From Nonomuraea turcica (GTDB lineage: Bacteria; Actinomycetota; Actinomycetes; Streptosporangiales; Streptosporangiaceae), in assembly GCF_030718205.1 (NCBI RefSeq), contig NZ_JAUZQF010000001.1, positions 682,001-746,000 on the forward strand: 64,000 nucleotides of DNA, written 5' to 3'. How positions within the stretch are numbered: position 1 is the stretch's first letter; each line of letters opens with the position of its first letter. Made by a program: the position numbers and the translations under genes. Positions 1 to 64,000 of this stretch are shown piece by piece. The notes beneath the pieces were generated by a model. That model was not told the DNA's origin. It saw nothing but the letters and a program-made list of their open reading frames with translations, and made no database searches.

Positions 1-2
1 AC

Positions 3-227
3 CCGGCGTTCGTGCTGGTCATGCAGGAGAAAGAGCCGCCCTACCTGATCACTGTGGTGCAGCTCGACCACGAATCCATCCAGCTCGGCCGCGAACTCAA
101 CCGGCGCGCCATCGACACCTACGCCCGCTGCGTCGAGACCGGCCACTGGCCCGGCTACAGCGACCAGATCGAACTCATCACCCCGCCCGCGTGGGCGGCC
201 AGCACGCACCACGAGGAGTACATGTGA
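3..227 (+). CDS. Phage PD-(D/E)XK exonuclease, RecE-like, C-terminal end
   Basis: The frame is open at the window edge, so only about 74 C-terminal residues are present. The tail (EKEPPYLITVVQLD, then RRAIDTYARCVETGHWPGY) matches the end of the DUF3799/RecE-type PD-(D/E)XK exonucleases, which chew one strand of phage DNA ends for strand annealing. The catalytic D/E-x-K residues lie upstream of the window. The stop codon overlaps the GTG start of the next gene, a RecT/Sak-like annealing protein. That pairing is the usual phage two-gene recombination module. Family assignment rests on the tail alone plus the neighbour. Confidence 0.62.
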   Translation, partial: PAFVLVMQEKEPPYLITVVQLDHESIQLGRELNRRAIDTYARCVETGHWPGYSDQIELITPPAWAASTHHEEYM

Positions 228-1330
228 GCAACCCCAACCGGATCGCCACCATCAACCTGCCAGCCCCATCCCGCGTCGGGCAGGCCACGGCGGTCGAGCA
301 GTCCCGCGCTGTGGCCGAGGTCCACGCCGCGATGGTCATGGCCCAGCAGGTGCCGCGCAACATCGACCAGGCCATCGCCGAGATGGAGCGGTCCTGCCGC
401 CAGATGGGCCTCGCCGAGCGCGCCTTCTACGCCTTCCCCCGCGGCGGGCAAACCGTGTCCGGGCCGTCCATCCACATGGCCCGCGAGCTCGCCCGCTGCT
501 GGGGCAACATCCAGCACGGCCTGCACGAGATGCGCCGCGACGACGAAGCCCACCAGTCGGAGATGCAGGCGTTCGCGTGGGACGTCGAGAAGAACACCCG
601 CGTCGCCTCGACGTTCATCGTCCCGCACAAGCGAGCCGCCAACCAGGTCCTCACCGACATGCGGGACATCTACGAGAACAACACCAACAACGGCTCCCGC
701 CGCGTCCGCGAGGCCATCTTCGCGGTCCTGCCGCCGTGGTTCGTCGAGCGCGCCAAGGATCTGTGCAACCAGACCCTCGAGGCCGCCGTCGAAAAGCAAG
801 GGTTGCCGCAGCGCATCCAGGAAGCGGTCAAGGCGTACGCCGGCGGCGGCATCACCCAGCAGCAGCTTGAGGAGAAGCTGGGCAAGCCCGTCGCCGAGTG
901 GGACGCCGCCGACGTCACCCAGCTCGACGTGCTGTTCCGCAGCCTGCGCCGCCGCGAGGTGACGAAGGAGGAAGCGTTCCCGTCCGCGTCGCAAAAGGTA
1001 ACCCCCGACGAGATCGCCGCCTCGCCCAGTGCACAGCCGCCAGCCCCGCCGACACCCGCCGACAACCCAGCGGCGGACACCACGGACAGCCCTACGCCTC
1101 AGCAGGAGGACCCGCCTGCCGCGCCGCAAAGCGCGGACGTCGACACCGAGCAGATCCTGGCCCTCATCGTCGGCGAATGGGAGGCCCGCGGCGGAACCAA
1201 GCAACAACTGACCGGCGTGTTCCGCAAAGCCATGGGCGTCGGACATCGGGAGGCGGCAGCCAACAAGCTGCAGGCATTCCTCGCCCAACTCAGGGAGGGC
1301 AAGCACCAGCCTGCCGGGGGTGCCAAGTGA
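224..1330 (+). CDS. Phage ssDNA-annealing recombination protein (RecT/Sak-like)
   Basis: 368 aa. The conserved core (FYAFPRGGQTVSGPSIHMA, ARCWGNI, then VPHKRA, DMRDIYE and REAIFAVLPPW) is typical of a phage single-strand annealing protein family found beside RecE-like nucleases. Its predicted role is to coat resected DNA and anneal complementary strands in recombination. Residues about 255-310 are Pro/Ala-rich and look like a linker to a small C-terminal helical domain (about 312-360). I chose GTG 224 because it overlaps the upstream stop (GTGA) and follows an acgaggag Shine-Dalgarno (SD); an earlier in-frame GTG at 191 lies inside the previous gene. Assignment to RecT versus Sak/Rad52 subgroup is not certain. 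Confidence 0.68.
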   Translation: MSNPNRIATINLPAPSRVGQATAVEQSRAVAEVHAAMVMAQQVPRNIDQAIAEMERSCRQMGLAERAFYAFPRGGQTVSGPSIHMARELARCWGNIQHGLHEMRRDDEAHQSEMQAFAWDVEKNTRVASTFIVPHKRAANQVLTDMRDIYENNTNNGSRRVREAIFAVLPPWFVERAKDLCNQTLEAAVEKQGLPQRIQEAVKAYAGGGITQQQLEEKLGKPVAEWDAADVTQLDVLFRSLRRREVTKEEAFPSASQKVTPDEIAASPSAQPPAPPTPADNPAADTTDSPTPQQEDPPAAPQSADVDTEQILALIVGEWEARGGTKQQLTGVFRKAMGVGHREAAANKLQAFLAQLREGKHQPAGGAK

Positions 1331-1770
1331 GCAGCCGCGAAACCACCAACGTCAGGCCGCTTGGCTGGCCGAAAGCCGGCCCGCTCGAATACGTCGACGG
1401 CAAATGGTCGATGACCATCGACTACGGGCACGGCGAAACCGTCCGCGTCACCGACCCCGCCTGGGCCCGCCAGAACGCCACCGCCTACACCGTCGCGGCG
1501 AACACGCTCGAGGCGAAACTCGGCATCGACATGCTCCCGTTCCCACCGCAGGGGGAGGAGCGGCGGCCAGCGCCGGAGCAGACCGGGCTCATGCCCACCA
1601 TCCCGCCAGCCCCGGCCTCGCGGGCATGCAACGGGTGCGGACAGCCGGTCGGCGACGCCACTCCGGAGGAGCTCGCCGCGGTCGCGGCCGGTGCACCGCT
1701 GCCGGACGTTCGGCGCGAATGCGCCAACTGCCGAGGCGAGGCCCACGCCGACGTCAAGGTCGCGCCGTGA
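1327..1770 (+). CDS. Small zinc-ribbon-like protein
   Basis: 147 aa, function unknown. The N-terminal half has no recognised domain. The C-terminal third carries CNGCG and, about 35 residues later, CANCR, which fits a four-cysteine zinc ribbon. The start GTG overlaps the stop of the annealing-protein gene by four bases (GTGA), and the stop in turn overlaps the next start, so the gene sits in a tight early operon. The metal-binding reading is inferred from the Cys spacing only. Confidence 0.6.
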   Translation: MSSRETTNVRPLGWPKAGPLEYVDGKWSMTIDYGHGETVRVTDPAWARQNATAYTVAANTLEAKLGIDMLPFPPQGEERRPAPEQTGLMPTIPPAPASRACNGCGQPVGDATPEELAAVAAGAPLPDVRRECANCRGEAHADVKVAP

Positions 1771-1988
1771 CCGCCGCGATCGCGGTCGCCGCGCTCGGCC
1801 TCGCCTCCCTCACCGGCCAGTGGCTGCACTACCGGCCCGACGTCCGCGCCCACCTCCGCGCCGCCCTCGTGACGCCGGTGCTGCGGCGTGGCCACAGTGC
1901 GCGCCGCTCCCTGGCCGCCCTCAGACGCGGCCTTTCCTTCCGGCTGTACCGGCCGGCCCACGCTCCCACCAGAAGGACGCAGCCGTGA
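1767..1988 (+). CDS. Small basic hypothetical protein
   Basis: 73 aa, not recognised. An N-terminal alanine-rich hydrophobic stretch (about residues 2-17) is followed by a very Arg-rich tail, so it could be membrane-associated or nucleic-acid binding. It is supported mainly by the GTGA overlap with the gene before and after it, the same coupling seen through the operon. Confidence 0.42.
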   Translation: MTAAIAVAALGLASLTGQWLHYRPDVRAHLRAALVTPVLRRGHSARRSLAALRRGLSFRLYRPAHAPTRRTQP

Positions 1989-2515
1989 GTCACACCGACC
2001 TGACCATCTACCGCACCACCAGCCCTGCCGTCCTCCAGCGCTGGCACGACACCGAAAACGCCATCGAAGCCTGGGGCAAGCAGGTCGAAGCCGCCCTGGC
2101 CGAACTCGGCATGGGTGACCGAACGATCTACTACGACCAGGTGAGCGGCCGCATCACCGGCATCTCCACAGAAGCAGACGACATCCCCGACGGCTGGCGG
2201 ATGGATCGCCGGACCTACCACCTCGTCCCTCGCCTCACCAGCAAGGCAGGAAAGGCGATCGGCGCCAAGCTCGACAGCCTGCGACGGCCGGACCCGCGGG
2301 ATCTGCCCGGTATGCCGAAGCACGCCTTCGCTGGCCTGTCATTCCTCACCTGCGGGCTCGCCTTCATGGGGGGAGCTCTCTACGCCCAATGGAGCAAGCC
2401 GATACCCGAGCACAACGTGGATCTCGCGACCTGGGAGCGGGTGAAGCTCTCGGAGTACTACGCCGTCCTGGAGGCGCACGAGGCCGCGAAACTGCTCCCG
2501 GACGGTGTCCGATGA
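1985..2515 (+). CDS. Hypothetical early phage protein
   Basis: 176 aa, family unknown. A helical N-terminus (about 10-42) is followed by a mixed region containing GDRTIYYDQVSGRITGI and DIPDGWRMDR. The segment around 112-133 (AFAGLSFLTCGLAFMGGALYA) is hydrophobic enough for one membrane helix. The rest looks soluble. The GTG start overlaps the upstream stop and the stop overlaps the next ATG, so expression is probably coupled. Confidence 0.55.
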   Translation: MSHTDLTIYRTTSPAVLQRWHDTENAIEAWGKQVEAALAELGMGDRTIYYDQVSGRITGISTEADDIPDGWRMDRRTYHLVPRLTSKAGKAIGAKLDSLRRPDPRDLPGMPKHAFAGLSFLTCGLAFMGGALYAQWSKPIPEHNVDLATWERVKLSEYYAVLEAHEAAKLLPDGVR

Positions 2516-2964
2516 CCACCACCCTCGACCTGGCCGCCGCGCCGGTCCTGCTACGCGCCGCCAACATCATCACCCAGCACGGGCACGCCACCGGCGACTT
2601 CAACCCCGACAGCGGCGGCTACGACATCCCCGGCGCCATCGCCGAAGCGTCCGGGATCAGCCCCGACGACTGGGACGACACCGCCGCCGGGCGGCCCACC
2701 CTGCGCGACTATGACACCGCCGCCGACCACGAGACCGCTCTGGCCGAGTGGAAAGCTGGGCGCCGCGCCTCGCTGGCCGCGCTCCGCACGCTCCTCTCCC
2801 ACCTCGATGGGGCCGCCCGGCCCGAGGACATGTCCCGCAAAGAGCTGATCGAGCGGATCAGCCTGTGGAACGACCACGACGACCGCACCCCAGCCGAGGT
2901 CATCACCGCACTCCGAACCGCCGCCGAGGCGGTGACCCCATGGCCAACCAAGCCTGGGCCGTAG
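2512..2964 (+). CDS. DUF6197-like protein
   Basis: 150 aa. The arrangement LLRAANIITQHGHATGDF, GGYDIPGAIAEASG and a C-terminal helix (PAEVITALRTAAEAV) resembles DUF6197, a small actinobacterial family of unknown function often found in phages and mobile elements. The ATG overlaps the previous stop (ATGA). No catalytic motif is visible. Family resemblance is moderate. Confidence 0.55.
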   Translation: MTTTLDLAAAPVLLRAANIITQHGHATGDFNPDSGGYDIPGAIAEASGISPDDWDDTAAGRPTLRDYDTAADHETALAEWKAGRRASLAALRTLLSHLDGAARPEDMSRKELIERISLWNDHDDRTPAEVITALRTAAEAVTPWPTKPGP

Positions 2965-3182
2965 TCGTCCTCGCCGCGATCTTCGCGCTCGCCGCCGCGG
3001 CGGCCGGCTACCGCCACAACCCCCACCGGCGGCGGCGACGCCGCGAACGCGCCCAAGCGGCAGCCCTCGAATGGCGAGCCATCCAGGCGGCCGGAGCCCG
3101 CTACCACGCCCACCGCATCGCCGACAACCCGACCACCTGGGCCGACTTCGTCAACGAACACACCCATGACAGCGAGAAATGA
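2940..3182 (+). CDS. Small single-span membrane protein
   Basis: 80 aa. Residues about 5-22 form one hydrophobic helix, directly followed by an Arg-rich block (HRRRRRRE), so the bulk of the protein should be cytoplasmic. It starts inside the end of the preceding gene (24-bp overlap) and its stop overlaps the next ATG. Function unknown. Confidence 0.5.
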   Translation: MANQAWAVVVLAAIFALAAAAAGYRHNPHRRRRRRERAQAAALEWRAIQAAGARYHAHRIADNPTTWADFVNEHTHDSEK

Positions 3183-3421
3183 CCACCACCAACCACGACA
3201 CCGCCCTCCACAAAGCCCTCCACCAGCACGCGGACCACATCGAACCCCGGCCCCTGCTGCCGGACATCCTCGCCGCCGCACGCTGCGGCGAACCCGCCCT
3301 GATCGCCCTCATCACCCTGACGAAACTCGCCGCGCTCATCGCCGCGCTGGTGCTGCTCACCCAGCAAGACCCAGCCACGCCACCGCCCACACCCGCCACC
3401 CGACTGCAGGAGAACAGGTGA
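3179..3421 (+). CDS. Small membrane-associated hypothetical protein
   Basis: 80 aa. A hydrophobic segment (about 42-60, ALIALITLTKLAALIAALVL) predicts one membrane span near the C-terminus. No family recognised. The ATG overlaps the previous stop by four bases. Confidence 0.48.
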   Translation: MTTTNHDTALHKALHQHADHIEPRPLLPDILAAARCGEPALIALITLTKLAALIAALVLLTQQDPATPPPTPATRLQENR

Positions 3422-3477
3422 ACACTCCCGCAACCGCGTCCGCCACCACCACGCCCGCGCTGGCGGGCGCCCGATGA
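3418..3477 (+). CDS. 19-aa coupling mini-ORF
   Basis: A GTG-started 19-codon frame rich in Ala/Thr. It overlaps the previous stop (GTGA) and ends in CGATGA, so its stop overlaps the ATG of the RuvC-like gene. It may serve only to keep ribosomes moving across the junction. No function is claimed; support is the double overlap. Confidence 0.3.
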   Translation: MNTPATASATTTPALAGAR

Positions 3478-4058
3478 CCGCCCCCGCAGTCACCGCGGCC
3501 GCTCCCATCACGGGGGCGGCACCCCGGGTCTACAGCCTCGATGTCAGCCTCACCGCTACGGGGATCGCGTCCAGCCTCGGCTGGTGCGACACCATCGGCA
3601 CCACCGGCGTCACCACCCTCCCCCTGGCCGAACGCGACCAGGCGCTGTGCGAACTCGCCGACCGCATCACCCACCTCATCCCGCTCACCGCCGACCTCGT
3701 CCTCATCGAAGCCCCCGCCTACAGCCGCAGCAGCGGCGGCGCCCACGAACGCGCCGGCCTGTGGTGGCGCATCGTCCACCGCCTCCACAACCTCGACATC
3801 CCCGTCGTCGAGGTCAACCCCGCTCACCGCGGTATCTACGCCACCGGCAAGAGCCAGCCGAAGAAGACCGAGGTCGTGGACGCCGTCGCCCGACGGTGGT
3901 CGACCTGGGAAACCGGCGGCGACGACAACTGCGCCGACGCCGTCGTCCTCATGGCCATGGGCCTCGACCACCTCGGCGCCCCGCTCACCCCCATGCCCGC
4001 CAAACACCGCGCCGCGCTCGACCGCGTCGCATGGCCGGAGGTGACTATCCCGTGCTAA
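3474..4058 (+). CDS. RuvC-like Holliday junction resolvase
   Basis: 194 aa. An RNase-H-fold resolvase of the phage RuvC type: first catalytic Asp in YSLDVSLTATGIA (D24), a Glu in LVLIEAPAY (about 79), and the C-terminal acidic pair in DDNCADAVVLM (about 149-154) with KKTEVVDAV just before. These are the four acidic positions expected for RuvC. It should cut branched recombination or replication intermediates before packaging. Start ATG overlaps a mini-ORF stop. The stop overlaps the methyltransferase start. Confidence 0.85.
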   Translation: MTAPAVTAAAPITGAAPRVYSLDVSLTATGIASSLGWCDTIGTTGVTTLPLAERDQALCELADRITHLIPLTADLVLIEAPAYSRSSGGAHERAGLWWRIVHRLHNLDIPVVEVNPAHRGIYATGKSQPKKTEVVDAVARRWSTWETGGDDNCADAVVLMAMGLDHLGAPLTPMPAKHRAALDRVAWPEVTIPC

Positions 4059-5914
4059 CCCTCATGGACTGGTTCTGCGGGGCCGGTGGGAGCTCGCAGG
4101 GCGCCCACGCCGTGCCCGGCGTCGAGGTGACCCGCGCTGCCAACCACTGGGAGCGCGCCATCGAATCCCACGCCGCCAACTTCCCCAACACCGACCACTG
4201 GCGCGGCGACATCCGCGAAGCACCCGTCGAGAAGTGGCCCGTCTGCGACATCTTCTGGGCCTCCCCAGAATGCCCGCAATGGTCCCAGGCCAACGGCAAG
4301 CGGCGCGACTTCCACGTCTCACTCCAGGACTCCCTGTTCGGCGAAACGCGCGACGAGGAAGCCGAACGGTCCCGCGCGCTCATGGAAGAAGTCCCCATGT
4401 ACCTGCGCGGCGTGCAAGAGCGCGGAGGGCTCGTCCTCGCCGGCGTGGTCGAGAACGTCGTCGACGTGGACTCGTGGGACCAGATGCCTCGCTGGCGCAA
4501 CGAGATCGCCAAGCTCGGTTACCGCTGGCGCAAGATCGCAGTCAACAGCATGCACGCCCAGCCCGTCTCCACCGACTGGACACCGCAGTCGCGCGACCGC
4601 TGGTACTTCCCCTACTGGCACGAAAGCCTCGGCCGCGACCCCGACTGGGACAAGTGGCTTCGCCCTGCTGCCTACTGTCCTGGCTGCGGCGAATGGGTTC
4701 GCGCCATGCAGGTGTTCAAAACCCCCGGCCGGGACATGGGCCGCTACCGGCAGCAGTACGTCTACCGGTGCCCGCGCTCCTCCTGCCGCAACGCAATGGT
4801 GGAACCGTTCGCGCTCCCGGCCATGTACGCCATCGACTGGACGATCCCTGGGCAGCGGATCGGCGACCGGGACAAGCCGCTGGCTGACAAGACACTGGCA
4901 CGAATCAGGGCGGGCCTGAAGAAGTACGCCCGGCCGATCACGATCGAGGCGGCGGGCAACACGTTCGAGCGGCGGCCTGGCGTGCGCGCGTGGCCGGTGG
5001 ACCAGCCGCTCACCACCCAGACCACCACGGCCACCAAGGCCGTGGCCGTGCCGCCCCTCATGGTCCCGGCCGGTGGCACGTGGCGGAACGAGGCGTCCCC
5101 GGTCACCGAGCCGATGCCGACCAGGACCACCCGCGAGAACGACGGCCTCGCGGTCGTGCCCCCGTTCCTGGTACCGCTCCGCTCTGACCGGAACCGCAGC
5201 TTGCGAGCCGACACCGACCCGCTCGCCACGGTCGTCGCCGACGGCGGCAACCACGGGCTGGTCGTGCCGCCGCTGCTCGTGCCCGTCGAAGGCCGGGAAG
5301 GCAAGGAAGCATCTCCCGCCGACGCGCCACTGCGCACCCAGACCGCCCGCAACGAGACCGGGCTCGCATGGCCGCCGTTCGTCGCAGAACTCCGCGGCGG
5401 CGGCAGCGACGCCCGCTCAGTCAGTGAGGCCTTGGCGACCGTGACCGCGTCCGGGAATCACCATGGGCTCGTCACTCCGCCCGGGTTGGTGATGCGCAAC
5501 AACGGCAGCAAGGGGGACGGCGGCGAGCACTGCACCGGCGTCGACGAGCCGCTCCGCACGCTCACCACCGCCGGCCACCAGTCGCTGGTCACCTGGGAGA
5601 CGCTGCTCGTGCCGTACTGGGGCAAGGGCAACGCCCGCCCGGTCGGCGAGCCGATCGAGACACTCACCACCCGGGACAAATACGCCGTCGTCAACGGAAT
5701 CGACGACATCGACCTCGACGACGTGCTCTTCAGGATGCTGGAGCCGCACGAGATCGGCCGGGCCATGGCGTTCGCCCAGGACTACGTCGTGCTCGGCAAC
5801 AAGCGGGAGAAGGTGCGCCAGTACGGCAACGCCGTCACCCCGCCGGTCGCCGAGATCATCGTGTCCGCGTTGGTCGAGTGCATCACCGGCGAAGAGCTGG
5901 AGCGTGCTCTATGA
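4052..5914 (+). CDS. C5-cytosine DNA methyltransferase with repeat-built specificity region
   Basis: 620 aa. Motif I is LMDWFCGAGGSSQG; the catalytic loop is ASPECPQWSQANG (Cys 74, preceded by Glu instead of the usual Pro); motif VI is VVENVV (about 133-138) and motif VIII QSRDRWYF (179-). A four-Cys zinc ribbon (CPGC to CPRSSC) follows. Between about 310 and 545 sit some seven degenerate copies of a P-x-x-x-PL-x-T-x-TT unit with PPxLVP. The C-terminus has motif IX/X (RQYGNAVTPP). GTG 4052 is preferred because GGAGGTGA lies just upstream; ATG 4031 is the alternative. It likely modifies phage DNA against host restriction. Confidence 0.85.
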   Translation: MLTLMDWFCGAGGSSQGAHAVPGVEVTRAANHWERAIESHAANFPNTDHWRGDIREAPVEKWPVCDIFWASPECPQWSQANGKRRDFHVSLQDSLFGETRDEEAERSRALMEEVPMYLRGVQERGGLVLAGVVENVVDVDSWDQMPRWRNEIAKLGYRWRKIAVNSMHAQPVSTDWTPQSRDRWYFPYWHESLGRDPDWDKWLRPAAYCPGCGEWVRAMQVFKTPGRDMGRYRQQYVYRCPRSSCRNAMVEPFALPAMYAIDWTIPGQRIGDRDKPLADKTLARIRAGLKKYARPITIEAAGNTFERRPGVRAWPVDQPLTTQTTTATKAVAVPPLMVPAGGTWRNEASPVTEPMPTRTTRENDGLAVVPPFLVPLRSDRNRSLRADTDPLATVVADGGNHGLVVPPLLVPVEGREGKEASPADAPLRTQTARNETGLAWPPFVAELRGGGSDARSVSEALATVTASGNHHGLVTPPGLVMRNNGSKGDGGEHCTGVDEPLRTLTTAGHQSLVTWETLLVPYWGKGNARPVGEPIETLTTRDKYAVVNGIDDIDLDDVLFRMLEPHEIGRAMAFAQDYVVLGNKREKVRQYGNAVTPPVAEIIVSALVECITGEELERAL

Positions 5915-6381
5915 CCACCAGCCTTGTCCTGATCATCTGCCGCGACTGCAAAACTCGCGCCATCCACGGCGGCCGAGGCCTCTGCAACACCTGCTACCGC
6001 AATCACGCCAGCGCGGGCACCCTCCACCAGTTTCCGTCCGTCCGCGGTGACCGCGAGTGGCAGGCCACCCACCGGCTCACTCCCGCCCAGCGGCCCGCAC
6101 CGCCAGCCACGACGCCGCCCGCCCCGTCCGGGGAGGTGGAGCGGTGGCAGGACCGGGCCGCCTGCCGCGACGCCGACCCCGAACAGTTCTTCCCGGTCAG
6201 CGAAGCCGCCGACAGCCTCGCCGTCCAAGCAGCCAAGCAGATCTGCCGCAGCTGCCCCGTCCTCGAAAACTGCGCCGACTGGGTGACCGCGAACCCGCAA
6301 GACCACGGCATCTGGGCCGGCACCACGCCACGCGAACGCCGCGACATCCGCCGGACATCTGCCGCAAGGAGCACAGCATGA
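5911..6381 (+). CDS. WhiB-family iron-sulfur transcription regulator
   Basis: 156 aa. The C-terminal half is a WhiB domain: DRAACRDADPEQFFPV, CRSC, PVLENC, then the turn GIWAGTTPRERR (GIWGG in most members) and a basic tail. Four cysteines would hold a [4Fe-4S] cluster, and the protein normally binds the primary sigma factor. The N-terminal 60 residues add a second Cys cluster (CRDC, CNTC), unusual for the family. Phage WhiB proteins are known to down-regulate host WhiB regulators; whether this one does so is inference. The ATG overlaps the methyltransferase stop. Confidence 0.87.
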   Translation: MTTSLVLIICRDCKTRAIHGGRGLCNTCYRNHASAGTLHQFPSVRGDREWQATHRLTPAQRPAPPATTPPAPSGEVERWQDRAACRDADPEQFFPVSEAADSLAVQAAKQICRSCPVLENCADWVTANPQDHGIWAGTTPRERRDIRRTSAARSTA

Positions 6382-6761
6382 CCACCACCACTGACGCCCT
6401 GTTCGAGCACGTCGGCAAAGCCCTTACCTGGATCGACCGGGAGAACGGCCGCAGCCCGCAGGAGACCGTGCTGCGGCTGCTGAAGCTGGCCGAGGAGACC
6501 GGCGAAGTCGCCGCCGCCTACATCGGCATGGTCGGCCAGAACCCCCGCAAGGGCGTCACCCACACCGTCGAAGACGTCGCCGACGAACTGTGCGACGTCA
6601 CCGTGACCGCCCTGGTGGCGCTCGCGACCATCACCGGCGACGCCAACACGGCCCGGGCCGCGCTCGACAGGCACATCGCCAAGCGCGCACCGCGGCTCGC
6701 CGCCCTCACCTCGCAGGCCGACGACCAGCTCACCCTGTTCGCAATGGAGGCCGCCCGATGA
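6378..6761 (+). CDS. MazG-like nucleotide pyrophosphohydrolase
   Basis: 127 aa. The helical MazG core is visible: LKLAEETGEVAAAYIG (E-x-x-E metal site), then VEDVADELCDVTVTALVALATI (E-x-x-D site). Members hydrolyse nucleoside triphosphates, and in phages they may adjust nucleotide or alarmone pools. Overlaps of four bases with both neighbours place it in the same operon as the sliding clamp. Confidence 0.8.
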   Translation: MTTTTDALFEHVGKALTWIDRENGRSPQETVLRLLKLAEETGEVAAAYIGMVGQNPRKGVTHTVEDVADELCDVTVTALVALATITGDANTARAALDRHIAKRAPRLAALTSQADDQLTLFAMEAAR

Positions 6762-7846
6762 AGCTCACCATCGAACCGCGCCTGCTCGCCGACACCGTCG
6801 CCTGGGCCGCCCGCGCCCTCCCCAACCGGCCGGTCGTCCCCGTCCTCGCCGGCCTCCTGCTCGAGGCCGACGGCGACCAGGTCACCATCTCGGCGTTCGA
6901 CTACGACGTCTCCTCCCGCGCCACCATCCCCGCCGACGTCGCCGAACCCGGCCGCATCGTGTTGCCCGGCCGGCTCCTCGCCGAACTCACCAAAACCCTC
7001 CCCGACCGGGCCATGCTCGACCTCGCCGCCACCGGCGCCGAGGCCACTCTCACCTACACCGGCGGCGAATTCGGCATCCTCACCCTGCCCGCCGACGACT
7101 ACCCCGCCCTCCCCGAGCCGCCAGCCCCCGCAGGCAGCATCGACGCCGGCGAACTGGCCACCGCCGTCAACCAGGTGCACGTCGCCTGCAGCAGCGACGA
7201 CACCCTCCCCATGCTCACCGCCATCCGCCTTGACACCGACGGCGACCAGCTCACCGTCGCGGCGACAGACCGGTACCGGATCGCCGTCCGCGACACCACC
7301 TGGCAACCCATCACCGACACCCCCATCGGCGTGTGCATCCCAGGGCGGACCCTCCACGACATCACCCGCGCACTCGGCGCCGGCACCGTCGACCTCGCCT
7401 TCAACGACGGCATGGCCGCCTTCACCAACGGCGGACGCCAAACCACCGTCCGGCTACTGGACGACCAGTTCATCGACTACCAGGCCCGCACCGTCCTGGA
7501 CGCGAACACCACAGCCACCATCAACCCCCGCCATCTGGCCGACGCCGTCAAACGCGTCGCCCTCGTCGGCGACCGCACCACCCCGATCCGGCTCACCTTC
7601 ACCCCCGACGAGGTCCTCGTCCAAGCCGCCAGCGAGACCGGCCGCGGCTCCCAAACCGCCGACTGCACCCTCGACGGCGACCCCATCGAGATCGCCTTCC
7701 AAGCCTCGTTCCTCACCGACGCCCTCACCGCCGTCCAGGGGGAGCAGGCGGCCTTCGGCATGACCGGCCCTCACCGGCCTGCCCTCATCACCGGCGATGG
7801 CGACGCCTACCGGTACCTCGTCATGGCACTTCGGACCACTTCGTGA
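6758..7846 (+). CDS. dnaN-like: DNA polymerase III beta subunit-like sliding clamp
   Basis: 362 aa, close to bacterial DnaN length. Three clamp repeats can be traced: residues about 1-118 (LPNRPVVPVLAGLLLEA), 125-240 (SSDDTLPMLTAIRLDTDG...VAATDRYRIAV, the most typical block), and 250-362. The C-terminus (RYLVMALRTTS) differs from the usual host M-P-M-R-L ending. The protein should form the ring that holds DNA polymerase, here phage-encoded and presumably used in phage replication. Neighbouring starts and stops overlap. Confidence 0.9.
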   Translation: MKLTIEPRLLADTVAWAARALPNRPVVPVLAGLLLEADGDQVTISAFDYDVSSRATIPADVAEPGRIVLPGRLLAELTKTLPDRAMLDLAATGAEATLTYTGGEFGILTLPADDYPALPEPPAPAGSIDAGELATAVNQVHVACSSDDTLPMLTAIRLDTDGDQLTVAATDRYRIAVRDTTWQPITDTPIGVCIPGRTLHDITRALGAGTVDLAFNDGMAAFTNGGRQTTVRLLDDQFIDYQARTVLDANTTATINPRHLADAVKRVALVGDRTTPIRLTFTPDEVLVQAASETGRGSQTADCTLDGDPIEIAFQASFLTDALTAVQGEQAAFGMTGPHRPALITGDGDAYRYLVMALRTTS

Positions 7847-8517
7847 GCAAGCCGTGCACCCGCTGGGACGCAGCCGCAGGCCGACACTGCGGCCGCGTCC
7901 CCACACGCCTCTACGCCCAAGGCCCGCGCTGCGCCGCCTGCACCCCGTCTGCACTGGAAGGCAAACAGGAGCCGCGTGAGGGCGCGTGCGCGCCGCTGCG
8001 CCACTACTGCCGGCCCGAGAACCGGTGCGCCACCTGGGCATGGCAGCAGCAGCCCTGGCGTGTCCTGGCCACTGGAGGGCGTGACCGGGAAGACCAGCGG
8101 CGGATCTGGCTGGAGTTCGACCGGATCCGCGCCATCCACCCCGCGCTGACGGTCGTGCACGGCGCCGCCTACCCCAAGCCGGTACGTGGCGTCCGCCCGG
8201 ATCGGTCTGCGGACTGGCTCATCCACCTGTGGTGCCTCGCCCACGGCGTCACCGAGGAAGCGCACCCGGCCGACTGGGACACCTGCTCAACCCCAGCCTG
8301 CACGCCAAAGCACCGCCGACCGCGTCCTGGCGGGGGCACGTACTGCCCGGACGCCGGGTTCTGGCGCAACGGCCTCATGGTCAAGGCCGGCGCGGACGAG
8401 TGCGTCGCCTTCCCCGGCAAGGGCGGGGGCACCCGAGACTGCATGCGCCAAGCCGCCGCCGCAGGCATCCCCGTCCGCACCATCTGGGACCCCACAACGG
8501 CGGTGGCGCATGTCTGA
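7843..8517 (+). CDS. DUF2493/SLOG-fold protein with Cys-rich ends
   Basis: 224 aa. The central VLATGGRD segment, followed about 30 residues later by LTVVHGAAYPKPVRGVRPDRSADWLIHLW, is the DUF2493 (YspA/SLOG) signature, a Rossmann-like fold thought to bind nucleotides. The N-terminus holds Cys pairs (CTRW, CGRV, CAAC) and the C-terminus several more (CSTPAC, CMRQA). Phage relatives are common and uncharacterised. GTG start overlaps the clamp stop. Confidence 0.7.
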   Translation: MSKPCTRWDAAAGRHCGRVPTRLYAQGPRCAACTPSALEGKQEPREGACAPLRHYCRPENRCATWAWQQQPWRVLATGGRDREDQRRIWLEFDRIRAIHPALTVVHGAAYPKPVRGVRPDRSADWLIHLWCLAHGVTEEAHPADWDTCSTPACTPKHRRPRPGGGTYCPDAGFWRNGLMVKAGADECVAFPGKGGGTRDCMRQAAAAGIPVRTIWDPTTAVAHV

Positions 8518-8809
8518 ACTCACGCTCCAGCAGTTGCTCGACCACGGTCTCACGCTCCGCCAACTGGAGCACTGGGTAGCCCGCGACCTCCTCCGTCCCA
8601 TCACCTTCGGGCACGGCGTACCCCGCCAGTGGCCGCAGGAAGAGCTGCGAGTCGCGGACCTGATGCGGCGGCTCGTCACAGCCGGATTCACCGCCGAAGC
8701 CGCCGCCCGCGCGGCACGCGCTCATCTGGCCGGGCGACCCCTAGTACCACTCGTTCCAGGTGTGGTCCTCGCCATCGACACCGACCTCCTCACCCGGGAG
8801 GAAACATGA
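8510..8809 (+). CDS. MerR-like helix-turn-helix protein
   Basis: 99 aa. The order TLQQLLDHGLTLRQLEHWVARDLLRP, GVPRQWPQEELRVADLMRRLVTAGFT fits a winged MerR-type DNA-binding domain (helix-turn-helix plus wing) with a short C-terminus. No effector domain. It overlaps the upstream gene by eight bases and ends in a GGAGG followed by the DpdA-like ATG, so it could regulate that gene; this is inference. Confidence 0.62.
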   Translation: MSELTLQQLLDHGLTLRQLEHWVARDLLRPITFGHGVPRQWPQEELRVADLMRRLVTAGFTAEAAARAARAHLAGRPLVPLVPGVVLAIDTDLLTREET

Positions 8810-9834
8810 TCTGCGACGAGCAGGAGGTCAACTTCTACCTCGGCACCCACCGCGAGCAGTGGCTCACCACCGCACCCGAGGACGTGTGCCTGTTCGTGTC
8901 CCACCGCGTCCTGTCCGCCCGCAAGACCCTGCCGAAAGCACCACTCGGGCGGCACTACGCAGTCGACTCCGGAGCGTTCACCGAACTCTCCCTGCACGGC
9001 GAATTCCGCACCACACCCGAGCAGTACATACAGGCGCTCGCCCGCTACGACGAAGAGATCGGCGACATCGCCTGGGCCGCGCCCCAGGACTGGATGTGCG
9101 AGCCGTTCATGCTCGAACGCACCGGCCTGACCATCGCCGAGCACCAACACCGCACCGTCGACAACTTCGTCCGCCTGGCCACCCTGTGGGAGGAGAACGA
9201 GGCACCGGGCGACTGCCCCGTCATGCCCGTCATCCAAGGCTGGGAGATCGACGACTACCTGCGGTGCGTCGACCTGTACGAGCAGGAGGGCGTCCGCCTC
9301 GCCCAGGACTACCCCGTCGTGGGCGTCGGCTCCGTCTGCCGCCGCCAGTCAACCCCCGAGATCGGCCGCATCTTCCGCGAACTCGCGATGCTGGACCTGC
9401 CCCTGCACGGATTCGGCGTGAAAACCGCAGGCCTGGCCAGGTACGGCCGGTGGCTCACCAGCGCCGACTCCATGGCCTGGAGCTACCAAGGACGCCGCAC
9501 CCCCACCCTCTGCGGCAGCAGCAGCCACAAGAACGAAGCCAACTGCATGACGTTCGCGCTGGCCTGGCGTGACCGGCTCCTCACCAAGCCGACCAAGACC
9601 GGCCTCGACCAGCCACCGCTAGTCGACGACGCCGAACTCGCCGCCATAACCGCAGGCCACGCATTGACAGTTTGCGATCAGAGACAGACAGCAAGCACGA
9701 CCTGCACAAACACCCTCCCAGCAGTCCCGCCGAAAAGGCCGAACCGGAGAGAAACCGCAGATCACGCCGATCCTACGGTCTCTGATCGTAAACAAACACC
9801 AACCTCACGCCCACCAACCCAGGAGAACCAATGA
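8806..9834 (+). CDS. dpdA-like: DpdA-like 7-deazaguanine DNA transglycosylase
   Basis: 342 aa. It resembles the DpdA branch of the tRNA-guanine transglycosylase fold: HYAVDSGAFTEL (Asp 54), AAPQDWMCEP (Asp 95, nucleophile-type position), MPVIQGW, GVGSVCRR and LHGFGVKTAGL follow the TGT barrel order. DpdA swaps guanine in DNA for a 7-deazaguanine such as preQ0, hiding DNA from restriction. No preQ0 synthesis genes (folE, queD, queE, queC) are in the window, so base supply would come from the host or from outside the window. The last 60 residues are low-complexity and lie over an inverted repeat. ATG overlaps the HTH gene stop. Confidence 0.68.
   Translation: MICDEQEVNFYLGTHREQWLTTAPEDVCLFVSHRVLSARKTLPKAPLGRHYAVDSGAFTELSLHGEFRTTPEQYIQALARYDEEIGDIAWAAPQDWMCEPFMLERTGLTIAEHQHRTVDNFVRLATLWEENEAPGDCPVMPVIQGWEIDDYLRCVDLYEQEGVRLAQDYPVVGVGSVCRRQSTPEIGRIFRELAMLDLPLHGFGVKTAGLARYGRWLTSADSMAWSYQGRRTPTLCGSSSHKNEANCMTFALAWRDRLLTKPTKTGLDQPPLVDDAELAAITAGHALTVCDQRQTASTTCTNTLPAVPPKRPNRRETADHADPTVSDRKQTPTSRPPTQENQ
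9671..9792. repeat. 15-bp inverted repeat pair, candidate operator
   Basis: TTTGCGATCAGAGAC at 9671-9685 and GTCTCTGATCGTAAA at 9778-9792 are inverted copies with one mismatch, 92 bases apart. They lie in the low-complexity 3' end of the DpdA-like gene, just upstream of the ATG at 9831, and a TTGACA hexamer (9664-9669) precedes the left arm. The layout suits a looped operator or a regulator-binding pair; no -10 is obvious. Confidence 0.4.
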
Positions 9835-10223
9835 GCCGCCACCCCATCCGAAGCCTCGCCGGCCTCACCCACGCCTGGGACAGCCCCGAAATGGAACGCC
9901 CCGTCTACTGGCGCACCCTCATCGGCCGCAACACCTGGGCACTCCTCCTCATCACCAAAGGCAAACCCGGCGAACCACCACCACGCCCCGAACTCGCGCC
10001 CAAGATGCGCATCTCCACCGAATGGGCGCGCCGCACCGGAGCCGACCTCACCCCCGAAGACCTGCTGCACGAGCGGATCACCCAGCACCTCAAGGCGCAC
10101 ATCCAAGACGAGGTCGAGATCGACGCTGCCCGCGCCGCGTCGATAGCCACCGACGCCACCATCAGCATGCTCGCCGAACACGGCATCGACATCGCCACCT
10201 TGAAGCGGACCGATGCTCTGTGA
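9831..10223 (+). CDS. Hypothetical early phage protein
   Basis: 130 aa, no family recognised. Mixed N-terminus (WDSPEMERPVYWRTLIGRNTWALLLI) and a helical, Ala-rich C-terminus. ATG overlaps the DpdA-like stop (ATGA), with AGGAGAA just upstream, so the start is firm. Soluble, no membrane segment. Confidence 0.55.
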   Translation: MSRHPIRSLAGLTHAWDSPEMERPVYWRTLIGRNTWALLLITKGKPGEPPPRPELAPKMRISTEWARRTGADLTPEDLLHERITQHLKAHIQDEVEIDAARAASIATDATISMLAEHGIDIATLKRTDAL

Positions 10224-10238
10224 GCCGAGGAAAACCCC

Positions 10239-10433
10239 ATGGACTGGGTGAGTACGTGCAGCACCTGCCGGCGCCCGGCGACCCGGATCATCACCGGCCG
10301 CATCCCCGGCAAGACGTGTTACAGCGCCCTGACCTGCGACACCTGCGCACCCAAACACCGCGAGAAAGCGCGCGAAGCCGGGCCCGTAGTCGAAGAACCC
10401 CTCCCCGGCCGCGCCCAAGACCAGCTCTGGTAA
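10239..10433 (+). CDS. Small zinc-ribbon protein
   Basis: 64 aa. Two CxxC pairs (CSTCRR at about 7-12 and CDTCAP at about 33-38) form a compact zinc ribbon. GAGGAAAA precedes the ATG by a normal distance. Such proteins are frequent in actinophage early regions; partner unknown. Confidence 0.55.
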   Translation: MDWVSTCSTCRRPATRIITGRIPGKTCYSALTCDTCAPKHREKAREAGPVVEEPLPGRAQDQLW

Positions 10434-10511
10434 CCCGCATGCGCCGAAAACGCGCCCCGCCCCGCGAAAAAGCCCAGCCGCTGCCGAACCGAGCACCATC
10501 AGGGGGACCGC

Positions 10512-12020
10512 TTGAGTACCACGCAGGACCCAAACGACCTCCTATGGGACCTGGACGCCGAACAGGCCGTTCTCGGCACCTGCATGACGACCCTCTACGT
10601 CATCCCCCACATCCGCGCGGTCATCCCCGAGCCGCGGGCGTTCTTCCGCACCCAACACCAGGTCATCTACGCCGCCATCCTCGACCTGCACGACCAAGAC
10701 GCGCCCACCGACCCTGTCGCCGTCAAGGACTATCTCGAACGCGCCAAAACCCTCGGCCAAGCCGGAGGCCCGCTCTACCTCCACGAACTGATGACCCGCG
10801 GGCTGTACGCCGGAGACCCCGCCCACCACGCGGGCATCGTCATGAGGCACTGGCGCAACCGCGAAGGCATCGTCGACCTCCAACGCGCTATCCGCGAGAT
10901 CCAAACCCAGGACCCCGACGACGGGCCCGACAGGCTCCGCGCCCTCGGCGAAAAGCTGATCAAAACCGCCGACGAGCTCGCCATCGGCGCCAGCGCCACA
11001 CCCAAGGACGACGACCGCTTCGCCCGCGTCGACTGGCTCGAAGCGTTCACCACCGACTTCACCGAAATCAATTGGCTGCCAGGCCGGTTCCTCGAACACG
11101 GTCAGCAGATCGCCCTCGTCGGCGACGGCAAAGTCGGCAAATCAATCTTCACCCTGTACTGGATCTGGTGCGCCATCACCGGACGGTCCTGCCTCGGCGA
11201 CATCCGCCGCGAACCCATCAACGTCCTCTACTTCGACCGAGAAAACTCGCTGCGCGACATCGTCACCAGGCTCACCGCGTTCGGCGCCACCGAAGACGAC
11301 CTCGAAATCCTGCACGACAGGCTCGACTACCGGCTGTTTCCCCGCTTCTCCGGCGCCCTCAACGCGTCCGAGACCGCGGCCGCCGAGATGCTCTCCATCG
11401 TCGACGAGAAGCCGCGGGACGTCGTCATTCTCGACACCGTCTCCCGCTACATCGCCGGCAAGGAGAACGACTCCGACACGTGGCTGGACCTGTACCGGCG
11501 GGTCCATGAGCCGCTCAAGGCCCGCAGCATCGCCTCCATCAGGCTCGACCACTTCGGCAAGGACACGGAGAAGGGATCCCGCGGCAGCTCGGCGAAAACG
11601 CAGGACGTCGATCACGTGTGGGAGTTGACCGCCTACGACGAGCACCGCACCTACGACGAGACCATCGAGTCGGTCATCACCCGGCTGAAGATGGTGCGCA
11701 CCCACACCCGCACCGGGCTGGGGGAAGACATCTTCCACATCACGCGGCGGGGCGAGAAGGAGCGGAACGAGGGCTGGCTGCCGGGCCGTACCCGTCATGA
11801 GCTGACCGATGCGAAGGTTGCTGACGCCCACCGGGTGAAGATCCAAACGTATGTGGATGAGCTGATCGTCCACGGGGTTCCGGAGGGGCTTGGGCGTGAC
11901 GCTCTGAGGCGCTGGGCGGAGCAGAAGAACATTCCGTTGCCGGGCAAGACGACCGCTTTGGCGGAGGTTGTGGCGGCGTTGAAGGCGGCTCAGCGGACCC
12001 CCCAAGGAGCGTTCGAATGA
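10512..12020 (+). CDS. DnaB-N/RepA-type replicative helicase-like ATPase
   Basis: 502 aa. Residues about 8-105 match a DnaB N-terminal domain (LDAEQAVLGTCM, FFRTQHQVIYAAILDLHDQD, YLHELM). The second half is a RecA-like AAA_25/RepA ATPase with Walker A GDGKVGKS (about 203) and Walker B DVVILDTV (about 306), then SIRLDHFGKD. It probably unwinds or loads at the phage replication origin. Start is TTG 10512 after AGGGGGAC. Its stop overlaps the CTGTTCCC repeat region, which fits an origin next to its helicase. Confidence 0.78.
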   Translation: MSTTQDPNDLLWDLDAEQAVLGTCMTTLYVIPHIRAVIPEPRAFFRTQHQVIYAAILDLHDQDAPTDPVAVKDYLERAKTLGQAGGPLYLHELMTRGLYAGDPAHHAGIVMRHWRNREGIVDLQRAIREIQTQDPDDGPDRLRALGEKLIKTADELAIGASATPKDDDRFARVDWLEAFTTDFTEINWLPGRFLEHGQQIALVGDGKVGKSIFTLYWIWCAITGRSCLGDIRREPINVLYFDRENSLRDIVTRLTAFGATEDDLEILHDRLDYRLFPRFSGALNASETAAAEMLSIVDEKPRDVVILDTVSRYIAGKENDSDTWLDLYRRVHEPLKARSIASIRLDHFGKDTEKGSRGSSAKTQDVDHVWELTAYDEHRTYDETIESVITRLKMVRTHTRTGLGEDIFHITRRGEKERNEGWLPGRTRHELTDAKVADAHRVKIQTYVDELIVHGVPEGLGRDALRRWAEQKNIPLPGKTTALAEVVAALKAAQRTPQGAFE

Positions 12021-12042
12021 CGCCTGGAATGTCTCGAACTGT

Positions 12043-12220
12043 CTGTTCCCGTCCCAATCGGCTTTCTGACTGTTCCCCCAACTGTTCCCACCTGTTCCCT
12101 GATCTTGCATTTCCGCAGGTCACACCTGTTCCCCCAACTGTTCCTGACTGTTCCCAGGCAGACCTGTTCCCTGTTCCCTCCCTATATAGGGAGGGAACAG
12201 GGGGACAGCCCGGGGAACAG
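12043..12220. repeat. CTGTTCCC repeat array with 34-bp palindrome, candidate origin
   Basis: Forward CTGTTCCC occurs at 12043, 12070, 12082, 12092, 12126, 12148, 12164 and 12171 (plus CTGTTCCT at 12138), and the inverted GGGAACAG at 12193 and 12213. The last forward and first inverted copies form a perfect 34-bp palindrome, 12169-12202, centred on TATA. The array directly follows the helicase-like gene. Iteron-like repeats plus a palindrome with an AT centre suggest a replication origin or a repressor array. Confidence 0.6.
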
Positions 12221-12251
12221 CGGCCCGCCAACCCGCCCGCTGGAGCCCTCC

Positions 12252-12323
12252 GTGAAGATCCAAAACCTCGCCCCCGCACCCCTCGACCAAACCGCCCCGC
12301 ACACCCGCCAAGGCACCCACTGA
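12252..12323 (+). CDS. 23-aa coupling mini-ORF
   Basis: A short GTG-started frame with a TGGAG element just upstream. Its TGA overlaps the ATG at 12323 (TGATG). Such an arrangement usually couples translation. No similarity recognised; may not be functional as a peptide. Confidence 0.28.
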   Translation: MKIQNLAPAPLDQTAPHTRQGTH

Positions 12324-12772
12324 TGGGCCGCAGCCGAACCCCAGTACTCGACACCCAGCCGCCCCTCTTCGACCCCGTCGCCGACGCGCGACCAGTCGCA
12401 CCAAGCACCCCCACAACACCGGCGCCCTCGAAACCACGACGCAAGCGGCTCCGCACCCACGTGCTCGGCCTGCCCCGACCCTGGAACGAGCGCATCCCAT
12501 GCACCGCCACCTGCCTCGGCTGCCGCCGCCCCGAGGATCTCGGCGTCTGCCCCGACGGTGGTTGCGCGGTCGTATGCGGACGCCCCGACCGCACCGGCCC
12601 CGTCGAGGTCTGCCTGCTCACCGTCGTCGTCCCCGCCCGCCAGATAGGCCGGTACGCGGTCGTCACCTGCCCCCACTGCGACAACCTCCACTGGCACCAG
12701 GCCGCCCCCGGGCGCCGCTTCCGGGTCGGGCCGTGCCGGCAGCCATACGTCGTCCTGACCTTGACCGGCTAA
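12323..12772 (+). CDS. Cys-rich zinc-binding hypothetical protein
   Basis: 149 aa. A Pro-rich N-terminus (1-40) is followed by a Cys-rich domain: CTATCLGC, CPDGGC, CGRP, then CPHC and HWH with a final GPC. This could bind two zinc ions. ATG 12323 is preferred over the in-frame ATG at 12017, because the intervening sequence is the repeat array and would encode low-complexity peptide. Function unknown. Confidence 0.52.
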   Translation: MGRSRTPVLDTQPPLFDPVADARPVAPSTPTTPAPSKPRRKRLRTHVLGLPRPWNERIPCTATCLGCRRPEDLGVCPDGGCAVVCGRPDRTGPVEVCLLTVVVPARQIGRYAVVTCPHCDNLHWHQAAPGRRFRVGPCRQPYVVLTLTG

Positions 12773-12785
12773 CCCCGTTCCCGGG

Positions 12786-12827
12786 CTGTTCCCACCTGTT
12801 CCCCGACCTGTTCCCGCCCCTGTTCCC
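12786..12827. repeat. Second CTGTTCCC repeat cluster
   Basis: Four CTGTTCCC copies at 12786, 12796, 12808 and 12820 fill the 67-bp gap between the Cys-rich gene and the GIY-YIG gene. They are the same unit and orientation as the array 570 bp upstream, so the two clusters bracket one gene. The GGAGG of the next gene follows at once. Confidence 0.6.
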
Positions 12828-12839
12828 CGAGGAGGATGC

Positions 12840-13535
12840 GTGACGGATCCGACCACCCTGTACCGGCTCTACGATGCCGCCGACCAGCTCCTGTACGTCG
12901 GCATCGGCGGCAACCCCGGCCGCCGGTTCGAGCAGCACCGCAGCGGCAAACCATGGTGGGGCAAGGTCGCCCGGGTCACGCTCGAGCACCACCCCACCCG
13001 CGAGTCTGCGCTCGCGGCCGAAGTGGTGGCGATCCAGGTCGAGCGGCCCCGCTACAACATCGCCGGCCGCGCCGAACCGGCCTCCACCGCGCCCGGGTGG
13101 GAGCACCGGCGGCTGCCGAACGGTGCCTACCTCGACACCGAACAGCGCGGCGACCACCTCCGCGTCTACGTCAACCGCGACCAGCTCACCACCGAACTCC
13201 TCCACGCTGGACGCCCGCACGAGGTGCCCGAGCATGTCGCCGCCGCCCACGCCCGGCTCGCCCAGGTCGCCTGCCGGTGGCTGTGGGCCGCCGGGCGAGC
13301 GCGAGGCGAGGTGTTCCAGTTGCACGCCGGCCGGTGGCGGTACATCGCGGTCGCCGCCGAGCATGTTCCGGCCGCCCAGCGTGCGTTGGCCGCATCCGAA
13401 CTCGACGGCGACGCGGCCGCGCTGGACCGGCTCGCGGAGCGGCTGGTCGACACCTTCCCTGCCGACCGGGCCGACGCCGGCGTGTTGCGGCAGGAGGCGC
13501 TGGCCCTACTGGCGCAGGACTTGGTGTCGCCGTGA
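12840..13535 (+). CDS. GIY-YIG nuclease-domain protein
   Basis: 231 aa. The N-terminal 90 residues are a GIY-YIG fold: LYRLYDAADQLLYVGIGGNPGRRFEQH, then HHPTRESALAAEVVAIQVERPRYNI containing the metal-binding Glu of the helix. The usual GIY/YIG tyrosines appear as LYRLY and YVGIG. The remaining 140 residues are unrecognised and helical. It could nick or cut DNA during replication or act as a homing-type nuclease. GTG follows GAGGAGG, placed next to the repeat cluster. Confidence 0.75.
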   Translation: MTDPTTLYRLYDAADQLLYVGIGGNPGRRFEQHRSGKPWWGKVARVTLEHHPTRESALAAEVVAIQVERPRYNIAGRAEPASTAPGWEHRRLPNGAYLDTEQRGDHLRVYVNRDQLTTELLHAGRPHEVPEHVAAAHARLAQVACRWLWAAGRARGEVFQLHAGRWRYIAVAAEHVPAAQRALAASELDGDAAALDRLAERLVDTFPADRADAGVLRQEALALLAQDLVSP

Positions 13536-13542
13536 GAACCCC

Positions 13543-13596
13543 ATGCCTGCCGAACATCCCTCGCCATCCGACTCTCCGGAAGGACCCAGCTCATGA
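13543..13596 (+). CDS. 17-aa coupling mini-ORF
   Basis: ATG-started 17-codon frame rich in Ser/Pro whose stop overlaps the next ATG (ATGA). It fills the gap after the GIY-YIG gene, like the mini-ORFs at 3418 and 12252. Functional peptide unlikely. Confidence 0.22.
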   Translation: MPAEHPSPSDSPEGPSS

Positions 13597-13982
13597 TCCG
13601 AGAAGACAAGTTTGTGATCTCCAGGCGTCCGTACGCCGTGGACCTGTCCAGCCTCCGCCTTACGGAGGAGCAGGGGCACGCCGGCCTGTTCTGGCGTGGC
13701 CGGGTCGACGCCGTGTGGTTCCGCCGCCGCAAGGGCGTCACGGTGGCCTGTATCGGCATCCTGTGGGACTCCCAGCACGAGCGGCCAGCCGACGCGGCCG
13801 CGTTCCTGCGGGCGCACGACGACGGTCGGTACGGCGGCGACTGCGACGGCCGGTGGGACGGCGCCTCGTACTGGGGCAACGTCACCCTCGACGTCCAAGA
13901 GCAGCACCTCGCCATCCTCTGGCCGATGCTCGCCAACTATCCGGAACTGCCCGCCGGATGGTCGGGGTGGTGGAGGTTCTGA
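13593..13982 (+). CDS. Hypothetical protein
   Basis: 129 aa, not recognised. A central acidic and Gly-rich run (HDDGRYGGDCDGRWDGASYWGNV) separates two beta-type segments. GGAAGGA lies upstream of the ATG. Its TGA overlaps the next ATG (TGATG). Confidence 0.52.
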   Translation: MIREDKFVISRRPYAVDLSSLRLTEEQGHAGLFWRGRVDAVWFRRRKGVTVACIGILWDSQHERPADAAAFLRAHDDGRYGGDCDGRWDGASYWGNVTLDVQEQHLAILWPMLANYPELPAGWSGWWRF

Positions 13983-14383
13983 TGACCGACGACGAGCTGA
14001 TGGCCACCCTGGGCAATGCCCGCATCCAGTTCTGGACCTGCCCCAACCCGGCGCACCGCACGGTCACCTGGCATGGGGACGTCGCCACGTGTGACCAGTG
14101 CGGGCTCACTTCGACGATGACCCGCCGGAAGTACGCCGTGGTGCGCGAGGTCGAGCAGAAGCGGATCGGCAAGCTGCTGCGCCGGGTGGCTGCGGGCCGC
14201 CGCGAGTACGCGGATGGCGCGCCGGACGACATGCGGCAGGCGCTGCTCCACGAGGCGGACCTGTTCGAGGCGGCGGCGCGGATAGCCGAGGGGGACGTGC
14301 TCGCGGTGTGCGGGCTCATCCCGACATGGCAGTGGACTGACGCGGAGCAAGCGACGGCGGGCAACAAGGAGGCGGAGACGTGA
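13982..14383 (+). CDS. Zinc-finger-like hypothetical protein
   Basis: 133 aa. One four-Cys/His cluster near the N-terminus (CPNPAH, then CDQCG), followed by a helical basic domain (KLLRRVAAGRREYADGAPDDMRQALLHEADLFEAAARIAEGD). Overlaps neighbours on both sides (TGATG and GTGA). Possible nucleic-acid-binding role is inferred only from the cluster. Confidence 0.52.
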   Translation: MTDDELMATLGNARIQFWTCPNPAHRTVTWHGDVATCDQCGLTSTMTRRKYAVVREVEQKRIGKLLRRVAAGRREYADGAPDDMRQALLHEADLFEAAARIAEGDVLAVCGLIPTWQWTDAEQATAGNKEAET

Positions 14384-15168
14384 CCGCGACGCAGCAACTC
14401 ATGGACGCGCTCATCGCGCACTACCGCAAGCCCGGCGCCGACCAGGACGGCGAGGTCCTCCTCCCCGAGGTTGCCGCGCCTGGGTCGAACCGGCGCGCGG
14501 ACCTGGTGCGCATCGGGCTGTGGCCGTCCCGCGGCTACGGCATCGACGTCCACGAACTCAAGGTCAGCAGGAGCGACTGGCTGCGCGAGCTCGACCAGCC
14601 GGCGAAGGCGGACGCCTGGTGGGAGCACTCCTCGAGGTTCTGGGTGGTGGCGCCGCCGAAGATGATCCTTCCGGAGGAAGTGCCGCCCGGTTGGGGCCTG
14701 ATGGAGCCGCCCACGCAGGCGAATCGCCGCCGCTTCAAGGTCGTGGTCAAGCCGGCTGAGCGGCAGCCGAAGCTCACCGTCGCCCTGCTCGCCGAACTGG
14801 TCGGCCGGGCCGACAACCTGCGGATCAACGAGATGTGGCAACTCCGGCAGGAGCACCGCAACGAGGTGTTCCGGCTGGAGCAGAAGATCCGAGCTGAGGT
14901 GGGCCCGGCCAAGCTCGACGCCGATACGCAGGACGCGCTCGACGTGCTGGCCAAGTTCGAGGCCGCAATGGGCTGCACTCTGCGGGAGTGGGTGTCCCGG
15001 GTGGACCGGGACCACGTCTCGGTGGACGAGATCGTGGCGGCGCTCGGCGAGTACTCGCGGGAGCACGTTGCCTTGCAGCGGCGCCGCCGGGAGCTGGACG
15101 GCATGGAGGATCGGATCCGGCGTGCCGCGCACTTCGCTCTCACGCATCTGCCGGAGGTGGCTGAGTGA
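14380..15168 (+). CDS. PD-(D/E)XK-type restriction-fold nuclease
   Basis: 262 aa. RRADLVRIGLW followed by GIDVHELKVSRSDWLREL supplies the Asp and the E-x-K of a PD-(D/E)XK active site (about residues 34-36 and 52-54), with SRFWVVAP in the next strand, as in MmcB-like and phage nuclease families. The C-terminal half is a long helical, coiled-coil-prone region (about 150-250). Likely a DNA endonuclease of the recombination or replication module. Confidence 0.6.
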   Translation: MTATQQLMDALIAHYRKPGADQDGEVLLPEVAAPGSNRRADLVRIGLWPSRGYGIDVHELKVSRSDWLRELDQPAKADAWWEHSSRFWVVAPPKMILPEEVPPGWGLMEPPTQANRRRFKVVVKPAERQPKLTVALLAELVGRADNLRINEMWQLRQEHRNEVFRLEQKIRAEVGPAKLDADTQDALDVLAKFEAAMGCTLREWVSRVDRDHVSVDEIVAALGEYSREHVALQRRRRELDGMEDRIRRAAHFALTHLPEVAE

Positions 15169-15572
15169 GCCGCTGGTCTGAGGCGATCGAGGCCCACCTC
15201 GAGGCGCTGTACGTGCAAGTCCCGGACGTGGGCTGCAAGGGGCTGTGTCAGGAGGCGTGCGGCCCGATCGACATGCACCCGTACGAGCGGGCCCGTATAC
15301 GCCGCGCCGGAGTCACGATCCCGCGGCCGGCCGAGGCGCTCGAGCGGATCCTCGCCGGTGAGGACTACACCTGCCCTGCCCTGGTGGATGGCCGGTGCAG
15401 CGTGTACGAGATCCGGCCGCTGATCTGCAGGGCGTGGGGAGCCAGCGAGGCGATGCCGTGCCCGTACGGCTGCCGCCCCGCCGGAGGGCTGTTGCCGGCC
15501 GCGGTGACCCGCCGTCTGGTCGACGAGTCCAAAGCCCCCGCGGCCGGGCGAGGGGAGGTGCGTCGTGGGTAG
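15165..15572 (+). CDS. YkgJ-family Cys-cluster protein
   Basis: 135 aa. Cysteines in CKGLCQEACG, YTCPALVDGRCSVYEIRPLICRAWG and MPCPYGC match the YkgJ (UPF0153) family, which chelates zinc or iron. The RCSVYEIRPLICR block is diagnostic. Biochemical role unknown. The gene overlaps the previous stop and the next start. Confidence 0.72.
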   Translation: MSRWSEAIEAHLEALYVQVPDVGCKGLCQEACGPIDMHPYERARIRRAGVTIPRPAEALERILAGEDYTCPALVDGRCSVYEIRPLICRAWGASEAMPCPYGCRPAGGLLPAAVTRRLVDESKAPAAGRGEVRRG

Positions 15573-15924
15573 GCGTGGGAGGCCGTCGGCGGAGCTGGAT
15601 CCGCTCGTGGCGGTGTTGCGTGATCTGCGCTGGGAGCGTGGTCTCACGCAGAAGCAGCTGGCTGCGCTGGCGGGGGTGAGTGACCGGACGATCCGGCAGT
15701 GGGAGCAGGGGTTGAAGGATCCGCGGCTGCCGAATTTCGTGGCGTGCCTGGAGGCGTTGGGCGCCCGCCTGACAGTGGAGCCGCTGAGCGGGCCGCTGGC
15801 TAGTCATATTCACGTCCAGGTGTCAAGACAGCGACACGAGCCCGGCGGCGGCTCTACGGCCGCTACAGCCCCGCCCAGGAGCGTCCCCATCCCGGGCGGC
15901 ACAACAAACGGAAGGGAACCATGA
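15565..15924 (+). CDS. Xre-type helix-turn-helix regulator
   Basis: 119 aa. Residues about 17-70 are a classic Xre HTH: LRDLRWERGLTQKQLAALAGVSDRTIRQWEQGLKDP, then a helix (FVACLEALG). The C-terminal 45 residues are low-complexity. It could be a phage regulator, but its place in the middle of an operon and lack of a divergent promoter argue against it being the main immunity repressor. Confidence 0.78.
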   Translation: MGRRGRPSAELDPLVAVLRDLRWERGLTQKQLAALAGVSDRTIRQWEQGLKDPRLPNFVACLEALGARLTVEPLSGPLASHIHVQVSRQRHEPGGGSTAATAPPRSVPIPGGTTNGREP

Positions 15925-16223
15925 GCAAGATCACGGCAGATCGGGACACCTACCCGCAGGCACTCCACACCCTCACCAGCGCCGCAGCCGCCTTCTACCG
16001 CATCGCCGACCTGTTCGACCTCGACCAACTGCGCAGCCTGTGCGCCCAATATCAGGCGCTGGCGCCCATCATCCAGCCCCCCGCCTACCAGCAGGGCGGC
16101 GCACGCCGGCTCGACGACCAGGAGGCGTTCCTCGCCGCCATCCACAGGCTTGTGGAAGACCTGCGCAAGCTCGACCCCGCCAGTCCCGGCGCCCGCTCCA
16201 AGCAGTCCAGGGAGGCGTCGTGA
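15921..16223 (+). CDS. Helical hypothetical protein
   Basis: 100 aa, fully helical by composition (ALHTLTSAAAAFYRIADLFDLDQLRSLCAQY; AFLAAIHRLVEDLRKLD). GGAAGGGAACC precedes the ATG. Unknown function. Stop overlaps ATG 16223 (TGATG). Confidence 0.52.
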   Translation: MSKITADRDTYPQALHTLTSAAAAFYRIADLFDLDQLRSLCAQYQALAPIIQPPAYQQGGARRLDDQEAFLAAIHRLVEDLRKLDPASPGARSKQSREAS

Positions 16224-16437
16224 TGTCCGCCGACGTCCGCTCCCAAGCCTGCTCCTCACCGCCATCAACCGGCGGCTGGAAGTCCGGATCGCCTGCGTCC
16301 GTGCTCTTCATCCCTGCGCTGAGGAGGCTCACGCAGTCGGGCAAGCCCTCTGCATTGAGTGCTGCGCTCCCGCACCGTGTGAGACGCGCAAGGCGCTCGA
16401 CGCTGCTCTCGACTCCCGGCAGGCAGACCGTGGCTGA
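16223..16437 (+). pseudogene. Small Cys-rich ORF with apparent -1 frame break
   Basis: ATG 16223 (coupled TGATG, SD GGAGG) opens a frame that reads MSADVRSQ, but the protein-like sequence (LLLTAINRRLEVRIACVRALHP, then ALCIECCAPAPCETRKALDAALD) continues in the neighbouring frame and ends at 16437. One missing C in the run after CAAG (about 16246-16249) would join them into a 71-aa Cys-rich protein. Either a true frameshift mutation, a sequencing or assembly error, or an alternative start such as the TTG at 16150. Confidence 0.45.
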
Positions 16438-16690
16438 GCCGCTCATCGTGGTCGCCCTCGACGCCGCCGACACCCAGCTGGCGGAGGAGTTCGAGGGCGT
16501 TGACGAGTGGTACGTCGGGGAGCGCGGCGACCACCTCTACCCGACCTGCCCCGGCCTCGCTCGCACGGGCAGGCCGCCACGGCGCGGGTCGGGCAGGCTG
16601 TACCCGGAGGCCGGAGACGTCTGCCTGACCTGCCTCAGATGGTGGCGAGCACGCAAGGCGAAGGAGACTGGGGACCATGGCCAACCCTGA
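16430..16690 (+). CDS. Small Cys-containing hypothetical protein
   Basis: 86 aa. LYPTCPGLARTG and, 30 residues on, DVCLTCLRWWRARK give a His/Cys set that may bind zinc. The GTG start overlaps the stop of the preceding frame (GTGGCTGA). Role unknown. Confidence 0.5.
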   Translation: MAEPLIVVALDAADTQLAEEFEGVDEWYVGERGDHLYPTCPGLARTGRPPRRGSGRLYPEAGDVCLTCLRWWRARKAKETGDHGQP

Positions 16691-16955
16691 CTTCAAGGTC
16701 AACGACAAGGCCCGCCGCATTCTGGAAGTCCTCCTCAACGCCGATCAGCGCCTGACCGGGCTGACCATCTGCGACCTCACCGGCCTGCACGCGATCCACC
16801 CGGAGCTGGCCAGCCTGGAGGCCAACGAGTGGGTTGAGAGCGCATGGGCGACGCAGGAACCGCTCCCGGACCGGCCACGCCGCCGCCTCTACCAGTTGAC
16901 CCCGTACGGGCGTACGAGGGCGCTTCATGCGCTGGGGCGGTACGAGACGCCGTGA
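16677..16955 (+). CDS. PadR-like winged-helix protein
   Basis: 92 aa. The layout (KARRILEVLLNADQRLTGLTICDLTGLHAIHPELASLEANEWVES, then RRRLYQLTPYGRTRALHAL) is that of a PadR-type winged helix with the Y-x-L-T wing motif. It should bind DNA as a dimer; no effector domain. Overlaps both neighbours. Confidence 0.68.
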   Translation: MANPDFKVNDKARRILEVLLNADQRLTGLTICDLTGLHAIHPELASLEANEWVESAWATQEPLPDRPRRRLYQLTPYGRTRALHALGRYETP

Positions 16956-17155
16956 CCCTCCTCAACCTCCCGATCACCCTGGTCCACTGCCTCGGATGCG
17001 GTCGCCTCCTGTGGGACCCGAAGTCGAGGAAGCGCCGGCGCGGCCGGGAGTGCGCGGAGAAGGCGGGGATCATCGACCCGCCGTCGCCGCGTATCGCCCG
17101 GCGTGACAGAGGAGACTGCGAAGGACAGACAGACCTGCTGAAGGAGACAACGTGA
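16952..17155 (+). CDS. DUF6011-like zinc-ribbon protein
   Basis: 67 aa. HCLGCGRLLWDPKSRKRRRGRECA is the DUF6011 pattern (CxxCGRxLxDPxSxxxGxGxxC), a small actinobacterial metal-binding domain of unknown role. GTG overlaps the upstream stop (GTGA). Confidence 0.6.
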   Translation: MTLLNLPITLVHCLGCGRLLWDPKSRKRRRGRECAEKAGIIDPPSPRIARRDRGDCEGQTDLLKETT

Positions 17156-17385
17156 CGACATGGCGCATCAACCCCGAGAACCTCAGCCTCGGCCCCGAGG
17201 AGGAGCGGAGCAGCACGACGTTCACGGATCAGGAGTGGCGCGCCCAGGAGTGGCCGGAGTGTCCGGTCTGCGGCACCACCGTAAGCGTGAGCAGGATCAG
17301 CACGCCGTCCGCTGACGAGCGCATCCCGAGGTACATCATGGGCCGCTGGGAGTGCCCCAACGGCTGCGACCCTCGCCAGCATTGA
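17152..17385 (+). CDS. Small zinc-ribbon protein
   Basis: 77 aa. CPVCG and, 37 residues later, CPNGC form a four-Cys ribbon; the N-terminus is acidic. GTG overlaps the previous stop. Function unknown. Confidence 0.48.
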   Translation: MTTWRINPENLSLGPEEERSSTTFTDQEWRAQEWPECPVCGTTVSVSRISTPSADERIPRYIMGRWECPNGCDPRQH

Positions 17386-17408
17386 GTGCTTGAGGAAGGA
17401 ACGACACC

Positions 17409-17687
17409 TTGAGCACACACCAGTGCCTCCGCCCTGAGGGTACGACTGAGCCGTGGCGGTGTCCCGAGTGTGGCCTGTTGTGGGAGCCGCTTCCTTCAGC
17501 GCCGGTGGAAGCACCCAAGCGAAAGATCACTGTCAGCCAGAACACGGTCGTCGTCGTGGCTGGCGTGGCTGCTGGCGTGATCTGCTTGGGCATGCTGGCG
17601 GTGTCCCTGGAGGCGGCCGTCGTCGCCATGTGCATCGTGGGGCTTGTGTCCCTCGTGTATGCGTTCCGGCTGATCAGCCGTTTGTGA
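17409..17687 (+). CDS. Small membrane protein with N-terminal zinc ribbon
   Basis: 92 aa. A Cys cluster (CLRP, CPECG) precedes two hydrophobic helices (about 44-62 and 66-85), so the protein should span the membrane twice with the ribbon inside. Start is TTG 17409 behind GAGGAAGGA. Last gene before a 250-bp stretch (17688-17940) in which I see no gene, tRNA or clear signal. Confidence 0.5.
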   Translation: MSTHQCLRPEGTTEPWRCPECGLLWEPLPSAPVEAPKRKITVSQNTVVVVAGVAAGVICLGMLAVSLEAAVVAMCIVGLVSLVYAFRLISRL

Positions 17688-17940
17688 GACGATTACTGCC
17701 AATCTCGCCCACAAGGACATACGCCAGGCTCTCACCGAGCGCGAAAGCGGCCCTCCGCCACCAACGGAGAGCCGCCCTCTACCCGCCACCTTCAGCCCCA
17801 ACTGCCTCAGGTCTCCCAAAGAGCGTACTAGCACGTCAGGGGGACACGTTGGCTCTGGACTGCCCGGTCAGCATGTGTGACCGTACGATGCCCGGCTCCG
17901 CCGCCAGGCTCGACTCCTAGCAACCATTGAGCCGAACGCC

Positions 17941-18138
17941 ATGGCGCAGGACGCTGCGGCCAGCCGAGACAATAGACCCGTGATCACAGCCGGGGCGCTG
18001 CCCTGCGACCTGCATCCCGTCGCCGACGGCGTCCTCGTCATCCCGCACATCCTCCCGATCCGCGTCCCTGCCGCCGCCTACACGCTCACGGTCGCCGAGT
18101 GGCTCCGCCTGCCCGCCGAGGCCGCCACCGTCCCGTAG
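17941..18138 (+). CDS. Small hypothetical protein before the terminase
   Basis: 65 aa from ATG 17941, or 52 aa from GTG 17980. The protein-like part is ITAGALPCDLHPVADGVLVIPHILPIRVP. No good SD for either start, so this is a weak call. It lies 45 bp upstream of the terminase small subunit. Confidence 0.32.
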   Translation: MAQDAAASRDNRPVITAGALPCDLHPVADGVLVIPHILPIRVPAAAYTLTVAEWLRLPAEAATVP

Positions 18139-18183
18139 GCGAAACTGGTAACCACACCTACCCATCGGAGGGGAGGCCACCAG

Positions 18184-18657
18184 GTGTCCGGCACCAGAGG
18201 CGGCAACGGCCGCTACACCCGCGACCCAGCCACCGCCCATCGCGACGCCGAAGCGTGCCGGCTACGCGCCCGCGGCCTCACCTACCAGCAGATCGCCGAC
18301 CAACTCGGCACAACCCGCAGCAACGCCTACGAAGCTGTCCAACGCGCCATCGCCGACATCGTCCGCGAGCCCGCCGAAGAAGTCCGCCAGCTCGAGCTGA
18401 TGCGGCTGGACGAGATGCACACCGCGGCGCTCGCCATCCTCGAGGCCCGCCACTTCGTGGTGGACCGCGGCGAAGTCGTCGAATGGGAGGGAGCGCCACT
18501 GATCGACGACGGGCCGAAGCTCGCAGCGATCGACCGCCTCCTGAAAATTCAGGCCCGGCGCGCCGCGCTGCTCGGCCTGGACGCTGAGAAGAAGGTCAGT
18601 GTGTCCGGCGGCGTCAAGTACGAGGTGGTCGGCGTGGACCCAGATCAACTGAAATGA
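18184..18657 (+). CDS. terS-like: Terminase small subunit-like HTH protein
   Basis: 157 aa. The N-terminal helix-turn-helix (RLRARGLTYQQIADQLGTTRSNAYEAVQRAI) and central helices (EEVRQLELMRLDEMHTAALAIL...AAIDRLLKIQARRAALLGLD) fit phage small terminases that recognise the packaging site and assemble as rings. GTG follows GGAGGGGAGG. The large subunit lies 0.7 kb downstream, separated only by an endonuclease gene. Confidence 0.72.
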   Translation: MSGTRGGNGRYTRDPATAHRDAEACRLRARGLTYQQIADQLGTTRSNAYEAVQRAIADIVREPAEEVRQLELMRLDEMHTAALAILEARHFVVDRGEVVEWEGAPLIDDGPKLAAIDRLLKIQARRAALLGLDAEKKVSVSGGVKYEVVGVDPDQLK

Positions 18658-18679
18658 TCCGCATGACCTGCGGAAACAG

Positions 18680-18727
18680 TAAAATAAAAGTCATGAGGCC
18701 CCGGCGACGGCGGCAACCGTCCCGGGG
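18680..18727 (+). promoter_or_regulatory. TAAAAT box and strong hairpin before endonuclease VII
   Basis: A TAAAAT hexamer (18680-18685) sits in a short AT-rich patch. Downstream, CCCCGG-C-GACGG / CCGTC-CCGGGG (18699-18727) folds into an 11-bp hairpin with a 6-nt loop. No T-run follows, so this is not a standard terminator. It would be the leader of the endonuclease mRNA if TAAAAT is a -10 box; no -35 is seen. Confidence 0.35.
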
Positions 18728-18752
18728 TGCGGCCGACTGTCCAGGAGCCGAC

Positions 18753-19391
18753 ATGACCGAGCGTACTTGTTCCGAGGAAGATTGCACCAAACCGCTCAAG
18801 GCGCGCGGCCTGTGCGACACGCACTACGCACGCTTGCGCCGGGCTGGCCTACCTGAGCGACCTATCCGTGTCTGTGGGGTAGATGGCTGCGGCAGGAAGC
18901 ACAACACGGCGGGCTACTGCTACACGCACTATGTGCGGCTAAAGAACACGGGTACCGTCGGCAGTGCGCAGATCCGCACATACAAACCCACGACTGTCCG
19001 AGATGAGCAGGGCCGGAAGCAGTGCCGTACATGCCGCATATGGCAGCCGGAGACTGAGTTTCAAGCCACGAGGAACTGCGCGGACGGCCTGAATCCGCGG
19101 TGCAAGACCTGCAAGCGGAGCGACAAACTGCGCGCCAACTTCGGTTTGTCCCTAGCCCAGTACGAAGCGCTCGTGGCCGCACAGACTGGTGCCTGCGCCA
19201 TCTGTGGCGACAATCAGGAAATTCTTCACGTCGACCACGATCATGCCTGTTGCCCCACCAAGGGCAAGAGCTGCGGGCAATGCGTGCGACAACTGCTGTG
19301 TCAGTGGTGCAACCGCGCTATCGGGATGTTCAAGGATGACCCGAAGCTTCTGCGAGCCGCCGCTGACTACGTGGAGCGGCACCGTGGCTGA
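18753..19391 (+). CDS. Recombination endonuclease VII (HNH)
   Basis: 212 aa. The C-terminal 80 residues match endonuclease VII: LSLAQYEALVAAQTGACAICGD, LHVDHDHACC, VRQLLCQWCNRAIGMFKDDPKLLRAAADYVERH, with zinc Cys pairs and the HVDHDH catalytic site. The N-terminal part has two similar Cys/His repeats (CxxxxCxxxxxxxGxCxxHYxR). Enzymes of this type cut branched DNA or nick near genome ends, and HNH proteins beside terminases assist packaging. ATG 18753 follows CAGGAG; ATG 18654 is a possible longer start. Confidence 0.8.
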   Translation: MTERTCSEEDCTKPLKARGLCDTHYARLRRAGLPERPIRVCGVDGCGRKHNTAGYCYTHYVRLKNTGTVGSAQIRTYKPTTVRDEQGRKQCRTCRIWQPETEFQATRNCADGLNPRCKTCKRSDKLRANFGLSLAQYEALVAAQTGACAICGDNQEILHVDHDHACCPTKGKSCGQCVRQLLCQWCNRAIGMFKDDPKLLRAAADYVERHRG

Positions 19392-20787
19392 GATCGTGGT
19401 CAGGTACGAGCCGCGTGGTGCGGTACAGGATCTTTTCCGATCTACTGATCCTGAGGTCCTCCTAAGCGGCGCAGCAGGGACCGGCAAGAGCGTGGGCGCG
19501 CTGATGTACATACATCTCGCATGCCTTGCGACACCCAAGGTTCGAGCCTTGATCGTTCGCAAGACCCACGCTTCGCTGACCGCCTCCACCTTGGTCACTT
19601 TCCGGGAGAAGGTTGCCAAGGAAGCTCTCGCCGCGGGCATCCTCCACTTCTACGGTGGTTCGGCACAGGAACCAGCCTCGTATCGGTACACGAACGGCAG
19701 TGTCATCGTCGTTGGGGGGCTAGATCGCGCATCGCGATTGCTCAGTACCGAGTTTGACCTGGCGTTCGTGGACGAGGCCATTGAAGTCACCGACGAAGAT
19801 CTTGACACCATCGTTAGTCGGCTGAGAAACGGCGTACTCACCCATCAGCGTCTCATCATGGCGACCAACCCTGGTCACCCAAGCCACCACCTCAAGCAGC
19901 GGGCCGACTCTGGGCGCTGCCGGATGTTGTACAGCAAACACGAGGACAACCCCCCGCTGTACCAAAACGGTGAGTGGACAGAGTACGGCCGCACATACCT
20001 TGCGCGGCTCGACAGTCTCTCCGGCGCTCGCTACCAGCGGATGCGGTGGGGGAAGTGGGTGTCGGCTGAGGGGCTCGTGTATGACGGTTTCGACCCGGCG
20101 GTGCACGTGGTGGACCGGTTTGAGATCCCTGGGTCGTGGTCGCGTTGGTGGTCGATCGACTTCGGGTTCACCAATCCGTTCGTCTGCCAGTTCTGGGCTG
20201 AGGACGGCGACGGACGGTTCTACCTCTACCGGGAGATCTACATCACCCGCCGTCTGGTCGAGGACCACGCCAAGACCATCCTCAGCCTGGTCCAGCGCGA
20301 CGGCTCCTGGATCGAGCCACACCCTCGAGCTGTCATCTGCGATCATGATGCCGAAGACCGCGCCACCCTCGAACGCCACCTCGGCCTGCCCACGTCCCCA
20401 GCGCGGAAGTCGGTCAGGGATGGCATTCAAGCCGTCCAAGCCCGACTGCGCCCGGCAGGGGACGCACGGCCGCGGCTGTACCTCATGCGCGACAGCCTCG
20501 TCGAACGGGATCCAGAGCTGGAGGAGGCCAAGAAGCCGGCCAGCACGGCGGAAGAGTTCCCAGCGTACGTGTGGGCCGTGAGGCCCGGCGGAGTGTTGAA
20601 GGAGGAGCCGGTCAAGTCAGACGACCACGGGATGGACGCCCTCAGGTACTTGGTCGCCGAACGGGACCTGATCGGGACTGGCAGCGTGCGATCGCCGGCT
20701 CGGGCTCGGGAGGGTCGGCCGTCTGGGGCGGCTGCGCGGTACGGGCGGCCTGTCGTTGGGAGCAGCGCGCAGCGTGTGGCTCGCTAG
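19384..20787 (+). CDS. terL: Terminase large subunit
   Basis: 467 aa. ATPase domain: Walker A SGAAGTGKS (about 31-38), Walker B LAFVDEA (about 126), coupling motif MATNPG (about 159). Nuclease domain: first Asp in SIDFGFTNPF (about 260), later CDHDAED and the last Asp in DDHGMDALRYL (about 418). This is the packaging motor that translocates DNA into the prohead and cuts it. GTG 19384 overlaps the endonuclease stop; the upstream part of the open frame overlaps endonuclease VII and is not used. Confidence 0.92.
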   Translation: MAEIVVRYEPRGAVQDLFRSTDPEVLLSGAAGTGKSVGALMYIHLACLATPKVRALIVRKTHASLTASTLVTFREKVAKEALAAGILHFYGGSAQEPASYRYTNGSVIVVGGLDRASRLLSTEFDLAFVDEAIEVTDEDLDTIVSRLRNGVLTHQRLIMATNPGHPSHHLKQRADSGRCRMLYSKHEDNPPLYQNGEWTEYGRTYLARLDSLSGARYQRMRWGKWVSAEGLVYDGFDPAVHVVDRFEIPGSWSRWWSIDFGFTNPFVCQFWAEDGDGRFYLYREIYITRRLVEDHAKTILSLVQRDGSWIEPHPRAVICDHDAEDRATLERHLGLPTSPARKSVRDGIQAVQARLRPAGDARPRLYLMRDSLVERDPELEEAKKPASTAEEFPAYVWAVRPGGVLKEEPVKSDDHGMDALRYLVAERDLIGTGSVRSPARAREGRPSGAAARYGRPVVGSSAQRVAR

Positions 20788-20879
20788 AGGTCGCCGTATC
20801 GGCGGATGTTGCGTGCGATTCGTGATGCCTTGAGTACCGTACGTCAGAGCGGGTATGCGGGATGTGCGTGCCCGGACGG

Positions 20880-20940
20880 TTGAGCCAATTGTGAGCAAAT
20901 CGCCATATGTAAACCAAAGCTGAGACGTTAACGTCTAGCT
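20880..20940 (+). promoter_or_regulatory. Promoter-like region with 14-bp palindrome before the TA module
   Basis: TTGAGC (20880) and CATATG (20904) are spaced like a promoter. A perfect palindrome AGACGTTAACGTCT covers 20923-20936, between the -10 and the SD of the antitoxin-like gene. Autorepression by the HTH antitoxin at this palindrome is the natural reading, inferred from position. Confidence 0.45.
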
Positions 20941-20971
20941 GAGGAACGAGTTGGAGAGGGAGGGGCGCAAC

Positions 20972-21607
20972 ATGTACAGCACCGTGCTCGCAGCTGCGCT
21001 CTCGGGCGCCACCGTCGGCCAGTTGAAGCACTGGAGACGTCGGCCCCCGGTGTTCGCGCCCGAATACCAGACACCCCACAAGGTCCTCTACTCCTACAGA
21101 GACGTCGTCGCGCTCCGCTCGATCGTCTACCTCCGCGAGAAGGACACCACCTCGCTGCAGAGCATCCGCAAGTCGATCAGAAACCTGCGAGCCCTCGGCA
21201 ACATCGACCACCTGTCGGAGTACAAGCTGGTCCGCAGCGGCGACACCATCGTCATGGTGGACGGCGACGAGGCGATCGACCTGCTCCGCAAGCCGGGTAA
21301 CCACATGCTCGCAGGCATGTGGGACGTCTTCGGAGAGTTCGAAGGCCGGGTCGGCCCTGTGCTGCCATTCCTGCGACCCGTTCCCGGCGTGGTCCTAGAC
21401 CCTGAGGTCCGCAGCGGCTTCCCCATCATCGAAGGGACGCGCGTCGGCTACGACCAAGTCGCAGACCTGATGGCCGACGACGTCCCCGCAAATGAGATCG
21501 CGCGATTTTTCCCCTCAGTCACAGCCGAAGCGGCTCGAGCAGCGCAGCGATTCGCGGAATACGTCAGCACGTACAGCAATCGAGGGCAGACTGACCGAGT
21601 CGCTTGA
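20972..21607 (+). CDS. DUF433 antitoxin-like protein with MerR-type HTH
   Basis: 211 aa. The N-terminal 75 residues look like a MerR-type HTH (AALSGATVGQLKHWRR, LYSYRDVVALRSIVYLREK). The C-terminal 65 (GVVLDPEVRSGFPIIEGTRVGYDQVADLMADDVPANEIARFFP) is a DUF433 domain, a VapB-like antitoxin fold. The partner toxin follows with a TGATG overlap. ATG 20972 has GGGAGGGG at a good distance. It should neutralise the PIN protein and repress the operon through the upstream palindrome. Confidence 0.8.
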   Translation: MYSTVLAAALSGATVGQLKHWRRRPPVFAPEYQTPHKVLYSYRDVVALRSIVYLREKDTTSLQSIRKSIRNLRALGNIDHLSEYKLVRSGDTIVMVDGDEAIDLLRKPGNHMLAGMWDVFGEFEGRVGPVLPFLRPVPGVVLDPEVRSGFPIIEGTRVGYDQVADLMADDVPANEIARFFPSVTAEAARAAQRFAEYVSTYSNRGQTDRVA

Positions 21608-22083
21608 TGAAAATCCTCCTCGATGAGAACGTCCCAGAACAGCTCTCAGACCCGCTGACCTGGCTCCTGCGTGAGCACCAGATGGCGCACGTCAACCGGC
21701 GGTGGAAGGGCATCAAGGACAAGCAGCTCTACGACAAGGCCAAGCGGTACGGCTACGACATCGTCATCTCGATCGACAGCCAGCAGCTCTACGACTCCGA
21801 TATCTGCAAGGCGATTCAACGGTCCAGCAGGCATGTGGTGTTCGTGGAGACGACCAGCGGTGGTTTAAAGCATCTCGCTGCGGCCGCAGGAGCGTTGATG
21901 CACTGCATCCGCGACATCGTCGCAGAGTTAGAAAAGGTGGAGACGCAACGGATTGTCGTCGTACCGGCGCTCCTGGGCGAGCCGAAGTATAAGCCGTACG
22001 ATCCGCGCAAGGAGGCGCCCTCTCCGCTATGGCCGAGGAAGCAGCACGGTGATCACAAACCGTCTCGGGGCAGCCGCTCGTAG
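21607..22083 (+). CDS. DUF5615 PIN-like toxin
   Basis: 158 aa. MKILLDENVPEQL (first acidic residues), KDKQLYDKAKRYGYDIVISIDSQQL (second acidic site) match DUF5615, a PIN-like nuclease family paired with DUF433 antitoxins. It would cleave RNA when unopposed. The last 30 residues are basic and low-complexity. Located with its antitoxin between packaging genes and the cargo block, so it is a moron that may stabilise the prophage. Confidence 0.78.
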   Translation: MKILLDENVPEQLSDPLTWLLREHQMAHVNRRWKGIKDKQLYDKAKRYGYDIVISIDSQQLYDSDICKAIQRSSRHVVFVETTSGGLKHLAAAAGALMHCIRDIVAELEKVETQRIVVVPALLGEPKYKPYDPRKEAPSPLWPRKQHGDHKPSRGSRS

Positions 22084-22189
22084 GTGACGGTCCCGAATGC
22101 GGCCATCGATAGCAGCGGGCCCTGCCGAAGGTCTGAACGCAGCTGAACGCTGCTGGATATTTCCAGCCACGATCGACGGCCCGGAGGGC

Positions 22190-22599
22190 TTTTGTCCTGT
22201 CTCGTTGAACTTGAAGTACGGGATAGCGCTGGCCTGCGGTGCCTCAGATTGGATGAGACGCGCGGAACCGATGGCGTCTCGTCGATCATGAGGCGAATCC
22301 TCGTTTCGCTCGCGAGGTCTGTCGGTCGAGCCTGGCCAGGGGCCGACCGTATCGGCCCACCGCTCGGGTTGGCGCGACTGGACGCAAGGCAGCTCTGCGT
22401 CATCGAGTGCGAGCTGTTCAGGTGTCCTCTGCCGAGGTGGGCAGAATCCGCAGGGCTCCTGGACTGCGCAGACCTGCTGCTGGTGGACGGTGACCCGACC
22501 AGCCGCATCATCGCCATCGGCAACATCGCCGACGCGTGGGCGCCGTGGTGTTACAGCAAGCCGGATGGCGCAGTCAGTCTGAGAACGTGCTTGCGATGA
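22190..22599 (+). pseudogene. Possible amidohydrolase remnant
   Basis: In a region with no intact gene (22084-22573) the + frame ends ESAGLLDCADLLLVDGDPTSRIIAIGNI, which looks like the C-terminus of a metal-dependent amidohydrolase (x-ADLLLVDGDP). The upstream part is not convincing and no catalytic histidines are present. Best read as a decayed fragment of a host enzyme; low confidence. Confidence 0.3.
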
Positions 22600-23674
22600 T
22601 CGCGATGCTCTGGTGGTCAGAGCGGAGGACGGCTATCCCGAAGTCTATGGAGCAGCCGTCGCGGCCGTGCCAGTCGGAGGTGTAGAACAGCCAGGTGCAC
22701 TGGTCGGCGACCCATTTGAGCGTTGCGGGGTCGCCGTCGGTCCCGGTCAGGGCTGCGAGGGATTGCCAAGCGGTCAGGCGCCCGTATGCGCCGGTACCGT
22801 ACAGCGTTCGCACCACATCGGCAGTCCGTGCGTGATGCACGGTCAGGTTGCCTACGGCCGATTGCAGGCTCAGGGCCGCCAGCGTGGTGGCCCCGAAATC
22901 GCCCGGCACCAGCGGGCGGTCAAGGAGGAACAACTTGGCCTCGGTGTAGTCGCTCATGCCGTCTGTTGAGCGTCGTTCGTCGGGGTGGAGCCATCTGGTG
23001 ATGGCATTCATGGCCTGGACAGCCTGTGGCCAGTCGATCTCGGCCGCTTTCAGCTCGATCCCGGTCGCGCCGGGGGCGGCGACCGGCTCGGGAGCGACGT
23101 ACCAGATCTTGCGTGGCTTGCCGGGATATTGCGGCACGCCCAGTTGTTGGTGCTCGGCTGGCAAACGGTGGAGCGGCAAGATGGCGAGCGGATGGTCTGC
23201 CGCGCGAAGCCGTCCAGCGAACTCGACTGCCGCCCGCGCGGACCTGAGGTCGTCGTGGCGCAGCACTGCCTCCTGAAGAAGGCAGGCCGCTATCTCGTCA
23301 TCGGCCTGGGCCATGGCGAAGACCGGGATCAGATGTTCCAGTGGCTGGGCGGTGGCCAGCCACTCGGCCACCTCCCGAGGCAACTCTCGGATCGAGCCCC
23401 ATTTCTCCCCCGCGGCGGAGGCGATTCTCCACACCGTCATCACGTGCTCTGGATCACCTTCTGCCAGCGCGAATCGCTGCAGCGCCTCCCGGAATCCGTA
23501 CCGCATCGGGTAGGTCGGCGATGCGACCTGCAGCAGAGCTGTCATCAATTGCTCAAGCCAGTCGGGTTCGGCCCTTCGTACGACCTTCTCGGTCACCGCG
23601 ATCGCATTTTTCCACTGCTCGTCCTGGTAGGTGTTGGCGAGTCCCATCCGAAACACTGCGTCGTCGATCTTCAT
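22574..23674 (-). CDS. DUF6183-like protein
   Basis: 366 aa on the - strand. Helical repeat-like N-terminal half (AVTEKVVRRAEPDWLEQLMTALLQV, LQRFALAEGDPEHVMTVWRIASAAGE) and a C-terminal half with WYVAPEPVAAPGATGIELKAAEI and DWHGRDGCSIDFGIAVLRSDHQSIAIIASTF. The order suggests DUF6183, an actinobacterial family of unknown role. The start at 23674 follows GGGAG; an upstream ATG at 23746 is possible. The gene is intact and opposite to the phage operon, so it is probably cargo. Confidence 0.5.
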   Translation of the reverse strand: MKIDDAVFRMGLANTYQDEQWKNAIAVTEKVVRRAEPDWLEQLMTALLQVASPTYPMRYGFREALQRFALAEGDPEHVMTVWRIASAAGEKWGSIRELPREVAEWLATAQPLEHLIPVFAMAQADDEIAACLLQEAVLRHDDLRSARAAVEFAGRLRAADHPLAILPLHRLPAEHQQLGVPQYPGKPRKIWYVAPEPVAAPGATGIELKAAEIDWPQAVQAMNAITRWLHPDERRSTDGMSDYTEAKLFLLDRPLVPGDFGATTLAALSLQSAVGNLTVHHARTADVVRTLYGTGAYGRLTAWQSLAALTGTDGDPATLKWVADQCTWLFYTSDWHGRDGCSIDFGIAVLRSDHQSIAIIASTFSD

Positions 23675-23783
23675 CTGACAGAGTCTCCCAGATCGCACAA
23701 CGACATCTGGCGACGAGAATGCCCATGTGACCGAAACCGCAATCACTCAGCCTGGATCCGCTGCTGCGAATCTGACAAAAGAA

Positions 23784-23838
23784 CCGTGAAATAGGGCCAG
23801 GCGCCCTTTGACCTGGGATGATGGGAGTTTTCTACGCT
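23784..23838 (+). promoter_or_regulatory. IS1380-type left end and promoter
   Basis: CCGTGAAATAGGGC starts a 36-bp block (23784-23819) containing AGGGC/GCCCT arms and a TTGACC hexamer (23808-23813), with TACGCT at 23833-23838. It precedes the truncated transposase at 23871. A near copy (33/36) lies at 26650-26685. Confidence 0.45.
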
Positions 23839-23870
23839 TCCAGCAGTCCGGTCGGAAGGACACTTCGTAA

Positions 23871-24041
23871 GTGCAATTCTTCCACGACGCGGCCAAGACC
23901 GACGCGATCTTCGACGATGAGCACATGATCGCGTACGGCGGTTTGGTCCCGGCGATGCGGCTGGCCGAGCGGTGGGGCCTGGATGACCTGGTCGGCGAGC
24001 ACGTGGCCATCACCGCCGCCGACGGTATTCAACGGATGTGA
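23871..24041 (+). pseudogene. Truncated IS1380-family transposase, N-terminus
   Basis: 56 codons, GTG start after GGAAGGA. KTDAIFDDEHMIAYGGLVPAMRLAERWGLDDLVGEHVAI is the conserved N-terminus of IS1380-family transposases. The frame breaks off after TAADG, where sequence changes and a stop appears, so the DDE catalytic domain is absent. The downstream 24042-24500 interval contains no gene I can support. Confidence 0.68.
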
Positions 24042-24500
24042 TCCTGTTCAGGCCGCCGATCCCCAAGGAACCGTCGGGTGGGGTTTCCGGCTTGTCGGAC
24101 GTCCCGGGAACGTCGGTGGCGGTGGTGGATTCGCGGGCTCCGGTGGGCGGCGTTCCGTCCCGTCGGACGCGAACTGCCCGCAGGCATGTCGGAGTTGGAG
24201 AGGGCGGGAGCCTCGACGCATGCCGCGACATACCGGCGATATACCCAGGCTCACTAACTTAGATGAGCGGTCACGCTTCAGCGCGACGCCTACCGTCGTC
24301 CGTCCAAGGAATCTCGCCCTGAGAATTGTGTCGTTGCCGGCAGCCGGGACTGCAACAGCGCCGCTCCTTGCCGGCGGCCTCGTACTGGAAGGACTGGTTT
24401 GGTGAGATCGGGGCCATTGAGCGGCGCATACATGAGGAGCCCGTCGGAAGCATGCGCGCTGGTCTCAGGGAGATGGCGTACCGGGCCGCTGTCGTCCGTT

Positions 24501-26504
24501 GTGGTGAGGAGATCGTCAGTACTTGCGGCGTTATGCGTGCTGCTGTCGGCATGTACGGCGACGCCGGAGACCCCACCCGGACCCGCTTGGACCCAGTCCA
24601 GTGCCACGCCCTGCCCCGTGAAGCCCCTCACGGCCAAGGGGCCCGAGGTTCTCGACAACGGCGGCCACTCCGACGTGCTGGGCGTTGCCTTCGGGGAGCT
24701 GGACGGCAAGACGATCGCAGTCTCCGCGGGCGCGGAGGGCAAGGTCCGCTTCTGGTCGCTGCCTGACTTCACCTCGGTGGCGCCGCCGGTTGAGGGCACC
24801 GGAGTCTTCGGTCTCGGGCGAGATGTGTTGATCACCTCGGGCGACGAGGTCTACGTGTGGGATCTGGCCGGGCGCCGGGTCGTCATGCGTACGGCCAAGC
24901 CCGCCGGGATCTCGCTGCATGGCGATCACCTCTACGTCAGCGACCGCCGTACCATCCGGGTCTGGAACACCCGCACCCGCGCCTGGACCGGCTCGCACAA
25001 GATCCGTGGCGCCGTGGAGTTCGCCGTGGGGCGCGTGGGTGGGCGTACCATCCTGGTCACCGGAGGTCACCAGAAGCCCTTCCAGCGCTGGGATCTGGCC
25101 ACGGACCGGCGCATCGGCGAGGGCTTCATCAGCGGCGGCCACAGCCCCGAACGTGTGGGCCGCCTGCAGATCGTGGACGGCCGGCTCCACTACGGAACCG
25201 CCTATGGCGTCTACGCCACCGAACTTGCCGCACCAGACATGAGGGCGCCGGAGATCCACAGGGAAATCTCTCCACGCGACGCCCCATTCTTCGATGATGC
25301 CCACGGCTTGGCTCCCAGCGTCGCCTTCGACGAGCTGGTCGCAGTTGGCGAGCGCTCCTTCGCCTGGGGAGACGGCACCAGATCCGTGGCCGGCGTCATC
25401 AATCTGTTCGGGCTGTTCAGGCGGGAGCGCCTGCGCGGCCACAACGCCGGGATCACCGCCCTGGCCGCAGGCACGCTCGACGGCAAACAGGTGCTGCTCA
25501 GTGGCAGCGACGACAACACCGTCCGGCTCTGGGATGTGGAGAACGAGAAGCAACTCGGCTCCAGCCCGGCCAACACCATCCACGGCGCGGACCATCTCGC
25601 CATCTCCGACGGCACGCGCGTCGTCGCCACCGAGGACGTGGGCGCGATGCGGGTGTGGGACCTGACCACGGGCAGGCTGGACGGCGACCCCAGGACCGGC
25701 CCGGCGCACATCATGTCGGTGGGCACCGCCACCATCGACGGCACGCCCGTCGCGATCACCGGTCACCTGCCGCAGGAGTCTGAGCCCGCCATAACCCGCA
25801 CCTGGGATCTGACCACCTCGGCCGAACCCGAGAGTGACTTCGGTGCTCCTGCCTCGAAGACCGGTGTGGGGCAGTTCGTCCAGGTCGGCGACCGCCTTGT
25901 CGGCGTGGCCGGTACGGAGGTCATCACCTGGCAGCTGGACAACAAGGTCCCGGACGGCCGCCTCACGCTCGACGCCGAGACGGTGCGCCTGGGGCTGATC
26001 CACGGCGAACCCGTCGCCGTGGCTTTCAACAACGGCTGGGGTGACCCCGTCCTCGCGAGTCAGCACCCCAAACAGTTCTCCATCTGGGATGTCACCACCA
26101 AACGGCAGATCTCAGCCTTCAGGCTGGAGCCGGCGTCGTACAAGTTCACCATCGCTCACGTCGGCATGTACGGCTGCGCGCCGGCCATCGTCGTCACCGG
26201 CGAGAAGAGCAGCTGGATCCGCTTCCTCGACCCCCTGACCGGCCGCGATCTCGCCGAGCCGTTCACGCTGCCGAACACGGTCTTCTCGGTCGATGGCATC
26301 GGCACCGCCCACAACCACCTCATTGCCAGGCTGACAATCGACCGCGACGGAGGCAACCAGACCCAGCTGTGGGACCTGTCCACGCGTACCGCACTCAGCG
26401 AACCTCTCCCGGAAATCAAGTCCAAGGCCTTCGCCGTCTCCACCGAGGCAGCCGTGATGACCGGACCCGACGAGCAGCTCCTGTTGTGGCGGCTGACCCC
26501 GTGA
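24501..26504 (+). CDS. WD40-repeat lipoprotein
   Basis: 667 aa. A lipoprotein signal (VVRRSSVLAALCVLLSAC, lipobox LSAC at 16-19) is followed by a Thr/Pro linker and a series of WD40-like blades; the clearest is LRGHNAGITALA...LLSGSDDNTVRLWDV (about 313-353), with others ending VYVWDL, IRVWNT, MRVWDL, TRTWDL, SIWDV and TQLWDL. It should form one or two beta-propellers on the outer face of the membrane. GTG 24501 best fits the signal peptide; longer in-frame starts exist at 24399 and 24432. It lies between two copies of an IS-end repeat and is likely host-derived cargo. Confidence 0.75.
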   Translation: MVRRSSVLAALCVLLSACTATPETPPGPAWTQSSATPCPVKPLTAKGPEVLDNGGHSDVLGVAFGELDGKTIAVSAGAEGKVRFWSLPDFTSVAPPVEGTGVFGLGRDVLITSGDEVYVWDLAGRRVVMRTAKPAGISLHGDHLYVSDRRTIRVWNTRTRAWTGSHKIRGAVEFAVGRVGGRTILVTGGHQKPFQRWDLATDRRIGEGFISGGHSPERVGRLQIVDGRLHYGTAYGVYATELAAPDMRAPEIHREISPRDAPFFDDAHGLAPSVAFDELVAVGERSFAWGDGTRSVAGVINLFGLFRRERLRGHNAGITALAAGTLDGKQVLLSGSDDNTVRLWDVENEKQLGSSPANTIHGADHLAISDGTRVVATEDVGAMRVWDLTTGRLDGDPRTGPAHIMSVGTATIDGTPVAITGHLPQESEPAITRTWDLTTSAEPESDFGAPASKTGVGQFVQVGDRLVGVAGTEVITWQLDNKVPDGRLTLDAETVRLGLIHGEPVAVAFNNGWGDPVLASQHPKQFSIWDVTTKRQISAFRLEPASYKFTIAHVGMYGCAPAIVVTGEKSSWIRFLDPLTGRDLAEPFTLPNTVFSVDGIGTAHNHLIARLTIDRDGGNQTQLWDLSTRTALSEPLPEIKSKAFAVSTEAAVMTGPDEQLLLWRLTP

Positions 26505-26517
26505 ACCAGACGCCTTG

Positions 26518-26655
26518 GTGGAGGCCTTCACCGGCCACTTCACCGACCACCATGCCTTCCTGCTGACCACCATGCCGGTCCGCCCACCGCCCTTCCGGGA
26601 AACGATCACGCCCACGCGGGAAGCGATCTTCGGAGGAAAGGCCCTCAGACCGTGA
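26518..26655 (+). pseudogene. Possible IS110-type transposase fragment
   Basis: A 45-codon frame reading VEAFTGHFTDHHAFLLTTM resembles an internal segment of IS110-family transposases (GxFTDHHAFL). It is cut off by the repeat copy at 26650. Without the DEDD residues it is only a scrap. The 354-bp gap 26505-26858 holds this, the repeat and the integrase promoter. Confidence 0.38.
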
Positions 26656-26685
26656 AATAGGGCGAGGTGCCCTTTGACCTGGCAT
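26650..26685 (+). repeat. Second copy of the 36-bp IS-end repeat
   Basis: Same orientation as the copy at 23784-23819 and identical at 33 of 36 positions, including the AGGGC/GCCCT arms and TTGACC. No transposase follows here. The two copies bracket the WD40 gene over 2.8 kb. Confidence 0.65.
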
Positions 26686-26845
26686 CCGAGCGAATGCCTC
26701 ATGATCGGCGAGACGTGTCTCAAGTCGGATGAGACGAACAGCTTTGTTGCCGTGCGGAATGTTTGCCGTCAATGACAGAGCCTCTCGGGGCCGATTCCTG
26801 ACCTACGAGAATGTGAATTCCCGGAGGTTGATCTAGAAATCTGCC

Positions 26846-26858
26846 TACGCTTGAAGGC
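26846..26858 (+). promoter_or_regulatory. TACGCT -10 box of a leaderless integrase
   Basis: TACGCT (26846-26851) lies seven bases before the integrase GTG, the spacing expected when transcription starts at the start codon. GGAGG at 26823 is too far upstream to serve as an SD. No good -35 is seen. Confidence 0.4.
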
Positions 26859-27857
26859 GTGACCGACGTCCTCCCCGCCCTCATCGAAGACCACCTACCG
26901 GCTCTCCCCATCGCCCGGCCCGACGACCGCAACCCCTATCGGGCCTACATCGACAGCCTCCCGCGCGAAGAGTCCAAGCGCACCATGGCCGGCTGCCTCC
27001 GCCGCCTCGCCGACATCATGGACTACGACCCGAACCGTCCCGAAGACGTGCCCTGGGAGCATCTGCGCTACGAGTACACCACCCGCATTCGCGCGATCCT
27101 CGCCGAGCAGACCACCACCCGCAACGGCGAAACCGTCCCCTGGTCACCCTCATCCATCAACAAGCACCTGTCCGCCCTCCGCGGCGTCCTCAAAGCCGCC
27201 TGGCGACTCGGCCTCATCCCCACCGACGACTATCACCGCGCCATCGACATCCCCGGCGACAAAGGCACCCGCCTCCCCGCCGGCCGCAGCATCGCCCACG
27301 GCGAACTGGCCGCCATGCTCGCCGCCTGCCCCGGCGACACCCTGATCGGGATCCGCAACGCCGCCATCATCGCCACCCTCGCCGCCACCGGCGCCCGTCG
27401 CGCCGAGCTCGCCGCCGCCCGCCGTGAGCACTACGACCCCGGCCAGCGCTCCCTGCGCATCATCGGCAAGGGCAACAAGCAGCGCGAGGTCTACCTCAGC
27501 GAGGATGCCGCCGTCTATCTCGGCCGCTGGCTCGCCAAGCACGACGCCACCACCGGGCCGCTGTTCTGCCCGGTCAACCGGTGGGCGACTATCGTCCGAC
27601 GCCACCTCACCGACCACTCCATCGCCGAAGTCATCAACACCGCCCGGCAGGACGCAGGCCTGCCCCGGCTGACCGCCCACGACTTCCGCCGGACCTTCAT
27701 CGGCGAACTCCTCGACGCTGGCGTCGACCTCGCCACCACTCAGGCGCTCGTCGGCCACTCCTCGCCGAGCACCACCGGCCGGTACGACCGCAGACCCGCC
27801 GCCGCGCGTAAGGCCGCCGCCGAACTGATCCGCATGCCGCGCCCCGAAGACCTATAG
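26859..27857 (+). CDS. int: Tyrosine site-specific recombinase (integrase)
   Basis: 332 aa. N-terminal core-binding domain about 20-110 (NPYRAYIDSLPREESKRTM, INKHLSALRGVLKAAWRLG). Catalytic domain: first Arg in GARRAEL (about 177), beta-strand Lys in GKGNKQREVYL (about 199), H-x-x-R in HDFRRTF (about 275-278), His in GHSSPSTTGRYDRR with the nucleophile Tyr (about 311). The set is complete, so the enzyme should be active. It should integrate or excise the element. Its position between packaging and portal genes is unusual. Confidence 0.9.
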   Translation: MTDVLPALIEDHLPALPIARPDDRNPYRAYIDSLPREESKRTMAGCLRRLADIMDYDPNRPEDVPWEHLRYEYTTRIRAILAEQTTTRNGETVPWSPSSINKHLSALRGVLKAAWRLGLIPTDDYHRAIDIPGDKGTRLPAGRSIAHGELAAMLAACPGDTLIGIRNAAIIATLAATGARRAELAAARREHYDPGQRSLRIIGKGNKQREVYLSEDAAVYLGRWLAKHDATTGPLFCPVNRWATIVRRHLTDHSIAEVINTARQDAGLPRLTAHDFRRTFIGELLDAGVDLATTQALVGHSSPSTTGRYDRRPAAARKAAAELIRMPRPEDL

Positions 27858-27879
27858 CAGTAATATTTCTCGCTCAGCT

Positions 27880-27950
27880 CCCCCAAGGCGAAGGATTTCC
27901 TGTCGCGGCCCTATGATGGTCGCCAATTCCGGAAATCCTTCTGCTGGGGG
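27880..27950. repeat. Long inverted repeat downstream of the integrase
   Basis: CCCCCA...AAGGATTTCC (27880-27900) pairs with GGAAATCCTT...TGGGGG (27931-27950), leaving a 30-nt loop. It fills the gap between the integrase and the DUF1360 gene. It may be a terminator, or an integrase arm/attP structure; the sequence cannot decide. Confidence 0.45.
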
Positions 27951-27955
27951 CGCCG

Positions 27956-28297
27956 GTGCTCACCATCGTCGAACTGGTCATCCTCGCCCTCGCCTCGTTC
28001 AGGGCAACCAGGCTGGTCGTCCACGACGTCATCGCCGACCCGGTCCGTGACGCCGTCTTCCGCTGGCTGACCCAGCCCGTTCAGTCCCGTGTCCGCGACA
28101 TGGGCATGACGCTCCTGTCCTGCATCTACTGCGCCGGCTGGTGGGTATCGGGGCTGCTGCTCGCCGTCTACCTCACCGCCGCCCACCGCTGGACTGATGC
28201 GAACATCCTGATCCACGGGCTGGAGTGGTTCGCCGTCGCAGGCGGCGCCGCCCTCCTCAACCGCGCCGACGACACCCTCGCCGAGGCCAGCGCGTGA
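27956..28297 (+). CDS. DUF1360 membrane protein
   Basis: 113 aa. LTIVELVILALASFRATRLVVHDVIADPVRD and LLSCIYCAGWWVSGLLLAVYL are the DUF1360 hallmarks (including the CxxC near the second helix). Three membrane helices predicted (about 2-18, 52-75, 84-102). DUF1360 proteins are common just upstream of the portal in actinophages; function unknown. GTG start, stop overlapped by the portal GTG. Confidence 0.78.
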   Translation: MLTIVELVILALASFRATRLVVHDVIADPVRDAVFRWLTQPVQSRVRDMGMTLLSCIYCAGWWVSGLLLAVYLTAAHRWTDANILIHGLEWFAVAGGAALLNRADDTLAEASA

Positions 28298-29979
28298 CCC
28301 GCCCCGTCGACCTCACCGCCGCCGCCGCCAGGTTCACCGAGCGTCGGCTGCGCGTCCGCCCGGTCGACCAGTCGTGGCAGGAACGCGCATGGCAGTTCTA
28401 CGACCAGGTCCCAGAAGTGCGGTTCGCCGCCCAGTGGGTGGCCAACGCCATGTCCGGCGCCCGCCTCTTCGCCGGCCGCCGCGCCGACGACGGCACGATC
28501 GAAGAGGCCCCGGACGGGCACCGGACCACCGAGCTCGTCACCGGCATCGCTGGCGGCCCCGAAGGCCAGGCGCAACTCCTGGGGGACTTCGGCCCGCACC
28601 TGGTCGTCGCTGGGGAAGGGTGGATCGTCATCCGCCCCACCATCACCCAGCAGCAGGTCAGCAGCGAAGAGTGGCGGGTTCTGTCGGTGGCGGAGGTGAC
28701 GCAGCAGGGCGGCAAACTCATCGCCGAGATCGACGGCGAACCGGTCATCATCCCCGCACACGACCTCGACCAGCCGACCGACCCTGCCGCGCCGGTCGCG
28801 ATCCGGGTGTGGGAGCCGCACCCGCGCCGCCACCTCGAGGCTGACTCGCCGGTCAGGTCGTCGCTGGGGCTGCTGGAGGAACTGCAGCTGCTGAACGCTG
28901 CGGTGGCTGCCATCGCGCGTTCCCGGCTGACAGGGCGGGGTGTGCTGCTCGTCCCTAAGGGGGCGCGGTTCCCGACGACGCCCGGACAGGATGCGGCCGA
29001 GGACGACCTGCTTGAGGTGTTCATGCAGGTGGCCGAGACCGCCTACCGGGAGCCGGAGTCGGCCGCGGCGACGGTGCCGATCATCCTGGAGGTTCCGGCG
29101 GAGGTGATCAGCGAGATGAAGCTGCTCACCTTCGAGTCCGACTTCGACGATTTGGCGATCCGGCTGCGTGAAGAGGCGATCCGCCGGTTCGCGACCGGGC
29201 TGGAGGTGCCGGCCGAGGTGCTGCTCGGCATGGGCGACGTCAACCACTGGGGCCAGTGGGCGTTGCAGGCGGAGGCGATCCGGCTCGGTATCGAACCGCG
29301 GCTGGCCACCGTCGCCCACGCTCTCACCACCCAGTGGCTGCGGCCACTGCTGGAGGACGAGGGCGTCGAGGACTCCGGCCAGTGGCTGGTCTGGTACGAC
29401 ACCGCGCCGCTCAGGGTCCGGCAGAACCGCAGCCAGACCGCCCTTGAGGTGTATGACCGGGGCGCCATCTCGGCTGAGGCGCTGCGCCGGGAGACGGGAT
29501 TCGACGACGCCGACGCCCCAACCAGCCCGCCCGCCCGGGAGGCGCGCCCGGCGCCGTCCCCGCTGCCGGTCGACGAGACCAGCGCGCCGCCGGACACGCT
29601 GCCCGCGTCTGCCGCGCTGCCGGACGCGTTGCTGGCCGCCGCGGACGGGCTGATCTGGGCCGCCCTCAACAGCGCCGGCGAGAAGCTCCGCCGCACCCCG
29701 GCCTGCCCGCGCAGCGAGCGCGCCCGGGCAAAGGAGATCACCCCGGCCGCGTTGCACACGATCCTGCCGGTGGATCGCGACCAGGTGGAGCAGTGGCGGC
29801 TCCTGGACGGGGCGTGGGCGCGGGTGCCGGAGGTCGCCGCCCGGTATGGGCTCGACCCGGACTGTCTCGCCGTCACGCTCGACTCGTACTGCCGGGAGTT
29901 GATCGCCGCTGGTGTGGAGCACCGCTACGACCAGACGAGCGGCGTGCTGCGCGCCCCGTGCGTGATGGAGGCGGCTTGA
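28294..29979 (+). CDS. Phage portal protein
   Basis: 561 aa. Elements of the actinophage portal family are seen in order: PVDQSWQERAWQFYDQVPEVRFAAQWVANAMSGARL, LGDFGPHLVVAGEGWIV, SPVRSSLGLLEELQLLNAAVAAIARSRL, and LEVPAEVLLGMGDVNHWGQWALQAEAIRLGIEPRL. The dodecameric ring at one capsid vertex is the DNA gate and terminase dock. The last 170 residues are more variable with a Pro-rich linker. Neighbours: DUF1360 and the MuF fusion, with 4-bp overlaps on both sides. Confidence 0.87.
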   Translation: MTRPVDLTAAAARFTERRLRVRPVDQSWQERAWQFYDQVPEVRFAAQWVANAMSGARLFAGRRADDGTIEEAPDGHRTTELVTGIAGGPEGQAQLLGDFGPHLVVAGEGWIVIRPTITQQQVSSEEWRVLSVAEVTQQGGKLIAEIDGEPVIIPAHDLDQPTDPAAPVAIRVWEPHPRRHLEADSPVRSSLGLLEELQLLNAAVAAIARSRLTGRGVLLVPKGARFPTTPGQDAAEDDLLEVFMQVAETAYREPESAAATVPIILEVPAEVISEMKLLTFESDFDDLAIRLREEAIRRFATGLEVPAEVLLGMGDVNHWGQWALQAEAIRLGIEPRLATVAHALTTQWLRPLLEDEGVEDSGQWLVWYDTAPLRVRQNRSQTALEVYDRGAISAEALRRETGFDDADAPTSPPAREARPAPSPLPVDETSAPPDTLPASAALPDALLAAADGLIWAALNSAGEKLRRTPACPRSERARAKEITPAALHTILPVDRDQVEQWRLLDGAWARVPEVAARYGLDPDCLAVTLDSYCRELIAAGVEHRYDQTSGVLRAPCVMEAA

Positions 29980-32900
29980 CCACCCCCGACCCACGAGCCG
30001 AATCCAGGGAAGCTGCCGAGCGCACCCTCACCACGCTTGAGGACCTCCTCGAGGCGGTGGTGCAGCGCGCGCTAGACAAGGTCGCCGAAGGCTTTGCCCA
30101 AGTCGTGCGTGAGGCGGTCCGAGAAGAGAAGCAGTCAGCCGAGCTGCTGGCGGCGCTCGACAACCCCACACTGCGGCGGATCGTCGAACTGTGGGGTGAG
30201 CAACTCCGGCCGATCCTGGCTGCGCTGCTCGCCATCTTCGAGGCAGCCGTCCGTGCCGTCACGCGCCGGTTCAGCGTGCCCTTCCCTCCCGACATGGAGG
30301 ACCTGCCGGAGCGGTGGCTGGACGATCCGTTCTCGGTGCTAGACCAGGTCCGCCAGTACCTGTCGGCCGCGGAGAACCGGCTCGTAGGGGTGGGGGACCG
30401 GCTGTGGGATGCCGCCCGCGACGCCCTGGTCGAGGGGAACGACGCTGGGGAGGGGATCGACCAGATCGGCCGCCGCCTCCGCAAGGTGTTCGCCGAGGAC
30501 GGCGTCGAGCTCGGCCGCGCGCGGGCAGAGCGGATCGCCCGCACCGAAGTGATCAGCGTATGGAATCACGCAAGCCTCGACGCCGCCCAGGTACTGCCTG
30601 CTGAGGTGCGGCCGCCGTACAAGAGCTGGCTGGCTACTGCGGATGAGCGCACGAGGCCGGCGCACTGGCAGGCCGACGCTGCCACGGTTCCCCTCGCTGC
30701 GCCGTTCCTGGTCGGCGGTGAACCGCTCATGTACCCGGGCGACCCGGCTGGCTCGCCGAGCAACGTCATCCAGTGCCGGTGTGCGGTGACGTTCGGGTAC
30801 GACGATCGGCCACCGGAGGATGCGGGCCGCCAGTTCTTGTCGGACGGGGAGATCGCGGAGGTCGTCCGCTACTTCGAGGAGGAGCACGGCATCGTGAGAG
30901 ACGCCCATAGATCAGCGCTGACCGCCGCGTCTGGCGGCCCGTACGAGGGCGGCATGGTTGCCCTCGTCCCGTCGCAGGCGGACATCGACCGGCTCGCCGT
31001 CGAAGACGGAGAACTCCCGCCCGATCTGCACCTGACGCTGCTGTTTCTCGGCAGCGGCGCCGACGTGCCCGCCGAGATCCGGCAGCAGATCGTGGACCGG
31101 CTGACCGGCGTCGTGGCCGGGCTGCGCGATGAGGACCAGGTCGCCATGCCGGTGCAGGGCAACGGGTTCGCCCTCAGCGTCTTCAACCCAAACAGCGCCG
31201 AGCGGGACACGTGCATCGTGCTCGGCGTCGGCGGCGCTGACCTGCAGAGCGTCCGCAACGGCGTCGGCGCTGCGGTCACCGAGCTGATGGAACTCCCCGA
31301 GCAGCACGCGCCCTGGGTTCCGCATGTCACCCTCACCTACACCGACGACCTGCCCCAGATCGTCGGCCTCACAGACCGGACCGGACCCATCACGTTTGAC
31401 CGGCTGCAGGTGGCGTTCGGCGACGACATCACCGACATCCCCCTCACCCCAGCAGAGCAGGAGGTAGCCGTGACCGCCGACCCGCCGACCGCCGGCCAGC
31501 CACGCCGCTGGTCCACCCCCGGAGACACCGCCCTCGCCTGGGAAAACCAAGAGACCGGCGACGGCAGAATCTTCGCCCCCGGCGCCCTCTACTGGGAGGC
31601 CGGGCCGTGGCCGCTGCAGTACGCCGACGAAATGCTCATCGGCCACGAAGGCGCCGAACTCGCCGGCGCCATCCAGACGCTGGGGCGGGACGGCGACCGG
31701 ATCCCCGGCACCGGCCTCCTCTACCCCGGCCAAGCCTCCGGTGCGGCCGCGATCCGGCTGCTGGAAGAGGACGCCCCGCTCGGCGTGTCGGTGGACCTGG
31801 ACGATGTGGACGTGGAGCTCATCGACCGCCGCCCAGCCGAGGAACGCGACACCGGCGAGGGGGAGGTGATCCTGCTCGCCTCCCTGGCCACGGCCAGCGT
31901 GCTCCCGCTCCCGGAGGGTGGCCACTTGGTGCGGGCCACCCACGTCACCGAGCAAGCCGCGAGCGGCCGGACCGTGCGCGCCGCCCACACGGTGGAGTGG
32001 ACGGTAGACCCCCACGGGCGGGTGCCAGTCGCCGAACTCCGGGTGGCCCTCACCGCGTCCGGCATCATGACCGCCGCCGCGGGGGACGCGGACGACAGCG
32101 CGGGTCAGGTGTTGATGGCGGAGCGGTCCGGCGACATGGTCATGCGCATCACCCGCGGCCGAGTCCGAGGCGCCACCCTCGTCAGCATGCCTGCGTTCGC
32201 CCGGGCGCGGATCACCCTCGACCCGGTAGGGGACCTGGCCGCCGCCTGCGAGGAGCCACCAGCCGGCCGGATGCGGGACATCGTCGCCTACGTCGCCGCC
32301 AGCCCGGTGCCGGTCGGCGCCACCCAGGTCGCGGACGCGCTCGCCATCTCGACCGTAGCGGCGCGCGACTACCTCGCGCGGGCCGCCGCAGCCGGGTACA
32401 TCACCCGCTTGTCGCGCGGCCTGTACGTGGCCGCGTCCACGCTGCCGGAGGGCGCCGGGGAGGAGCCGGAGATGGACGACCTCGAAGCCAGCGCATGGAG
32501 CGAATTTCAGGCGCTGCCACCCCTGCCTGCTGCATGGTTCCGTGAACCTGAGGCGCTGGGCACCGAAGATGGGCCGGTACATGTCACTGAGGACGGCCGC
32601 ATCTACGGTTGGGTCGCCCAGCGCGGGGTGTGCCACGACGGCTACACCGGCCAGTGCGTCACGATCGACCAGCTCGGCGACGTCGACACCAGCTACTTCC
32701 TGCGCTCCCGCGTCAAGCTCGACGACGGCTCGACCGAGCTGGCCGGGGTGTTCACGATGAACACTGGCCACGACAACGACGGCACCGACGCCGCCTCCAC
32801 GCGCGCCTTGTTCGACAACACGCGCACCGTGGCCGGGATCGTCACCGTCGGCACCAACGACCGTGGCATGTGGTTTTCTGGCGCCGCCGCGCCGTGGCTG

Positions 32901-33254
32901 TCGGAGTGGGATCGTGCCGTGTTTGCCGCGTGCGCCCCGTCCGGGCATTGGCGGCGCGACCGGGGCGGCCGGTGGTCGCTGCGCGCGGTGCTCAGCGTGC
33001 CGGTGCCGGGCTACCCGACCCGGCTGGCGGCGTCGGCGGTGGCGCGCGCCAACCTGGCGCTGACCGCGTCCGCTGCGCCCCGCACACCTGTGCTGGCTGG
33101 CGTGGGCGTCGACGTGCTGGCGAGCGCCGTGGTGGATGAGATGGAGCGCCGGCAGGCGGCGCGAGAGGAGATTGAGCGGCTCGCCGCGGAGTTGGCTCCG
33201 GTGCGGGCGGAGATCGCCGCCAGCATGGCCACGCAGATCAACGGAGGAAACTGA
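29976..33254 (+). CDS. MuF-like / 2H phosphoesterase / capsid protease fusion
   Basis: 1092 aa from TTG 29976, which overlaps the portal stop. Domains in order: coiled-coil N-terminus; MuF-type head morphogenesis (about 165-300, ARAERIARTEVISVWNHASLDAA, NVIQCRCAV); a 2H phosphoesterase (about 320-500) with the paired HxT motifs HLTLLFLG (His 352) and HVTLTY (His 450); a maturation-protease-like region (about 505-760, GRIFAPGALYWE, PLGVSVDLDDV, VSMPAFARARI); a winged-helix insert (about 765-825, ATQVADALAISTVAARDYLARAAAAGYITRL); and a C-terminal domain with GHDNDGTDA and PVPGYPTRLAASAVARA. The head parts fit prohead assembly and cleavage; the 2H and HTH parts are unusual. Confidence 0.8.
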   Translation: MTTPDPRAESREAAERTLTTLEDLLEAVVQRALDKVAEGFAQVVREAVREEKQSAELLAALDNPTLRRIVELWGEQLRPILAALLAIFEAAVRAVTRRFSVPFPPDMEDLPERWLDDPFSVLDQVRQYLSAAENRLVGVGDRLWDAARDALVEGNDAGEGIDQIGRRLRKVFAEDGVELGRARAERIARTEVISVWNHASLDAAQVLPAEVRPPYKSWLATADERTRPAHWQADAATVPLAAPFLVGGEPLMYPGDPAGSPSNVIQCRCAVTFGYDDRPPEDAGRQFLSDGEIAEVVRYFEEEHGIVRDAHRSALTAASGGPYEGGMVALVPSQADIDRLAVEDGELPPDLHLTLLFLGSGADVPAEIRQQIVDRLTGVVAGLRDEDQVAMPVQGNGFALSVFNPNSAERDTCIVLGVGGADLQSVRNGVGAAVTELMELPEQHAPWVPHVTLTYTDDLPQIVGLTDRTGPITFDRLQVAFGDDITDIPLTPAEQEVAVTADPPTAGQPRRWSTPGDTALAWENQETGDGRIFAPGALYWEAGPWPLQYADEMLIGHEGAELAGAIQTLGRDGDRIPGTGLLYPGQASGAAAIRLLEEDAPLGVSVDLDDVDVELIDRRPAEERDTGEGEVILLASLATASVLPLPEGGHLVRATHVTEQAASGRTVRAAHTVEWTVDPHGRVPVAELRVALTASGIMTAAAGDADDSAGQVLMAERSGDMVMRITRGRVRGATLVSMPAFARARITLDPVGDLAAACEEPPAGRMRDIVAYVAASPVPVGATQVADALAISTVAARDYLARAAAAGYITRLSRGLYVAASTLPEGAGEEPEMDDLEASAWSEFQALPPLPAAWFREPEALGTEDGPVHVTEDGRIYGWVAQRGVCHDGYTGQCVTIDQLGDVDTSYFLRSRVKLDDGSTELAGVFTMNTGHDNDGTDAASTRALFDNTRTVAGIVTVGTNDRGMWFSGAAAPWLSEWDRAVFAACAPSGHWRRDRGGRWSLRAVLSVPVPGYPTRLAASAVARANLALTASAAPRTPVLAGVGVDVLASAVVDEMERRQAAREEIERLAAELAPVRAEIAASMATQINGGN

Positions 33255-33256
33255 CC

Positions 33257-33427
33257 ATGGGGTGTGGCTGCAACAAGAACCGGCAGCAGTTCGAGGTTGT
33301 GACCGCTGAGGGGAAGGTCGTCTACACGAGTACATCGGAGCCGACGGCCAAGAGCGTCGCGAAGCGGTATGAGGGCAGCACCGTCCGACCCAAGGAACAG
33401 CAGGCGCCAGCAGCGACCGCGACGTGA
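33257..33427 (+). CDS. Small Cys/Lys-rich virion-region protein
   Basis: 56 aa. MGCGCNKNRQQFEVV, GKVVYTSTSEPTAKSVAKRY resembles a tiny conserved protein found between head genes in many actinophages, role unknown. GGAGGAAAC precedes the ATG. Confidence 0.68.
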   Translation: MGCGCNKNRQQFEVVTAEGKVVYTSTSEPTAKSVAKRYEGSTVRPKEQQAPAATAT

Positions 33428-33511
33428 TCTGTCCCTACCCTCCAGACGTCCGTTCTAAGGCGCACGTCGCCTGCTTGGCCGGCCGCCCGGGGGCCATCTC
33501 TGCCGATGCGC

Positions 33512-33546
33512 TTGGCGCATCTTGGGGGCACTTCTACGCTTCAGGC
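33512..33546 (+). promoter_or_regulatory. TTGGCG-17-TACGCT promoter, leaderless start
   Basis: TTGGCG (33512-33517) and TACGCT (33535-33540) are 17 bp apart, and the ATG at 33547 lies six bases after the -10 box. Transcription should start at or next to the start codon, so the membrane protein that follows would be translated from a leaderless mRNA. Confidence 0.58.
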
Positions 33547-34047
33547 ATGCAGGACCTCGGACTGCTCCAGGCGTGGGGCATGTGGTTCGACAACGTGCAG
33601 GTGAATCAGCATACGATCTACGGGATCTCCATCCTCGGGCTCGGCCGTGTCGGCAAAGTCGTCTCCTTTATCGCCGGCATGACCGTGATCCTGGACATCA
33701 TCGGCCCGGACCGCATCAGGCAGTTCGGCAGCAGGCACAAGCGGTTCGAGCCCTTCCGCTCGCGTACGTACATGAAGATCGTCATTGCTGTGTCCCTGCT
33801 AGGTCTGATCATTTGCGCAATGATCTTTATGGCTAACCGTGACGCTGGTCCTAGTGAAGGAGCATCTGCGGCCGTTGGTGCAATCCTTCTCGCTGGCATG
33901 GTGCTTTTCATCGCGCCTGGAGTAGCGAGGGCAATGACACAAGTCTTGGCGAAGGGCTTGGAGAATCAGGCGTGGGAGCGCGCCATCCGCTGGTCGGCGG
34001 TGATCTTGCTTGCTGTCGGCTTCCACTTCGACCTACTCGCCTCATAG
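33547..34047 (+). CDS. Membrane protein moron
   Basis: 166 aa. Four hydrophobic segments (about 27-48, 73-95, 104-124, 142-160) separated by short loops; HKRFEPFRSRTYMK lies in a cytoplasmic loop. No family recognised. It has its own promoter, no SD and lower GC than its neighbours, all signs of a gene expressed from the prophage independently of the late operon. Possibly a lysogenic conversion or superinfection-exclusion protein; that is inference. Confidence 0.6.
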   Translation: MQDLGLLQAWGMWFDNVQVNQHTIYGISILGLGRVGKVVSFIAGMTVILDIIGPDRIRQFGSRHKRFEPFRSRTYMKIVIAVSLLGLIICAMIFMANRDAGPSEGASAAVGAILLAGMVLFIAPGVARAMTQVLAKGLENQAWERAIRWSAVILLAVGFHFDLLAS

Positions 34048-34157
34048 CCGCCCCCAAATCGAGCATTCATAAACTGGGGCGAACTGGTTGCAATCCGCTA
34101 CATGCGTCCTACAGTCGATGTGCGTCCGTCTGTTGCCCCCGTACAGATGGGCCGCCA

Positions 34158-34228
34158 GGCCGGTGGAAGGCGCGAGAGGTGCCAACCACCGGCCCCACTC
34201 GAATAACCGTTCGATGGAGGGGTATTCT
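34158..34228 (+). promoter_or_regulatory. Hairpin and -10 box before a small leaderless gene
   Basis: GGCCGGTGG (34158-34166) and CCACCGGCC (34186-34194) form a perfect 9-bp hairpin that may end the upstream transcript. TATTCT (34223-34228) then lies seven bases before GTG 34236, again a leaderless layout. Confidence 0.42.
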
Positions 34229-34235
34229 CGGCAAC

Positions 34236-34475
34236 GTGTCCAACCCTCCATCCGTTCGGCTCCTTGAACACGACCCGGAAGCGGGCTTCCTGCTGGCATG
34301 GCGGAAAGGCAGCGACGGATCCAAGGAATACCTGGTGGAGTGGGTGCCGATCATCGAGGGGTTCAAAGGCGGACTCGGAGAGCCCCAGCAAACATGGTTC
34401 CCCGCCAGCAAGGTGCAGCCCCTCCCCAACGCGGACTACAGCCGCGTTCCACGAGTCGAGCCTGAACAGCCTTAG
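34236..34475 (+). CDS. Small hypothetical moron protein
   Basis: 79 aa. RLLEHDPEAGFLLAWRKGSDGSKEYLVEWVPIIEGF is beta-rich and soluble; no family recognised. GTG 34236 has no SD but sits right after TATTCT, so it is probably translated leaderless, like the membrane protein before it. Confidence 0.5.
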   Translation: MSNPPSVRLLEHDPEAGFLLAWRKGSDGSKEYLVEWVPIIEGFKGGLGEPQQTWFPASKVQPLPNADYSRVPRVEPEQP

Positions 34476-34505
34476 CGGCACCACCCCACCCTGCACCGGC
34501 TGCGC

Positions 34506-34573
34506 TAACATCGAAACGATCGCCGCTGGTTGTGGGCCGGGCTCTCACCCCTAGGAGGAGAGAGACCCAGCCC
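34506..34573 (+). promoter_or_regulatory. Late leader element (copy 1, major capsid)
   Basis: TAACAT (34506-34511) is followed 13 bases later by GCTGGTTGTGGGCCGGGC (34525-34542). A hairpin GGGCT(CTC)/(GAG)AGCCC then holds AGGAGG in its loop, and GTG 34574 follows directly. The same motif recurs at 48201, 55482 and 56206. Confidence 0.62.
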
Positions 34574-36241
34574 GTGGACCCGTTCGAGCTCCCCGAAGAC
34601 ATCACGCAGCTCGCCGACGACCAGCTCGCCGAACTCCTCGACGGCGCCGTCGCCGCGTTCGACGCCAGAAGCACCTCCACCACCGTCACCCCCGACGACC
34701 TCGCCCAGCTTCGCCGACTCGCGACCGCCGTCAATAACATCCGCGCTGAGCAGCAGACCCGGCGTGAGGCCGCCGCCCAGGCCGCCGCGGAGATCGACGC
34801 GCTCGCCGCCCAGGTCCGTGGCGGCAGCCAGGAGACCAGCGAGACCAGCCCCGACGGCGAGGAAGGCGACGCCGACGCCGACGACGTCGAGGCGTCCAGC
34901 ACGCCCGACCCCGACCCGCAACCGCAGCAGGAGCAGGTGCTGTCAGCGTCCAGCGTCATCCCGCCACGCCGGCCCGCGCTCGACCTGTCCGGCGTCCGCC
35001 GCCGCCAGCCGCGCGTGCTGCCGGATCCTCCCGCCCCAGGCACGGAGATCACGGCGGCGGTGGACGTGCCTGGGTATGTGCCGGGCGCGCGTATCGAGTT
35101 CGACCAGATCACCGCCGGCATCATCTCCCGCGCCAACGCCCTCAAAACGGCGGGCGGCGGCGTCGGGCAGGTGATCTCCTACCGGCATCCGTTCGCCAAG
35201 GAGCTGATCGTCACCGACTCCTCCAGCGCGCCGGAGGGTACGACCGTCGCCATCACGGCCGCCAACCAGCGTCGCCTGCCGCAGGGTGACCTGGTCGCGT
35301 CCGGGGGATGGTGCGCTCCGTCGGAGATTTTGTACGACCTGGTGGACGTGGCGTGCCCCGACATGCTGTGGGACGCGCCGGAGATCCAGCTGTCCAGGGG
35401 TGGGCTGCGCTACTTCCTGACCCCGTCGTTGGATGTGGCGGCGCTGACGTGGGTGCACACCGAGGCCGACGACATCTCCGGCGCTGAGAAGCCCTGCTTC
35501 AAGATCCCGTGCCCGGAGCCGGTCGAGGTGCGCTGCGACGCGGTCGGTGTCTGTCTGGAGGCGGGCATCCTGACGCAGCGGCATTTCCCGGAGCTGATCA
35601 ACTGGTACCTGCGCAACAGCATGGTCGCCCACGAGATCCGCATCCGGCAGGTGCTGTTCGACCAGGCCGTCGCCCAGGCGACCCCGGTCACCATGCCGGC
35701 GACCATGGCCGCCCTGTCGGCCGTGTACGCCGCGGTCGCGCTCCAGGCCGCCGACATGATCGAGCGGCACTCGCTGTGCGAGCGGATCAGCCTCGAGGTC
35801 GTCTTCCCCTGGTGGAGCCGCAACCTGTTCCTGGCCGACCTGGCGCGGCAGAACGGCGTCAACGTCTGCGACCTCAACCCGAACTGCATCCAGGACCTGT
35901 TCTCCACGCTCGGTGTGCGGGTGCAGTTCGCGCGTGGTCTGGCCCCGGCCGTCCCCGCCGACATCGGCGCCGCCACCCCGGCCACCGAGTGGCCCGCAGA
36001 CCTGCAGTTCCTCATCTACCCGGCCGGGCAGATCCAGATCGGCCGGGGCGAAGAGGTCAACCTGGGCGTCATTCACGATTCGGCAAAGTTCAGCCATAAC
36101 GATTACACCGCCCTGTTCGTGGAGGAATGTGTCGCCCTCGTGAACCGCAGCGTCGACACCCGGATCGTGACCGTCCCGGTCTGCCCGGACGGCGCGACCG
36201 GTGCGCAGCTGGAGATGGTCTGCGCCGCAGGCAGCAGCTGA
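34574..36241 (+). CDS. Major capsid protein with N-terminal scaffold-like region
   Basis: 555 aa. The first 130 residues are helical and acidic (ELPEDITQLADDQLAELLDGAVAAF, then a Glu/Asp/Pro linker), like a fused scaffolding or delta domain. The rest fits an HK97-fold capsid of the actinophage type: GGWCAPSEILYDLVDVACPDML, RNSMVAHEIRIRQVLFDQAV, VVFPWWSRNLFLADLARQNGV, FLIYPAGQIQIGRGEEVNLGVI. A Cys-rich segment (CFKIPCPEPVEVRCDAVGVC) may give disulfide or metal cross-links. It follows the MuF/protease fusion and has the first copy of the late leader element. Confidence 0.82.
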   Translation: MDPFELPEDITQLADDQLAELLDGAVAAFDARSTSTTVTPDDLAQLRRLATAVNNIRAEQQTRREAAAQAAAEIDALAAQVRGGSQETSETSPDGEEGDADADDVEASSTPDPDPQPQQEQVLSASSVIPPRRPALDLSGVRRRQPRVLPDPPAPGTEITAAVDVPGYVPGARIEFDQITAGIISRANALKTAGGGVGQVISYRHPFAKELIVTDSSSAPEGTTVAITAANQRRLPQGDLVASGGWCAPSEILYDLVDVACPDMLWDAPEIQLSRGGLRYFLTPSLDVAALTWVHTEADDISGAEKPCFKIPCPEPVEVRCDAVGVCLEAGILTQRHFPELINWYLRNSMVAHEIRIRQVLFDQAVAQATPVTMPATMAALSAVYAAVALQAADMIERHSLCERISLEVVFPWWSRNLFLADLARQNGVNVCDLNPNCIQDLFSTLGVRVQFARGLAPAVPADIGAATPATEWPADLQFLIYPAGQIQIGRGEEVNLGVIHDSAKFSHNDYTALFVEECVALVNRSVDTRIVTVPVCPDGATGAQLEMVCAAGSS

Positions 36242-36304
36242 CCCCCTTTTCCGCCCGCAGCCCCGGCCCTCTGCCCGGCCGGGGCCGCCCCCGGATGAGA
36301 GGAC

Positions 36305-37141
36305 GTGAGGCAGATGCCACCAGCCGGACTGCGCAAGCTCGTCAGTCCCATCCCGGGCTCGCCGTCGCCTCACGGCATCCTCGGGGGGTGCGTCGACATC
36401 GTCGACGTGTCCGACGAACATGAAATGCTCGGCACCGAATTTCTCAGTTTGTCCTGCTCGGGTGCTCACGATTGGAACTGGTGCCCCGATCCGGATACAC
36501 CTCCCGGGCCGACAGAGAAGACCTTCGACCGGCCCGAGGTGTGCACCTTCCCCAGCATCACGATCTACGCGGGAAGCCAGTGCAGCACCATCGGCCAGTC
36601 GTATGAGGAGGCGGTTCAGCGAGCACGGGAACAGCTGCGCATGGGCGAGCAACGCGCGCTCGAGGAATGGTTCATGCGGGACGTGCTGTGCCCCATGGCC
36701 GAAGACCTCACGCCAGGTGCGGCGGTTCCCGTTCCTCAGGGCGTAGCGGCGCTTGAGGGCTGGCTCGCCGAGGCGTGGGGCGGACAGGGCGTCCTCCACA
36801 TTCCCGCGGCTGCGGCTGCGCTCACGGGCTGCTGCAACGTGGTCCAACCTGATGGGGACTGCCCGCGGACCCTCATGGGCAACGGGGTCATCTTCGGCGC
36901 CGGATACGCCCTGAACGTCGGCCCGCCGGACTGCTCGCAGGCCCCGCCCGGCGAGGCTTGGCTTTACGCGACTGGGCCGATCCGGGTCCGGCGTGAGGCG
37001 CCGCAAATCGTCCCGGACACCGACGCCGAAAGTGTCCGCTACACCGTCAACCAGAGGTTCGTGCTCGCAGAGCGTTCATTCGTTGTCGAGGTTGCCTGCT
37101 GCCGCGCAGCGGCTATCCGAGTGAGTCTTTGCCCATGCTGA
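36305..37141 (+). CDS. Head structural or connector protein
   Basis: 278 aa, GTG start. IPGSPSPHGILGGCVDIVDV, TEFLSLSCSGAHDWNWCPDP, FDRPEVCTFPSITIYAGSQC and a C-terminal block TGPIRVRREAPQIVP...VNQRFVLAERSFVVEVACC resemble uncharacterised virion proteins encoded after the capsid in Streptomyces phages. Nine cysteines in a predicted surface protein. I infer a minor head or decoration role from position. Confidence 0.55.
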   Translation: MRQMPPAGLRKLVSPIPGSPSPHGILGGCVDIVDVSDEHEMLGTEFLSLSCSGAHDWNWCPDPDTPPGPTEKTFDRPEVCTFPSITIYAGSQCSTIGQSYEEAVQRAREQLRMGEQRALEEWFMRDVLCPMAEDLTPGAAVPVPQGVAALEGWLAEAWGGQGVLHIPAAAAALTGCCNVVQPDGDCPRTLMGNGVIFGAGYALNVGPPDCSQAPPGEAWLYATGPIRVRREAPQIVPDTDAESVRYTVNQRFVLAERSFVVEVACCRAAAIRVSLCPC

Positions 37142-37560
37142 TGATCATCGTTCAGCCTCCGCGTGCCCTCCGGGTCGAGATGGCCCGCTGGGCTGTGCAG
37201 CAGACCCCGAAGGTGCGCACCTGCTCCACCACGGAGTTCGCGGTGCCGGCGCACCTGTTCACACACATCCCCGAGGAGGTCCTGGCCGGGTCTGTCGTGG
37301 ACGGCCAGCGGTATATCAGCCCCGACCCCCAACCGGAGCCCGCCGCAGTCGTTGCGCCGGGCCCGGCAGACCCCCCGCAGGAAACCCTTCATACAGCGCC
37401 CGACAACCCGCACACGGCCCACACAACGCCGCTCACCACCACGCCAGACACCACCACGCCAGACTCCGCGCCGTACCCGTGCGGAGCCTGCCCCCGCGAG
37501 TTCACCACCCAGCGCGGCCGAGACATGCACCGCCGCCAGGCCCACCCGGAGGTGGACTAG
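37135..37560 (+). CDS. Hypothetical protein ending in a C2H2 zinc finger
   Basis: 141 aa. The N-terminal 60 residues are compact (PRALRVEMARWAVQQTPKVRT); a Thr/Pro-rich linker (65-112) follows; the tail PCGACPREFTTQRGRDMHRRQAH is a C-x2-C-x12-H-x4-H zinc finger of the classical type. ATG 37135 overlaps the previous stop; the stop shares a base with the next GTG. Its place in the head operon makes a virion role likely; the finger might bind DNA. Confidence 0.6.
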   Translation: MLMIIVQPPRALRVEMARWAVQQTPKVRTCSTTEFAVPAHLFTHIPEEVLAGSVVDGQRYISPDPQPEPAAVVAPGPADPPQETLHTAPDNPHTAHTTPLTTTPDTTTPDSAPYPCGACPREFTTQRGRDMHRRQAHPEVD

Positions 37561-40487
37561 TGGCAGTTCAGCCCATTCCATGCGCATGCGGCGGCGGTGG
37601 AGGCGGGACCGGGGAGGCGTGCTGCGCGCCGTCGATCACGTCGACGCCGTTGTGCCGCCCGGACTGCACGATGGTTCTCCTCGTCGTCCGCTCCGGCTGC
37701 GCCGACTGCGGGGCGGCCCCGACGGAGCCGGAGGTCGTCGGCTGGGTCGATCCCGCCACCGGCACCTTCACCGCCGGGCCGCCGCCGGCGGACGCCGGGC
37801 CGTGCGAGGCGAATTGCGGCTGTGTCGACACGATCTGTGTGCAGCGGTGCGACGACACCACCGGCGATGGCACCGCGGACACCACGTACTCGGAGCTGTG
37901 GTGCGTCCACGCCGACGGCACCACGGATCTGCTCCTCACCTACCAGGACGACCCGAGCGTCCCGTACACTCCTGTCTCGCCGGTCGAATGCACCTATGCC
38001 TGCCCCGAGACCGAGACGATCACCCTGTGCGACGACACCGGCCCGTTCCTCAGGCGGTACACCTTCCTCAACGGTCAGGCCTCCTACGAGGACGTCGAGC
38101 TCGACGGGCAGACGCCGCACGTCGTCACCGGCACCGTCGGCATATGCGCAGGAGGTAGCGGCAGCGCGACCGGATGCGTGGACACCATCTGCGTCACCAG
38201 ATGCGACGACACCGACGGGGATGGCCAGCCGGACGCCACCTATTCCGAGTTGTGGTGCGTCGCCGACGACGGCACCACCAGCCTGCTGCTGACCTACGCC
38301 GGAGACCCCTCGACGCCGTATGTGCCGGTGGCGCCGGTGCCCTGCGTGTACGGCACCACAGGGTCGACCGATCTGGTCCTGTGCGACGAGGCCGGGCCGT
38401 TCATCCGCCGCATCACGGTCACCGGCGGCGTGGCCACCGCCGAGGACTTCGAGCTCGACGGCACCACACCGCACGTGGTCACCGGCACGGTCGGCGTGTG
38501 CGCCGGCGAGGGCGGCGCGCCGTGCGCCGAGCAGACCACCCCCGCCGCGACGCTCGGCCTGTGCCTGCCGGGTGGAGTGCCCATCGCAGTTGTTCTCACC
38601 CGCGACTGCTCGGGCGTCGTCACCCAGGACGGATGGATCAACCTCACCACCGGCACCTACAGCGCGGGCGCCCCGCCGGCGGGCGCGGCCGCGTGCGGCG
38701 ACTCCCGGGCGTTCGAGCTGACGGGCATCTTGTGCGACGTCGACCCGGCCACCGGCGACGTGCTCGGCCTGGTCCTGGTCGAGTACGAGTACAACCCCGA
38801 CGGCTCCCTCGCGAGCGTGCGGCTGGTCGACCCCGCCACCGGCGACACCTACACCCTGCAGGGGGAGCTGCGGCACTGCCCGGCCGGCACCGCCCAGCCT
38901 GACCTCGACCTGGCCGTGCTGTGCGACGTCGCGGCCGACGGCACGACGACGGCGTTCCTGCGCGACTGGAGACGTGACGAGAACGGCGTCATCGTCGGGT
39001 ACAGCGATTACTCGCTGGACGGTACCGCGTATGTTCCGGCCGGGACGGTCGGTACCTGCTCGGAGCCGTGCCGCAACACCAGCACGCTCCTGGTGTGTGA
39101 TCTCCCCACCGATGGGGAGCCCGCCCCGGCCGTCACGGACACTGACCCGACCCCGTACCAGAACCTGCCCGGGGCAGACCCGGTCGCTGGCGGCGCGGCC
39201 GCGCTGTGGTCGGGCGGCAGCCTGACCATCCCACCCGACACCGCCCCCGCGGCGGACGGCAACCCGCAGCGGGTGCGTACCTTCGCCGCCACGGTGGCCG
39301 CGCCCCGCCCGGCGTGTGACACCGGCACCGCCACCGTCACCGCGGCCGTCCGGGTCGAACGCACCGGCCCGGACGATGGATGCGCAGGCACCGGCCGGTT
39401 CGACCTACGCATCGGCGGGACTGTCGTGGCCGCCGAAGGCGTCACCCCCATGAATGTCCCGGTCGGCACGGTGCAGACGCTCACCGTTTCCGCCCAGGCC
39501 CCGGCCGCCGACCTGGCGGCCGGCAACGTCGCCTTGTTCGGGCTGCTGGAGACCTACCACCTGGCTCCCACTTCCTGCCCCGGGGGCAGCAACCCCGACG
39601 GGGCCCGCATCGGCGGCTGGGTCCTCGACGAGTTCACCATCGACGTGGTGTTCGACCAGGCGGGCTGCGGCGAGCAGATTCTCGCCAACGTCGTCACGGA
39701 CTGCGAAACCGGACAAGTCGAGTCCGTCACCTACACCACCCTCGACGGCGCCGAGTACGAGCCCACGGGCACCGTGGGCCAGTGCATCCCGGCCAGCGCC
39801 GCGCCGCTACCGTGCCCGGTGCAGCAGGTGATCGCGCAGTGCCGGTGCGACGACACCGACTCCGACGGCATCGGCGACACCGACTACGTGGAACTGCTCG
39901 GCGTCGACTGCGCCGGCACCCTCACCAGCCTGGGCACCTACACCGAGGACCTGAGCGCCCTCTATGAGCCGGTCGCGCCGGTCGCGTGCCCGGTGCAGGG
40001 CGCTCCCGAGCCGGAGTGCCCCCAGTATCTGCTGTCCGAATGCCGGTGGGACGACACCGACGGGGACGGCCTGGGCGATGTCGAGTATGTCGAGTTGATC
40101 GCGGTGAACGGCTGCACGGGCGCCCTCGCCTCGATCGGCACCTACCTGCCGGACCTGAGCGGCCCCTACACGCCGATCGCGCCCACCACCGAATGCCCGA
40201 CCGAGGGTGCGCCGGCCGCCCGCGGCGTGCGGGCCCGCCGCGTCCAGCTCGGCCCCGGCGGTACGTGGGACGCAGCGACAGTGCCGCTGCTGCAGTCGGT
40301 CACCGCGACAGCTCATGGCGGAAACGCGCAGGTCACCACCATGGACGGCACGACCACGCTGTTCGCCGGCGAGAGCGTCACCTGGTCGATCGTGCGTGAC
40401 GACGATGCCGCGCTGACCGGCCCCTTGACGATCACCGCGCAGACCGCGCCCGTCACGATCACGTACACCCAAGGAGTGCAACTGTAA
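37560..40487 (+). CDS. Giant Cys-rich Ig-like virion repeat protein
   Basis: 975 aa. Built of repeated beta-domains of the form LCD-x-AGPFLRRYT...SYEDVELDG...VVTGTVGxC. Four DDTDGDG-type Asp loops (near residues 98, 216, 763, 831; DDTTGDGTAD, DDTDGDGQPD, DDTDSDGIGD, DDTDGDGLGD) look like calcium-binding thrombospondin-3-style motifs. A long non-repeat jelly-roll-like region lies at about 500-710. Probable head or tail surface fibre. Its middle third is clearly paralogous to the next gene. Confidence 0.65.
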   Translation: MAVQPIPCACGGGGGGTGEACCAPSITSTPLCRPDCTMVLLVVRSGCADCGAAPTEPEVVGWVDPATGTFTAGPPPADAGPCEANCGCVDTICVQRCDDTTGDGTADTTYSELWCVHADGTTDLLLTYQDDPSVPYTPVSPVECTYACPETETITLCDDTGPFLRRYTFLNGQASYEDVELDGQTPHVVTGTVGICAGGSGSATGCVDTICVTRCDDTDGDGQPDATYSELWCVADDGTTSLLLTYAGDPSTPYVPVAPVPCVYGTTGSTDLVLCDEAGPFIRRITVTGGVATAEDFELDGTTPHVVTGTVGVCAGEGGAPCAEQTTPAATLGLCLPGGVPIAVVLTRDCSGVVTQDGWINLTTGTYSAGAPPAGAAACGDSRAFELTGILCDVDPATGDVLGLVLVEYEYNPDGSLASVRLVDPATGDTYTLQGELRHCPAGTAQPDLDLAVLCDVAADGTTTAFLRDWRRDENGVIVGYSDYSLDGTAYVPAGTVGTCSEPCRNTSTLLVCDLPTDGEPAPAVTDTDPTPYQNLPGADPVAGGAAALWSGGSLTIPPDTAPAADGNPQRVRTFAATVAAPRPACDTGTATVTAAVRVERTGPDDGCAGTGRFDLRIGGTVVAAEGVTPMNVPVGTVQTLTVSAQAPAADLAAGNVALFGLLETYHLAPTSCPGGSNPDGARIGGWVLDEFTIDVVFDQAGCGEQILANVVTDCETGQVESVTYTTLDGAEYEPTGTVGQCIPASAAPLPCPVQQVIAQCRCDDTDSDGIGDTDYVELLGVDCAGTLTSLGTYTEDLSALYEPVAPVACPVQGAPEPECPQYLLSECRWDDTDGDGLGDVEYVELIAVNGCTGALASIGTYLPDLSGPYTPIAPTTECPTEGAPAARGVRARRVQLGPGGTWDAATVPLLQSVTATAHGGNAQVTTMDGTTTLFAGESVTWSIVRDDDAALTGPLTITAQTAPVTITYTQGVQL

Positions 40488-42838
40488 TGTCAAGTTGCTG
40501 CGGGCAGGGCCCGGTCATCATCAGCGGCGCCCCAGCCCCGCCTCGTGTCGACGTCGAGGCAGTTGTCCTCTGCGATGTCCTCGCGGACGGGACGGTCGCC
40601 GGAGTCGCCCTCGTCGAACCCATATACGACACCACCAGCGGTGACCGGATCGGCACGCGCACCGTGGACCCAGTCAGCGGCGCGGCCTACGTGCCGGCCG
40701 GGACGTTGCGGCCGTGCTCGCCGGACGGCTGCAACGCCACCACCACGGCGCAGGTGCTGTGCGACGTCCAGGCGGACGGGACCGCTGTCCAGTTCGTACG
40801 GGCGACCACATACGACTGCGAGGGCGCGCTCCTGGCCACCCTGGACCGCACCCTGGACGGTGCCGCCTACACGGTGACCGGCACCGTCGAGGTCTGCCCC
40901 ACCGTCCCGGACTGCGAGCAACCGACGACCCCGACCGCGACCGTGGGTCTCTGCCTGAGCGATGGCACGCCCATCGCCGTGACCGTGGTCCGGGACTGCG
41001 AAGGCGTCGTGACCTCGGAGGGCTGGATCAACCTCGTCACCGGCGCGTTCTCGGCCGGAGCCCCGCCGGCCGGGACAGTCGCTTGCGGCGATTCCCGCTC
41101 TATCGAAGTCAGCGGGGTGTTCTGCGACCTCGACCCGGACGGCACGGTGCTAGGCCTGGTCCTCATCGAGTACAGCTACGCCGCAGACGGCAGTATCGAC
41201 TCCGTCCGCCTGGTCGACGCCACCACCGGCGCCACCTACACGCCGCAGGGTGAGATCAGCGTGTGCCCGGCCGGGGTCGGGCAGCCCGAGCAGGACGTCG
41301 TCCAGCTCTGCGACGTCGCCGCCGACGGCAGCGTGACGCCGTTCATACGCGACTACCGCCGCGACGAGAACGGGGCCATTGTCGGCCGCAGCGACTACAC
41401 CCTCGACGGTGCCGCCTACGCCCCCACCGGAACCGTTGGGGCGTGCCAGGCCGCGGAGGCCTGCCTGCACTGCGAGACGCTGCCCATGTGCGACGTGGGC
41501 CCGGCCCAACAGGTCACCCTCGACCGCACCCTGACGGACACGGACCCCACGCCGTACTTCCAGGCCTCGGACAACCTGTGGAAGGTGCCCTTGCCCGGCG
41601 GCGGCCAGGCGTTCTGGGACGGCGGGCAGCTGGTGTGGCCGGAGGGCACCGCGCCGCCACCGCAGCAGACCAACCAGCAGCAGCACCACTACATCGCCGC
41701 CCTCATCCAGGGCGCGCCGGTCGTGCCGCCGTGCCCGGCCGCGGACCCGCCGACCGAGGTCACCATCACGGCCACCGCGCACGTGGTAAACGACGGCCCG
41801 ACGTTCGCGTACTCGACCGCCGGCGTGCTGCGCCTGCTCCAGGGCGGGACGCAGCTCGCGGCAAACCCCGTCTTCAACATCCAGGTGGGCGGGGCTCGGG
41901 ACTTCACGCTCACGCACACCGTCACCTATGAACAGTGGCTCTCCGGTGAACTCGCGATCGAGCTGGACCTGGAGACATACACCCAAGGCGGCAAGGGGTG
42001 GACGTCGTCAGCATTCACCCTGGCCGCCACCGCCAACGTCACCAGCTGTTCCACGCCGTTCCTCCGGACGATCTGCCGGGACTGCTCAGGAGAGATCATC
42101 TCCACGACGGACACCACCCTGGACGGCGCCGCCTACACCCCGGTCGGCCCGATCAGCCCGGGCGCGTGCGAGGTCGGCGAGGACAGCCCGGCGTGCGCTG
42201 AGGTGGCCGTGGTGCCGCTGTGCGACGTCCAGGCGGACACCACGGTCCCGTTCCTGCGGCACGTCCAGCACGACTGTTCCGGAGCGGTCACGCGGATATG
42301 GGACACGGACCTGGACGGCGGGGACTTCCTGGCCTCCGGTGAGGTCACCGTGTGCGGGGGCCAGGAGCCCGGGTGCGCGAAGCAGATCATCGAGCGGTGC
42401 GGCTGCGACACCACCGCCACGGGCGAGGTCATCCCCTACACCGAGCTGTGGGCGGTCGACCCGTGCAACGGGGAGGCCCCGGTCCTCCTCGGCGCCTACC
42501 GCGACGGCGACCTGACACAGCCGTACACGCCCGTGAACCCCGGCGAATGCCCGGCCAGCATGGAGGAGCCGGAGCCGCTGCTCACCGGCGTCCGCCGCCT
42601 GACAGGGGATGAGGTCCTGAACCTGTCTGGCCTCCACCCCGGCATCCAGTCCGTCACGCTCACCGTTTTGGCGGGCCAGGGGACGGTGACCACTGACGAC
42701 GGCACGGAGACGATCCCGGCCGGCGTCACGCTCTCCTGGTCGGTGTCCAAAGACTCCGACCAGGCGCTCACCACCTGGAGCGGCGGCAGCCTCGGTACGG
42801 GTTCGGACGTCCTCCTCCACTACACCTACAGGGGTTGA
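40487..42838 (+). CDS. Second Cys-rich Ig-like virion repeat protein
   Basis: 783 aa; ATG overlaps the previous stop (TAATG). The unit LCDVxADGTxxxFxRxYxxDENGxIxGxSDYTLDGAAY recurs, and TPTATVGLCLSDGTPIAV...GWINLVTGAFSAGAPPAG is a close copy of a block in the upstream gene. The C-terminal domain (SLGTGSDVLLHYTYRG) resembles the C-terminus of the 44460 protein. Together these point to duplication within a fibre family. Cysteine-rich, secreted-like composition although virion-borne. Confidence 0.65.
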   Translation: MSSCCGQGPVIISGAPAPPRVDVEAVVLCDVLADGTVAGVALVEPIYDTTSGDRIGTRTVDPVSGAAYVPAGTLRPCSPDGCNATTTAQVLCDVQADGTAVQFVRATTYDCEGALLATLDRTLDGAAYTVTGTVEVCPTVPDCEQPTTPTATVGLCLSDGTPIAVTVVRDCEGVVTSEGWINLVTGAFSAGAPPAGTVACGDSRSIEVSGVFCDLDPDGTVLGLVLIEYSYAADGSIDSVRLVDATTGATYTPQGEISVCPAGVGQPEQDVVQLCDVAADGSVTPFIRDYRRDENGAIVGRSDYTLDGAAYAPTGTVGACQAAEACLHCETLPMCDVGPAQQVTLDRTLTDTDPTPYFQASDNLWKVPLPGGGQAFWDGGQLVWPEGTAPPPQQTNQQQHHYIAALIQGAPVVPPCPAADPPTEVTITATAHVVNDGPTFAYSTAGVLRLLQGGTQLAANPVFNIQVGGARDFTLTHTVTYEQWLSGELAIELDLETYTQGGKGWTSSAFTLAATANVTSCSTPFLRTICRDCSGEIISTTDTTLDGAAYTPVGPISPGACEVGEDSPACAEVAVVPLCDVQADTTVPFLRHVQHDCSGAVTRIWDTDLDGGDFLASGEVTVCGGQEPGCAKQIIERCGCDTTATGEVIPYTELWAVDPCNGEAPVLLGAYRDGDLTQPYTPVNPGECPASMEEPEPLLTGVRRLTGDEVLNLSGLHPGIQSVTLTVLAGQGTVTTDDGTETIPAGVTLSWSVSKDSDQALTTWSGGSLGTGSDVLLHYTYRG

Positions 42839-42844
42839 TAAGGC

Positions 42845-43732
42845 ATGGCTGGATCCTGCTGTGCGGGCCTTCCCGGCCCGCCTGGTCCTCCTGGGCCTCC
42901 GGGAACGCCGGGCGGCCCTCCGGGGCCTCCTGGCCCGCCTGGGCCGCCCGGGGAAGACGGGCAGGACGGTGTCACGCCGCAGTTCGCGGACACCTCGTGC
43001 ATCGCGATCGACGGGGTCGGCTCCGCCGCGGCGCCGATCCGCGCGAGGCCGGTCATCCACCCGGCCGCCTGCAACGGCCTGACGTGCACCGCGAGTGGGC
43101 TGCTCGTCCCGGAGACGCGTGTGGTCGGGGACCTCGGCCCGGTGCCCGGACGTCTGGCGAGCAACCTGCAGTCCGTCGACGTCGTGGTCACGCCCCCGGC
43201 CGCCGCTACCGCGTGCCCCCAGACGTACACAGTCCAGGCGTACCTGACGCCGCTGCGCCAGTCGATCGGCAACGTCGCCGAGGTCAGCCTCCTCGGCACC
43301 CGGACGAATGCGAACTGGGTCAACACCGGGCTCGCCCTGGTCCTGCCGGACCCCGGCGAGTACCTGATCACCGGCGACATCCGCACCAACATCTGCGCGA
43401 CCGTCGACGACCTGGGCGCCACCAACCTGTGGACCACGGTCCGGCTGCTGCACGTCCAATCCGGGGCCGTCGAGCTCGGCGGCAACCGCATCGGAGCACA
43501 GCACCAGTTCTCCAGCGCGCCCGGCACCCAGTTCCAGACGTGCCAGAGCGGCACAGCGCCGCTGACCGGGCTGGTCCGGGTGACCGCTGCACAGGCAACA
43601 AAGACCGTCCGCGTACAGGCCAAGCTCAACGGCGGCGGCCCCAACTTCGGCCTCACGGGCGGCTCGACCATCCAGACCAGCATCTTCGACGGTGCCAACA
43701 GCCAGCTGACATACGTCAAGATCGCCGACTAG
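42845..43732 (+). CDS. Collagen-like virion fibre protein
   Basis: 295 aa. Residues about 8-43 are Gly-x-Y repeats (GPPGPPGPPGTPGGPPGPP) that should trimerise as a collagen helix. The rest is a beta-rich head (about 45-295, VRVQAKLNGGGPN). Similar short collagen-like stems are common in phage fibres. It lies in a run of five related surface proteins. Confidence 0.72.
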   Translation: MAGSCCAGLPGPPGPPGPPGTPGGPPGPPGPPGPPGEDGQDGVTPQFADTSCIAIDGVGSAAAPIRARPVIHPAACNGLTCTASGLLVPETRVVGDLGPVPGRLASNLQSVDVVVTPPAAATACPQTYTVQAYLTPLRQSIGNVAEVSLLGTRTNANWVNTGLALVLPDPGEYLITGDIRTNICATVDDLGATNLWTTVRLLHVQSGAVELGGNRIGAQHQFSSAPGTQFQTCQSGTAPLTGLVRVTAAQATKTVRVQAKLNGGGPNFGLTGGSTIQTSIFDGANSQLTYVKIAD

Positions 43733-43741
43733 GAGGCAGTG

Positions 43742-44365
43742 GTGGCAGGTTCCTGCGGGCGGGTGTACCGGATCGACCCGCGCATCGTCGACTCGGCGTG
43801 CAACGCCCTCACGCAGACGGCGGCCGGGCTCCTCGTGCCGGAGGCCCAGCTCCAGGCCGGCCCCGGCATCACGGTCACGCCGCCGGCGGACGGAGCATGC
43901 CCGGCCGTGTGGCAGGTTGCCGCAGACGGCTCGTGGGCGCAAAACGCGACGCTCACCTTCACCCACGTCCTGGACGGCGCCGACCGGGTCTATGAGCAGG
44001 TGACGGAAGTCCCCGCCATCACGATCCCGCGCGCCGGGGTGTGGGAGGTCGACTACAACGCCCGCGCCTCCGTGGCCATGCCTGCGGCCACGGCCGGGTC
44101 CGAGTACGTCACCACCGCGCTCTACAAGAACGGCGCGGCGATCGTCGGCAGTGAGGCCCTGATCATCGGCACCACCGGAGCGGGCAGCGCCAACCAGGCG
44201 ACGGGCGGCCTCTCCTTCCTCCACTCCTTCGCCGCGGGCGACCTCGTGACGCTCTGGGCGTACCGCATCGGCCAGGCCGGAGCTGGGGCCGTCCACTCCA
44301 ACGTGGACGGGCGTACGCGGATCTCAATGCACTGGATCGGCCCGGAAGGAGACACACCAGCATGA
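43742..44365 (+). CDS. Beta-rich virion surface protein
   Basis: 207 aa. SCGRVYRIDPRIVDSACNALTQTAAGLLVPEAQLQAG shares its Cys pattern and the ACNxLTxTAxGLLVPE signature with the collagen-like protein before it, so the two may assemble together. GTG 43742 follows AGGAGG. C-terminal domain (TTGGLSFLHSFAAGDLVTLWAYR) resembles a C1q/TNF-type trimer fold; inferred. Confidence 0.6.
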   Translation: MAGSCGRVYRIDPRIVDSACNALTQTAAGLLVPEAQLQAGPGITVTPPADGACPAVWQVAADGSWAQNATLTFTHVLDGADRVYEQVTEVPAITIPRAGVWEVDYNARASVAMPAATAGSEYVTTALYKNGAAIVGSEALIIGTTGAGSANQATGGLSFLHSFAAGDLVTLWAYRIGQAGAGAVHSNVDGRTRISMHWIGPEGDTPA

Positions 44366-44457
44366 ACGGCACGCACGCGCCCCTGCACCCCATCCCATAC
44401 ACGCACGGAGGTTCAGCAATGTCCGGTGTCCTCGTCTCAACCGCGCGGGAGATGTAG
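44362..44457 (+). CDS. 31-aa mini-ORF between virion genes
   Basis: ATG overlaps the upstream stop (ATGA) and the TAG ends two bases before GTG 44460. Codes for a short peptide ending in VSTAREM. Probably a coupling ORF; an internal ATG at 44419 has CGGAGG upstream. Confidence 0.3.
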   Translation: MNGTHAPLHPIPYTHGGSAMSGVLVSTAREM

Positions 44458-44459
44458 AC

Positions 44460-45398
44460 GTGTCAGGAACCTCCGCGGGGCTGTCGATCGACTGCCCGCA
44501 GACGATCGCCTCGGAGTGCTGGAAGATCCCGGGCTACCGGTACGTCACCTACGACAACTCGGCCAGCACCCCGTGCGGTGTCTCCTCCATCGACGGCACC
44601 CCGGCCGGGATCTGTGACCGGCCGAACATCAAGGTCACGTCCTGGGTGATCAACGGGATCAACGTCGTCGCCGCGCCCTTCAACGACGGCTGGGACGAGT
44701 GCGGCACGCCGTTCCTGTCCGACCTGGCCGCATCCCTGAACACGTGGGATCCGTTCGCCGGCGGGTGGACGGTCGCCGTGTCGGACACCTGCGCCTACCA
44801 CGTGCGCTCGCGGGCGCTGCCGCCCACGGGCACCGACTACGGCGTCCTGACCGCGGTCGACAACGACACCGGCGACGTCCTCACCTTCGCCCCTGCCGAG
44901 ACCGTCGTCCAAGACCAGGTTTTCCGCCGGATCGTCGAGGTCGACTGCCAGGGGCAGACGTCCGTGCGGTGGACGAACGCCGCGGGCGCTACGGTCCCGG
45001 CCCCCAACCCGGCACAGATCGTCGAGTGTTCAGTCCAGGTCACCCCGGGCGCTCGGGTCACGCCCACGATGCGGATACGGCCACGGATCCAGCGCTACAC
45101 CGGCACGGAGTCCTCGCCGAACTTCGACAGCCTCGGCTCCGACGTCCAGGCGGTCACGCTCACCGTCCTGGCCGGTGCCGTCCGCGTCCGCGCTGCAGGT
45201 TCCGGCTCCAGCAACGGCGGCGCGCCCACCGCGTACGCCGACGACGTCGCGGTCCCGGCCGGGGTCACGCTCACCTGGGGTGTCGACGGCGACTCCTACG
45301 ATCTCGCCCTCGACGGCTCGCTCATCTTCACCGGCACGGCCGCGGGCGCCGACTTCATCGTCCACTGGACCGAACACCTCTACACGGACCAGGACTGA
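44460..45398 (+). CDS. Virion surface protein with Ig-like C-terminus
   Basis: 312 aa. N-terminal half with Cys pairs (IDCPQTIASECWKIPGY, STPCGVSS, DECGTPFL, DTCAYHV); the C-terminal 80 residues (SDVQAVTLTVLAGAVRVRA...VPAGVTLTWGVDGD) match the last domain of the two large Cys-rich proteins upstream. Likely another fibre or decoration subunit of the same set. Confidence 0.6.
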   Translation: MSGTSAGLSIDCPQTIASECWKIPGYRYVTYDNSASTPCGVSSIDGTPAGICDRPNIKVTSWVINGINVVAAPFNDGWDECGTPFLSDLAASLNTWDPFAGGWTVAVSDTCAYHVRSRALPPTGTDYGVLTAVDNDTGDVLTFAPAETVVQDQVFRRIVEVDCQGQTSVRWTNAAGATVPAPNPAQIVECSVQVTPGARVTPTMRIRPRIQRYTGTESSPNFDSLGSDVQAVTLTVLAGAVRVRAAGSGSSNGGAPTAYADDVAVPAGVTLTWGVDGDSYDLALDGSLIFTGTAAGADFIVHWTEHLYTDQD

Positions 45399-45401
45399 CC
45401 C

Positions 45402-45872
45402 ATGGGAACCTCCAGCAGCATCCGGATCAGCGAGCGGGGATACGCCGAGCTGCCCGCCATGGTCGACCTCGCAGGCACCGGCACAGGGGTGTGGGTGAAC
45501 ACGGGCCTTCAGCTGACGCTCCCGGTCGCCGGCACCTATCACCTCGACGCCAGCGTGCGGTCCGTGCTGAACGCCACGGACGGCACCAACGCATGGATCG
45601 GCGCCCGGCTGTTCGACGTCACCGCGGGCGCTGTGGTGCCCGACAGTGAGGTCCTGGTCCAGCAGATCGACACAGCCGTTTCCCCGGCCACGACGGTCGT
45701 CACCATCGGCACTAACCAGAACGCGCCGATCCTCATCCCGTACGCCGTGCCCGGCTCGCGGCTCGTCCGCCTCCAGGTCGTCAAGCACTTCAGCGGGCCC
45801 GCACCGTCTGTTGCCCGCGTCCAGTCCGACGGCAACGGGCGCACGACCTTGCGCTACGAGCGGATCGCATGA
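45402..45872 (+). CDS. C1q/TNF-like small virion protein
   Basis: 156 aa. Short beta-sandwich-like sequence (GVWVNTGLQLTLPVAGTYHLDASVRSVLN, AWIGARLFDVTAGAVV) resembling the knob domains of the 42845 and 43742 proteins. Last gene of the surface-protein run. GACCC ATG with a weak SD, four bases after the previous stop. Confidence 0.58.
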   Translation: MGTSSSIRISERGYAELPAMVDLAGTGTGVWVNTGLQLTLPVAGTYHLDASVRSVLNATDGTNAWIGARLFDVTAGAVVPDSEVLVQQIDTAVSPATTVVTIGTNQNAPILIPYAVPGSRLVRLQVVKHFSGPAPSVARVQSDGNGRTTLRYERIA

Positions 45873-45885
45873 GCACGCGCGTCGA

Positions 45886-46449
45886 TACTCCAGTGACACT
45901 TCGCGATCATCGGTGGAATCTGCGCTGGTAGTGGCAGCGTGTGGCGCTCACTTGATCGGCGTGAGCGCCACACCGAACGCTAAGTGTTGCGGTACAGGTT
46001 CCAGCCAACTCCGGGCGACAGCGACTTCCGACAGTAGTAATCCCTCCAGGGGTACATGGCCGTGTAAAGCGCATCTGCCGCATTGCATTTCTTCCAGGTG
46101 GCGTAGCCGCCGCGTACAAGGACATCTGCGCTGGCCGGAGCTGAACTGAGCAACAGCGTCATGCAAGTCGCTGCTGCCACTGTAGCCACCGTCAAGAATC
46201 GTCTCACGAAACACCCCTCTGGGCCGCGCAGTTTTAACTGTCACACCCTGCGCGGCGAATCTTTCACGGTGGGCAGTATGGGTCGGCTTCGGCACCCGGC
46301 CGCCACGCTTACGGCCGCCGGGAATGGATCACGTACCGCAGCTTAGGGAGCAGCGGTATAGGCGCGGTATGTCGCTGGTATGCGGTGTGGGCCATCACTT
46401 CCACTGCCAGCGTAGATTCCACCGATGATCGCGAAGTGTCACTGGAGTA
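45886..46449. mobile_element. 564-bp inverted-repeat mini-element with a secreted-protein gene
   Basis: Left arm 45886-45934 and right arm 46401-46449 are inverted copies matching at 47 of 49 positions. The unit sits between the surface-protein run and the glycosyltransferase and carries one gene, on the - strand. A third, shorter copy of the end (26 bp, exact) lies at 46714-46739. No transposase is inside, so it resembles a MITE or an IS-derived cassette. Confidence 0.65.
45980..46207 (-). CDS. Small secreted protein
   Basis: 75 aa, GTG start after GAGGGG. Signal peptide: MRRF, hydrophobic core LTVATVAAATCMTLLLSS, cleavage after APASA (about 27). The mature part (about 48 aa) has two cysteines (KKC, YYC) that could bond, and several aromatic residues. 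It is embedded in the inverted-repeat element and faces against the late operon, so it is likely expressed from the lysogen. Confidence 0.7.
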   Translation of the reverse strand: MRRFLTVATVAAATCMTLLLSSAPASADVLVRGGYATWKKCNAADALYTAMYPWRDYYCRKSLSPGVGWNLYRNT

Positions 46450-46533
46450 CTACTGAGTGCACCCTTCGTTAGAGCATGCCTAACTAATGGGGCCGTAGCC
46501 AGCGAGACGGGTGAAACCCGGTGCCGGGACCAT

Positions 46534-46754
46534 CAGGCTTCGGCAGGCTTGCTCCCGAGCGGCCTGGCGATCTGGGCCATCATCTCGTTGAAGATGACCA
46601 TCCAGCCGTCAGGGTCTACGCTGTGGCTCGCGGCTACCGCACGATCTTTGGTTGTCTTCACAAACTCCGAATGATCACGTGGTGGCCGTCGCCATGTGAC
46701 CCCAACGCCTCAAGATCGCGAAGTGTCACTGGAGTACTAGGAGAGGTATCCGCA
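46534..46754 (-). pseudogene. IS701-like element 5' remnant and inverted-repeat end
   Basis: The - strand reads VAASHSVDPDGWMVIFNEMMAQIARPLG, which looks like the start of an IS701-family transposase, then stops. The 26-bp end at 46714-46739 precedes it at the distance expected for an IS terminus. The rest of 46208-46754 shows no gene. Confidence 0.35.
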
Positions 46755-48128
46755 TTGGGCATGCGCATCCTGGCGCTCATGCCGAGCTATGAGCAGCACG
46801 AGCACCTGCGGGCTATGGCCGCGGCCGGGCATGAGGTGCACGTCGTCACCACCGTCCGCAGGCGTGACAGCCCGCGCCAGGTGGACGGCGTCCGGGTGTG
46901 GCCGCTCGGCTACTGGTGGAGGGCTATGAAGGCGGCCCGCCCGGATGTCCTCGTCACGCATGCTGGTGATCGGCAGGCAGAGCGGCTCGCGGCACGCATG
47001 AGGGGCGTTCCGCGTCTGGTGCTGGGCCAGCCCGACGCGGACGTGGGCGAGTTCGAAGAGGCCTGCATCCGGCTGCTGCCCGCGCGCCGCCAGGCCGAGG
47101 CCCGCACCCCTGTCCCAGGCGATCCCCTCGCCGGCGAGCGGACCAAGGTGGTGGCGTGGATCCACTACGGCGTGCCGTACCGGCGTGCCGGGTCGGAGAC
47201 GATGCTTCAGACGATGATGCGCGCGCTCAAGGACGCCGGCATGGGTGTGCTGGTGGTGTGCTCGTCGATGCCGGAGGCGCCGCCGTCGTGGGACGTGGAC
47301 GGCGTCCCCTACATGCACCTGGGGCCGCACGCCGCCGAGCTGCTGGCCCGGGCCATGCGGCCGGACGTGATGGTCACGCACCACAACTACGCGGCGCGCG
47401 CTATCACTCTCGCCAAGGAAGTCGGGGCGCGGTCGGTGCTGCTGATGCACTCCGACCACGACTTCTCTGCCCGCTCCCTGTGGGCCGGCCCGGACCTGGT
47501 CGTCTACAACACGCATTGGGTACGGGCCTCTCTCGCCGCCCGCTATCTGGAAGTCGACCGTACTGCGTCGCTCGTGGTGCATCCCCCGGTGGGGCCTGAC
47601 GAGCACCGCGCTCCGGTGACAGGGGATCGGGTGACGCTCGTCAATACATCAGGAGACAAAGGCGTCTACACGTGGCGGGGCGCCGCCCGCATGCTGCCGG
47701 AGTTGCCGTTCCTCGGCGTGACCGGCGCGCACGGTCTACAGGTGACGGCGCCGGTTCTGCCGAACATGCACGTGATACCGCAGACCTCGGACATGCGCGG
47801 CGACGTGTGGGCCCGCACCAGGGTCCTGCTCATGCCGAGCATCTACGAGTCGTACGGCATGGCCGCAGTGGAAGCGCTGGCGTCTGGTTTGCCGGTGATC
47901 GCGCACCCAACGGCTGGCCTGCGCGAGGCGCTTGGCGACGCCGCTGTGTTCATCGACCGCGACGACACCAAGGCGTGGGTCGCAGCCATCCGCGAGCTGT
48001 ACCCCGCCGGGCCCCGCCGTGCCGCCGCTGTCAGCGCAGCGCTGGCCCGCAGCGCGTTCCTCACCGACCAGGCGCACACCGAACTGAAAGCGTGGGCCGA
48101 GGCCGTCCAACATCTCGCCGGCCGGTAG
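46755..48128 (+). CDS. Family-4-type glycosyltransferase
   Basis: 457 aa from TTG 46755 (ATG 46761 is the alternative), with AGGAGAGG upstream. GT-B fold: MRILALMPSYEQHEHLRAMAAAGHEVHVVTT at the N-terminus and the nucleotide-sugar site MPSIYESYGMAAVEALASGLPVIAHPTAGLREALGDAAVFID (E-x7-E motif) at the C-terminus. It probably transfers sugars from a nucleotide donor. Located between virion surface genes and the tail tube, it may glycosylate the Ig-like or collagen-like proteins. Confidence 0.82.
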   Translation: MGMRILALMPSYEQHEHLRAMAAAGHEVHVVTTVRRRDSPRQVDGVRVWPLGYWWRAMKAARPDVLVTHAGDRQAERLAARMRGVPRLVLGQPDADVGEFEEACIRLLPARRQAEARTPVPGDPLAGERTKVVAWIHYGVPYRRAGSETMLQTMMRALKDAGMGVLVVCSSMPEAPPSWDVDGVPYMHLGPHAAELLARAMRPDVMVTHHNYAARAITLAKEVGARSVLLMHSDHDFSARSLWAGPDLVVYNTHWVRASLAARYLEVDRTASLVVHPPVGPDEHRAPVTGDRVTLVNTSGDKGVYTWRGAARMLPELPFLGVTGAHGLQVTAPVLPNMHVIPQTSDMRGDVWARTRVLLMPSIYESYGMAAVEALASGLPVIAHPTAGLREALGDAAVFIDRDDTKAWVAAIRELYPAGPRRAAAVSAALARSAFLTDQAHTELKAWAEAVQHLAGR

Positions 48129-48184
48129 AGCGACTCGGCCCCCGCCAGGTGGGGCAGAGGCAGCCACCCCGACAGTCGGATCAC

Positions 48185-48243
48185 TAAACTGGTAGTAGTC
48201 GCTGGTTCTGGGCCGGGCTTGCTTCGTTCCGAGGAGCCCGCCA
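48185..48243 (+). promoter_or_regulatory. Late leader element (copy 2, major tail protein)
   Basis: TAAACT (48185-48190), ten bases, then GCTGGTTCTGGGCCGGGC (48201-48218). CGGGCT (48214-48219) pairs with AGCCCG (48235-48240) with the SD CGAGGA in the loop. GTG 48244 follows. Confidence 0.62.
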
Positions 48244-48945
48244 GTGCCCTGCCCTCTGATCGCCAACGCCTCAACCCTGCGAGTCACAAGAGTCGATGGA
48301 TGCGGTCGGCCCGTGTGCGGCGAAGACAATGCGTTCGTCACAGATTGTTTCGCCTCCGTCCAGATGGAGGCCAATGTCGAAGAGGGCGAGGACGTCGTCT
48401 TCAGGGCCGCCAACGGCCGCCAGTGCGGATACAAGAAGGGTTGCCCGTCCTTCAACGGCTTCGACACCACGTTGAACATCTTTCAGGCGTCTCCGGAGCT
48501 GCTGGAGATCCTCACCGGGTCGCCGGTCGTGTACGGGTGGGACGGAGAGCCGATCGGCTTCGACTCCTGCAGCATCCAATGCAATTCGGGGTTCGCTCTG
48601 GAGTTGTGGGCGGACGTGCTCGGCGAGGACGTTTGCCCAGAGGAGGACACCGGCGACGGCGCCTGGGTGTATTTCCTCCTCCCGTGGGTGACGAACGGCC
48701 TCCTGGGTGACCTTGAGGTGGGTAGCGAGGCCGTCACGCTCACCCTGACCGGGGCAACCCGCGCCGGCGGCCGCTGGGGTGTGGGCCCCTACGATGTGCT
48801 CGCCCAGGACGCCGCAGGGACGCCGGGCCCGCTGCTGACCCCGCTGGATGCTTCCTGTCACCGCAGGATGCTGGTCACGACGATCGCCCCGCCGGCCCCG
48901 TCGTGCGGATACCAGCCGGTCCTGTGCGACGCGTCGGCCTCCTGA
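48244..48945 (+). CDS. Probable major tail protein
   Basis: 233 aa. CGRPVCGEDNAFVTDCFASVQMEANVEEGEDVVFRAANGRQCGYKKGCPSFNGFDTTLNIFQASPELLEILTG matches the pattern of actinophage tail-tube proteins (EEGD...NANGR...D..C......D..L.L....PE.LELLTG). Its C-terminal half is beta-rich with NGLLGDLEVGSEAVTLTLTGATRAGGRWG. The leader element shared with the capsid gene supports high expression. Confidence 0.7.
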   Translation: MPCPLIANASTLRVTRVDGCGRPVCGEDNAFVTDCFASVQMEANVEEGEDVVFRAANGRQCGYKKGCPSFNGFDTTLNIFQASPELLEILTGSPVVYGWDGEPIGFDSCSIQCNSGFALELWADVLGEDVCPEEDTGDGAWVYFLLPWVTNGLLGDLEVGSEAVTLTLTGATRAGGRWGVGPYDVLAQDAAGTPGPLLTPLDASCHRRMLVTTIAPPAPSCGYQPVLCDASAS

Positions 48946-48948
48946 CCC

Positions 48949-49656
48949 GTGGCTGCCGACCTGGTAGTGCCGGTGCGGGAGGGAGCCCACAACCAGCAGT
49001 TGCGGTACGCGCTGCGTTCGTGGGCGGCGAACCTTCCGCACCGGCACGTGTGGATCGTCGGATATCGGCCGTGGTGGGCGGCCGGCGCCCGGCACATCCC
49101 GACGTCTCAGCGGGGCAACTCCCGGTACGTCAACACCACCATCGCGATGCGCGCGGCGTGCGAGCACCCGGAGGTGTCGGACCCGTTCATCTGGGCGAAC
49201 GACGACATGTTCGTCATGCGGGCGCAGCCGTCGCCGTTCCCGGTGTTCCACCGGGGCCCGGTGCGTGAGCTTGAGGCGCACTTCGGGCCGCGGTCGACCG
49301 TGTACCTGGCGGCGATGCGGGAGACGCGCGCCTTCCTCGTGGGGCTCGGCTACGAGGACCCGATCTCCTACGAGCTGCACGTACCGCTGCCCGTGGAGAA
49401 GGCGGCCATGGTGAAGGCCCTGGAGGTCGGCCGTGGTCATGACGCGCACAAGCGCACCGTGTACGGGATGCTGGCCGGGATCGGCGGCACGCAGATGGCA
49501 GACGTCAAGGTGTCGCGCCGCGGGCCGCAGTTCGATGCCAGGTCGCCGTTCCTGTCGACGATGCCGGACAGCTTCGCTCACGGGCAGGTCGGCAAGTTCA
49601 TTCGGGCCGCGTTCCCGGGGCGGTGCCCGTATGAGCAGGCGCGGAGGGGGCGCTGA
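48949..49656 (+). CDS. Stealth/GT-like sugar transferase
   Basis: 235 aa. DLVVPVREGAHNQQLRYALRSWAANLPHRHVWIVGYRPWW, then SDPFIWANDDMFVM resembles the core of Stealth-type capsular polysaccharide phosphotransferases and related actinophage glycosyltransferases; NDDMF is the acidic metal/nucleotide site. The tail has a helical substrate region. Together with the GT at 46755 it suggests virion or host-surface glycosylation. Confidence 0.62.
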   Translation: MAADLVVPVREGAHNQQLRYALRSWAANLPHRHVWIVGYRPWWAAGARHIPTSQRGNSRYVNTTIAMRAACEHPEVSDPFIWANDDMFVMRAQPSPFPVFHRGPVRELEAHFGPRSTVYLAAMRETRAFLVGLGYEDPISYELHVPLPVEKAAMVKALEVGRGHDAHKRTVYGMLAGIGGTQMADVKVSRRGPQFDARSPFLSTMPDSFAHGQVGKFIRAAFPGRCPYEQARRGR

Positions 49657-50468
49657 TGCCGCTCCAGACCTCGCCGTGTGCGCCGTGGCCGATCGAGCCC
49701 TGCTGCGACATTCCCGACGGGATGGATGAGGCCGAGGTCGAGCGGTGGCGCCTGGTCGCGAGCCAGATCCTTTTCCGCCTGTCCGGCCGACGTTACGGGC
49801 CTTCATGTGCCCTGACGATCAGGCCGTGCGGGCGGTCGTGTGTCGAGCAGTTGTTCCCGGCCGGCTGGTCGTGGCTGGGGCCGCAGTCGGGCGGCCGGGT
49901 GCCGTACCTCGGCGCGGATGGGGTGTGGCGGAACGCGGTGTGCGGGTGCCGTACGGACTGCTCGTGCACCGAGTTGTGCGAACTCGTCCTGGACGGCCCC
50001 GTGTTCGACATCCTCGAGGTCGTCGTTGATGGTGTGATGTTGCCGCCGGAGGCGTACCGGGTGGACTCGCCGAACCGGCTGGTCCGGCTGGACGGCGACT
50101 GCTGGGCGGCCTGCCAGGACCTGTCGGCGCCGCCGACCGAGCCCGGGACGGCGGCGGTCACCTACCGGATCGGGCTGCCGCTGGACGAGTCCGCGATAGC
50201 GGCCGCCTCGGAGCTGTTCTGCCACCTGGTGCGCGGGTGCGGCGGTTCGGGGTCGTGCGGCTGCCGGATGCCTGCGAACACGACGAAAGTGCAGCGCCAG
50301 GGCGTGACCGTGGAGATGGCAGACCTGGCCGAGATCTACGCCGACGGCCGCACCGGCATCCCCGGCGTGGACTTGTGGATCCGGAGCGTCAACCCGTACG
50401 GGCTCGCCTCGCCGAGCCGCGTCTTGAGCCCAGACCTGCCAACACCGCGGACGCATCAATGGCCATAG
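49656..50468 (+). CDS. Head-tail connector protein
   Basis: 270 aa. SQILFRLSGRRYGPSCALTIRPCG, FDILEVVVDGVMLPPEAYRVDSPNRLVRLDGDCW and TAAVTYRIGLPLDESAIAAASELFCHLVRGC follow the pattern of actinophage head-tail adaptor proteins. Cys-rich like its neighbours. ATG overlaps the previous stop. Confidence 0.65.
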   Translation: MPLQTSPCAPWPIEPCCDIPDGMDEAEVERWRLVASQILFRLSGRRYGPSCALTIRPCGRSCVEQLFPAGWSWLGPQSGGRVPYLGADGVWRNAVCGCRTDCSCTELCELVLDGPVFDILEVVVDGVMLPPEAYRVDSPNRLVRLDGDCWAACQDLSAPPTEPGTAAVTYRIGLPLDESAIAAASELFCHLVRGCGGSGSCGCRMPANTTKVQRQGVTVEMADLAEIYADGRTGIPGVDLWIRSVNPYGLASPSRVLSPDLPTPRTHQWP

Positions 50469-51040
50469 GAGCACTCGGCTTGCACGACGTCGCCGCAGCC
50501 GTCCTGGCGTGCGTGTGCGAGGCGCTCGATCGCACGGCGGCCGAAGTGGAGGGCCAGCCGGGTTGCCCGTGCCGCGCCTGCGTGGTGGCCGGCGCTCCGG
50601 CGTTCGACCAGTGCGAGGACCCGTGCTCGGGCGAGCCCGGCGGCCAGCTCACCGTGAACGTGGAGCGAGTCTGGCCATCGTCGTCCTTCCCTGAGGAGGA
50701 CCGTGACGTACGCGGCGTCAAGGGATGCGCCCCGGTGCCGACGCTCGCCGCCGAACTCGTGATCACGTTGCTGCGGTGTGCCCCGATGCAGGATGAGGGC
50801 GGCTGCCCTCCCTCGTGCGAGGAGTTGGAGGCCGCCGCGCGGATCGTGCACGTCGACGCCGTCACCATCCTGAGCGCGCTGCAATGCTGCCTGCCCACCA
50901 CCGCCGGCCGGCGCGGCCGACGGTATGTGATGGGCCGCACCAGGATCCTCACCCCGGAGGGCGGCTGCATGGGCGTCGAGGCCCGTGTCACCGTGGCGCT
51001 GCCTGGCATCTGCTGCCCGGACGGCGAGGTGTCGCCGTGA
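50459..51040 (+). CDS. Head-tail joining protein
   Basis: 193 aa, from ATG 50459. N-terminal helix (AAVLACVCEALDRTAAEVEG), then CPCRACVVAG, ELVITLLRCAPMQDEGGCPPSCEELEAAARIVHVDAV and a beta-strand C-terminus (ARVTVALPGICC). Matches the small neck proteins encoded between connector and HK97-gp10-like genes. Ten cysteines. Confidence 0.6.
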   Translation: MAIGALGLHDVAAAVLACVCEALDRTAAEVEGQPGCPCRACVVAGAPAFDQCEDPCSGEPGGQLTVNVERVWPSSSFPEEDRDVRGVKGCAPVPTLAAELVITLLRCAPMQDEGGCPPSCEELEAAARIVHVDAVTILSALQCCLPTTAGRRGRRYVMGRTRILTPEGGCMGVEARVTVALPGICCPDGEVSP

Positions 51041-51378
51041 GCGTACGGGTGAACATCGACACCGCGGCGCTCCGCGGCATGGCGTACCGGCCCGGCAGCC
51101 CCCTCGTAACCGGATTGCACCGCAAGGTGCGCCTGGTCGAGACGCGCGCCAAGCAGCTGGCCCCGGTCGACACCGGCCGGCTGCGGTCCTCGATCCACAC
51201 TCAAGGCCCCACTGCAGGGCCGACCGGGGCCCGGTTCGAGGTGGTCGCACCCGTGGCTTATGCGATGTGGGTCCACAAGGGATGGCGTGAGTACCGGCGC
51301 GGCAGCGGCCCCATCGTGCGGGCACGGGCTGGAGCGCGCCCGTTCCTGGCCGAGGCGCTGCGGCAGGTCTTCACCTGA
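51037..51378 (+). CDS. HK97 gp10-like neck/tail completion protein
   Basis: 113 aa. KVRLVETRAKQLAPVDTGRLRSSIHTQ, FEVVAPVAYAMWVHKGW and ARPFLAEALRQV are the hallmarks of HK97 gp10-like proteins, which close the head-tail interface. GTG overlaps the preceding stop. It is the last gene before the inserted IS remnant and RiPP cassette. Confidence 0.84.
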   Translation: MSVRVNIDTAALRGMAYRPGSPLVTGLHRKVRLVETRAKQLAPVDTGRLRSSIHTQGPTAGPTGARFEVVAPVAYAMWVHKGWREYRRGSGPIVRARAGARPFLAEALRQVFT

Positions 51379-51379
51379 C

Positions 51380-51992
51380 CCCCGCAGCCTGGATATGGCG
51401 ATACCAGGCCCGGCCGCCCGTTAACCCGCTCTTGTCCGAGGCCGAGGTGATGATGGTGGCGTCGATGTCGATGACGATCCATCCCCTCAGCCGTTTACCC
51501 GCGACCGTCAGCCAGGGGAAGCCGCTCGGGCGCAGGTGCAGCAGTTGCCAGACGTGTCGTCGTACCCTCGCCCTGGCCTTGGCGCTGCGCGTGAGCATCG
51601 CCTCATCCAGGCCGGCCAGCGTGCGGCGGGTCCGACGGCACGACCCCGAACAGCGCCGCCTGATGGGCTTGCAGCCGCTCGGCTTCCAGCACGCTCCGCG
51701 CGCCGCACACGATCGCCGTGGCCAGGCTGAGGAGCACGTGCGCGCGATCGCGCCAGGTTGTGCTCTGCCCGCCCGGCCATAGCCCGCCGAGCGCCTCCGT
51801 CAGCCCGACCCGGTCGGCGATCTTGTGCAACAGCACCGCGCCCGCATGCCCGACCAGCCCTTTTCCATCAGCGGTGACAGACAACCGCCGGTCCCACCCG
51901 GTACGCTCACTCACCAGAAAGGTGCACCTGCTTCTGCAGCGGATATGGCGTCGACACCCAAATCCTTGCAGGTCAGGGGCACCTTTTCTCAT
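51380..51992 (-). pseudogene. IS1380-family transposase remnant, frameshifted
   Basis: On the - strand one frame reads DRRLSVTADGKGLVGHAGAVLLHKIADRVGLTEALGGLWPG (51992-51603), then a shifted frame continues LRGWIVIDIDATIITSASDKSG (51598-51371), the region with the first catalytic Asp residues. It ends after HIQAAGVR, long before the rest of the DDE domain. It shares family with the remnant at 23871. Confidence 0.7.
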
Positions 51993-52144
51993 GATCTAGA
52001 ACGCAGCTACCGCCTCGGCTGAATACTTGAGGCTAACCCGGCGGCATTGGATCATAGGTGGGTGAGTGCATGATGATCTTAGGCTCGCATACCACGGACA
52101 TACCGCGGACATACCGCCCGTCACTACCCTCGCCAGGGACGGAC

Positions 52145-52290
52145 AGCTGTTGACTGTCCATCAGGAGGTGTTCCGGAAGGAACGCCTTTGCTCGACGCCT
52201 ACGGAAGGGGGTGCCCTGGGCCCGAGGCCGGGTCACGCTGGGCTCGAACGTACTCACGAGCGCCGTGTGATTGGAGTGGGAGATGGGATT
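52145..52290 (+). promoter_or_regulatory. Upstream region of the RiPP cassette
   Basis: The 52000-52292 gap has no convincing gene. It contains TTGACT (52150), a 7-of-8 inverted repeat GGTGTTCC-GGAA-GGAACGCC (52167-52186), and a good SD (GGGAGATGGGA, 52279-) before the precursor ATG. An SD-like AGGAGGTG at 52163 has no matched start. Confidence 0.35.
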
Positions 52291-52292
52291 CC

Positions 52293-52388
52293 ATGGAAAA
52301 GGTAATTGTCGACAATGATCCGCAGGGCACTAGCGCGGAACCGTCCAAGTCGAACAATTCGGCCGACATCGCAATTGCCAGCGAATAG
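52293..52388 (+). CDS. Candidate RiPP precursor peptide
   Basis: 31 aa, too short for usual gene calling. It starts MEKVIVDNDPQGTS, has an acidic, Pro/Ser-rich leader, and ends NSADIAIASE, a short Ala/Ile/Ser core. ATG has a strong SD at a normal distance. Its position 122 bp upstream of the B12-radical SAM gene, and its local low GC, make it the natural substrate candidate. No known core motif was recognised, so the assignment is by context. Confidence 0.5.
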   Translation: MEKVIVDNDPQGTSAEPSKSNNSADIAIASE

Positions 52389-52510
52389 TATCAACTAATT
52401 CTGATATATGCTCGCCTCCGCGCAGGGGGATTGCGACGAGCCGCTATTGCTGCTTTGCGATCCCTCTCGTGCACTTTATATTCCGAGCTGCGGTCGACCA
52501 AGGAGAGGCG

Positions 52511-54394
52511 ATGCGGATTACTCTTGCGTCCATGCCGTGGGCATCGATAGACACGCCATCTCTTGCATTGGGAATTCTCACTTCTCGACTTCAGGAAACA
52601 ATGCCAGAAGTTGAGGTGGACACTCGCTTCGTCAATATCGAGTGCGCCGAGTGGATGGGGCGCATCATACCCGGATCCAACCGTCTGGACTATGACTTCT
52701 TCGCACTGCGGAGTTACTTCAAGGGGTGTGGTGACTGGATCTTCACCTCGGCCCTGTACGGCACGCGCGAGTGGAATATCGAGGGCTTCGCCGAGCAGAT
52801 GAAGGGTAAGATCTCATCCCGGGACTACGATATCTGCATGCGCCTGCATGCCGGCGCTCCAGAGTTCATCGATGCTCAGGCCAAGTCAATTTTGGCTACG
52901 AAACCCGACATGGTCTGCTTCACCTCGACGGTTCAGCAGAACGTAGCTTCCCTGGCATTGGCGCGTCGGCTGAAAGAGATCATTCCAGACGTCCGTTGCG
53001 TCATGGGGGGCGCAAACTGCGACGGGGACCAGGGCGCAGGATTGCACCGCGCTTTCGAACAAATCGACTTCGTTGTGCGAGGTGAGGGGGAGCGAAGCTT
53101 CCCAGATCTCATACGCTGCCTCCTGACTGGCGCGGACCTCTCGGCAATCCCCGGGCTCTGCTGGCGGAAGGGAGACCAGTCGGTGGCTAACCCCATGTCG
53201 GACCGCCTCCTGACGCCTGCAGAGATGCCGACGCCCAACTACGATGCCTATTTTTCGCGCATCGAGACCACCAGCGTATCCTCCTGGTTCGAGCCACGGC
53301 TGGTGCTTGAGTCGGCTCGTGGATGCTGGTGGGGGGAGAAGCATCACTGTACATTCTGCGGACTCAACGGATCAGCCATGACCTTCCGCAGCAAGCCTCC
53401 GGAAGTGTTCACTCGTGAGCTGGAGTACCTGGCGAGACGGCATAAGGTCATGGACTTCTTCGTGGTCGACAATATCCTGGATATGCAGTACCTGAACACT
53501 GCCGTGCGTGAAATTGCGGAAGGAGATCACGACTACCGAATCCACTACGAAATCAAATCGAATATGAAGCTCCATCACCTGAAGCAGCTTCGTGACGCAG
53601 GAATAGTGTCTGTCCAACCGGGAATCGAGAACCTGAACGCGACTGTGCTGCGACTCATGGACAAAGGGGTCAGCGGGGTACAGAATGTTCGACTGCTGCG
53701 GGATGCGGAGAGCACCGGACTCTCTGTTATCTGGAACTATCTGTACGGATTTCCGGGCGAATCTGAAGATCACTACCTCCCCGTCATCGCCCAGCTTCCC
53801 TGCCTGCATCACCTGCAACCACCAGGAGGTGCGTCACGCATTGCGCTGGAGCGATTCAGTCCTTATTTCAACAAGCCTGAACTCGGGTTCTCGGTCCGGC
53901 GGCCTCACCGCCAGTACATGATGATCTACGATCTCCCCGATTCCGACCTCTACGACATCGCCTACCTCTTCGATACACCTGACATGGGAATCGAAGGCGG
54001 CGTGGCCGACTCGCTGATAGAAGCTCTTGCGCTGTGGGAACAACAGCACCAATTTAGCACTCTCGCCCATCAGGACGTTGGTGACGCCATTCTCCTCGCC
54101 AACACCAGGCCAAGTTTTGATTGGCGCCACGTCGAACTCCGAAACCCTGAGGAAATTATCCTCTTCCGCATGCTGGACCAGCCACGCACGGATGCCGCTC
54201 TGTGTTCCGCGCTGGATGACGTCAGCTCCCCCCTGGGCGCCGATGGCAGCACAACGGTCCGCAGGATTCTCGCAGAATGGCGACGGCTCGGCCTGATCTT
54301 CACCGACGATGGCCGCCATGTTCACGTGGCCACCACTGCCGAGAACCAGCAGCTCTGCAGAGTCGGCCGTCGCACGGATAAGGCCGCCTCATGA
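52511..54394 (+). CDS. B12-dependent radical SAM RiPP C-methyltransferase
   Basis: 627 aa from ATG 52511 (AGGAGAGG upstream). N-terminal cobalamin-binding-type domain (about 1-205). The radical SAM cluster is ESARGCWWGEKHHCTFCGLNG with Cys 272, 280 and 283 (C-x7-C-x2-C), the hallmark of the rSAM_ocin_1 RiPP maturation group. Conserved GGE-like (FVVDNILD), NYLYGFPGE and LERFSPYF segments follow. Members methylate unactivated carbons of ribosomal peptides. GC and codon use are lower than the phage genes, so the gene was probably acquired. Confidence 0.85.
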   Translation: MRITLASMPWASIDTPSLALGILTSRLQETMPEVEVDTRFVNIECAEWMGRIIPGSNRLDYDFFALRSYFKGCGDWIFTSALYGTREWNIEGFAEQMKGKISSRDYDICMRLHAGAPEFIDAQAKSILATKPDMVCFTSTVQQNVASLALARRLKEIIPDVRCVMGGANCDGDQGAGLHRAFEQIDFVVRGEGERSFPDLIRCLLTGADLSAIPGLCWRKGDQSVANPMSDRLLTPAEMPTPNYDAYFSRIETTSVSSWFEPRLVLESARGCWWGEKHHCTFCGLNGSAMTFRSKPPEVFTRELEYLARRHKVMDFFVVDNILDMQYLNTAVREIAEGDHDYRIHYEIKSNMKLHHLKQLRDAGIVSVQPGIENLNATVLRLMDKGVSGVQNVRLLRDAESTGLSVIWNYLYGFPGESEDHYLPVIAQLPCLHHLQPPGGASRIALERFSPYFNKPELGFSVRRPHRQYMMIYDLPDSDLYDIAYLFDTPDMGIEGGVADSLIEALALWEQQHQFSTLAHQDVGDAILLANTRPSFDWRHVELRNPEEIILFRMLDQPRTDAALCSALDDVSSPLGADGSTTVRRILAEWRRLGLIFTDDGRHVHVATTAENQQLCRVGRRTDKAAS

Positions 54395-54987
54395 CAGACA
54401 CTCCCACACCGTTGCGAGCAGACTGCACTGACCGGCTGAAGGTCCGACTCCATAATCCTGACCCGTTTCCCGCGGGTGAGCTCTATCGCTCCGGTGTCCG
54501 TACCGTAGAACTTGACCAGCCTGTCGACCTGGTCGCACCCTCACCAGCGGATTGCCGGGGAATGGACATCGTGCGACTCGCAACCGCTCGTGGCATGCGG
54601 GTGATCTGGGAAATCCGCTCGATGCCTCCTTCAATTGGTGCCGATGCGCTGAGTCACCTTCATCCGCCACGCCGAATCCAGGGCCCTGATGGCGCGGAGA
54701 AGATCGCAGCCTGGTGGGAGGAGTTCTACCTCGGGCGCTGTTGCTGGAGACAAGGGCCGGGATTCTTGCAGATACGTGACCGTCGCAGCCGTCGACTGGT
54801 CAAATACACGCTGACCGAACCGGATCTGATAGCCGCTCTGCGCGAGCTCGATCAGGGAAATCACGGAGTTCCTGCCGAAGCCATCGGCCCTCTGATCGAG
54901 GAGGGGCTTGTCCTGGCGATGGGTGAGCTGTTCTGGCTGGCTCCCTATCGCATGGTCCGCTGGCCATTCCCATCGATGACGGTCTGA
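54391..54987 (+). CDS. DUF5825 family RiPP accessory protein
   Basis: 198 aa. GPGFLQIRDRRS, LTEPDLIAALRELDQGNHGVPAEAIGPLIEEGLVLAMGELFWLAPYRMVRWPFP is the DUF5825 signature, a family found next to radical SAM RiPP methyltransferases. It may bring the precursor to the enzyme. ATG overlaps the radical SAM stop (ATGA), so the two are made together. Confidence 0.75.
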   Translation: MTDTPTPLRADCTDRLKVRLHNPDPFPAGELYRSGVRTVELDQPVDLVAPSPADCRGMDIVRLATARGMRVIWEIRSMPPSIGADALSHLHPPRRIQGPDGAEKIAAWWEEFYLGRCCWRQGPGFLQIRDRRSRRLVKYTLTEPDLIAALRELDQGNHGVPAEAIGPLIEEGLVLAMGELFWLAPYRMVRWPFPSMTV

Positions 54988-55001
54988 GTGAGTGCTCCCG
55001 A

Positions 55002-55018
55002 GGCTCGAGCCCGTTTTT
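55002..55018 (+). terminator. Terminator-like palindrome after the RiPP operon
   Basis: GGCTCGAGCC (55002-55011) is followed by CG and five T residues (55014-55018). It lies 15 bp after the DUF5825 stop and over the end of the convergent secreted-protein gene, so it could serve both directions poorly. Stem is short. Confidence 0.45.
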
Positions 55019-55346
55019 AACGGCGTTCGGTCCATGCATAAAACGCGACTTCGCCTATATACATCACACTGCCGCAATTGGCAGTCGACGTGCTTCTCGG
55101 GCTTGTCCAGGATCCGTATCGAGTGTATTCAGCCCAGTATCCTGGGAAACCCGGGAACCATCCCGTACATCTTGCGCCTACGCGATGTTGTCCTGTTCCG
55201 GATGTGCACCGGCCGTGCGCGTATACTCCCGATACCTCAACGCTGCAGCCGCTTGGAATAGCAGCTGCTGGAGGCGCTAATGCAATAACTGCAGCCATGG
55301 TGGCCGCAGCGGCCGATACGCCAGCGAATGTTCTCCGAAGGAGCAT
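55017..55346 (-). CDS. Small secreted Cys-containing protein
   Basis: 109 aa. Signal peptide MLLRRTFAGVSAAAATMAAVIALAPPAAA with cleavage near 29, then an 80-residue mature part with four cysteines (GCSV, GRCT, ARCT, ANCG) for two disulfides. No family recognised. Divergent from the late operon, it could be a lysogenic conversion protein. A GGGGG SD precedes the ATG. Confidence 0.66.
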   Translation of the reverse strand: MLLRRTFAGVSAAAATMAAVIALAPPAAAIPSGCSVEVSGVYAHGRCTSGTGQHRVGARCTGWFPGFPGYWAEYTRYGSWTSPRSTSTANCGSVMYIGEVAFYAWTERR

Positions 55347-55397
55347 GTTACCCCCGTCCTTTCGTTTTCCTTCCCGTCTTGATAGGCAACCATGGGG

Positions 55398-55417
55398 CCG
55401 TCATAATCCCGTCATAA
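55398..55417 (-). promoter_or_regulatory. Tandem TTATGACGG repeats upstream of the secreted-protein gene
   Basis: On the - strand TTATGACGG occurs twice (55417-55409 and 55406-55398), eleven bases apart, i.e. about one helical turn. They lie 52 bp upstream of the secreted-protein start, as an operator or activator site would. Confidence 0.4.
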
Positions 55418-55462
55418 CTGCCGACCCCGCCTGTTATCGGGATGGGCGGACAGGCGCTCCGC

Positions 55463-55524
55463 TAGGCTCTCGGTCGTAGCTGCTGGTTATGGGCCGGGCA
55501 ACCCTTCACCGGCGGAGCTATGCC
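55463..55524 (+). promoter_or_regulatory. Late leader element (copy 3, tail chaperone)
   Basis: TAGGCT (55463-55468), thirteen bases, then GCTGGTTATGGGCCGGGC (55482-55499). GGCA/TGCC arms (55497-55500, 55521-55524) enclose the CGGAG SD. ATG 55525 follows. Confidence 0.58.
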
Positions 55525-55962
55525 ATGGCGCGCAAATCCTTCCAACTCCAGACCGAACCCCACGTGGCCGAGATCGGCGACACCGAGCTGCTGCTGAGGC
55601 CCGAAGTGATGGGCGATGAGTTCCTCGACATGCTCGAAGAACTCCAGGCCACCTACCGAGACCTGGGCGTGGACCTGGGCAACGTGGCCACGCTGAATGC
55701 CGAGCAGCTCAAACCCGCCGTGGCGGCGGTACGACGGTTCCTGGCCGAGTTCATGCTGCCGGAGTCAGCCGAGCTGTTCGCCGGCATGCGGCTGCCGGAT
55801 CGGATCCTGGTGCAGCTGCTGGAGTGGGTGATCGAGATCTACGGCGGTGGGAGCCGCCCTACTGGGTCGTCCTCCGGCTCTGCCACTCCATCGCCGCCTC
55901 CTGGGAGTCGTGGCTCGGCCAGCTCGCGCTCCAAGGCGTCGACCCGCGCGCGTGGCCGCTGA
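55525..55962 (+). CDS. Tail assembly chaperone (gpG-like)
   Basis: 145 aa. FLDMLEELQATYRDLGVDLGNVATLNAEQLKPAVAAVRRFLAEFMLPESAELF and MRLPDRILVQLLEWVIEIYGG are the gpG-like core of actinophage tail chaperones that hold the tape measure before tube growth. After about residue 110 the frame becomes Ser/Pro/Arg-rich, as expected past a slippage point. ATG 55525; preceded by a late leader element. Confidence 0.78.
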   Translation: MARKSFQLQTEPHVAEIGDTELLLRPEVMGDEFLDMLEELQATYRDLGVDLGNVATLNAEQLKPAVAAVRRFLAEFMLPESAELFAGMRLPDRILVQLLEWVIEIYGGGSRPTGSSSGSATPSPPPGSRGSASSRSKASTRARGR

Positions 55963-56192
55963 GGACGATGCTCGCCGCGGCAGAGGCCGCCATGGACCTG
56001 GCCGCGGGCGACGACGCCGAGCGGGAGCGTAACCGCGCCCGCCTCTACGCCCCACCCCCCGCAGGCGGTGCTGTGCGCGGCAGAGGCGGTCCCGCAGCTC
56101 GCGGTATGGCGATGACGGACGTGCAGACGTTGATGGCGCAGATGGCGGCCGAGGACTCGCAGCACGCCCGTGGCCGAAACCCCTCCCGGTAG
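55848..56192 (+). CDS. Tail assembly chaperone gpT extension via -1 frameshift
   Basis: The overlapping -1 frame continues WEPPYWVVLRLCHSIAASWESWLGQLALQGVDPRAWPLRTM, the conserved start of gpT-type extensions. It has no good start of its own, so it should be made as a gpG-T fusion by slippage near GGCGGTGGGAGC (55843-55854). Stop at 56192. Confidence 0.65.
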   Translation, partial: WEPPYWVVLRLCHSIAASWESWLGQLALQGVDPRAWPLRTMLAAAEAAMDLAAGDDAERERNRARLYAPPPAGGAVRGRGGPAARGMAMTDVQTLMAQMAAEDSQHARGRNPSR

Positions 56193-56250
56193 TCTGGAGA
56201 GCGCCGCTGGTTCTGGGCCGGGCAACCTACGCACGTCGTGAGGTTGCCTG
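56190..56250 (+). promoter_or_regulatory. Late leader element (copy 4, tape measure)
   Basis: TAGTCT (56190-56195), ten bases, then GCTGGTTCTGGGCCGGGC (56206-56223). GGCAACCT (56221-56228) pairs perfectly with AGGTTGCC (56241-56248), so the SD-like GTGAGG is partly inside the stem, and GTG 56251 follows at once. Confidence 0.62.
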
Positions 56251-58878
56251 GTGGCCGACGACATCGTCGGATCAGCGAGAATCCGCATCGAGCTCGACGA
56301 CGGCGCCGTAGTCGCCGAAGCGCGTGTCCTCGGCCAGCGCATCAAACGCGCCCTTGACCAGGGCACCCGCAACGTCGGCAAAGACGTCGGCGACAGGCTC
56401 GTCCGCGATGTCAACGGCCGCCTGCACGACGCCAAGGGCCGTTTCATCGCCGAAGGGCGAGGGCTGGGCGCAGCCCTCGGGCTCGGCGTCGGCCGCGGCA
56501 TCGGCGCCAGCATCGCCGGCGCGCTGACAGGCGCGCTGCGCGGGGTGTCCAAGCTCGTCGCAGGCGCGGCCGCCCTGACGTTCCTGTCCATCACGTTGGC
56601 CTCGACCGCGCATGCCGCGCTCGGCCTGGCCGCCGCGCTCGCCCCGGCGGCGGGCATTCTCGCCGCGCTGCCTGCCGGGGCGCTGCTGGCTGCCGCCGCG
56701 ATCGGCACGCTACGGCTGGCCGTGGCCGGCATGTCGGCCGCGTTCGAGGCCGCGCTCGGCGACGACGCCGCCAAATTCGAGGAGTCCCTCAAAGGGCTGG
56801 CGCCCGCTGCCCAATCGGTCGCGCGGGAGCTGCGCGCCGCCAAACCCGCCATCGACGGGCTGCGCCAGTCCGTCCAGGGCGCATTCTTCGCCCCCCTGCA
56901 GGGCGAGATCACGCGGCTTGTCGCCACCCTGCGGGGGCCGCTCACCTCCGGCATGTCGGCGGTCGCCTCGCAGTTCGGGCGGCTGGCCGCCGTGGTGACC
57001 GGGTTCGCTCGGTCGGCGGCCGGCGTCCAGCTCGTGAACGGCGTGTTCGCGACGCTGCGCAACACGCTGGCGTCGATCCGGTCCGACACGATCGACCGGC
57101 TTCTGCAGGCCATCTCGGGGTTCGCGACCAGCACGCTTCCTGCCTTCGCCGGGCTCGGCGCCGCCATCGACGGCGTGCTGAAGCGCTTCTCGGCGTTCCT
57201 GGAGCGGGCCACGGCCGCAGGGGACGGCGTGGCGTGGATCCAGGGCGCTGTCACCGTCTTCCAGCAGCTCGGCTCGATCATCGCCGACGTCGTCGCGATC
57301 ATCAGCGGCGTCTTCTCCGCTGTCCAGTCCGCCGGCGGCAGCGCGCTCGGCGTCCTGGGCTCCGCGCTGGAAGGTGTCCGCGCCTTCGTCGAGTCGGCGC
57401 AGGGCCAGCAGGCAATCGTGGAGATCTTCCGCGCCCTTGGTGAGGTCGGCTCCCAGCTTGGGTCGATCTTCGCCGCCCTTGCGACGGGCCTGGCGGGGAT
57501 CGCGCCCGTGGTCGCGGAGCTAGCGGCCACCCTGGGGCCGATCCTGGTCGAGGCGATCGGCGCGCTCGGGCCCGCGATCGCAGCGCTCGGGCCCGGCGTC
57601 ATCTCGGTGTTCCAGGCGATCGGGCAGGCCGTGTCCACGATCGCCGACAGCGGCGCCCTGACCTCGTTTGCGACGGCGATCTCCGGCGTGCTCACAGCCA
57701 TCGCCCCGCTCGGGCCGGTGATCGGCCAGCTCGTCACGTCCGGGCTGCAGATCCTGACGCCTCTGCTGCAACTGCTCGCCCCGATCCTGAACGCGGTGTC
57801 GACCGCGCTGGCCGCGGTGATGGCCGCCCTCGCCCCAGTGATCACCGCGCTGGTCGGCCAGTTGACCCCGATCCTCACCCCGATCAGCGCCCTGCTCGGC
57901 CAGCTCGCCGCCGTGATCGGCCAAGCCCTGGTCACCGTCCTGCAGACCGCCGGGCCCGCCCTCGCCCAGCTCGTCGGCGCCCTCGGTCAGGTGCTGGTCG
58001 CGGTGCTTCCGCTGGTAGAGGCGCTACTGCCGCTGATCCCGATCATCGCCGACCTGGCCGCGCAGATCGTCGCCGGCCTCGTCCCGGCCATCGTCCCGCT
58101 GGTCGAGCTGCTCGCCCAACTCCTGAACGTGATCGTCCCGCCACTCGCTGCGGTGATCGGGTTCCTGGCGCAGGTCATCGGCGGCGTCCTGTCGGTCGCG
58201 GTCACCGTCGTGACAGGTGTGATCCGGTTCCTGGTCAACATCCTGACGGGGCTGCTCAACTTGATCGTCGGCGGATTGACGACAGCCTGGCAGACCCTGT
58301 CCGGGCTGCTGTCCGGCGCCGTCCGCGGCGCGTTCAACGCCATCGTGTCGGTAGGCCGCACCCTCTACAACAGCGTCCTACGGCCCGTTGGGCAGTTCCT
58401 GGCCGGCGTGTTCAAGTCCGCGTGGAACGGCATCGTCAACGCCGTCAACACCCTGCGCAACGCCTTCTCGTCGCTGTCAGGGCCGATCCAGACCGTGATC
58501 GGCTGGCTGCAGAGCCTGCTCGCCAAAGCCCGGGAGGCGCTGTCGTCGATCCGGAACATCCCCGGCATCGGCGGCATCGCCTCCATCGCTGGGTTCGCTG
58601 ACGGCGGCATCATCACCCACCCCACATTTTCCGTGCTCGGCGAGGGGCGCCGGCCCGAGGTCGTCATCCCGCTCACGCGGCCGCAGCGGGCTCGGCAGCT
58701 CGCCGAGGAATCCGGGCTGCTCAAGGTGCTCGCCGGCGCCAGCCCGCCCGGCGGCAGCCAGGGGCCGGCGCGTGGCGGCGATACCCACCACACCTGGCAC
58801 ATCTATGGCGCGAGCGACGGCGAGGCCACCGCTCAGCGGGTCCTCAACCGGCTGGCGCTCGCCGCAGGAGGCTTGTGA
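56251..58878 (+). CDS. Tape measure protein
   Basis: 875 aa. Typical composition: Ala/Gly/Leu/Ile-rich, almost no Cys, many hydrophobic helices (about 75-170 and a repeated QLxxxLxPILxPI region at 430-720), C-terminal FADGGIITHPTFSVLGEGRRPEVVIPL, the conserved end of actinophage tape measures. It sets tail length and may help DNA entry. GTG 56251 after leader copy 4. Confidence 0.9.
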   Translation: MADDIVGSARIRIELDDGAVVAEARVLGQRIKRALDQGTRNVGKDVGDRLVRDVNGRLHDAKGRFIAEGRGLGAALGLGVGRGIGASIAGALTGALRGVSKLVAGAAALTFLSITLASTAHAALGLAAALAPAAGILAALPAGALLAAAAIGTLRLAVAGMSAAFEAALGDDAAKFEESLKGLAPAAQSVARELRAAKPAIDGLRQSVQGAFFAPLQGEITRLVATLRGPLTSGMSAVASQFGRLAAVVTGFARSAAGVQLVNGVFATLRNTLASIRSDTIDRLLQAISGFATSTLPAFAGLGAAIDGVLKRFSAFLERATAAGDGVAWIQGAVTVFQQLGSIIADVVAIISGVFSAVQSAGGSALGVLGSALEGVRAFVESAQGQQAIVEIFRALGEVGSQLGSIFAALATGLAGIAPVVAELAATLGPILVEAIGALGPAIAALGPGVISVFQAIGQAVSTIADSGALTSFATAISGVLTAIAPLGPVIGQLVTSGLQILTPLLQLLAPILNAVSTALAAVMAALAPVITALVGQLTPILTPISALLGQLAAVIGQALVTVLQTAGPALAQLVGALGQVLVAVLPLVEALLPLIPIIADLAAQIVAGLVPAIVPLVELLAQLLNVIVPPLAAVIGFLAQVIGGVLSVAVTVVTGVIRFLVNILTGLLNLIVGGLTTAWQTLSGLLSGAVRGAFNAIVSVGRTLYNSVLRPVGQFLAGVFKSAWNGIVNAVNTLRNAFSSLSGPIQTVIGWLQSLLAKAREALSSIRNIPGIGGIASIAGFADGGIITHPTFSVLGEGRRPEVVIPLTRPQRARQLAEESGLLKVLAGASPPGGSQGPARGGDTHHTWHIYGASDGEATAQRVLNRLALAAGGL

Positions 58879-60314
58879 TGATCGCGGACTATCTGGCGCT
58901 CGGCGGCGTCGAGCTGGTCAATTCGGCCAGGCTGCGGGCCTACCTGGAGACCGTGGGCAGCCCTCTGACGGGCGCGCCGGAGGATGTGTGCGGCTGCCCC
59001 ACCTTCACCGCCGAGGCCGTCGGGGACGCCCCGTACACGACGCCAGAGGACGACGACGCCCCCTGGTACGACCCCGACGTCCCAGAAAGCGCCGACTTCG
59101 CCGGGCTGCTCGTCCTGCGCGTGGACGGGCTGGACGACCACCCCGTCCGCCGCACCGTCACCGGCGCGGTCGCCGGCGGCGCCGCGCTCGGCCCCGCCCG
59201 CGTCCAGCCCCGCACCATCACCGTCACCGCGTTGCTGCTCGGCGCCACCTGCTGCGGCGTGGAGTACGGAATGCACTGGCTCGCCCAGGCCCTCGAAGGC
59301 TGCGACAGCGCCGGCTGCAGCGGCGACTGCCTGACCGTCTACAACTGCTGCCCGCCCGAGGAAATGGATCCCGAGGAGTTCAACGCGCGGCACCGGCGCA
59401 CCCTGCGCCGTGTCGCCCTGGTCGACGGCCCCCGCGTGGTGGCCAGGAACGGCGACGGCTGCGCGACCGGCGAATGCTCGATCGGGGCGGACATCCTGAC
59501 GGTGGAGTTCGTGCTCACCGCCGCGACGCCGTGGCTGTGGGCGGACCCGCTGCCGATGCTGGATGTGGCCGCGCCCGGCGACGACGGCACGGCCTGCGTC
59601 ACCTGGTGTGTGCACGGCGGCCCGGCCGCGCCGCCGAAGACGCTGTGCGTCGAGCTGGGCGAGGTCTGCCCGCCCGGCAGCACCGCGGTCCCGTTCGGCG
59701 ACGGTGGGGTATGTGAGACCGCCTGGCCGGACGCCGAACCGGTCGATGACCCCTGCTCAGGCACATGCAGGCTGGCCGCCTGCCCCGACCCGGTATCGGC
59801 GTGCGCAGACCCGTCCTGCATGCCGCCCGCACCCCCAGTGCCGACCCCGCCGGACACGTGCTTCTGTGAGGCGGTCGCGGTCAACAGCGCCTGCTACGAG
59901 CTGGACCTGACCTCCCGGCCCGCCTGGTCGCCCGACGCCCCCATGATCATCGTGGAGGCGGGCAGCTCAGATCTGCGCAGGCTGACGATCACCTTCTACG
60001 AGCGGACCGACGACAACGCCGACCTCACCTGCGAGGAGGTAGCCGACGCCGACCGGTGCACCCCGCACTCGGTCTACCACGTCGGGTACGTGCCCGCCGG
60101 GGGCGTGCTCACCCTCGACGGGCAGATCGGCCGCGCCTACGTCGAATGCGGCGGCGTGTGCGAGTCATCCGGCAGCGTGTGGGGCCGTGACGGCAACCCG
60201 CCCAGCTGGCGGCTGCTGGACTGCGACCGCTACTGCGTATGCGTGACCACCGACGCCCTGTTCCCGCCCGCCGCGGACGCCGCGGTATCGATCGCACTGT
60301 CAGGGAGGGGTTAG
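58875..60314 (+). CDS. Minor tail protein (distal tail-like)
   Basis: 479 aa. N-terminus YLALGGVELVNSARLRAYLETV and APWYDPDVPESADFAGLLVLRVDGL, then HWLAQALEGCDSAGCSGDCLTVYNCCP match the distal-tail family of actinophages, here very Cys-rich. Ig-like middle and C-terminal domains. Start GTG 58875 overlaps the tape measure stop (GTGATG; ATG 58878 is possible). Confidence 0.75.
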   Translation: MMIADYLALGGVELVNSARLRAYLETVGSPLTGAPEDVCGCPTFTAEAVGDAPYTTPEDDDAPWYDPDVPESADFAGLLVLRVDGLDDHPVRRTVTGAVAGGAALGPARVQPRTITVTALLLGATCCGVEYGMHWLAQALEGCDSAGCSGDCLTVYNCCPPEEMDPEEFNARHRRTLRRVALVDGPRVVARNGDGCATGECSIGADILTVEFVLTAATPWLWADPLPMLDVAAPGDDGTACVTWCVHGGPAAPPKTLCVELGEVCPPGSTAVPFGDGGVCETAWPDAEPVDDPCSGTCRLAACPDPVSACADPSCMPPAPPVPTPPDTCFCEAVAVNSACYELDLTSRPAWSPDAPMIIVEAGSSDLRRLTITFYERTDDNADLTCEEVADADRCTPHSVYHVGYVPAGGVLTLDGQIGRAYVECGGVCESSGSVWGRDGNPPSWRLLDCDRYCVCVTTDALFPPAADAAVSIALSGRG

Positions 60315-60316
60315 GA

Positions 60317-61333
60317 GTGCCAGCTGGGTGCGGAAGCCACACCGCGATGATCCTCGACCGTGACGGCGCTGTGGTGGCGGACGCCGAGGTGCTAACCGAG
60401 GTGGAGTGGAGTCGTGTCCTCGATGACACCTCTACTGCGAAGGTCGTCATCACGCCTGGCGGGGACTGCTGCGAACGGCTCAAGCAGGTCCGGTCGTGGC
60501 GGCATCGGCTGGCGATCTGGCGGGACGGTGACCCGGTGTGGGAGGGGCCGATCCTTCAGGCGGAGTGGTCGGTCGGCCAGGTCGAGATCAATGCCGGGGA
60601 CGTACTGGCATGGCTCGATCGGCGCGTCCCGCACGAGACGATCACCTTCCACCAGGAGGACCTGACCACCATCGCGCAGTGGCTGATCGCCGACGGGTTC
60701 CTGCCCGACGACCCCGGCCACCAGGTGCAGGTGATCGGCCCGCCACTGGTGCGCGGCGACCGCGCATACGAGCAAGATGTCGGCCAGACCGGTGACCACC
60801 TGCGCGACCTGGCCGACACAGGCCTCGACTACACCGCGGTCGGCTCGGTGATCGTGCTGCTGCCGGAAGACCACACCGCCAGCGTCGGCTCGCTGACCGA
60901 TGCCGATCTGCCCGAAGGGCTCACCGTCGCTGAGGACGGGGTCGCGCTGGCCACCCGCTGGGTCGTCCACGGCGACGAGGTCAAGGGCGAGGCGGGCGGC
61001 CGCCACGACTATTACGGGCTGCTCGAGCGCAGCGTCGAGGAGAACTCCATCAAGGACACCGGCTCCGCCCGCGCCGCCGCACGGTCCCGGCTACGCGGCA
61101 GCCTGCCCGCGCCGGTGTGGATCAGCTCCGAGCGGGTCACCTTGTCGCCGGAGGCCGCCGTCGACGTGCCCAAGCTGGTGCCCGGCTGGTGCGTGGACGT
61201 GACCACCACAGCCACCTGCCGCACCATCGGCCAACGCCTGAAGATCGCCGGAGTGAAGGTGACCGAGAACGCCGAGGGGGAAAGCGTGCAGCTGCAGCTC
61301 GCCCCGACCGGCGCAGGACTGGAGGGGGCATAG
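60317..61333 (+). CDS. Tail hub/baseplate minor tail protein
   Basis: 338 aa from GTG 60317. [58 protein letters not shown] and [11 protein letters not shown] follow the ReqiPepy6-Gp37-like tail hub family, with [23 protein letters not shown] at the C-terminus. It should build the tail tip next to the distal tail protein. Confidence 0.72.
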
Positions 61334-61334
61334 C

Positions 61335-61805
61335 GTGGCGGCGAGAGGATCCCCGCTCCGGCAGGTGCCCGGCGCACCGCTGGCCGGGGTATTGCGTGAC
61401 CTGGGCCGGCGCACGCGCACCGTGGAACGGCAGGCTGGCCGCCAAGCCCGGCCAGGGCCGCAAGGCCCCCCGGGCGCCCCAGGGGATCCGGGACCTGTGG
61501 GGCCGCCTGGCGAGCCCGGCCCGCCGCTGCTGGCCGCCGTGGTGACAACCGACGGCGACGGGCGGGCCCGCTGGGACTTCCCGCGCGAGCTTGCCGCCCC
61601 GCCGGTCATCGGCGCTCTGCCGGTCTCCCCTAACCGGCGCAACGAGACCGCCCTGTCCGTCGTCCTGGAAGAGGTCACCAGCACGTATGCCGTCGTGCGG
61701 GTGTGGCGGGCCCGGCCGCGGCTCGGGCTGGGTCTGCTGCCCGCAGAACCCGCCGGCGCGGGCGTGCAGGTGCACGTGACGACGATTCCGACCATAACCA
61801 TCTGA
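61335..61805 (+). CDS. Collagen-like minor tail protein
   Basis: 156 aa. A basic N-terminus ([17 protein letters not shown]) is followed by [20 protein letters not shown], a collagen stem, then a beta domain. Likely a short trimeric fibre at the tail tip. GTG follows GAGGGGGC. Confidence 0.65.
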
Positions 61806-61817
61806 AAGAGGACAAAT

Positions 61818-62537
61818 ATGGCAAACGCGTGCGTGTGCGGGGAGTACTTCAACGTCAACGACGAGGGTGAGCTGTGCCTGAACCCGGGCACGATGGGCCT
61901 GCGCCAGCTGGTCATCTACGCGACGCCGGGCACCCACCAATTCGTCAAGGCCAATTACCCATGGCTGGCCAGGGTGCGCGTCCAGGCACAAGGTGCCGGC
62001 GGCGGCAGCGCCGGGGCGAACGCCGCGCCGAATGAGTGCATCGTCCGGCCCGGCGCGGCGGGCGGCGGTTGGTCGGAGTCCGTCATCCAGGCCTCCGCGC
62101 TGGGCGCCAGCGAGGCCGTGGTGGTGGGCGCCGGCGGCCTGGCTGGGGCGGGCAACAACCCCGGCGGCGCCGGCGGCTCCTCCAGCTTCGGCGGGTTCGT
62201 TGTCGCTCCGGGCGGTGACGGCGGCACCGCCAACGAAACGTCGGGTACCGGGCTCGACGCCGTGTCCGGCGTTTCCGGGCCGCTGGCCGGGACCGGGCAG
62301 CACATCTCCGGTGGCGGCGCCGGCCACGGCGCGATCCGGCTCAGCGCCACCCAGGGGCTGTCCGGCGCCGGCGGCGAATCCCGCCTCGGGCACGGCGGGT
62401 TCGCCCGCGCCACCGAAGGGTCCGGGACGGCGCCGCGCGGCCGCGGAGGCGGTGCAGGGGGAGCGCTCTCCTACGGCGACTCGGTCAACGGCGAACCCGG
62501 CGGCGACGGGATCGTCATAGTCGAGCTGTACGGCTGA
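61818..62537 (+). CDS. Glycine-rich tail tip / receptor-binding protein
   Basis: 239 aa. N-terminal anchor (CVCGEYFNVNDEGELCLNPGTMGLRQLVIYATPGTHQF) and a glycine-rich domain (GAGGLAGAGNNPGGAGGSSSFGG, GPLAGTGQHISGGGAGHG) like the polyglycine-sandwich fibres of phage receptor-binding proteins. C-terminal DGIVIVELYG is typical. Last phage structural gene in the window. Confidence 0.68.
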   Translation: MANACVCGEYFNVNDEGELCLNPGTMGLRQLVIYATPGTHQFVKANYPWLARVRVQAQGAGGGSAGANAAPNECIVRPGAAGGGWSESVIQASALGASEAVVVGAGGLAGAGNNPGGAGGSSSFGGFVVAPGGDGGTANETSGTGLDAVSGVSGPLAGTGQHISGGGAGHGAIRLSATQGLSGAGGESRLGHGGFARATEGSGTAPRGRGGGAGGALSYGDSVNGEPGGDGIVIVELYG

Positions 62538-62777
62538 ACCTTGCTACGGTGAGCTTCTCGATCCTGGGACGCTTACCTCGGCAGGAGAGCCTGAGAAAAA
62601 GGCGGGCACGCTGGGTACGATCTGACACGTCGATCACCTCTGAGATCTCCGGATCGGCCATGTCCCGGACCGTTGCAGCGGTGCCGGGGCCTTTCGGGTT
62701 CTGGCTCACTTTTGATGATCGCGGTGACAGAGCGTTGCCCAATGAGCTGTAGGCACCAGCCCGGTGAGCTTACGCAA

Positions 62778-63902
62778 TCACTCAGATGGCTCGTCCCTGA
62801 CTGCGAATTCGTCGTAGGTCCGGGGACGGATGGGTGGGAGCGATCGCGGCCGTGCTGGTTCGATCAAGGACGGTTCGATTCCGTCGGGCCAGACGGTGTT
62901 GTCATCGAAAACTACCCGCTTCAGGGAGGCGCCGGTCAGCATGGCACCGCTCAGAGTCGCTCCGCGAAGATCGCTGTAATCGAGGCGGGCGCCACGCAGG
63001 TTCGCGTTACGCAGGTCGGCTCTGCTCAGATCGGTGGCGCGTAGGTCGATGCCCTCGGCAATGATGCCGGTCAGGACGGCGTCCCGTAAATCGGCCTGGT
63101 AGAGGATCGCGTCCGGGAGGATCGCGCCGGCCAGCCGTGCTCCGGTCAGATCCGCACGGGTCAGATCGACTCCGACGAGGGAGGATTCGGTCAGGTCGCT
63201 GAAGTGGAGATCCACATCGTGGAGCCGGGCGGAGGCGAGGTTGGTCTTGGGCAGGACCACCCGGTCCAGACCGAGCACCTGGCCTCTCACTGATTGGCGG
63301 CGGCCGAGGACCGTGAGTGCCGCGTGGATGTCCGGAGCTCGGAGGGAGAGGTTCACCAGATCGTCGGGGGGCGCGGCCGTGTGCTGGGCGTCCTGCGCAT
63401 TTCTGTGAGGACGGCGGGTGCGGGTGCCGATGAATGCGGTGAGGATCTCGCCGATGGTACGGCGGTCGGCTGTGGAAGAGCGTGCGATGCGTTCCAGGGC
63501 GTAGATGCCGCCGAGTCGGACATCCACGCTGGGATCACCCAGGTGGGCGATCGCGGCGGCGAACGATTCGGTGGCCTGGCCGTGGCGGCTGAGCTGGAGT
63601 TGGCGCCAGGTGAGGTAGGCGCCCATTAGAAGCACCAGGCCGCCAACTCCCTGCAGTAGGGCTGTGCGGATGTTGTTCACGGCGGCCGCGTAGTCGGCCG
63701 GCGGTTGCGCCGATCCCAAGTCCCAGGCGAGCAGGTGACGTGGGAGCAGAATGGCGCAGGCCAAGGCGGCGATACCCAGAAGTGCGGTGATGATGAAGGG
63801 AGCAGAGATCCGGTGGCGCCAGGACGCACCGACACGGGCGATCTTGTCCGTTCGGACGGGGTGGCGGGGGAGCGGTGGCGTGCGGTCTTCGATGCGCGTC
63901 AT
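62778..63902 (-). CDS. Pentapeptide-repeat membrane protein
   Basis: 374 aa. Two hydrophobic helices (about 34-53 and 84-103) precede a linker; the C-terminal half has A(D/N)LxxA-type pentapeptide repeats (ADLTGARLAGAILPDAILYQADLRDAVL, ADLRNANLRGARLDYSDLRGATLSGAML), a right-handed beta-helix. The family ranges from gyrase-inhibitor mimics to membrane proteins of unknown role. The 62538-62777 gap shows no gene. Upstream promoter not assigned. Likely host or moron. Confidence 0.72.
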   Translation of the reverse strand: MTRIEDRTPPLPRHPVRTDKIARVGASWRHRISAPFIITALLGIAALACAILLPRHLLAWDLGSAQPPADYAAAVNNIRTALLQGVGGLVLLMGAYLTWRQLQLSRHGQATESFAAAIAHLGDPSVDVRLGGIYALERIARSSTADRRTIGEILTAFIGTRTRRPHRNAQDAQHTAAPPDDLVNLSLRAPDIHAALTVLGRRQSVRGQVLGLDRVVLPKTNLASARLHDVDLHFSDLTESSLVGVDLTRADLTGARLAGAILPDAILYQADLRDAVLTGIIAEGIDLRATDLSRADLRNANLRGARLDYSDLRGATLSGAMLTGASLKRVVFDDNTVWPDGIEPSLIEPARPRSLPPIRPRTYDEFAVRDEPSE

Positions 63903-64000
63903 GGCCTCACCGAGAGTCGGGCTAGAAGGATTGCACCAGTCGAGGCTTTACTATCTCGCGGAGGCAGCCCGTTCAATCTGGATCCACGCCCACCCACCGG

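What the first reader, a model, noticed from the sequence alone, without database searches (positions are those of the whole stretch)
52145..55018. B12-radical SAM RiPP cassette inside a phage structural operon
A 31-aa candidate precursor (52293), an rSAM_ocin_1-type C-methyltransferase with the C-x7-C-x2-C cluster, and a DUF5825 partner form a compact cassette with its own end-of-operon hairpin. It sits between the neck gene and the tail genes, next to an IS1380 remnant and with lower GC than the phage. RiPP systems of this class are not usually described as phage morons. It could make the lysogen produce a modified peptide, perhaps as competition or signal. What is new here is the location and the very short precursor.
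Basis: partly seen in the sequence, partly recalled or inferred. Interest (0 to 1): 0.93.

Follow-up and report, generated by a model that had tools for sequence, protein, structure and literature searches.

The report
Methylated-peptide cassette inside a bacterial virus
A dormant virus in an actinomycete chromosome carries, wedged between its head and tail genes, a three-gene kit related to the clavusporin pathway that is predicted to make a short peptide and add methyl groups to it, so the virus likely gives its bacterial host a molecule it could not otherwise make, although what that molecule does is not known.

Summary
The cassette is real: a 31-aa precursor ORF (52293-52388), a TIGR03975 B12-radical SAM enzyme (52511-54394) and DUF5825 (54391-54987). 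It sits in a 100,273-bp prophage with a 62-bp att repeat at tRNA-Thr, syntenic with Streptomyces phage TurkishDelight. The enzyme pair is that of the clavusporin pathway. The precursor's leader is conserved: 63 of 80 relatives have such an ORF upstream (controls 0), so a very short precursor is the family norm. Unusual are place and core. The neck/tail-chaperone junction is 76-235 bp in 8 of 13 distinct related phages, 620-4201 bp in 5; here it is 4.1 kb. Four IMG/VR scans found no relative; 50,697 phage records hold no DUF5825 and only distant radical SAM matches; in 392 Streptomyces-like genomes none lies with this phage's tail gene. The core (NSADIAIASE) is far less hydrophobic than those of 56 distinct relatives; the protease and exporter genes of chromosomal operons are absent. 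Best reading: a minimal clavusporin-type cassette carried as cargo, likely making a C-methylated peptide for the lysogen. Expression, product and role are untested; decay is the main rival. Class: new variant of a known kind.

The parts
52293..52388 (+). 31-aa precursor ORF, leader MEKVIVDNDPQ, core GTSAEPSKSNNSADIAIASE
   Evidence: strict leader motif shared by upstream ORFs of 63 of 80 related loci, controls 0; unique in 123.5 kb; alignment with 15 chosen relatives
52511..54394 (+). B12-dependent radical SAM enzyme, rSAM_ocin_1 subfamily, predicted C-methyltransferase (ORF open from GTG 52469)
   Evidence: TIGR03975 603.9 bits; Radical_SAM and B12-binding; C-x7-C-x2-C also in 83 of 83 relatives; predicted fold nearest TokK, OxsB, TsrM and CysS
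54391..54987 (+). DUF5825 partner protein, start overlaps the enzyme's stop
   Evidence: PF19142 173 bits; downstream of the enzyme in 82 of 83 relatives; keeps 21 of 21 columns invariant in 16 relatives; no PDB fold match at E <= 0.001
51379..55488 (.). 4.1-kb low-GC island between the neck gene and the tail assembly chaperone
   Evidence: GC 0.600 against 0.70-0.72; the junction is 76-235 bp in 8 of 13 distinct related phages and 620-4201 bp in 5
51603..51992 (-). remnant of an IS1380-type transposase, N-terminal part
   Evidence: NF033539 29.9 bits, cut-off 180; DDE_Tnp_1_4 20.6 bits, cut-off 34.7
55017..55346 (-). ORF of 109 aa with a signal-peptide-like N terminus, antisense to the phage genes, part of the island
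   Evidence: ORF; no Pfam match; signal peptide judged by eye
51037..51378 (+). neck / tail completion gene, left border of the island; not matched by tblastn to the neck genes of related phages
   Evidence: phrog_5 45.5 bits; HK97-gp10_like 20.2 bits, just under cut-off 21.4; best tblastn E 1.1 in 6 related loci
55489..55962 (+). tail assembly chaperone gene, right border of the island (likely start ATG 55525)
   Evidence: phrog_12617 145.5 bits, function unknown there; tblastn to TurkishDelight gp26, annotated tail assembly chaperone

Best explanation
The genes at 52293-54987 are a minimal cassette of the clavusporin type (31-aa precursor, B12-radical SAM enzyme, DUF5825 partner) that sits as an insertion between the neck and tail genes of a ~100-kb prophage and likely lets the lysogen make a C-methylated peptide. 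Shown by calls or sequence: intact frames, family membership of both enzymes, the conserved precursor leader, the prophage borders, and an insertion point that is short or holds other DNA in related phages. Inferred: the conserved leader MEKVIVDNDPQ would dock on the enzyme pair; the radical SAM enzyme, with methylcobalamin and SAM, would methylate side chains in the core, most likely Ile26 and Ile28 of the alternating stretch ADIAIASE; a host peptidase would remove the leader, since the cassette has none; the product would act in or on the lysogen as lysogenic conversion rather than in the virion. The core lacks the hydrophobic V/I-rich stretch of the 56 distinct relatives compared, so I expect a changed role, not simply a clavusporin-like surfactant. 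What that role is remains open.
For: TIGR03975 603.9 bits and PF19142 173 bits. DUF5825 follows the enzyme in 82 of 83 relatives, the one miss being at a contig end. Leader motif in 63 of 80 loci, controls 0. A homologous pair makes C-methylations in clavusporin biosynthesis (PMC12257519, passages). Predicted fold closest to the cobalamin radical SAM enzymes TokK, OxsB, TsrM and CysS. The window keeps 153 of 163 enzyme columns that are invariant in 17 relatives and 21 of 21 DUF5825 columns invariant in 16. Prophage: 62-bp repeat at G000:C1:672475 and 772686, the first in tRNA-Thr; terminase, helicase, portal, capsid, tail; synteny with TurkishDelight. Cargo site: 5 of 13 distinct related phages hold 620-4201 bp at the same junction, four of them with an ORF of 240 aa or more. 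The prophage carries the host's only DUF5825 match, and a same-species genome has neither that nor the phage portal and major tail genes.
Against: No expression or product data. The core is outside the range of the 56 distinct relatives: best 10-residue Kyte-Doolittle mean 0.23 against 1.14-2.86; 2 V/I/L/F against 5-9. A prolyl oligopeptidase lies in the fetched flanks of 64 of 80 relatives and an MFS gene in 68 of 80; neither matches anywhere in the window. Left out in turn, the window deviates at 10 otherwise invariant enzyme columns, second most of 18 rows (range 0-13). Third-position GC 0.687 and 0.641, against at least 0.82 for the enzyme gene in 83 relatives. An IS fragment lies in the same island. 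Single occurrence: no second phage with the cassette was found. No terminator could be assigned; sigma-70-like sites exceed chance (4 found, 1.3 expected) but one of the four lies before the tail chaperone and two inside genes.
Confidence: 0.62

Rival explanations
1. A decaying passenger: the cassette came in with an insertion sequence or by recombination, its core has already degenerated, and it makes nothing of use to phage or host.
For: Core outside the range of 56 relatives; protease and exporter genes not in the window; IS1380 fragment alongside; found once; unusual third-position GC and 10 deviations at otherwise invariant enzyme columns, second most of 18 rows; no assignable terminator.
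Against: All three frames intact; start of the precursor and its leader kept; 153 of 163 and 21 of 21 invariant columns kept; short end branch (0.15) within a clade of full-length enzymes; ORFs of similarly low third-position GC stand at the same junction in two other prophages (L148, L151).
Confidence: 0.2
2. An ordinary clavusporin-like surfactant or morphogen supplied by the phage: the peptide lowers surface tension and helps the host raise aerial hyphae, which spreads the lysogen in spores.
For: Same enzyme pair and leader type; the clavusporin paper's title, seen in a reference list, calls them peptide surfactants that promote bacterial development; a prophage is reported to increase dispersal of a Streptomyces (PMC11302927, passages).
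Against: The core is not hydrophobic (0.23 against 1.14-2.86) and lacks the aromatic end of the nearest chromosomal group; no protease or exporter in the window. In the Samy case conditioned supernatant did not transfer the effect.
Confidence: 0.1
3. The enzymes act on something other than the 31-aa peptide, for instance a host or phage protein, and the short ORF is a relic.
For: Enzymes are well conserved while the core is not.
Against: The leader, the part expected to bind the enzymes, is conserved in the phage copy; no other ORF in 123.5 kb has the strict motif.
Confidence: 0.05

Closest known systems
[quoted passage not shown] not held; known here from citing passages in PMC12257519 and PMC12951456)
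   Same: B12-radical SAM enzyme paired with DUF5825; C-methylation of a ribosomal peptide (predicted here)
   Different: Here the cassette lies in a prophage, lacks a prolyl oligopeptidase (MpcP in clavusporins, PMC12951456) and an exporter, and its core is not hydrophobic
Chromosomal Streptomyces group L014-L021 (precursors such as MEKTVVENDPQIDDPDSALVSVGVSVSF)
   Same: Same leader, same gene order precursor - enzyme - DUF5825, also without a prolyl oligopeptidase match (0 of 8)
   Different: 53-56% identical enzyme; two further conserved ORFs (membrane-like by eye, no Pfam match) and an MFS gene in 8 of 8; V-rich cores
Sublancin 168 genes in Bacillus prophage SPbeta (PMC8270828, passages)
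   Same: RiPP genes carried by a temperate phage and used in lysogenic conversion
   Different: Glycosylated bacteriocin with exporter and immunity genes; unrelated enzymes
Streptomyces phage TurkishDelight NC_073473 (93.6 kb)
   Same: Syntenic head and tail genes, 33-73% identical over the main matches
   Different: 231 bases between neck and tail assembly chaperone genes, no cassette there; neck protein of another type
Streptomyces phage SF3 gp36
   Same: A B12-binding radical SAM gene in a phage of Streptomyces
   Different: 24.7% identity over 53% of the query; beside thymidylate kinase, NUDIX and integrase genes, no DUF5825 in that record

Membership tests
rSAM_ocin_1 / DUF5825 C-methyltransferase pair | TIGR03975 enzyme above curated cut-off | tested here: met
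   603.9 bits, cut-off 281.85
rSAM_ocin_1 / DUF5825 C-methyltransferase pair | C-x7-C-x2-C cluster motif and B12-binding domain | tested here: met
   CWWGEKHHCTFC as in 83 of 83 relatives; PF02310 35 bits, cut-off 32.1
rSAM_ocin_1 / DUF5825 C-methyltransferase pair | DUF5825 directly downstream | tested here: met
   PF19142 173 bits; 82 of 83 relatives
rSAM_ocin_1 / DUF5825 C-methyltransferase pair | short precursor upstream with M-[EQR]-K-x4-[NST]-D-P leader | tested here: met
   window ORF and 63 of 80 loci, controls 0; the motif is mine, derived from these loci
Clavusporin (the product family) | hydrophobic V/I-rich core | tested here: not met
   best 10-residue hydropathy 0.23, 2 V/I/L/F; 56 distinct relatives 1.14-2.86 and 5-9. 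That it is defining rests on the paper's title and recall
Clavusporin (the product family) | prolyl oligopeptidase beside the cassette | tested here: not met
   in the flanks of 64 of 80 relatives, no match in the window; 32 Peptidase_S9 matches in the host genome
Clavusporin (the product family) | C-methylated peptide product | not testable with these tools
   needs mass spectrometry
Phage moron (cargo gene) | inserted between genes that adjoin in related phages | tested here: met
   gap 76-235 bp in 8 of 13 distinct relatives, 620-4201 bp in 5, between tblastn alignment ends
Phage moron (cargo gene) | base composition unlike the phage | tested here: met
   GC 0.600 against 0.70-0.72; third-position GC 0.64-0.69 against 0.87-0.92 for five phage genes
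Phage moron (cargo gene) | own promoter and terminator | tested here: inconclusive
   4 sigma-70-like sites against 1.3 expected, one at 52455-52482 just before the enzyme gene; no terminator at the end; other promoter types not covered
Phage moron (cargo gene) | expressed from the prophage, independent of lytic growth | not testable with these tools
   needs RNA data
Prophage (bounded, with packaging, head and tail genes) | integrase, att repeats, packaging, head and tail genes | tested here: met
   62-bp att repeat and tRNA-Thr; terminase; portal, capsid, tape measure. The attL-side integrase is a weak Pfam match, 19.8 bits under a cut-off of 27.1
Prophage (bounded, with packaging, head and tail genes) | complete lysis module, able to be induced | tested here: inconclusive
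   endolysin match 41.5% over residues 1-166 of 313; TurkishDelight holin not matched, tailspike only in part

The most novel reading that the evidence does not exclude
A temperate phage has taken a bacterial morphogen pathway, kept the leader and the C-methylating enzymes, and rewritten the core into a small hydrophilic methylated peptide, either a phage-made signal between lysogens or a regulator of host development, with host peptidases and exporters doing the rest.
Probability: 0.15. Interest if true: 0.85.

Novelty: new variant of a known kind. Interest (0 to 1): 0.52.

Why it matters
If the cassette works, phages move not only toxins and bacteriocins but also the C-methylating RiPP chemistry that actinomycetes are reported to use for development, and the neck/tail junction of this phage family becomes a place to look for further cargo. 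The phage peptide is also a natural test of how far the core can drift while the enzymes still accept it: the leader is constant and the core is outside the range of the 56 relatives compared.

Tried and rejected
Terminator at the end of the operon: not supported. A frame-shifted hydrophobic core behind the precursor's stop: all three frames read, none shows it. A second precursor elsewhere in the prophage: none with the strict motif. The cassette in other phages: viral-contig scans with the enzyme, the DUF5825 protein and an alignment of each gave none (short degenerate patterns, so distant copies could be missed); 50,697 phage records gave no DUF5825 and three records with distant enzymes, two of SF3 and one faecal. 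Window proteins other than the enzyme pair against loci L003-L093: no match at E <= 1e-5. Cassette beside this phage in 392 genomes of the genus of G056 (Streptomyces-like; my inference from the tree): 15 have the major tail gene at E <= 1e-30, 91 have DUF5825, 2 have both (G545 on different contigs, G604 3.5 Mb apart), none together. Reading of the first tree that the phage enzyme is a long, odd branch (1.73): withdrawn after adding protein-database relatives, where its end branch is 0.15. Whether the 80-82% relatives lie in the same phage: none of the 120 capsid hits listed of 726 reports their contig lengths, which is weak evidence only. DUF5825 as a known fold: no PDB match at E <= 0.001. 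For the junction count I fetched 11 of the 16 places (the five weakest left out) and added L103, L124, L125 and L126; L150 lacks recognisable neck and chaperone genes and L147 repeats L125, leaving 13. L102 and L109 show other genes before the chaperone, but no neck gene, and are not counted. L152 counts as occupied (620 bp) but shows no convincing ORF. The loose leader count (66 of 86) includes the window's own locus and one spurious hit, L006; I use the strict count. The hydropathy used 19 chosen relatives; one search replaces it with all 56 distinct ones found. Paper search mostly returned unrelated uses of 'MPCP'.
Full report
What is there. The window lies at G000:C1:682001-746000 of a 12.66-Mb genome whose name the tools withhold; its relatives and phage make it an actinomycete (inference). 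At 52293-54987 three genes stand in line on the + strand: a 31-aa ORF, a radical SAM gene and a DUF5825 gene, the last starting inside the stop of the second. The enzyme matches TIGR03975 (RiPP maturation radical SAM C-methyltransferase) at 603.9 bits, more than twice the cut-off, and carries the radical SAM and B12-binding domains. The second protein matches PF19142 at 173 bits. A predicted model of the enzyme (mean pLDDT 83.8) is nearest to TokK, OxsB, TsrM and CysS, cobalamin-dependent radical SAM enzymes. DUF5825 gave a confident model (87.4) but no PDB match at E <= 0.001.

Is the precursor real. I took the best 80 of 511 relatives found in genome contigs. The motif M-[EQR]-K-x4-[NST]-D-P at the start of an ORF of 20-70 aa occurs upstream of the enzyme in 63 of 80; two of the 17 misses (L034, L035) have almost no upstream sequence. 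The same test gives 0 hits on the reverse strand, 0 downstream and a mean of 0.0 in 20 rounds of shuffles. The window ORF carries it: MEKVIVDNDPQ, against MEKTVVENDPQ and similar in the nearest chromosomal group. DUF5825 follows the enzyme in 82 of 83 relatives (these 80 and L003-L005), and the miss, L045, is at a contig end. Between precursor and enzyme gene the RNA folds better than shuffles (52389-52465, z -2.54, 4 of 200 as good), a possible leader hairpin; I did not pursue it.

What it is related to. [quoted passage not shown] The clavusporin paper itself is not held; [quoted passage not shown] From memory, its abstract speaks of hydrophobic peptides with methyl groups at unactivated carbons that aid Streptomyces development; I did not read it. 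A prolyl oligopeptidase match lies in the fetched flanks of 64 of 80 chromosomal loci and an MFS match in 68 of 80; a group of eight Streptomyces loci (L014-L021) has no oligopeptidase match but two further conserved ORFs, membrane-like by eye, and an MFS gene. MpcP, a prolyl oligopeptidase, removes the clavusporin leader (PMC12951456, passage). None of these proteins matches anywhere in the window at E <= 0.01, though the host genome has 32 Peptidase_S9 matches.

Where it sits. The neighbours are phage genes: portal, capsid maturation fusion, major capsid, head-tail adaptor, neck, tape measure and minor tail proteins, in the order of Streptomyces phage TurkishDelight. Terminase (19189-20787), helicase and other replication genes lie upstream, and an endolysin match beyond the window's end (41.5% over half the protein; the holin was not matched). 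A 62-bp direct repeat at G000:C1:672475 and 772686 bounds 100,273 bases; the left copy overlaps the 3' part of a tRNA-Thr gene, and an integrase-like gene lies beside it, a weak Pfam match. A genome that the tool calls the same species lacks the portal region, the major tail gene and DUF5825. It has the tRNA flank at 99% identity with a further att-like copy 12.8 kb away, perhaps another element in the same site.

The insertion point. I examined 15 related loci: TurkishDelight, three IMG/VR contigs and 11 of the 16 places. Fourteen show both neck and tail assembly chaperone genes and 13 are distinct. The gap, measured between tblastn alignment ends, is 76-235 bp in 8 of 13 and 620-4201 bp in 5. 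The fillings differ: a 468-aa DUF5122 beta-propeller protein and more (L146), a 240-aa ORF (L145), 313-aa and 285-aa antisense ORFs with third-position GC 0.64 and 0.67 (L148, L151), and in L152 nothing convincing. In the window the gap is 4.1 kb, with the IS1380 fragment, the cassette and an antisense small ORF. The neck gene itself is also not matched by the relatives' neck genes. This makes the junction a recurrent cargo place, and the cassette one of its loads.

How unusual. Four scans of IMG/VR with either protein or an alignment of either gave no relative. Among 50,697 phage records there is no DUF5825 and only distant enzymes: SF3 gp36, 24.7% over 53%, in another gene setting, and a faecal record. 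In 392 genomes of a Streptomyces-like genus 15 hold this phage's major tail gene (E <= 1e-30) and 91 hold DUF5825; two hold both, not together. In the host's family the tail gene is found at E <= 1e-60 in 1 of 341 genomes, this one. Literature searches for DUF5825, clavusporin, TIGR03975, phage plus radical SAM plus RiPP plus moron, phage-encoded biosynthetic genes, and RiPP plus prophage plus radical SAM listed no paper that I could recognise, from title and start of abstract, as reporting such a cassette in a phage; most subscription papers are not in that library. RiPP genes in a prophage are known as such: sublancin in SPbeta (PMC8270828, passages).

Origin. Protein-database relatives named Nonomuraea and Actinomadura are 80-82% identical and form a clade with the phage enzyme (support 100/99), apart from the Streptomyces group at 53-58%. 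I could not fetch their contigs. Of the named capsid relatives among the 120 listed, nearly all are Streptomyces. Capture of the cassette from a host lineage near the present one is the simplest history, but it is inference.

Is it working. For: intact frames; 153 of 163 and 21 of 21 invariant columns kept; a short branch in a clade of full-length enzymes; leader kept. Against: when each of 18 enzymes is left out in turn, the window deviates at 10 otherwise invariant columns, second most after L004 with 13. Above all the core: its best 10-residue hydropathy is 0.23, while 56 distinct relatives lie between 1.14 and 2.86; it has 2 V/I/L/F, they have 5-9. It still alternates (ADIAIASE), and Ile26 and Ile28 align near the V/I positions of relatives (gapped there). 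Third-position GC of enzyme and DUF5825 (0.687, 0.641) is below that of the enzyme gene in all 83 relatives (lowest 0.82) and of five phage genes (0.87-0.92). This composition may be a trait of its own clade, whose DNA I could not see. In actinomycetes such AT-rich DNA is a likely target of Lsr2-type silencing (general knowledge, not tested), which would fit conditional expression.

Verdict. A member of the rSAM_ocin_1/DUF5825 pathway class by the sequence features tested, not a clavusporin in the narrow sense because core and protease differ. It looks like a cargo gene set at a recurrent cargo place in a temperate phage. The chemistry (C-methylation) is inferred from the family; the role is open, with a changed, non-surfactant function most likely, decay next.

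Noticed in passing
window 26859-27857: A second integrase-type gene (phrog_1, 145 bits) lies between terminase and portal, besides the integrase-like gene at the attL end.
   Followed up: no
window 52389-52465: The stretch between precursor stop and enzyme gene folds better than shuffles (z -2.54, 4 of 200 as good); a possible leader or attenuator hairpin.
   Followed up: no
window 55489-55962 and 55824-56192: Tail assembly chaperone and an overlapping ORF in another frame that shares the stretch around LCHSIAASW with related phages; the arrangement suggests programmed frameshifting.
   Followed up: partly
window 37479-42838: Two very large proteins between capsid and tail genes (first one phrog_18824, 866 bits, unknown function); repetitive relatives stand before the major tail gene in L124-L126, and TurkishDelight shows no match to them.
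   Followed up: partly
window 46521-48128 and 48949-49656: Glycosyltransferase and Stealth_CR2-like protein (weak, under cut-off) inside the structural operon, syntenic in TurkishDelight where the first is annotated glycosyltransferase.
   Followed up: no
window 45980-46207 (-), 55017-55346 (-), 62778-63902 (-): Three antisense ORFs between structural genes: two small ones with signal-peptide-like starts (by eye) and a pentapeptide-repeat protein; possible further cargo.
   Followed up: no
window 8629-9834 and 3584-5914: Queuine tRNA-ribosyltransferase (phrog_1279, 322.5 bits) and DNA methyltransferase genes in the early region.
   Followed up: no
L109 (G000:C73): A second, fragmentary copy of the tail module of a related phage in the same host genome, with its minor tail gene matched in several pieces and transposon-like and secreted-protein ORFs upstream.
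   Followed up: partly
G098:C1:483284-498048 (L122, L123): In the same-species genome the tRNA-Thr att stretch occurs twice, 12.8 kb apart, perhaps another element in the same integration site.
   Followed up: no
L104, phage SF3 gp36: A B12-binding radical SAM gene of another kind in a Streptomyces phage, beside thymidylate kinase, NUDIX and integrase genes.
   Followed up: no
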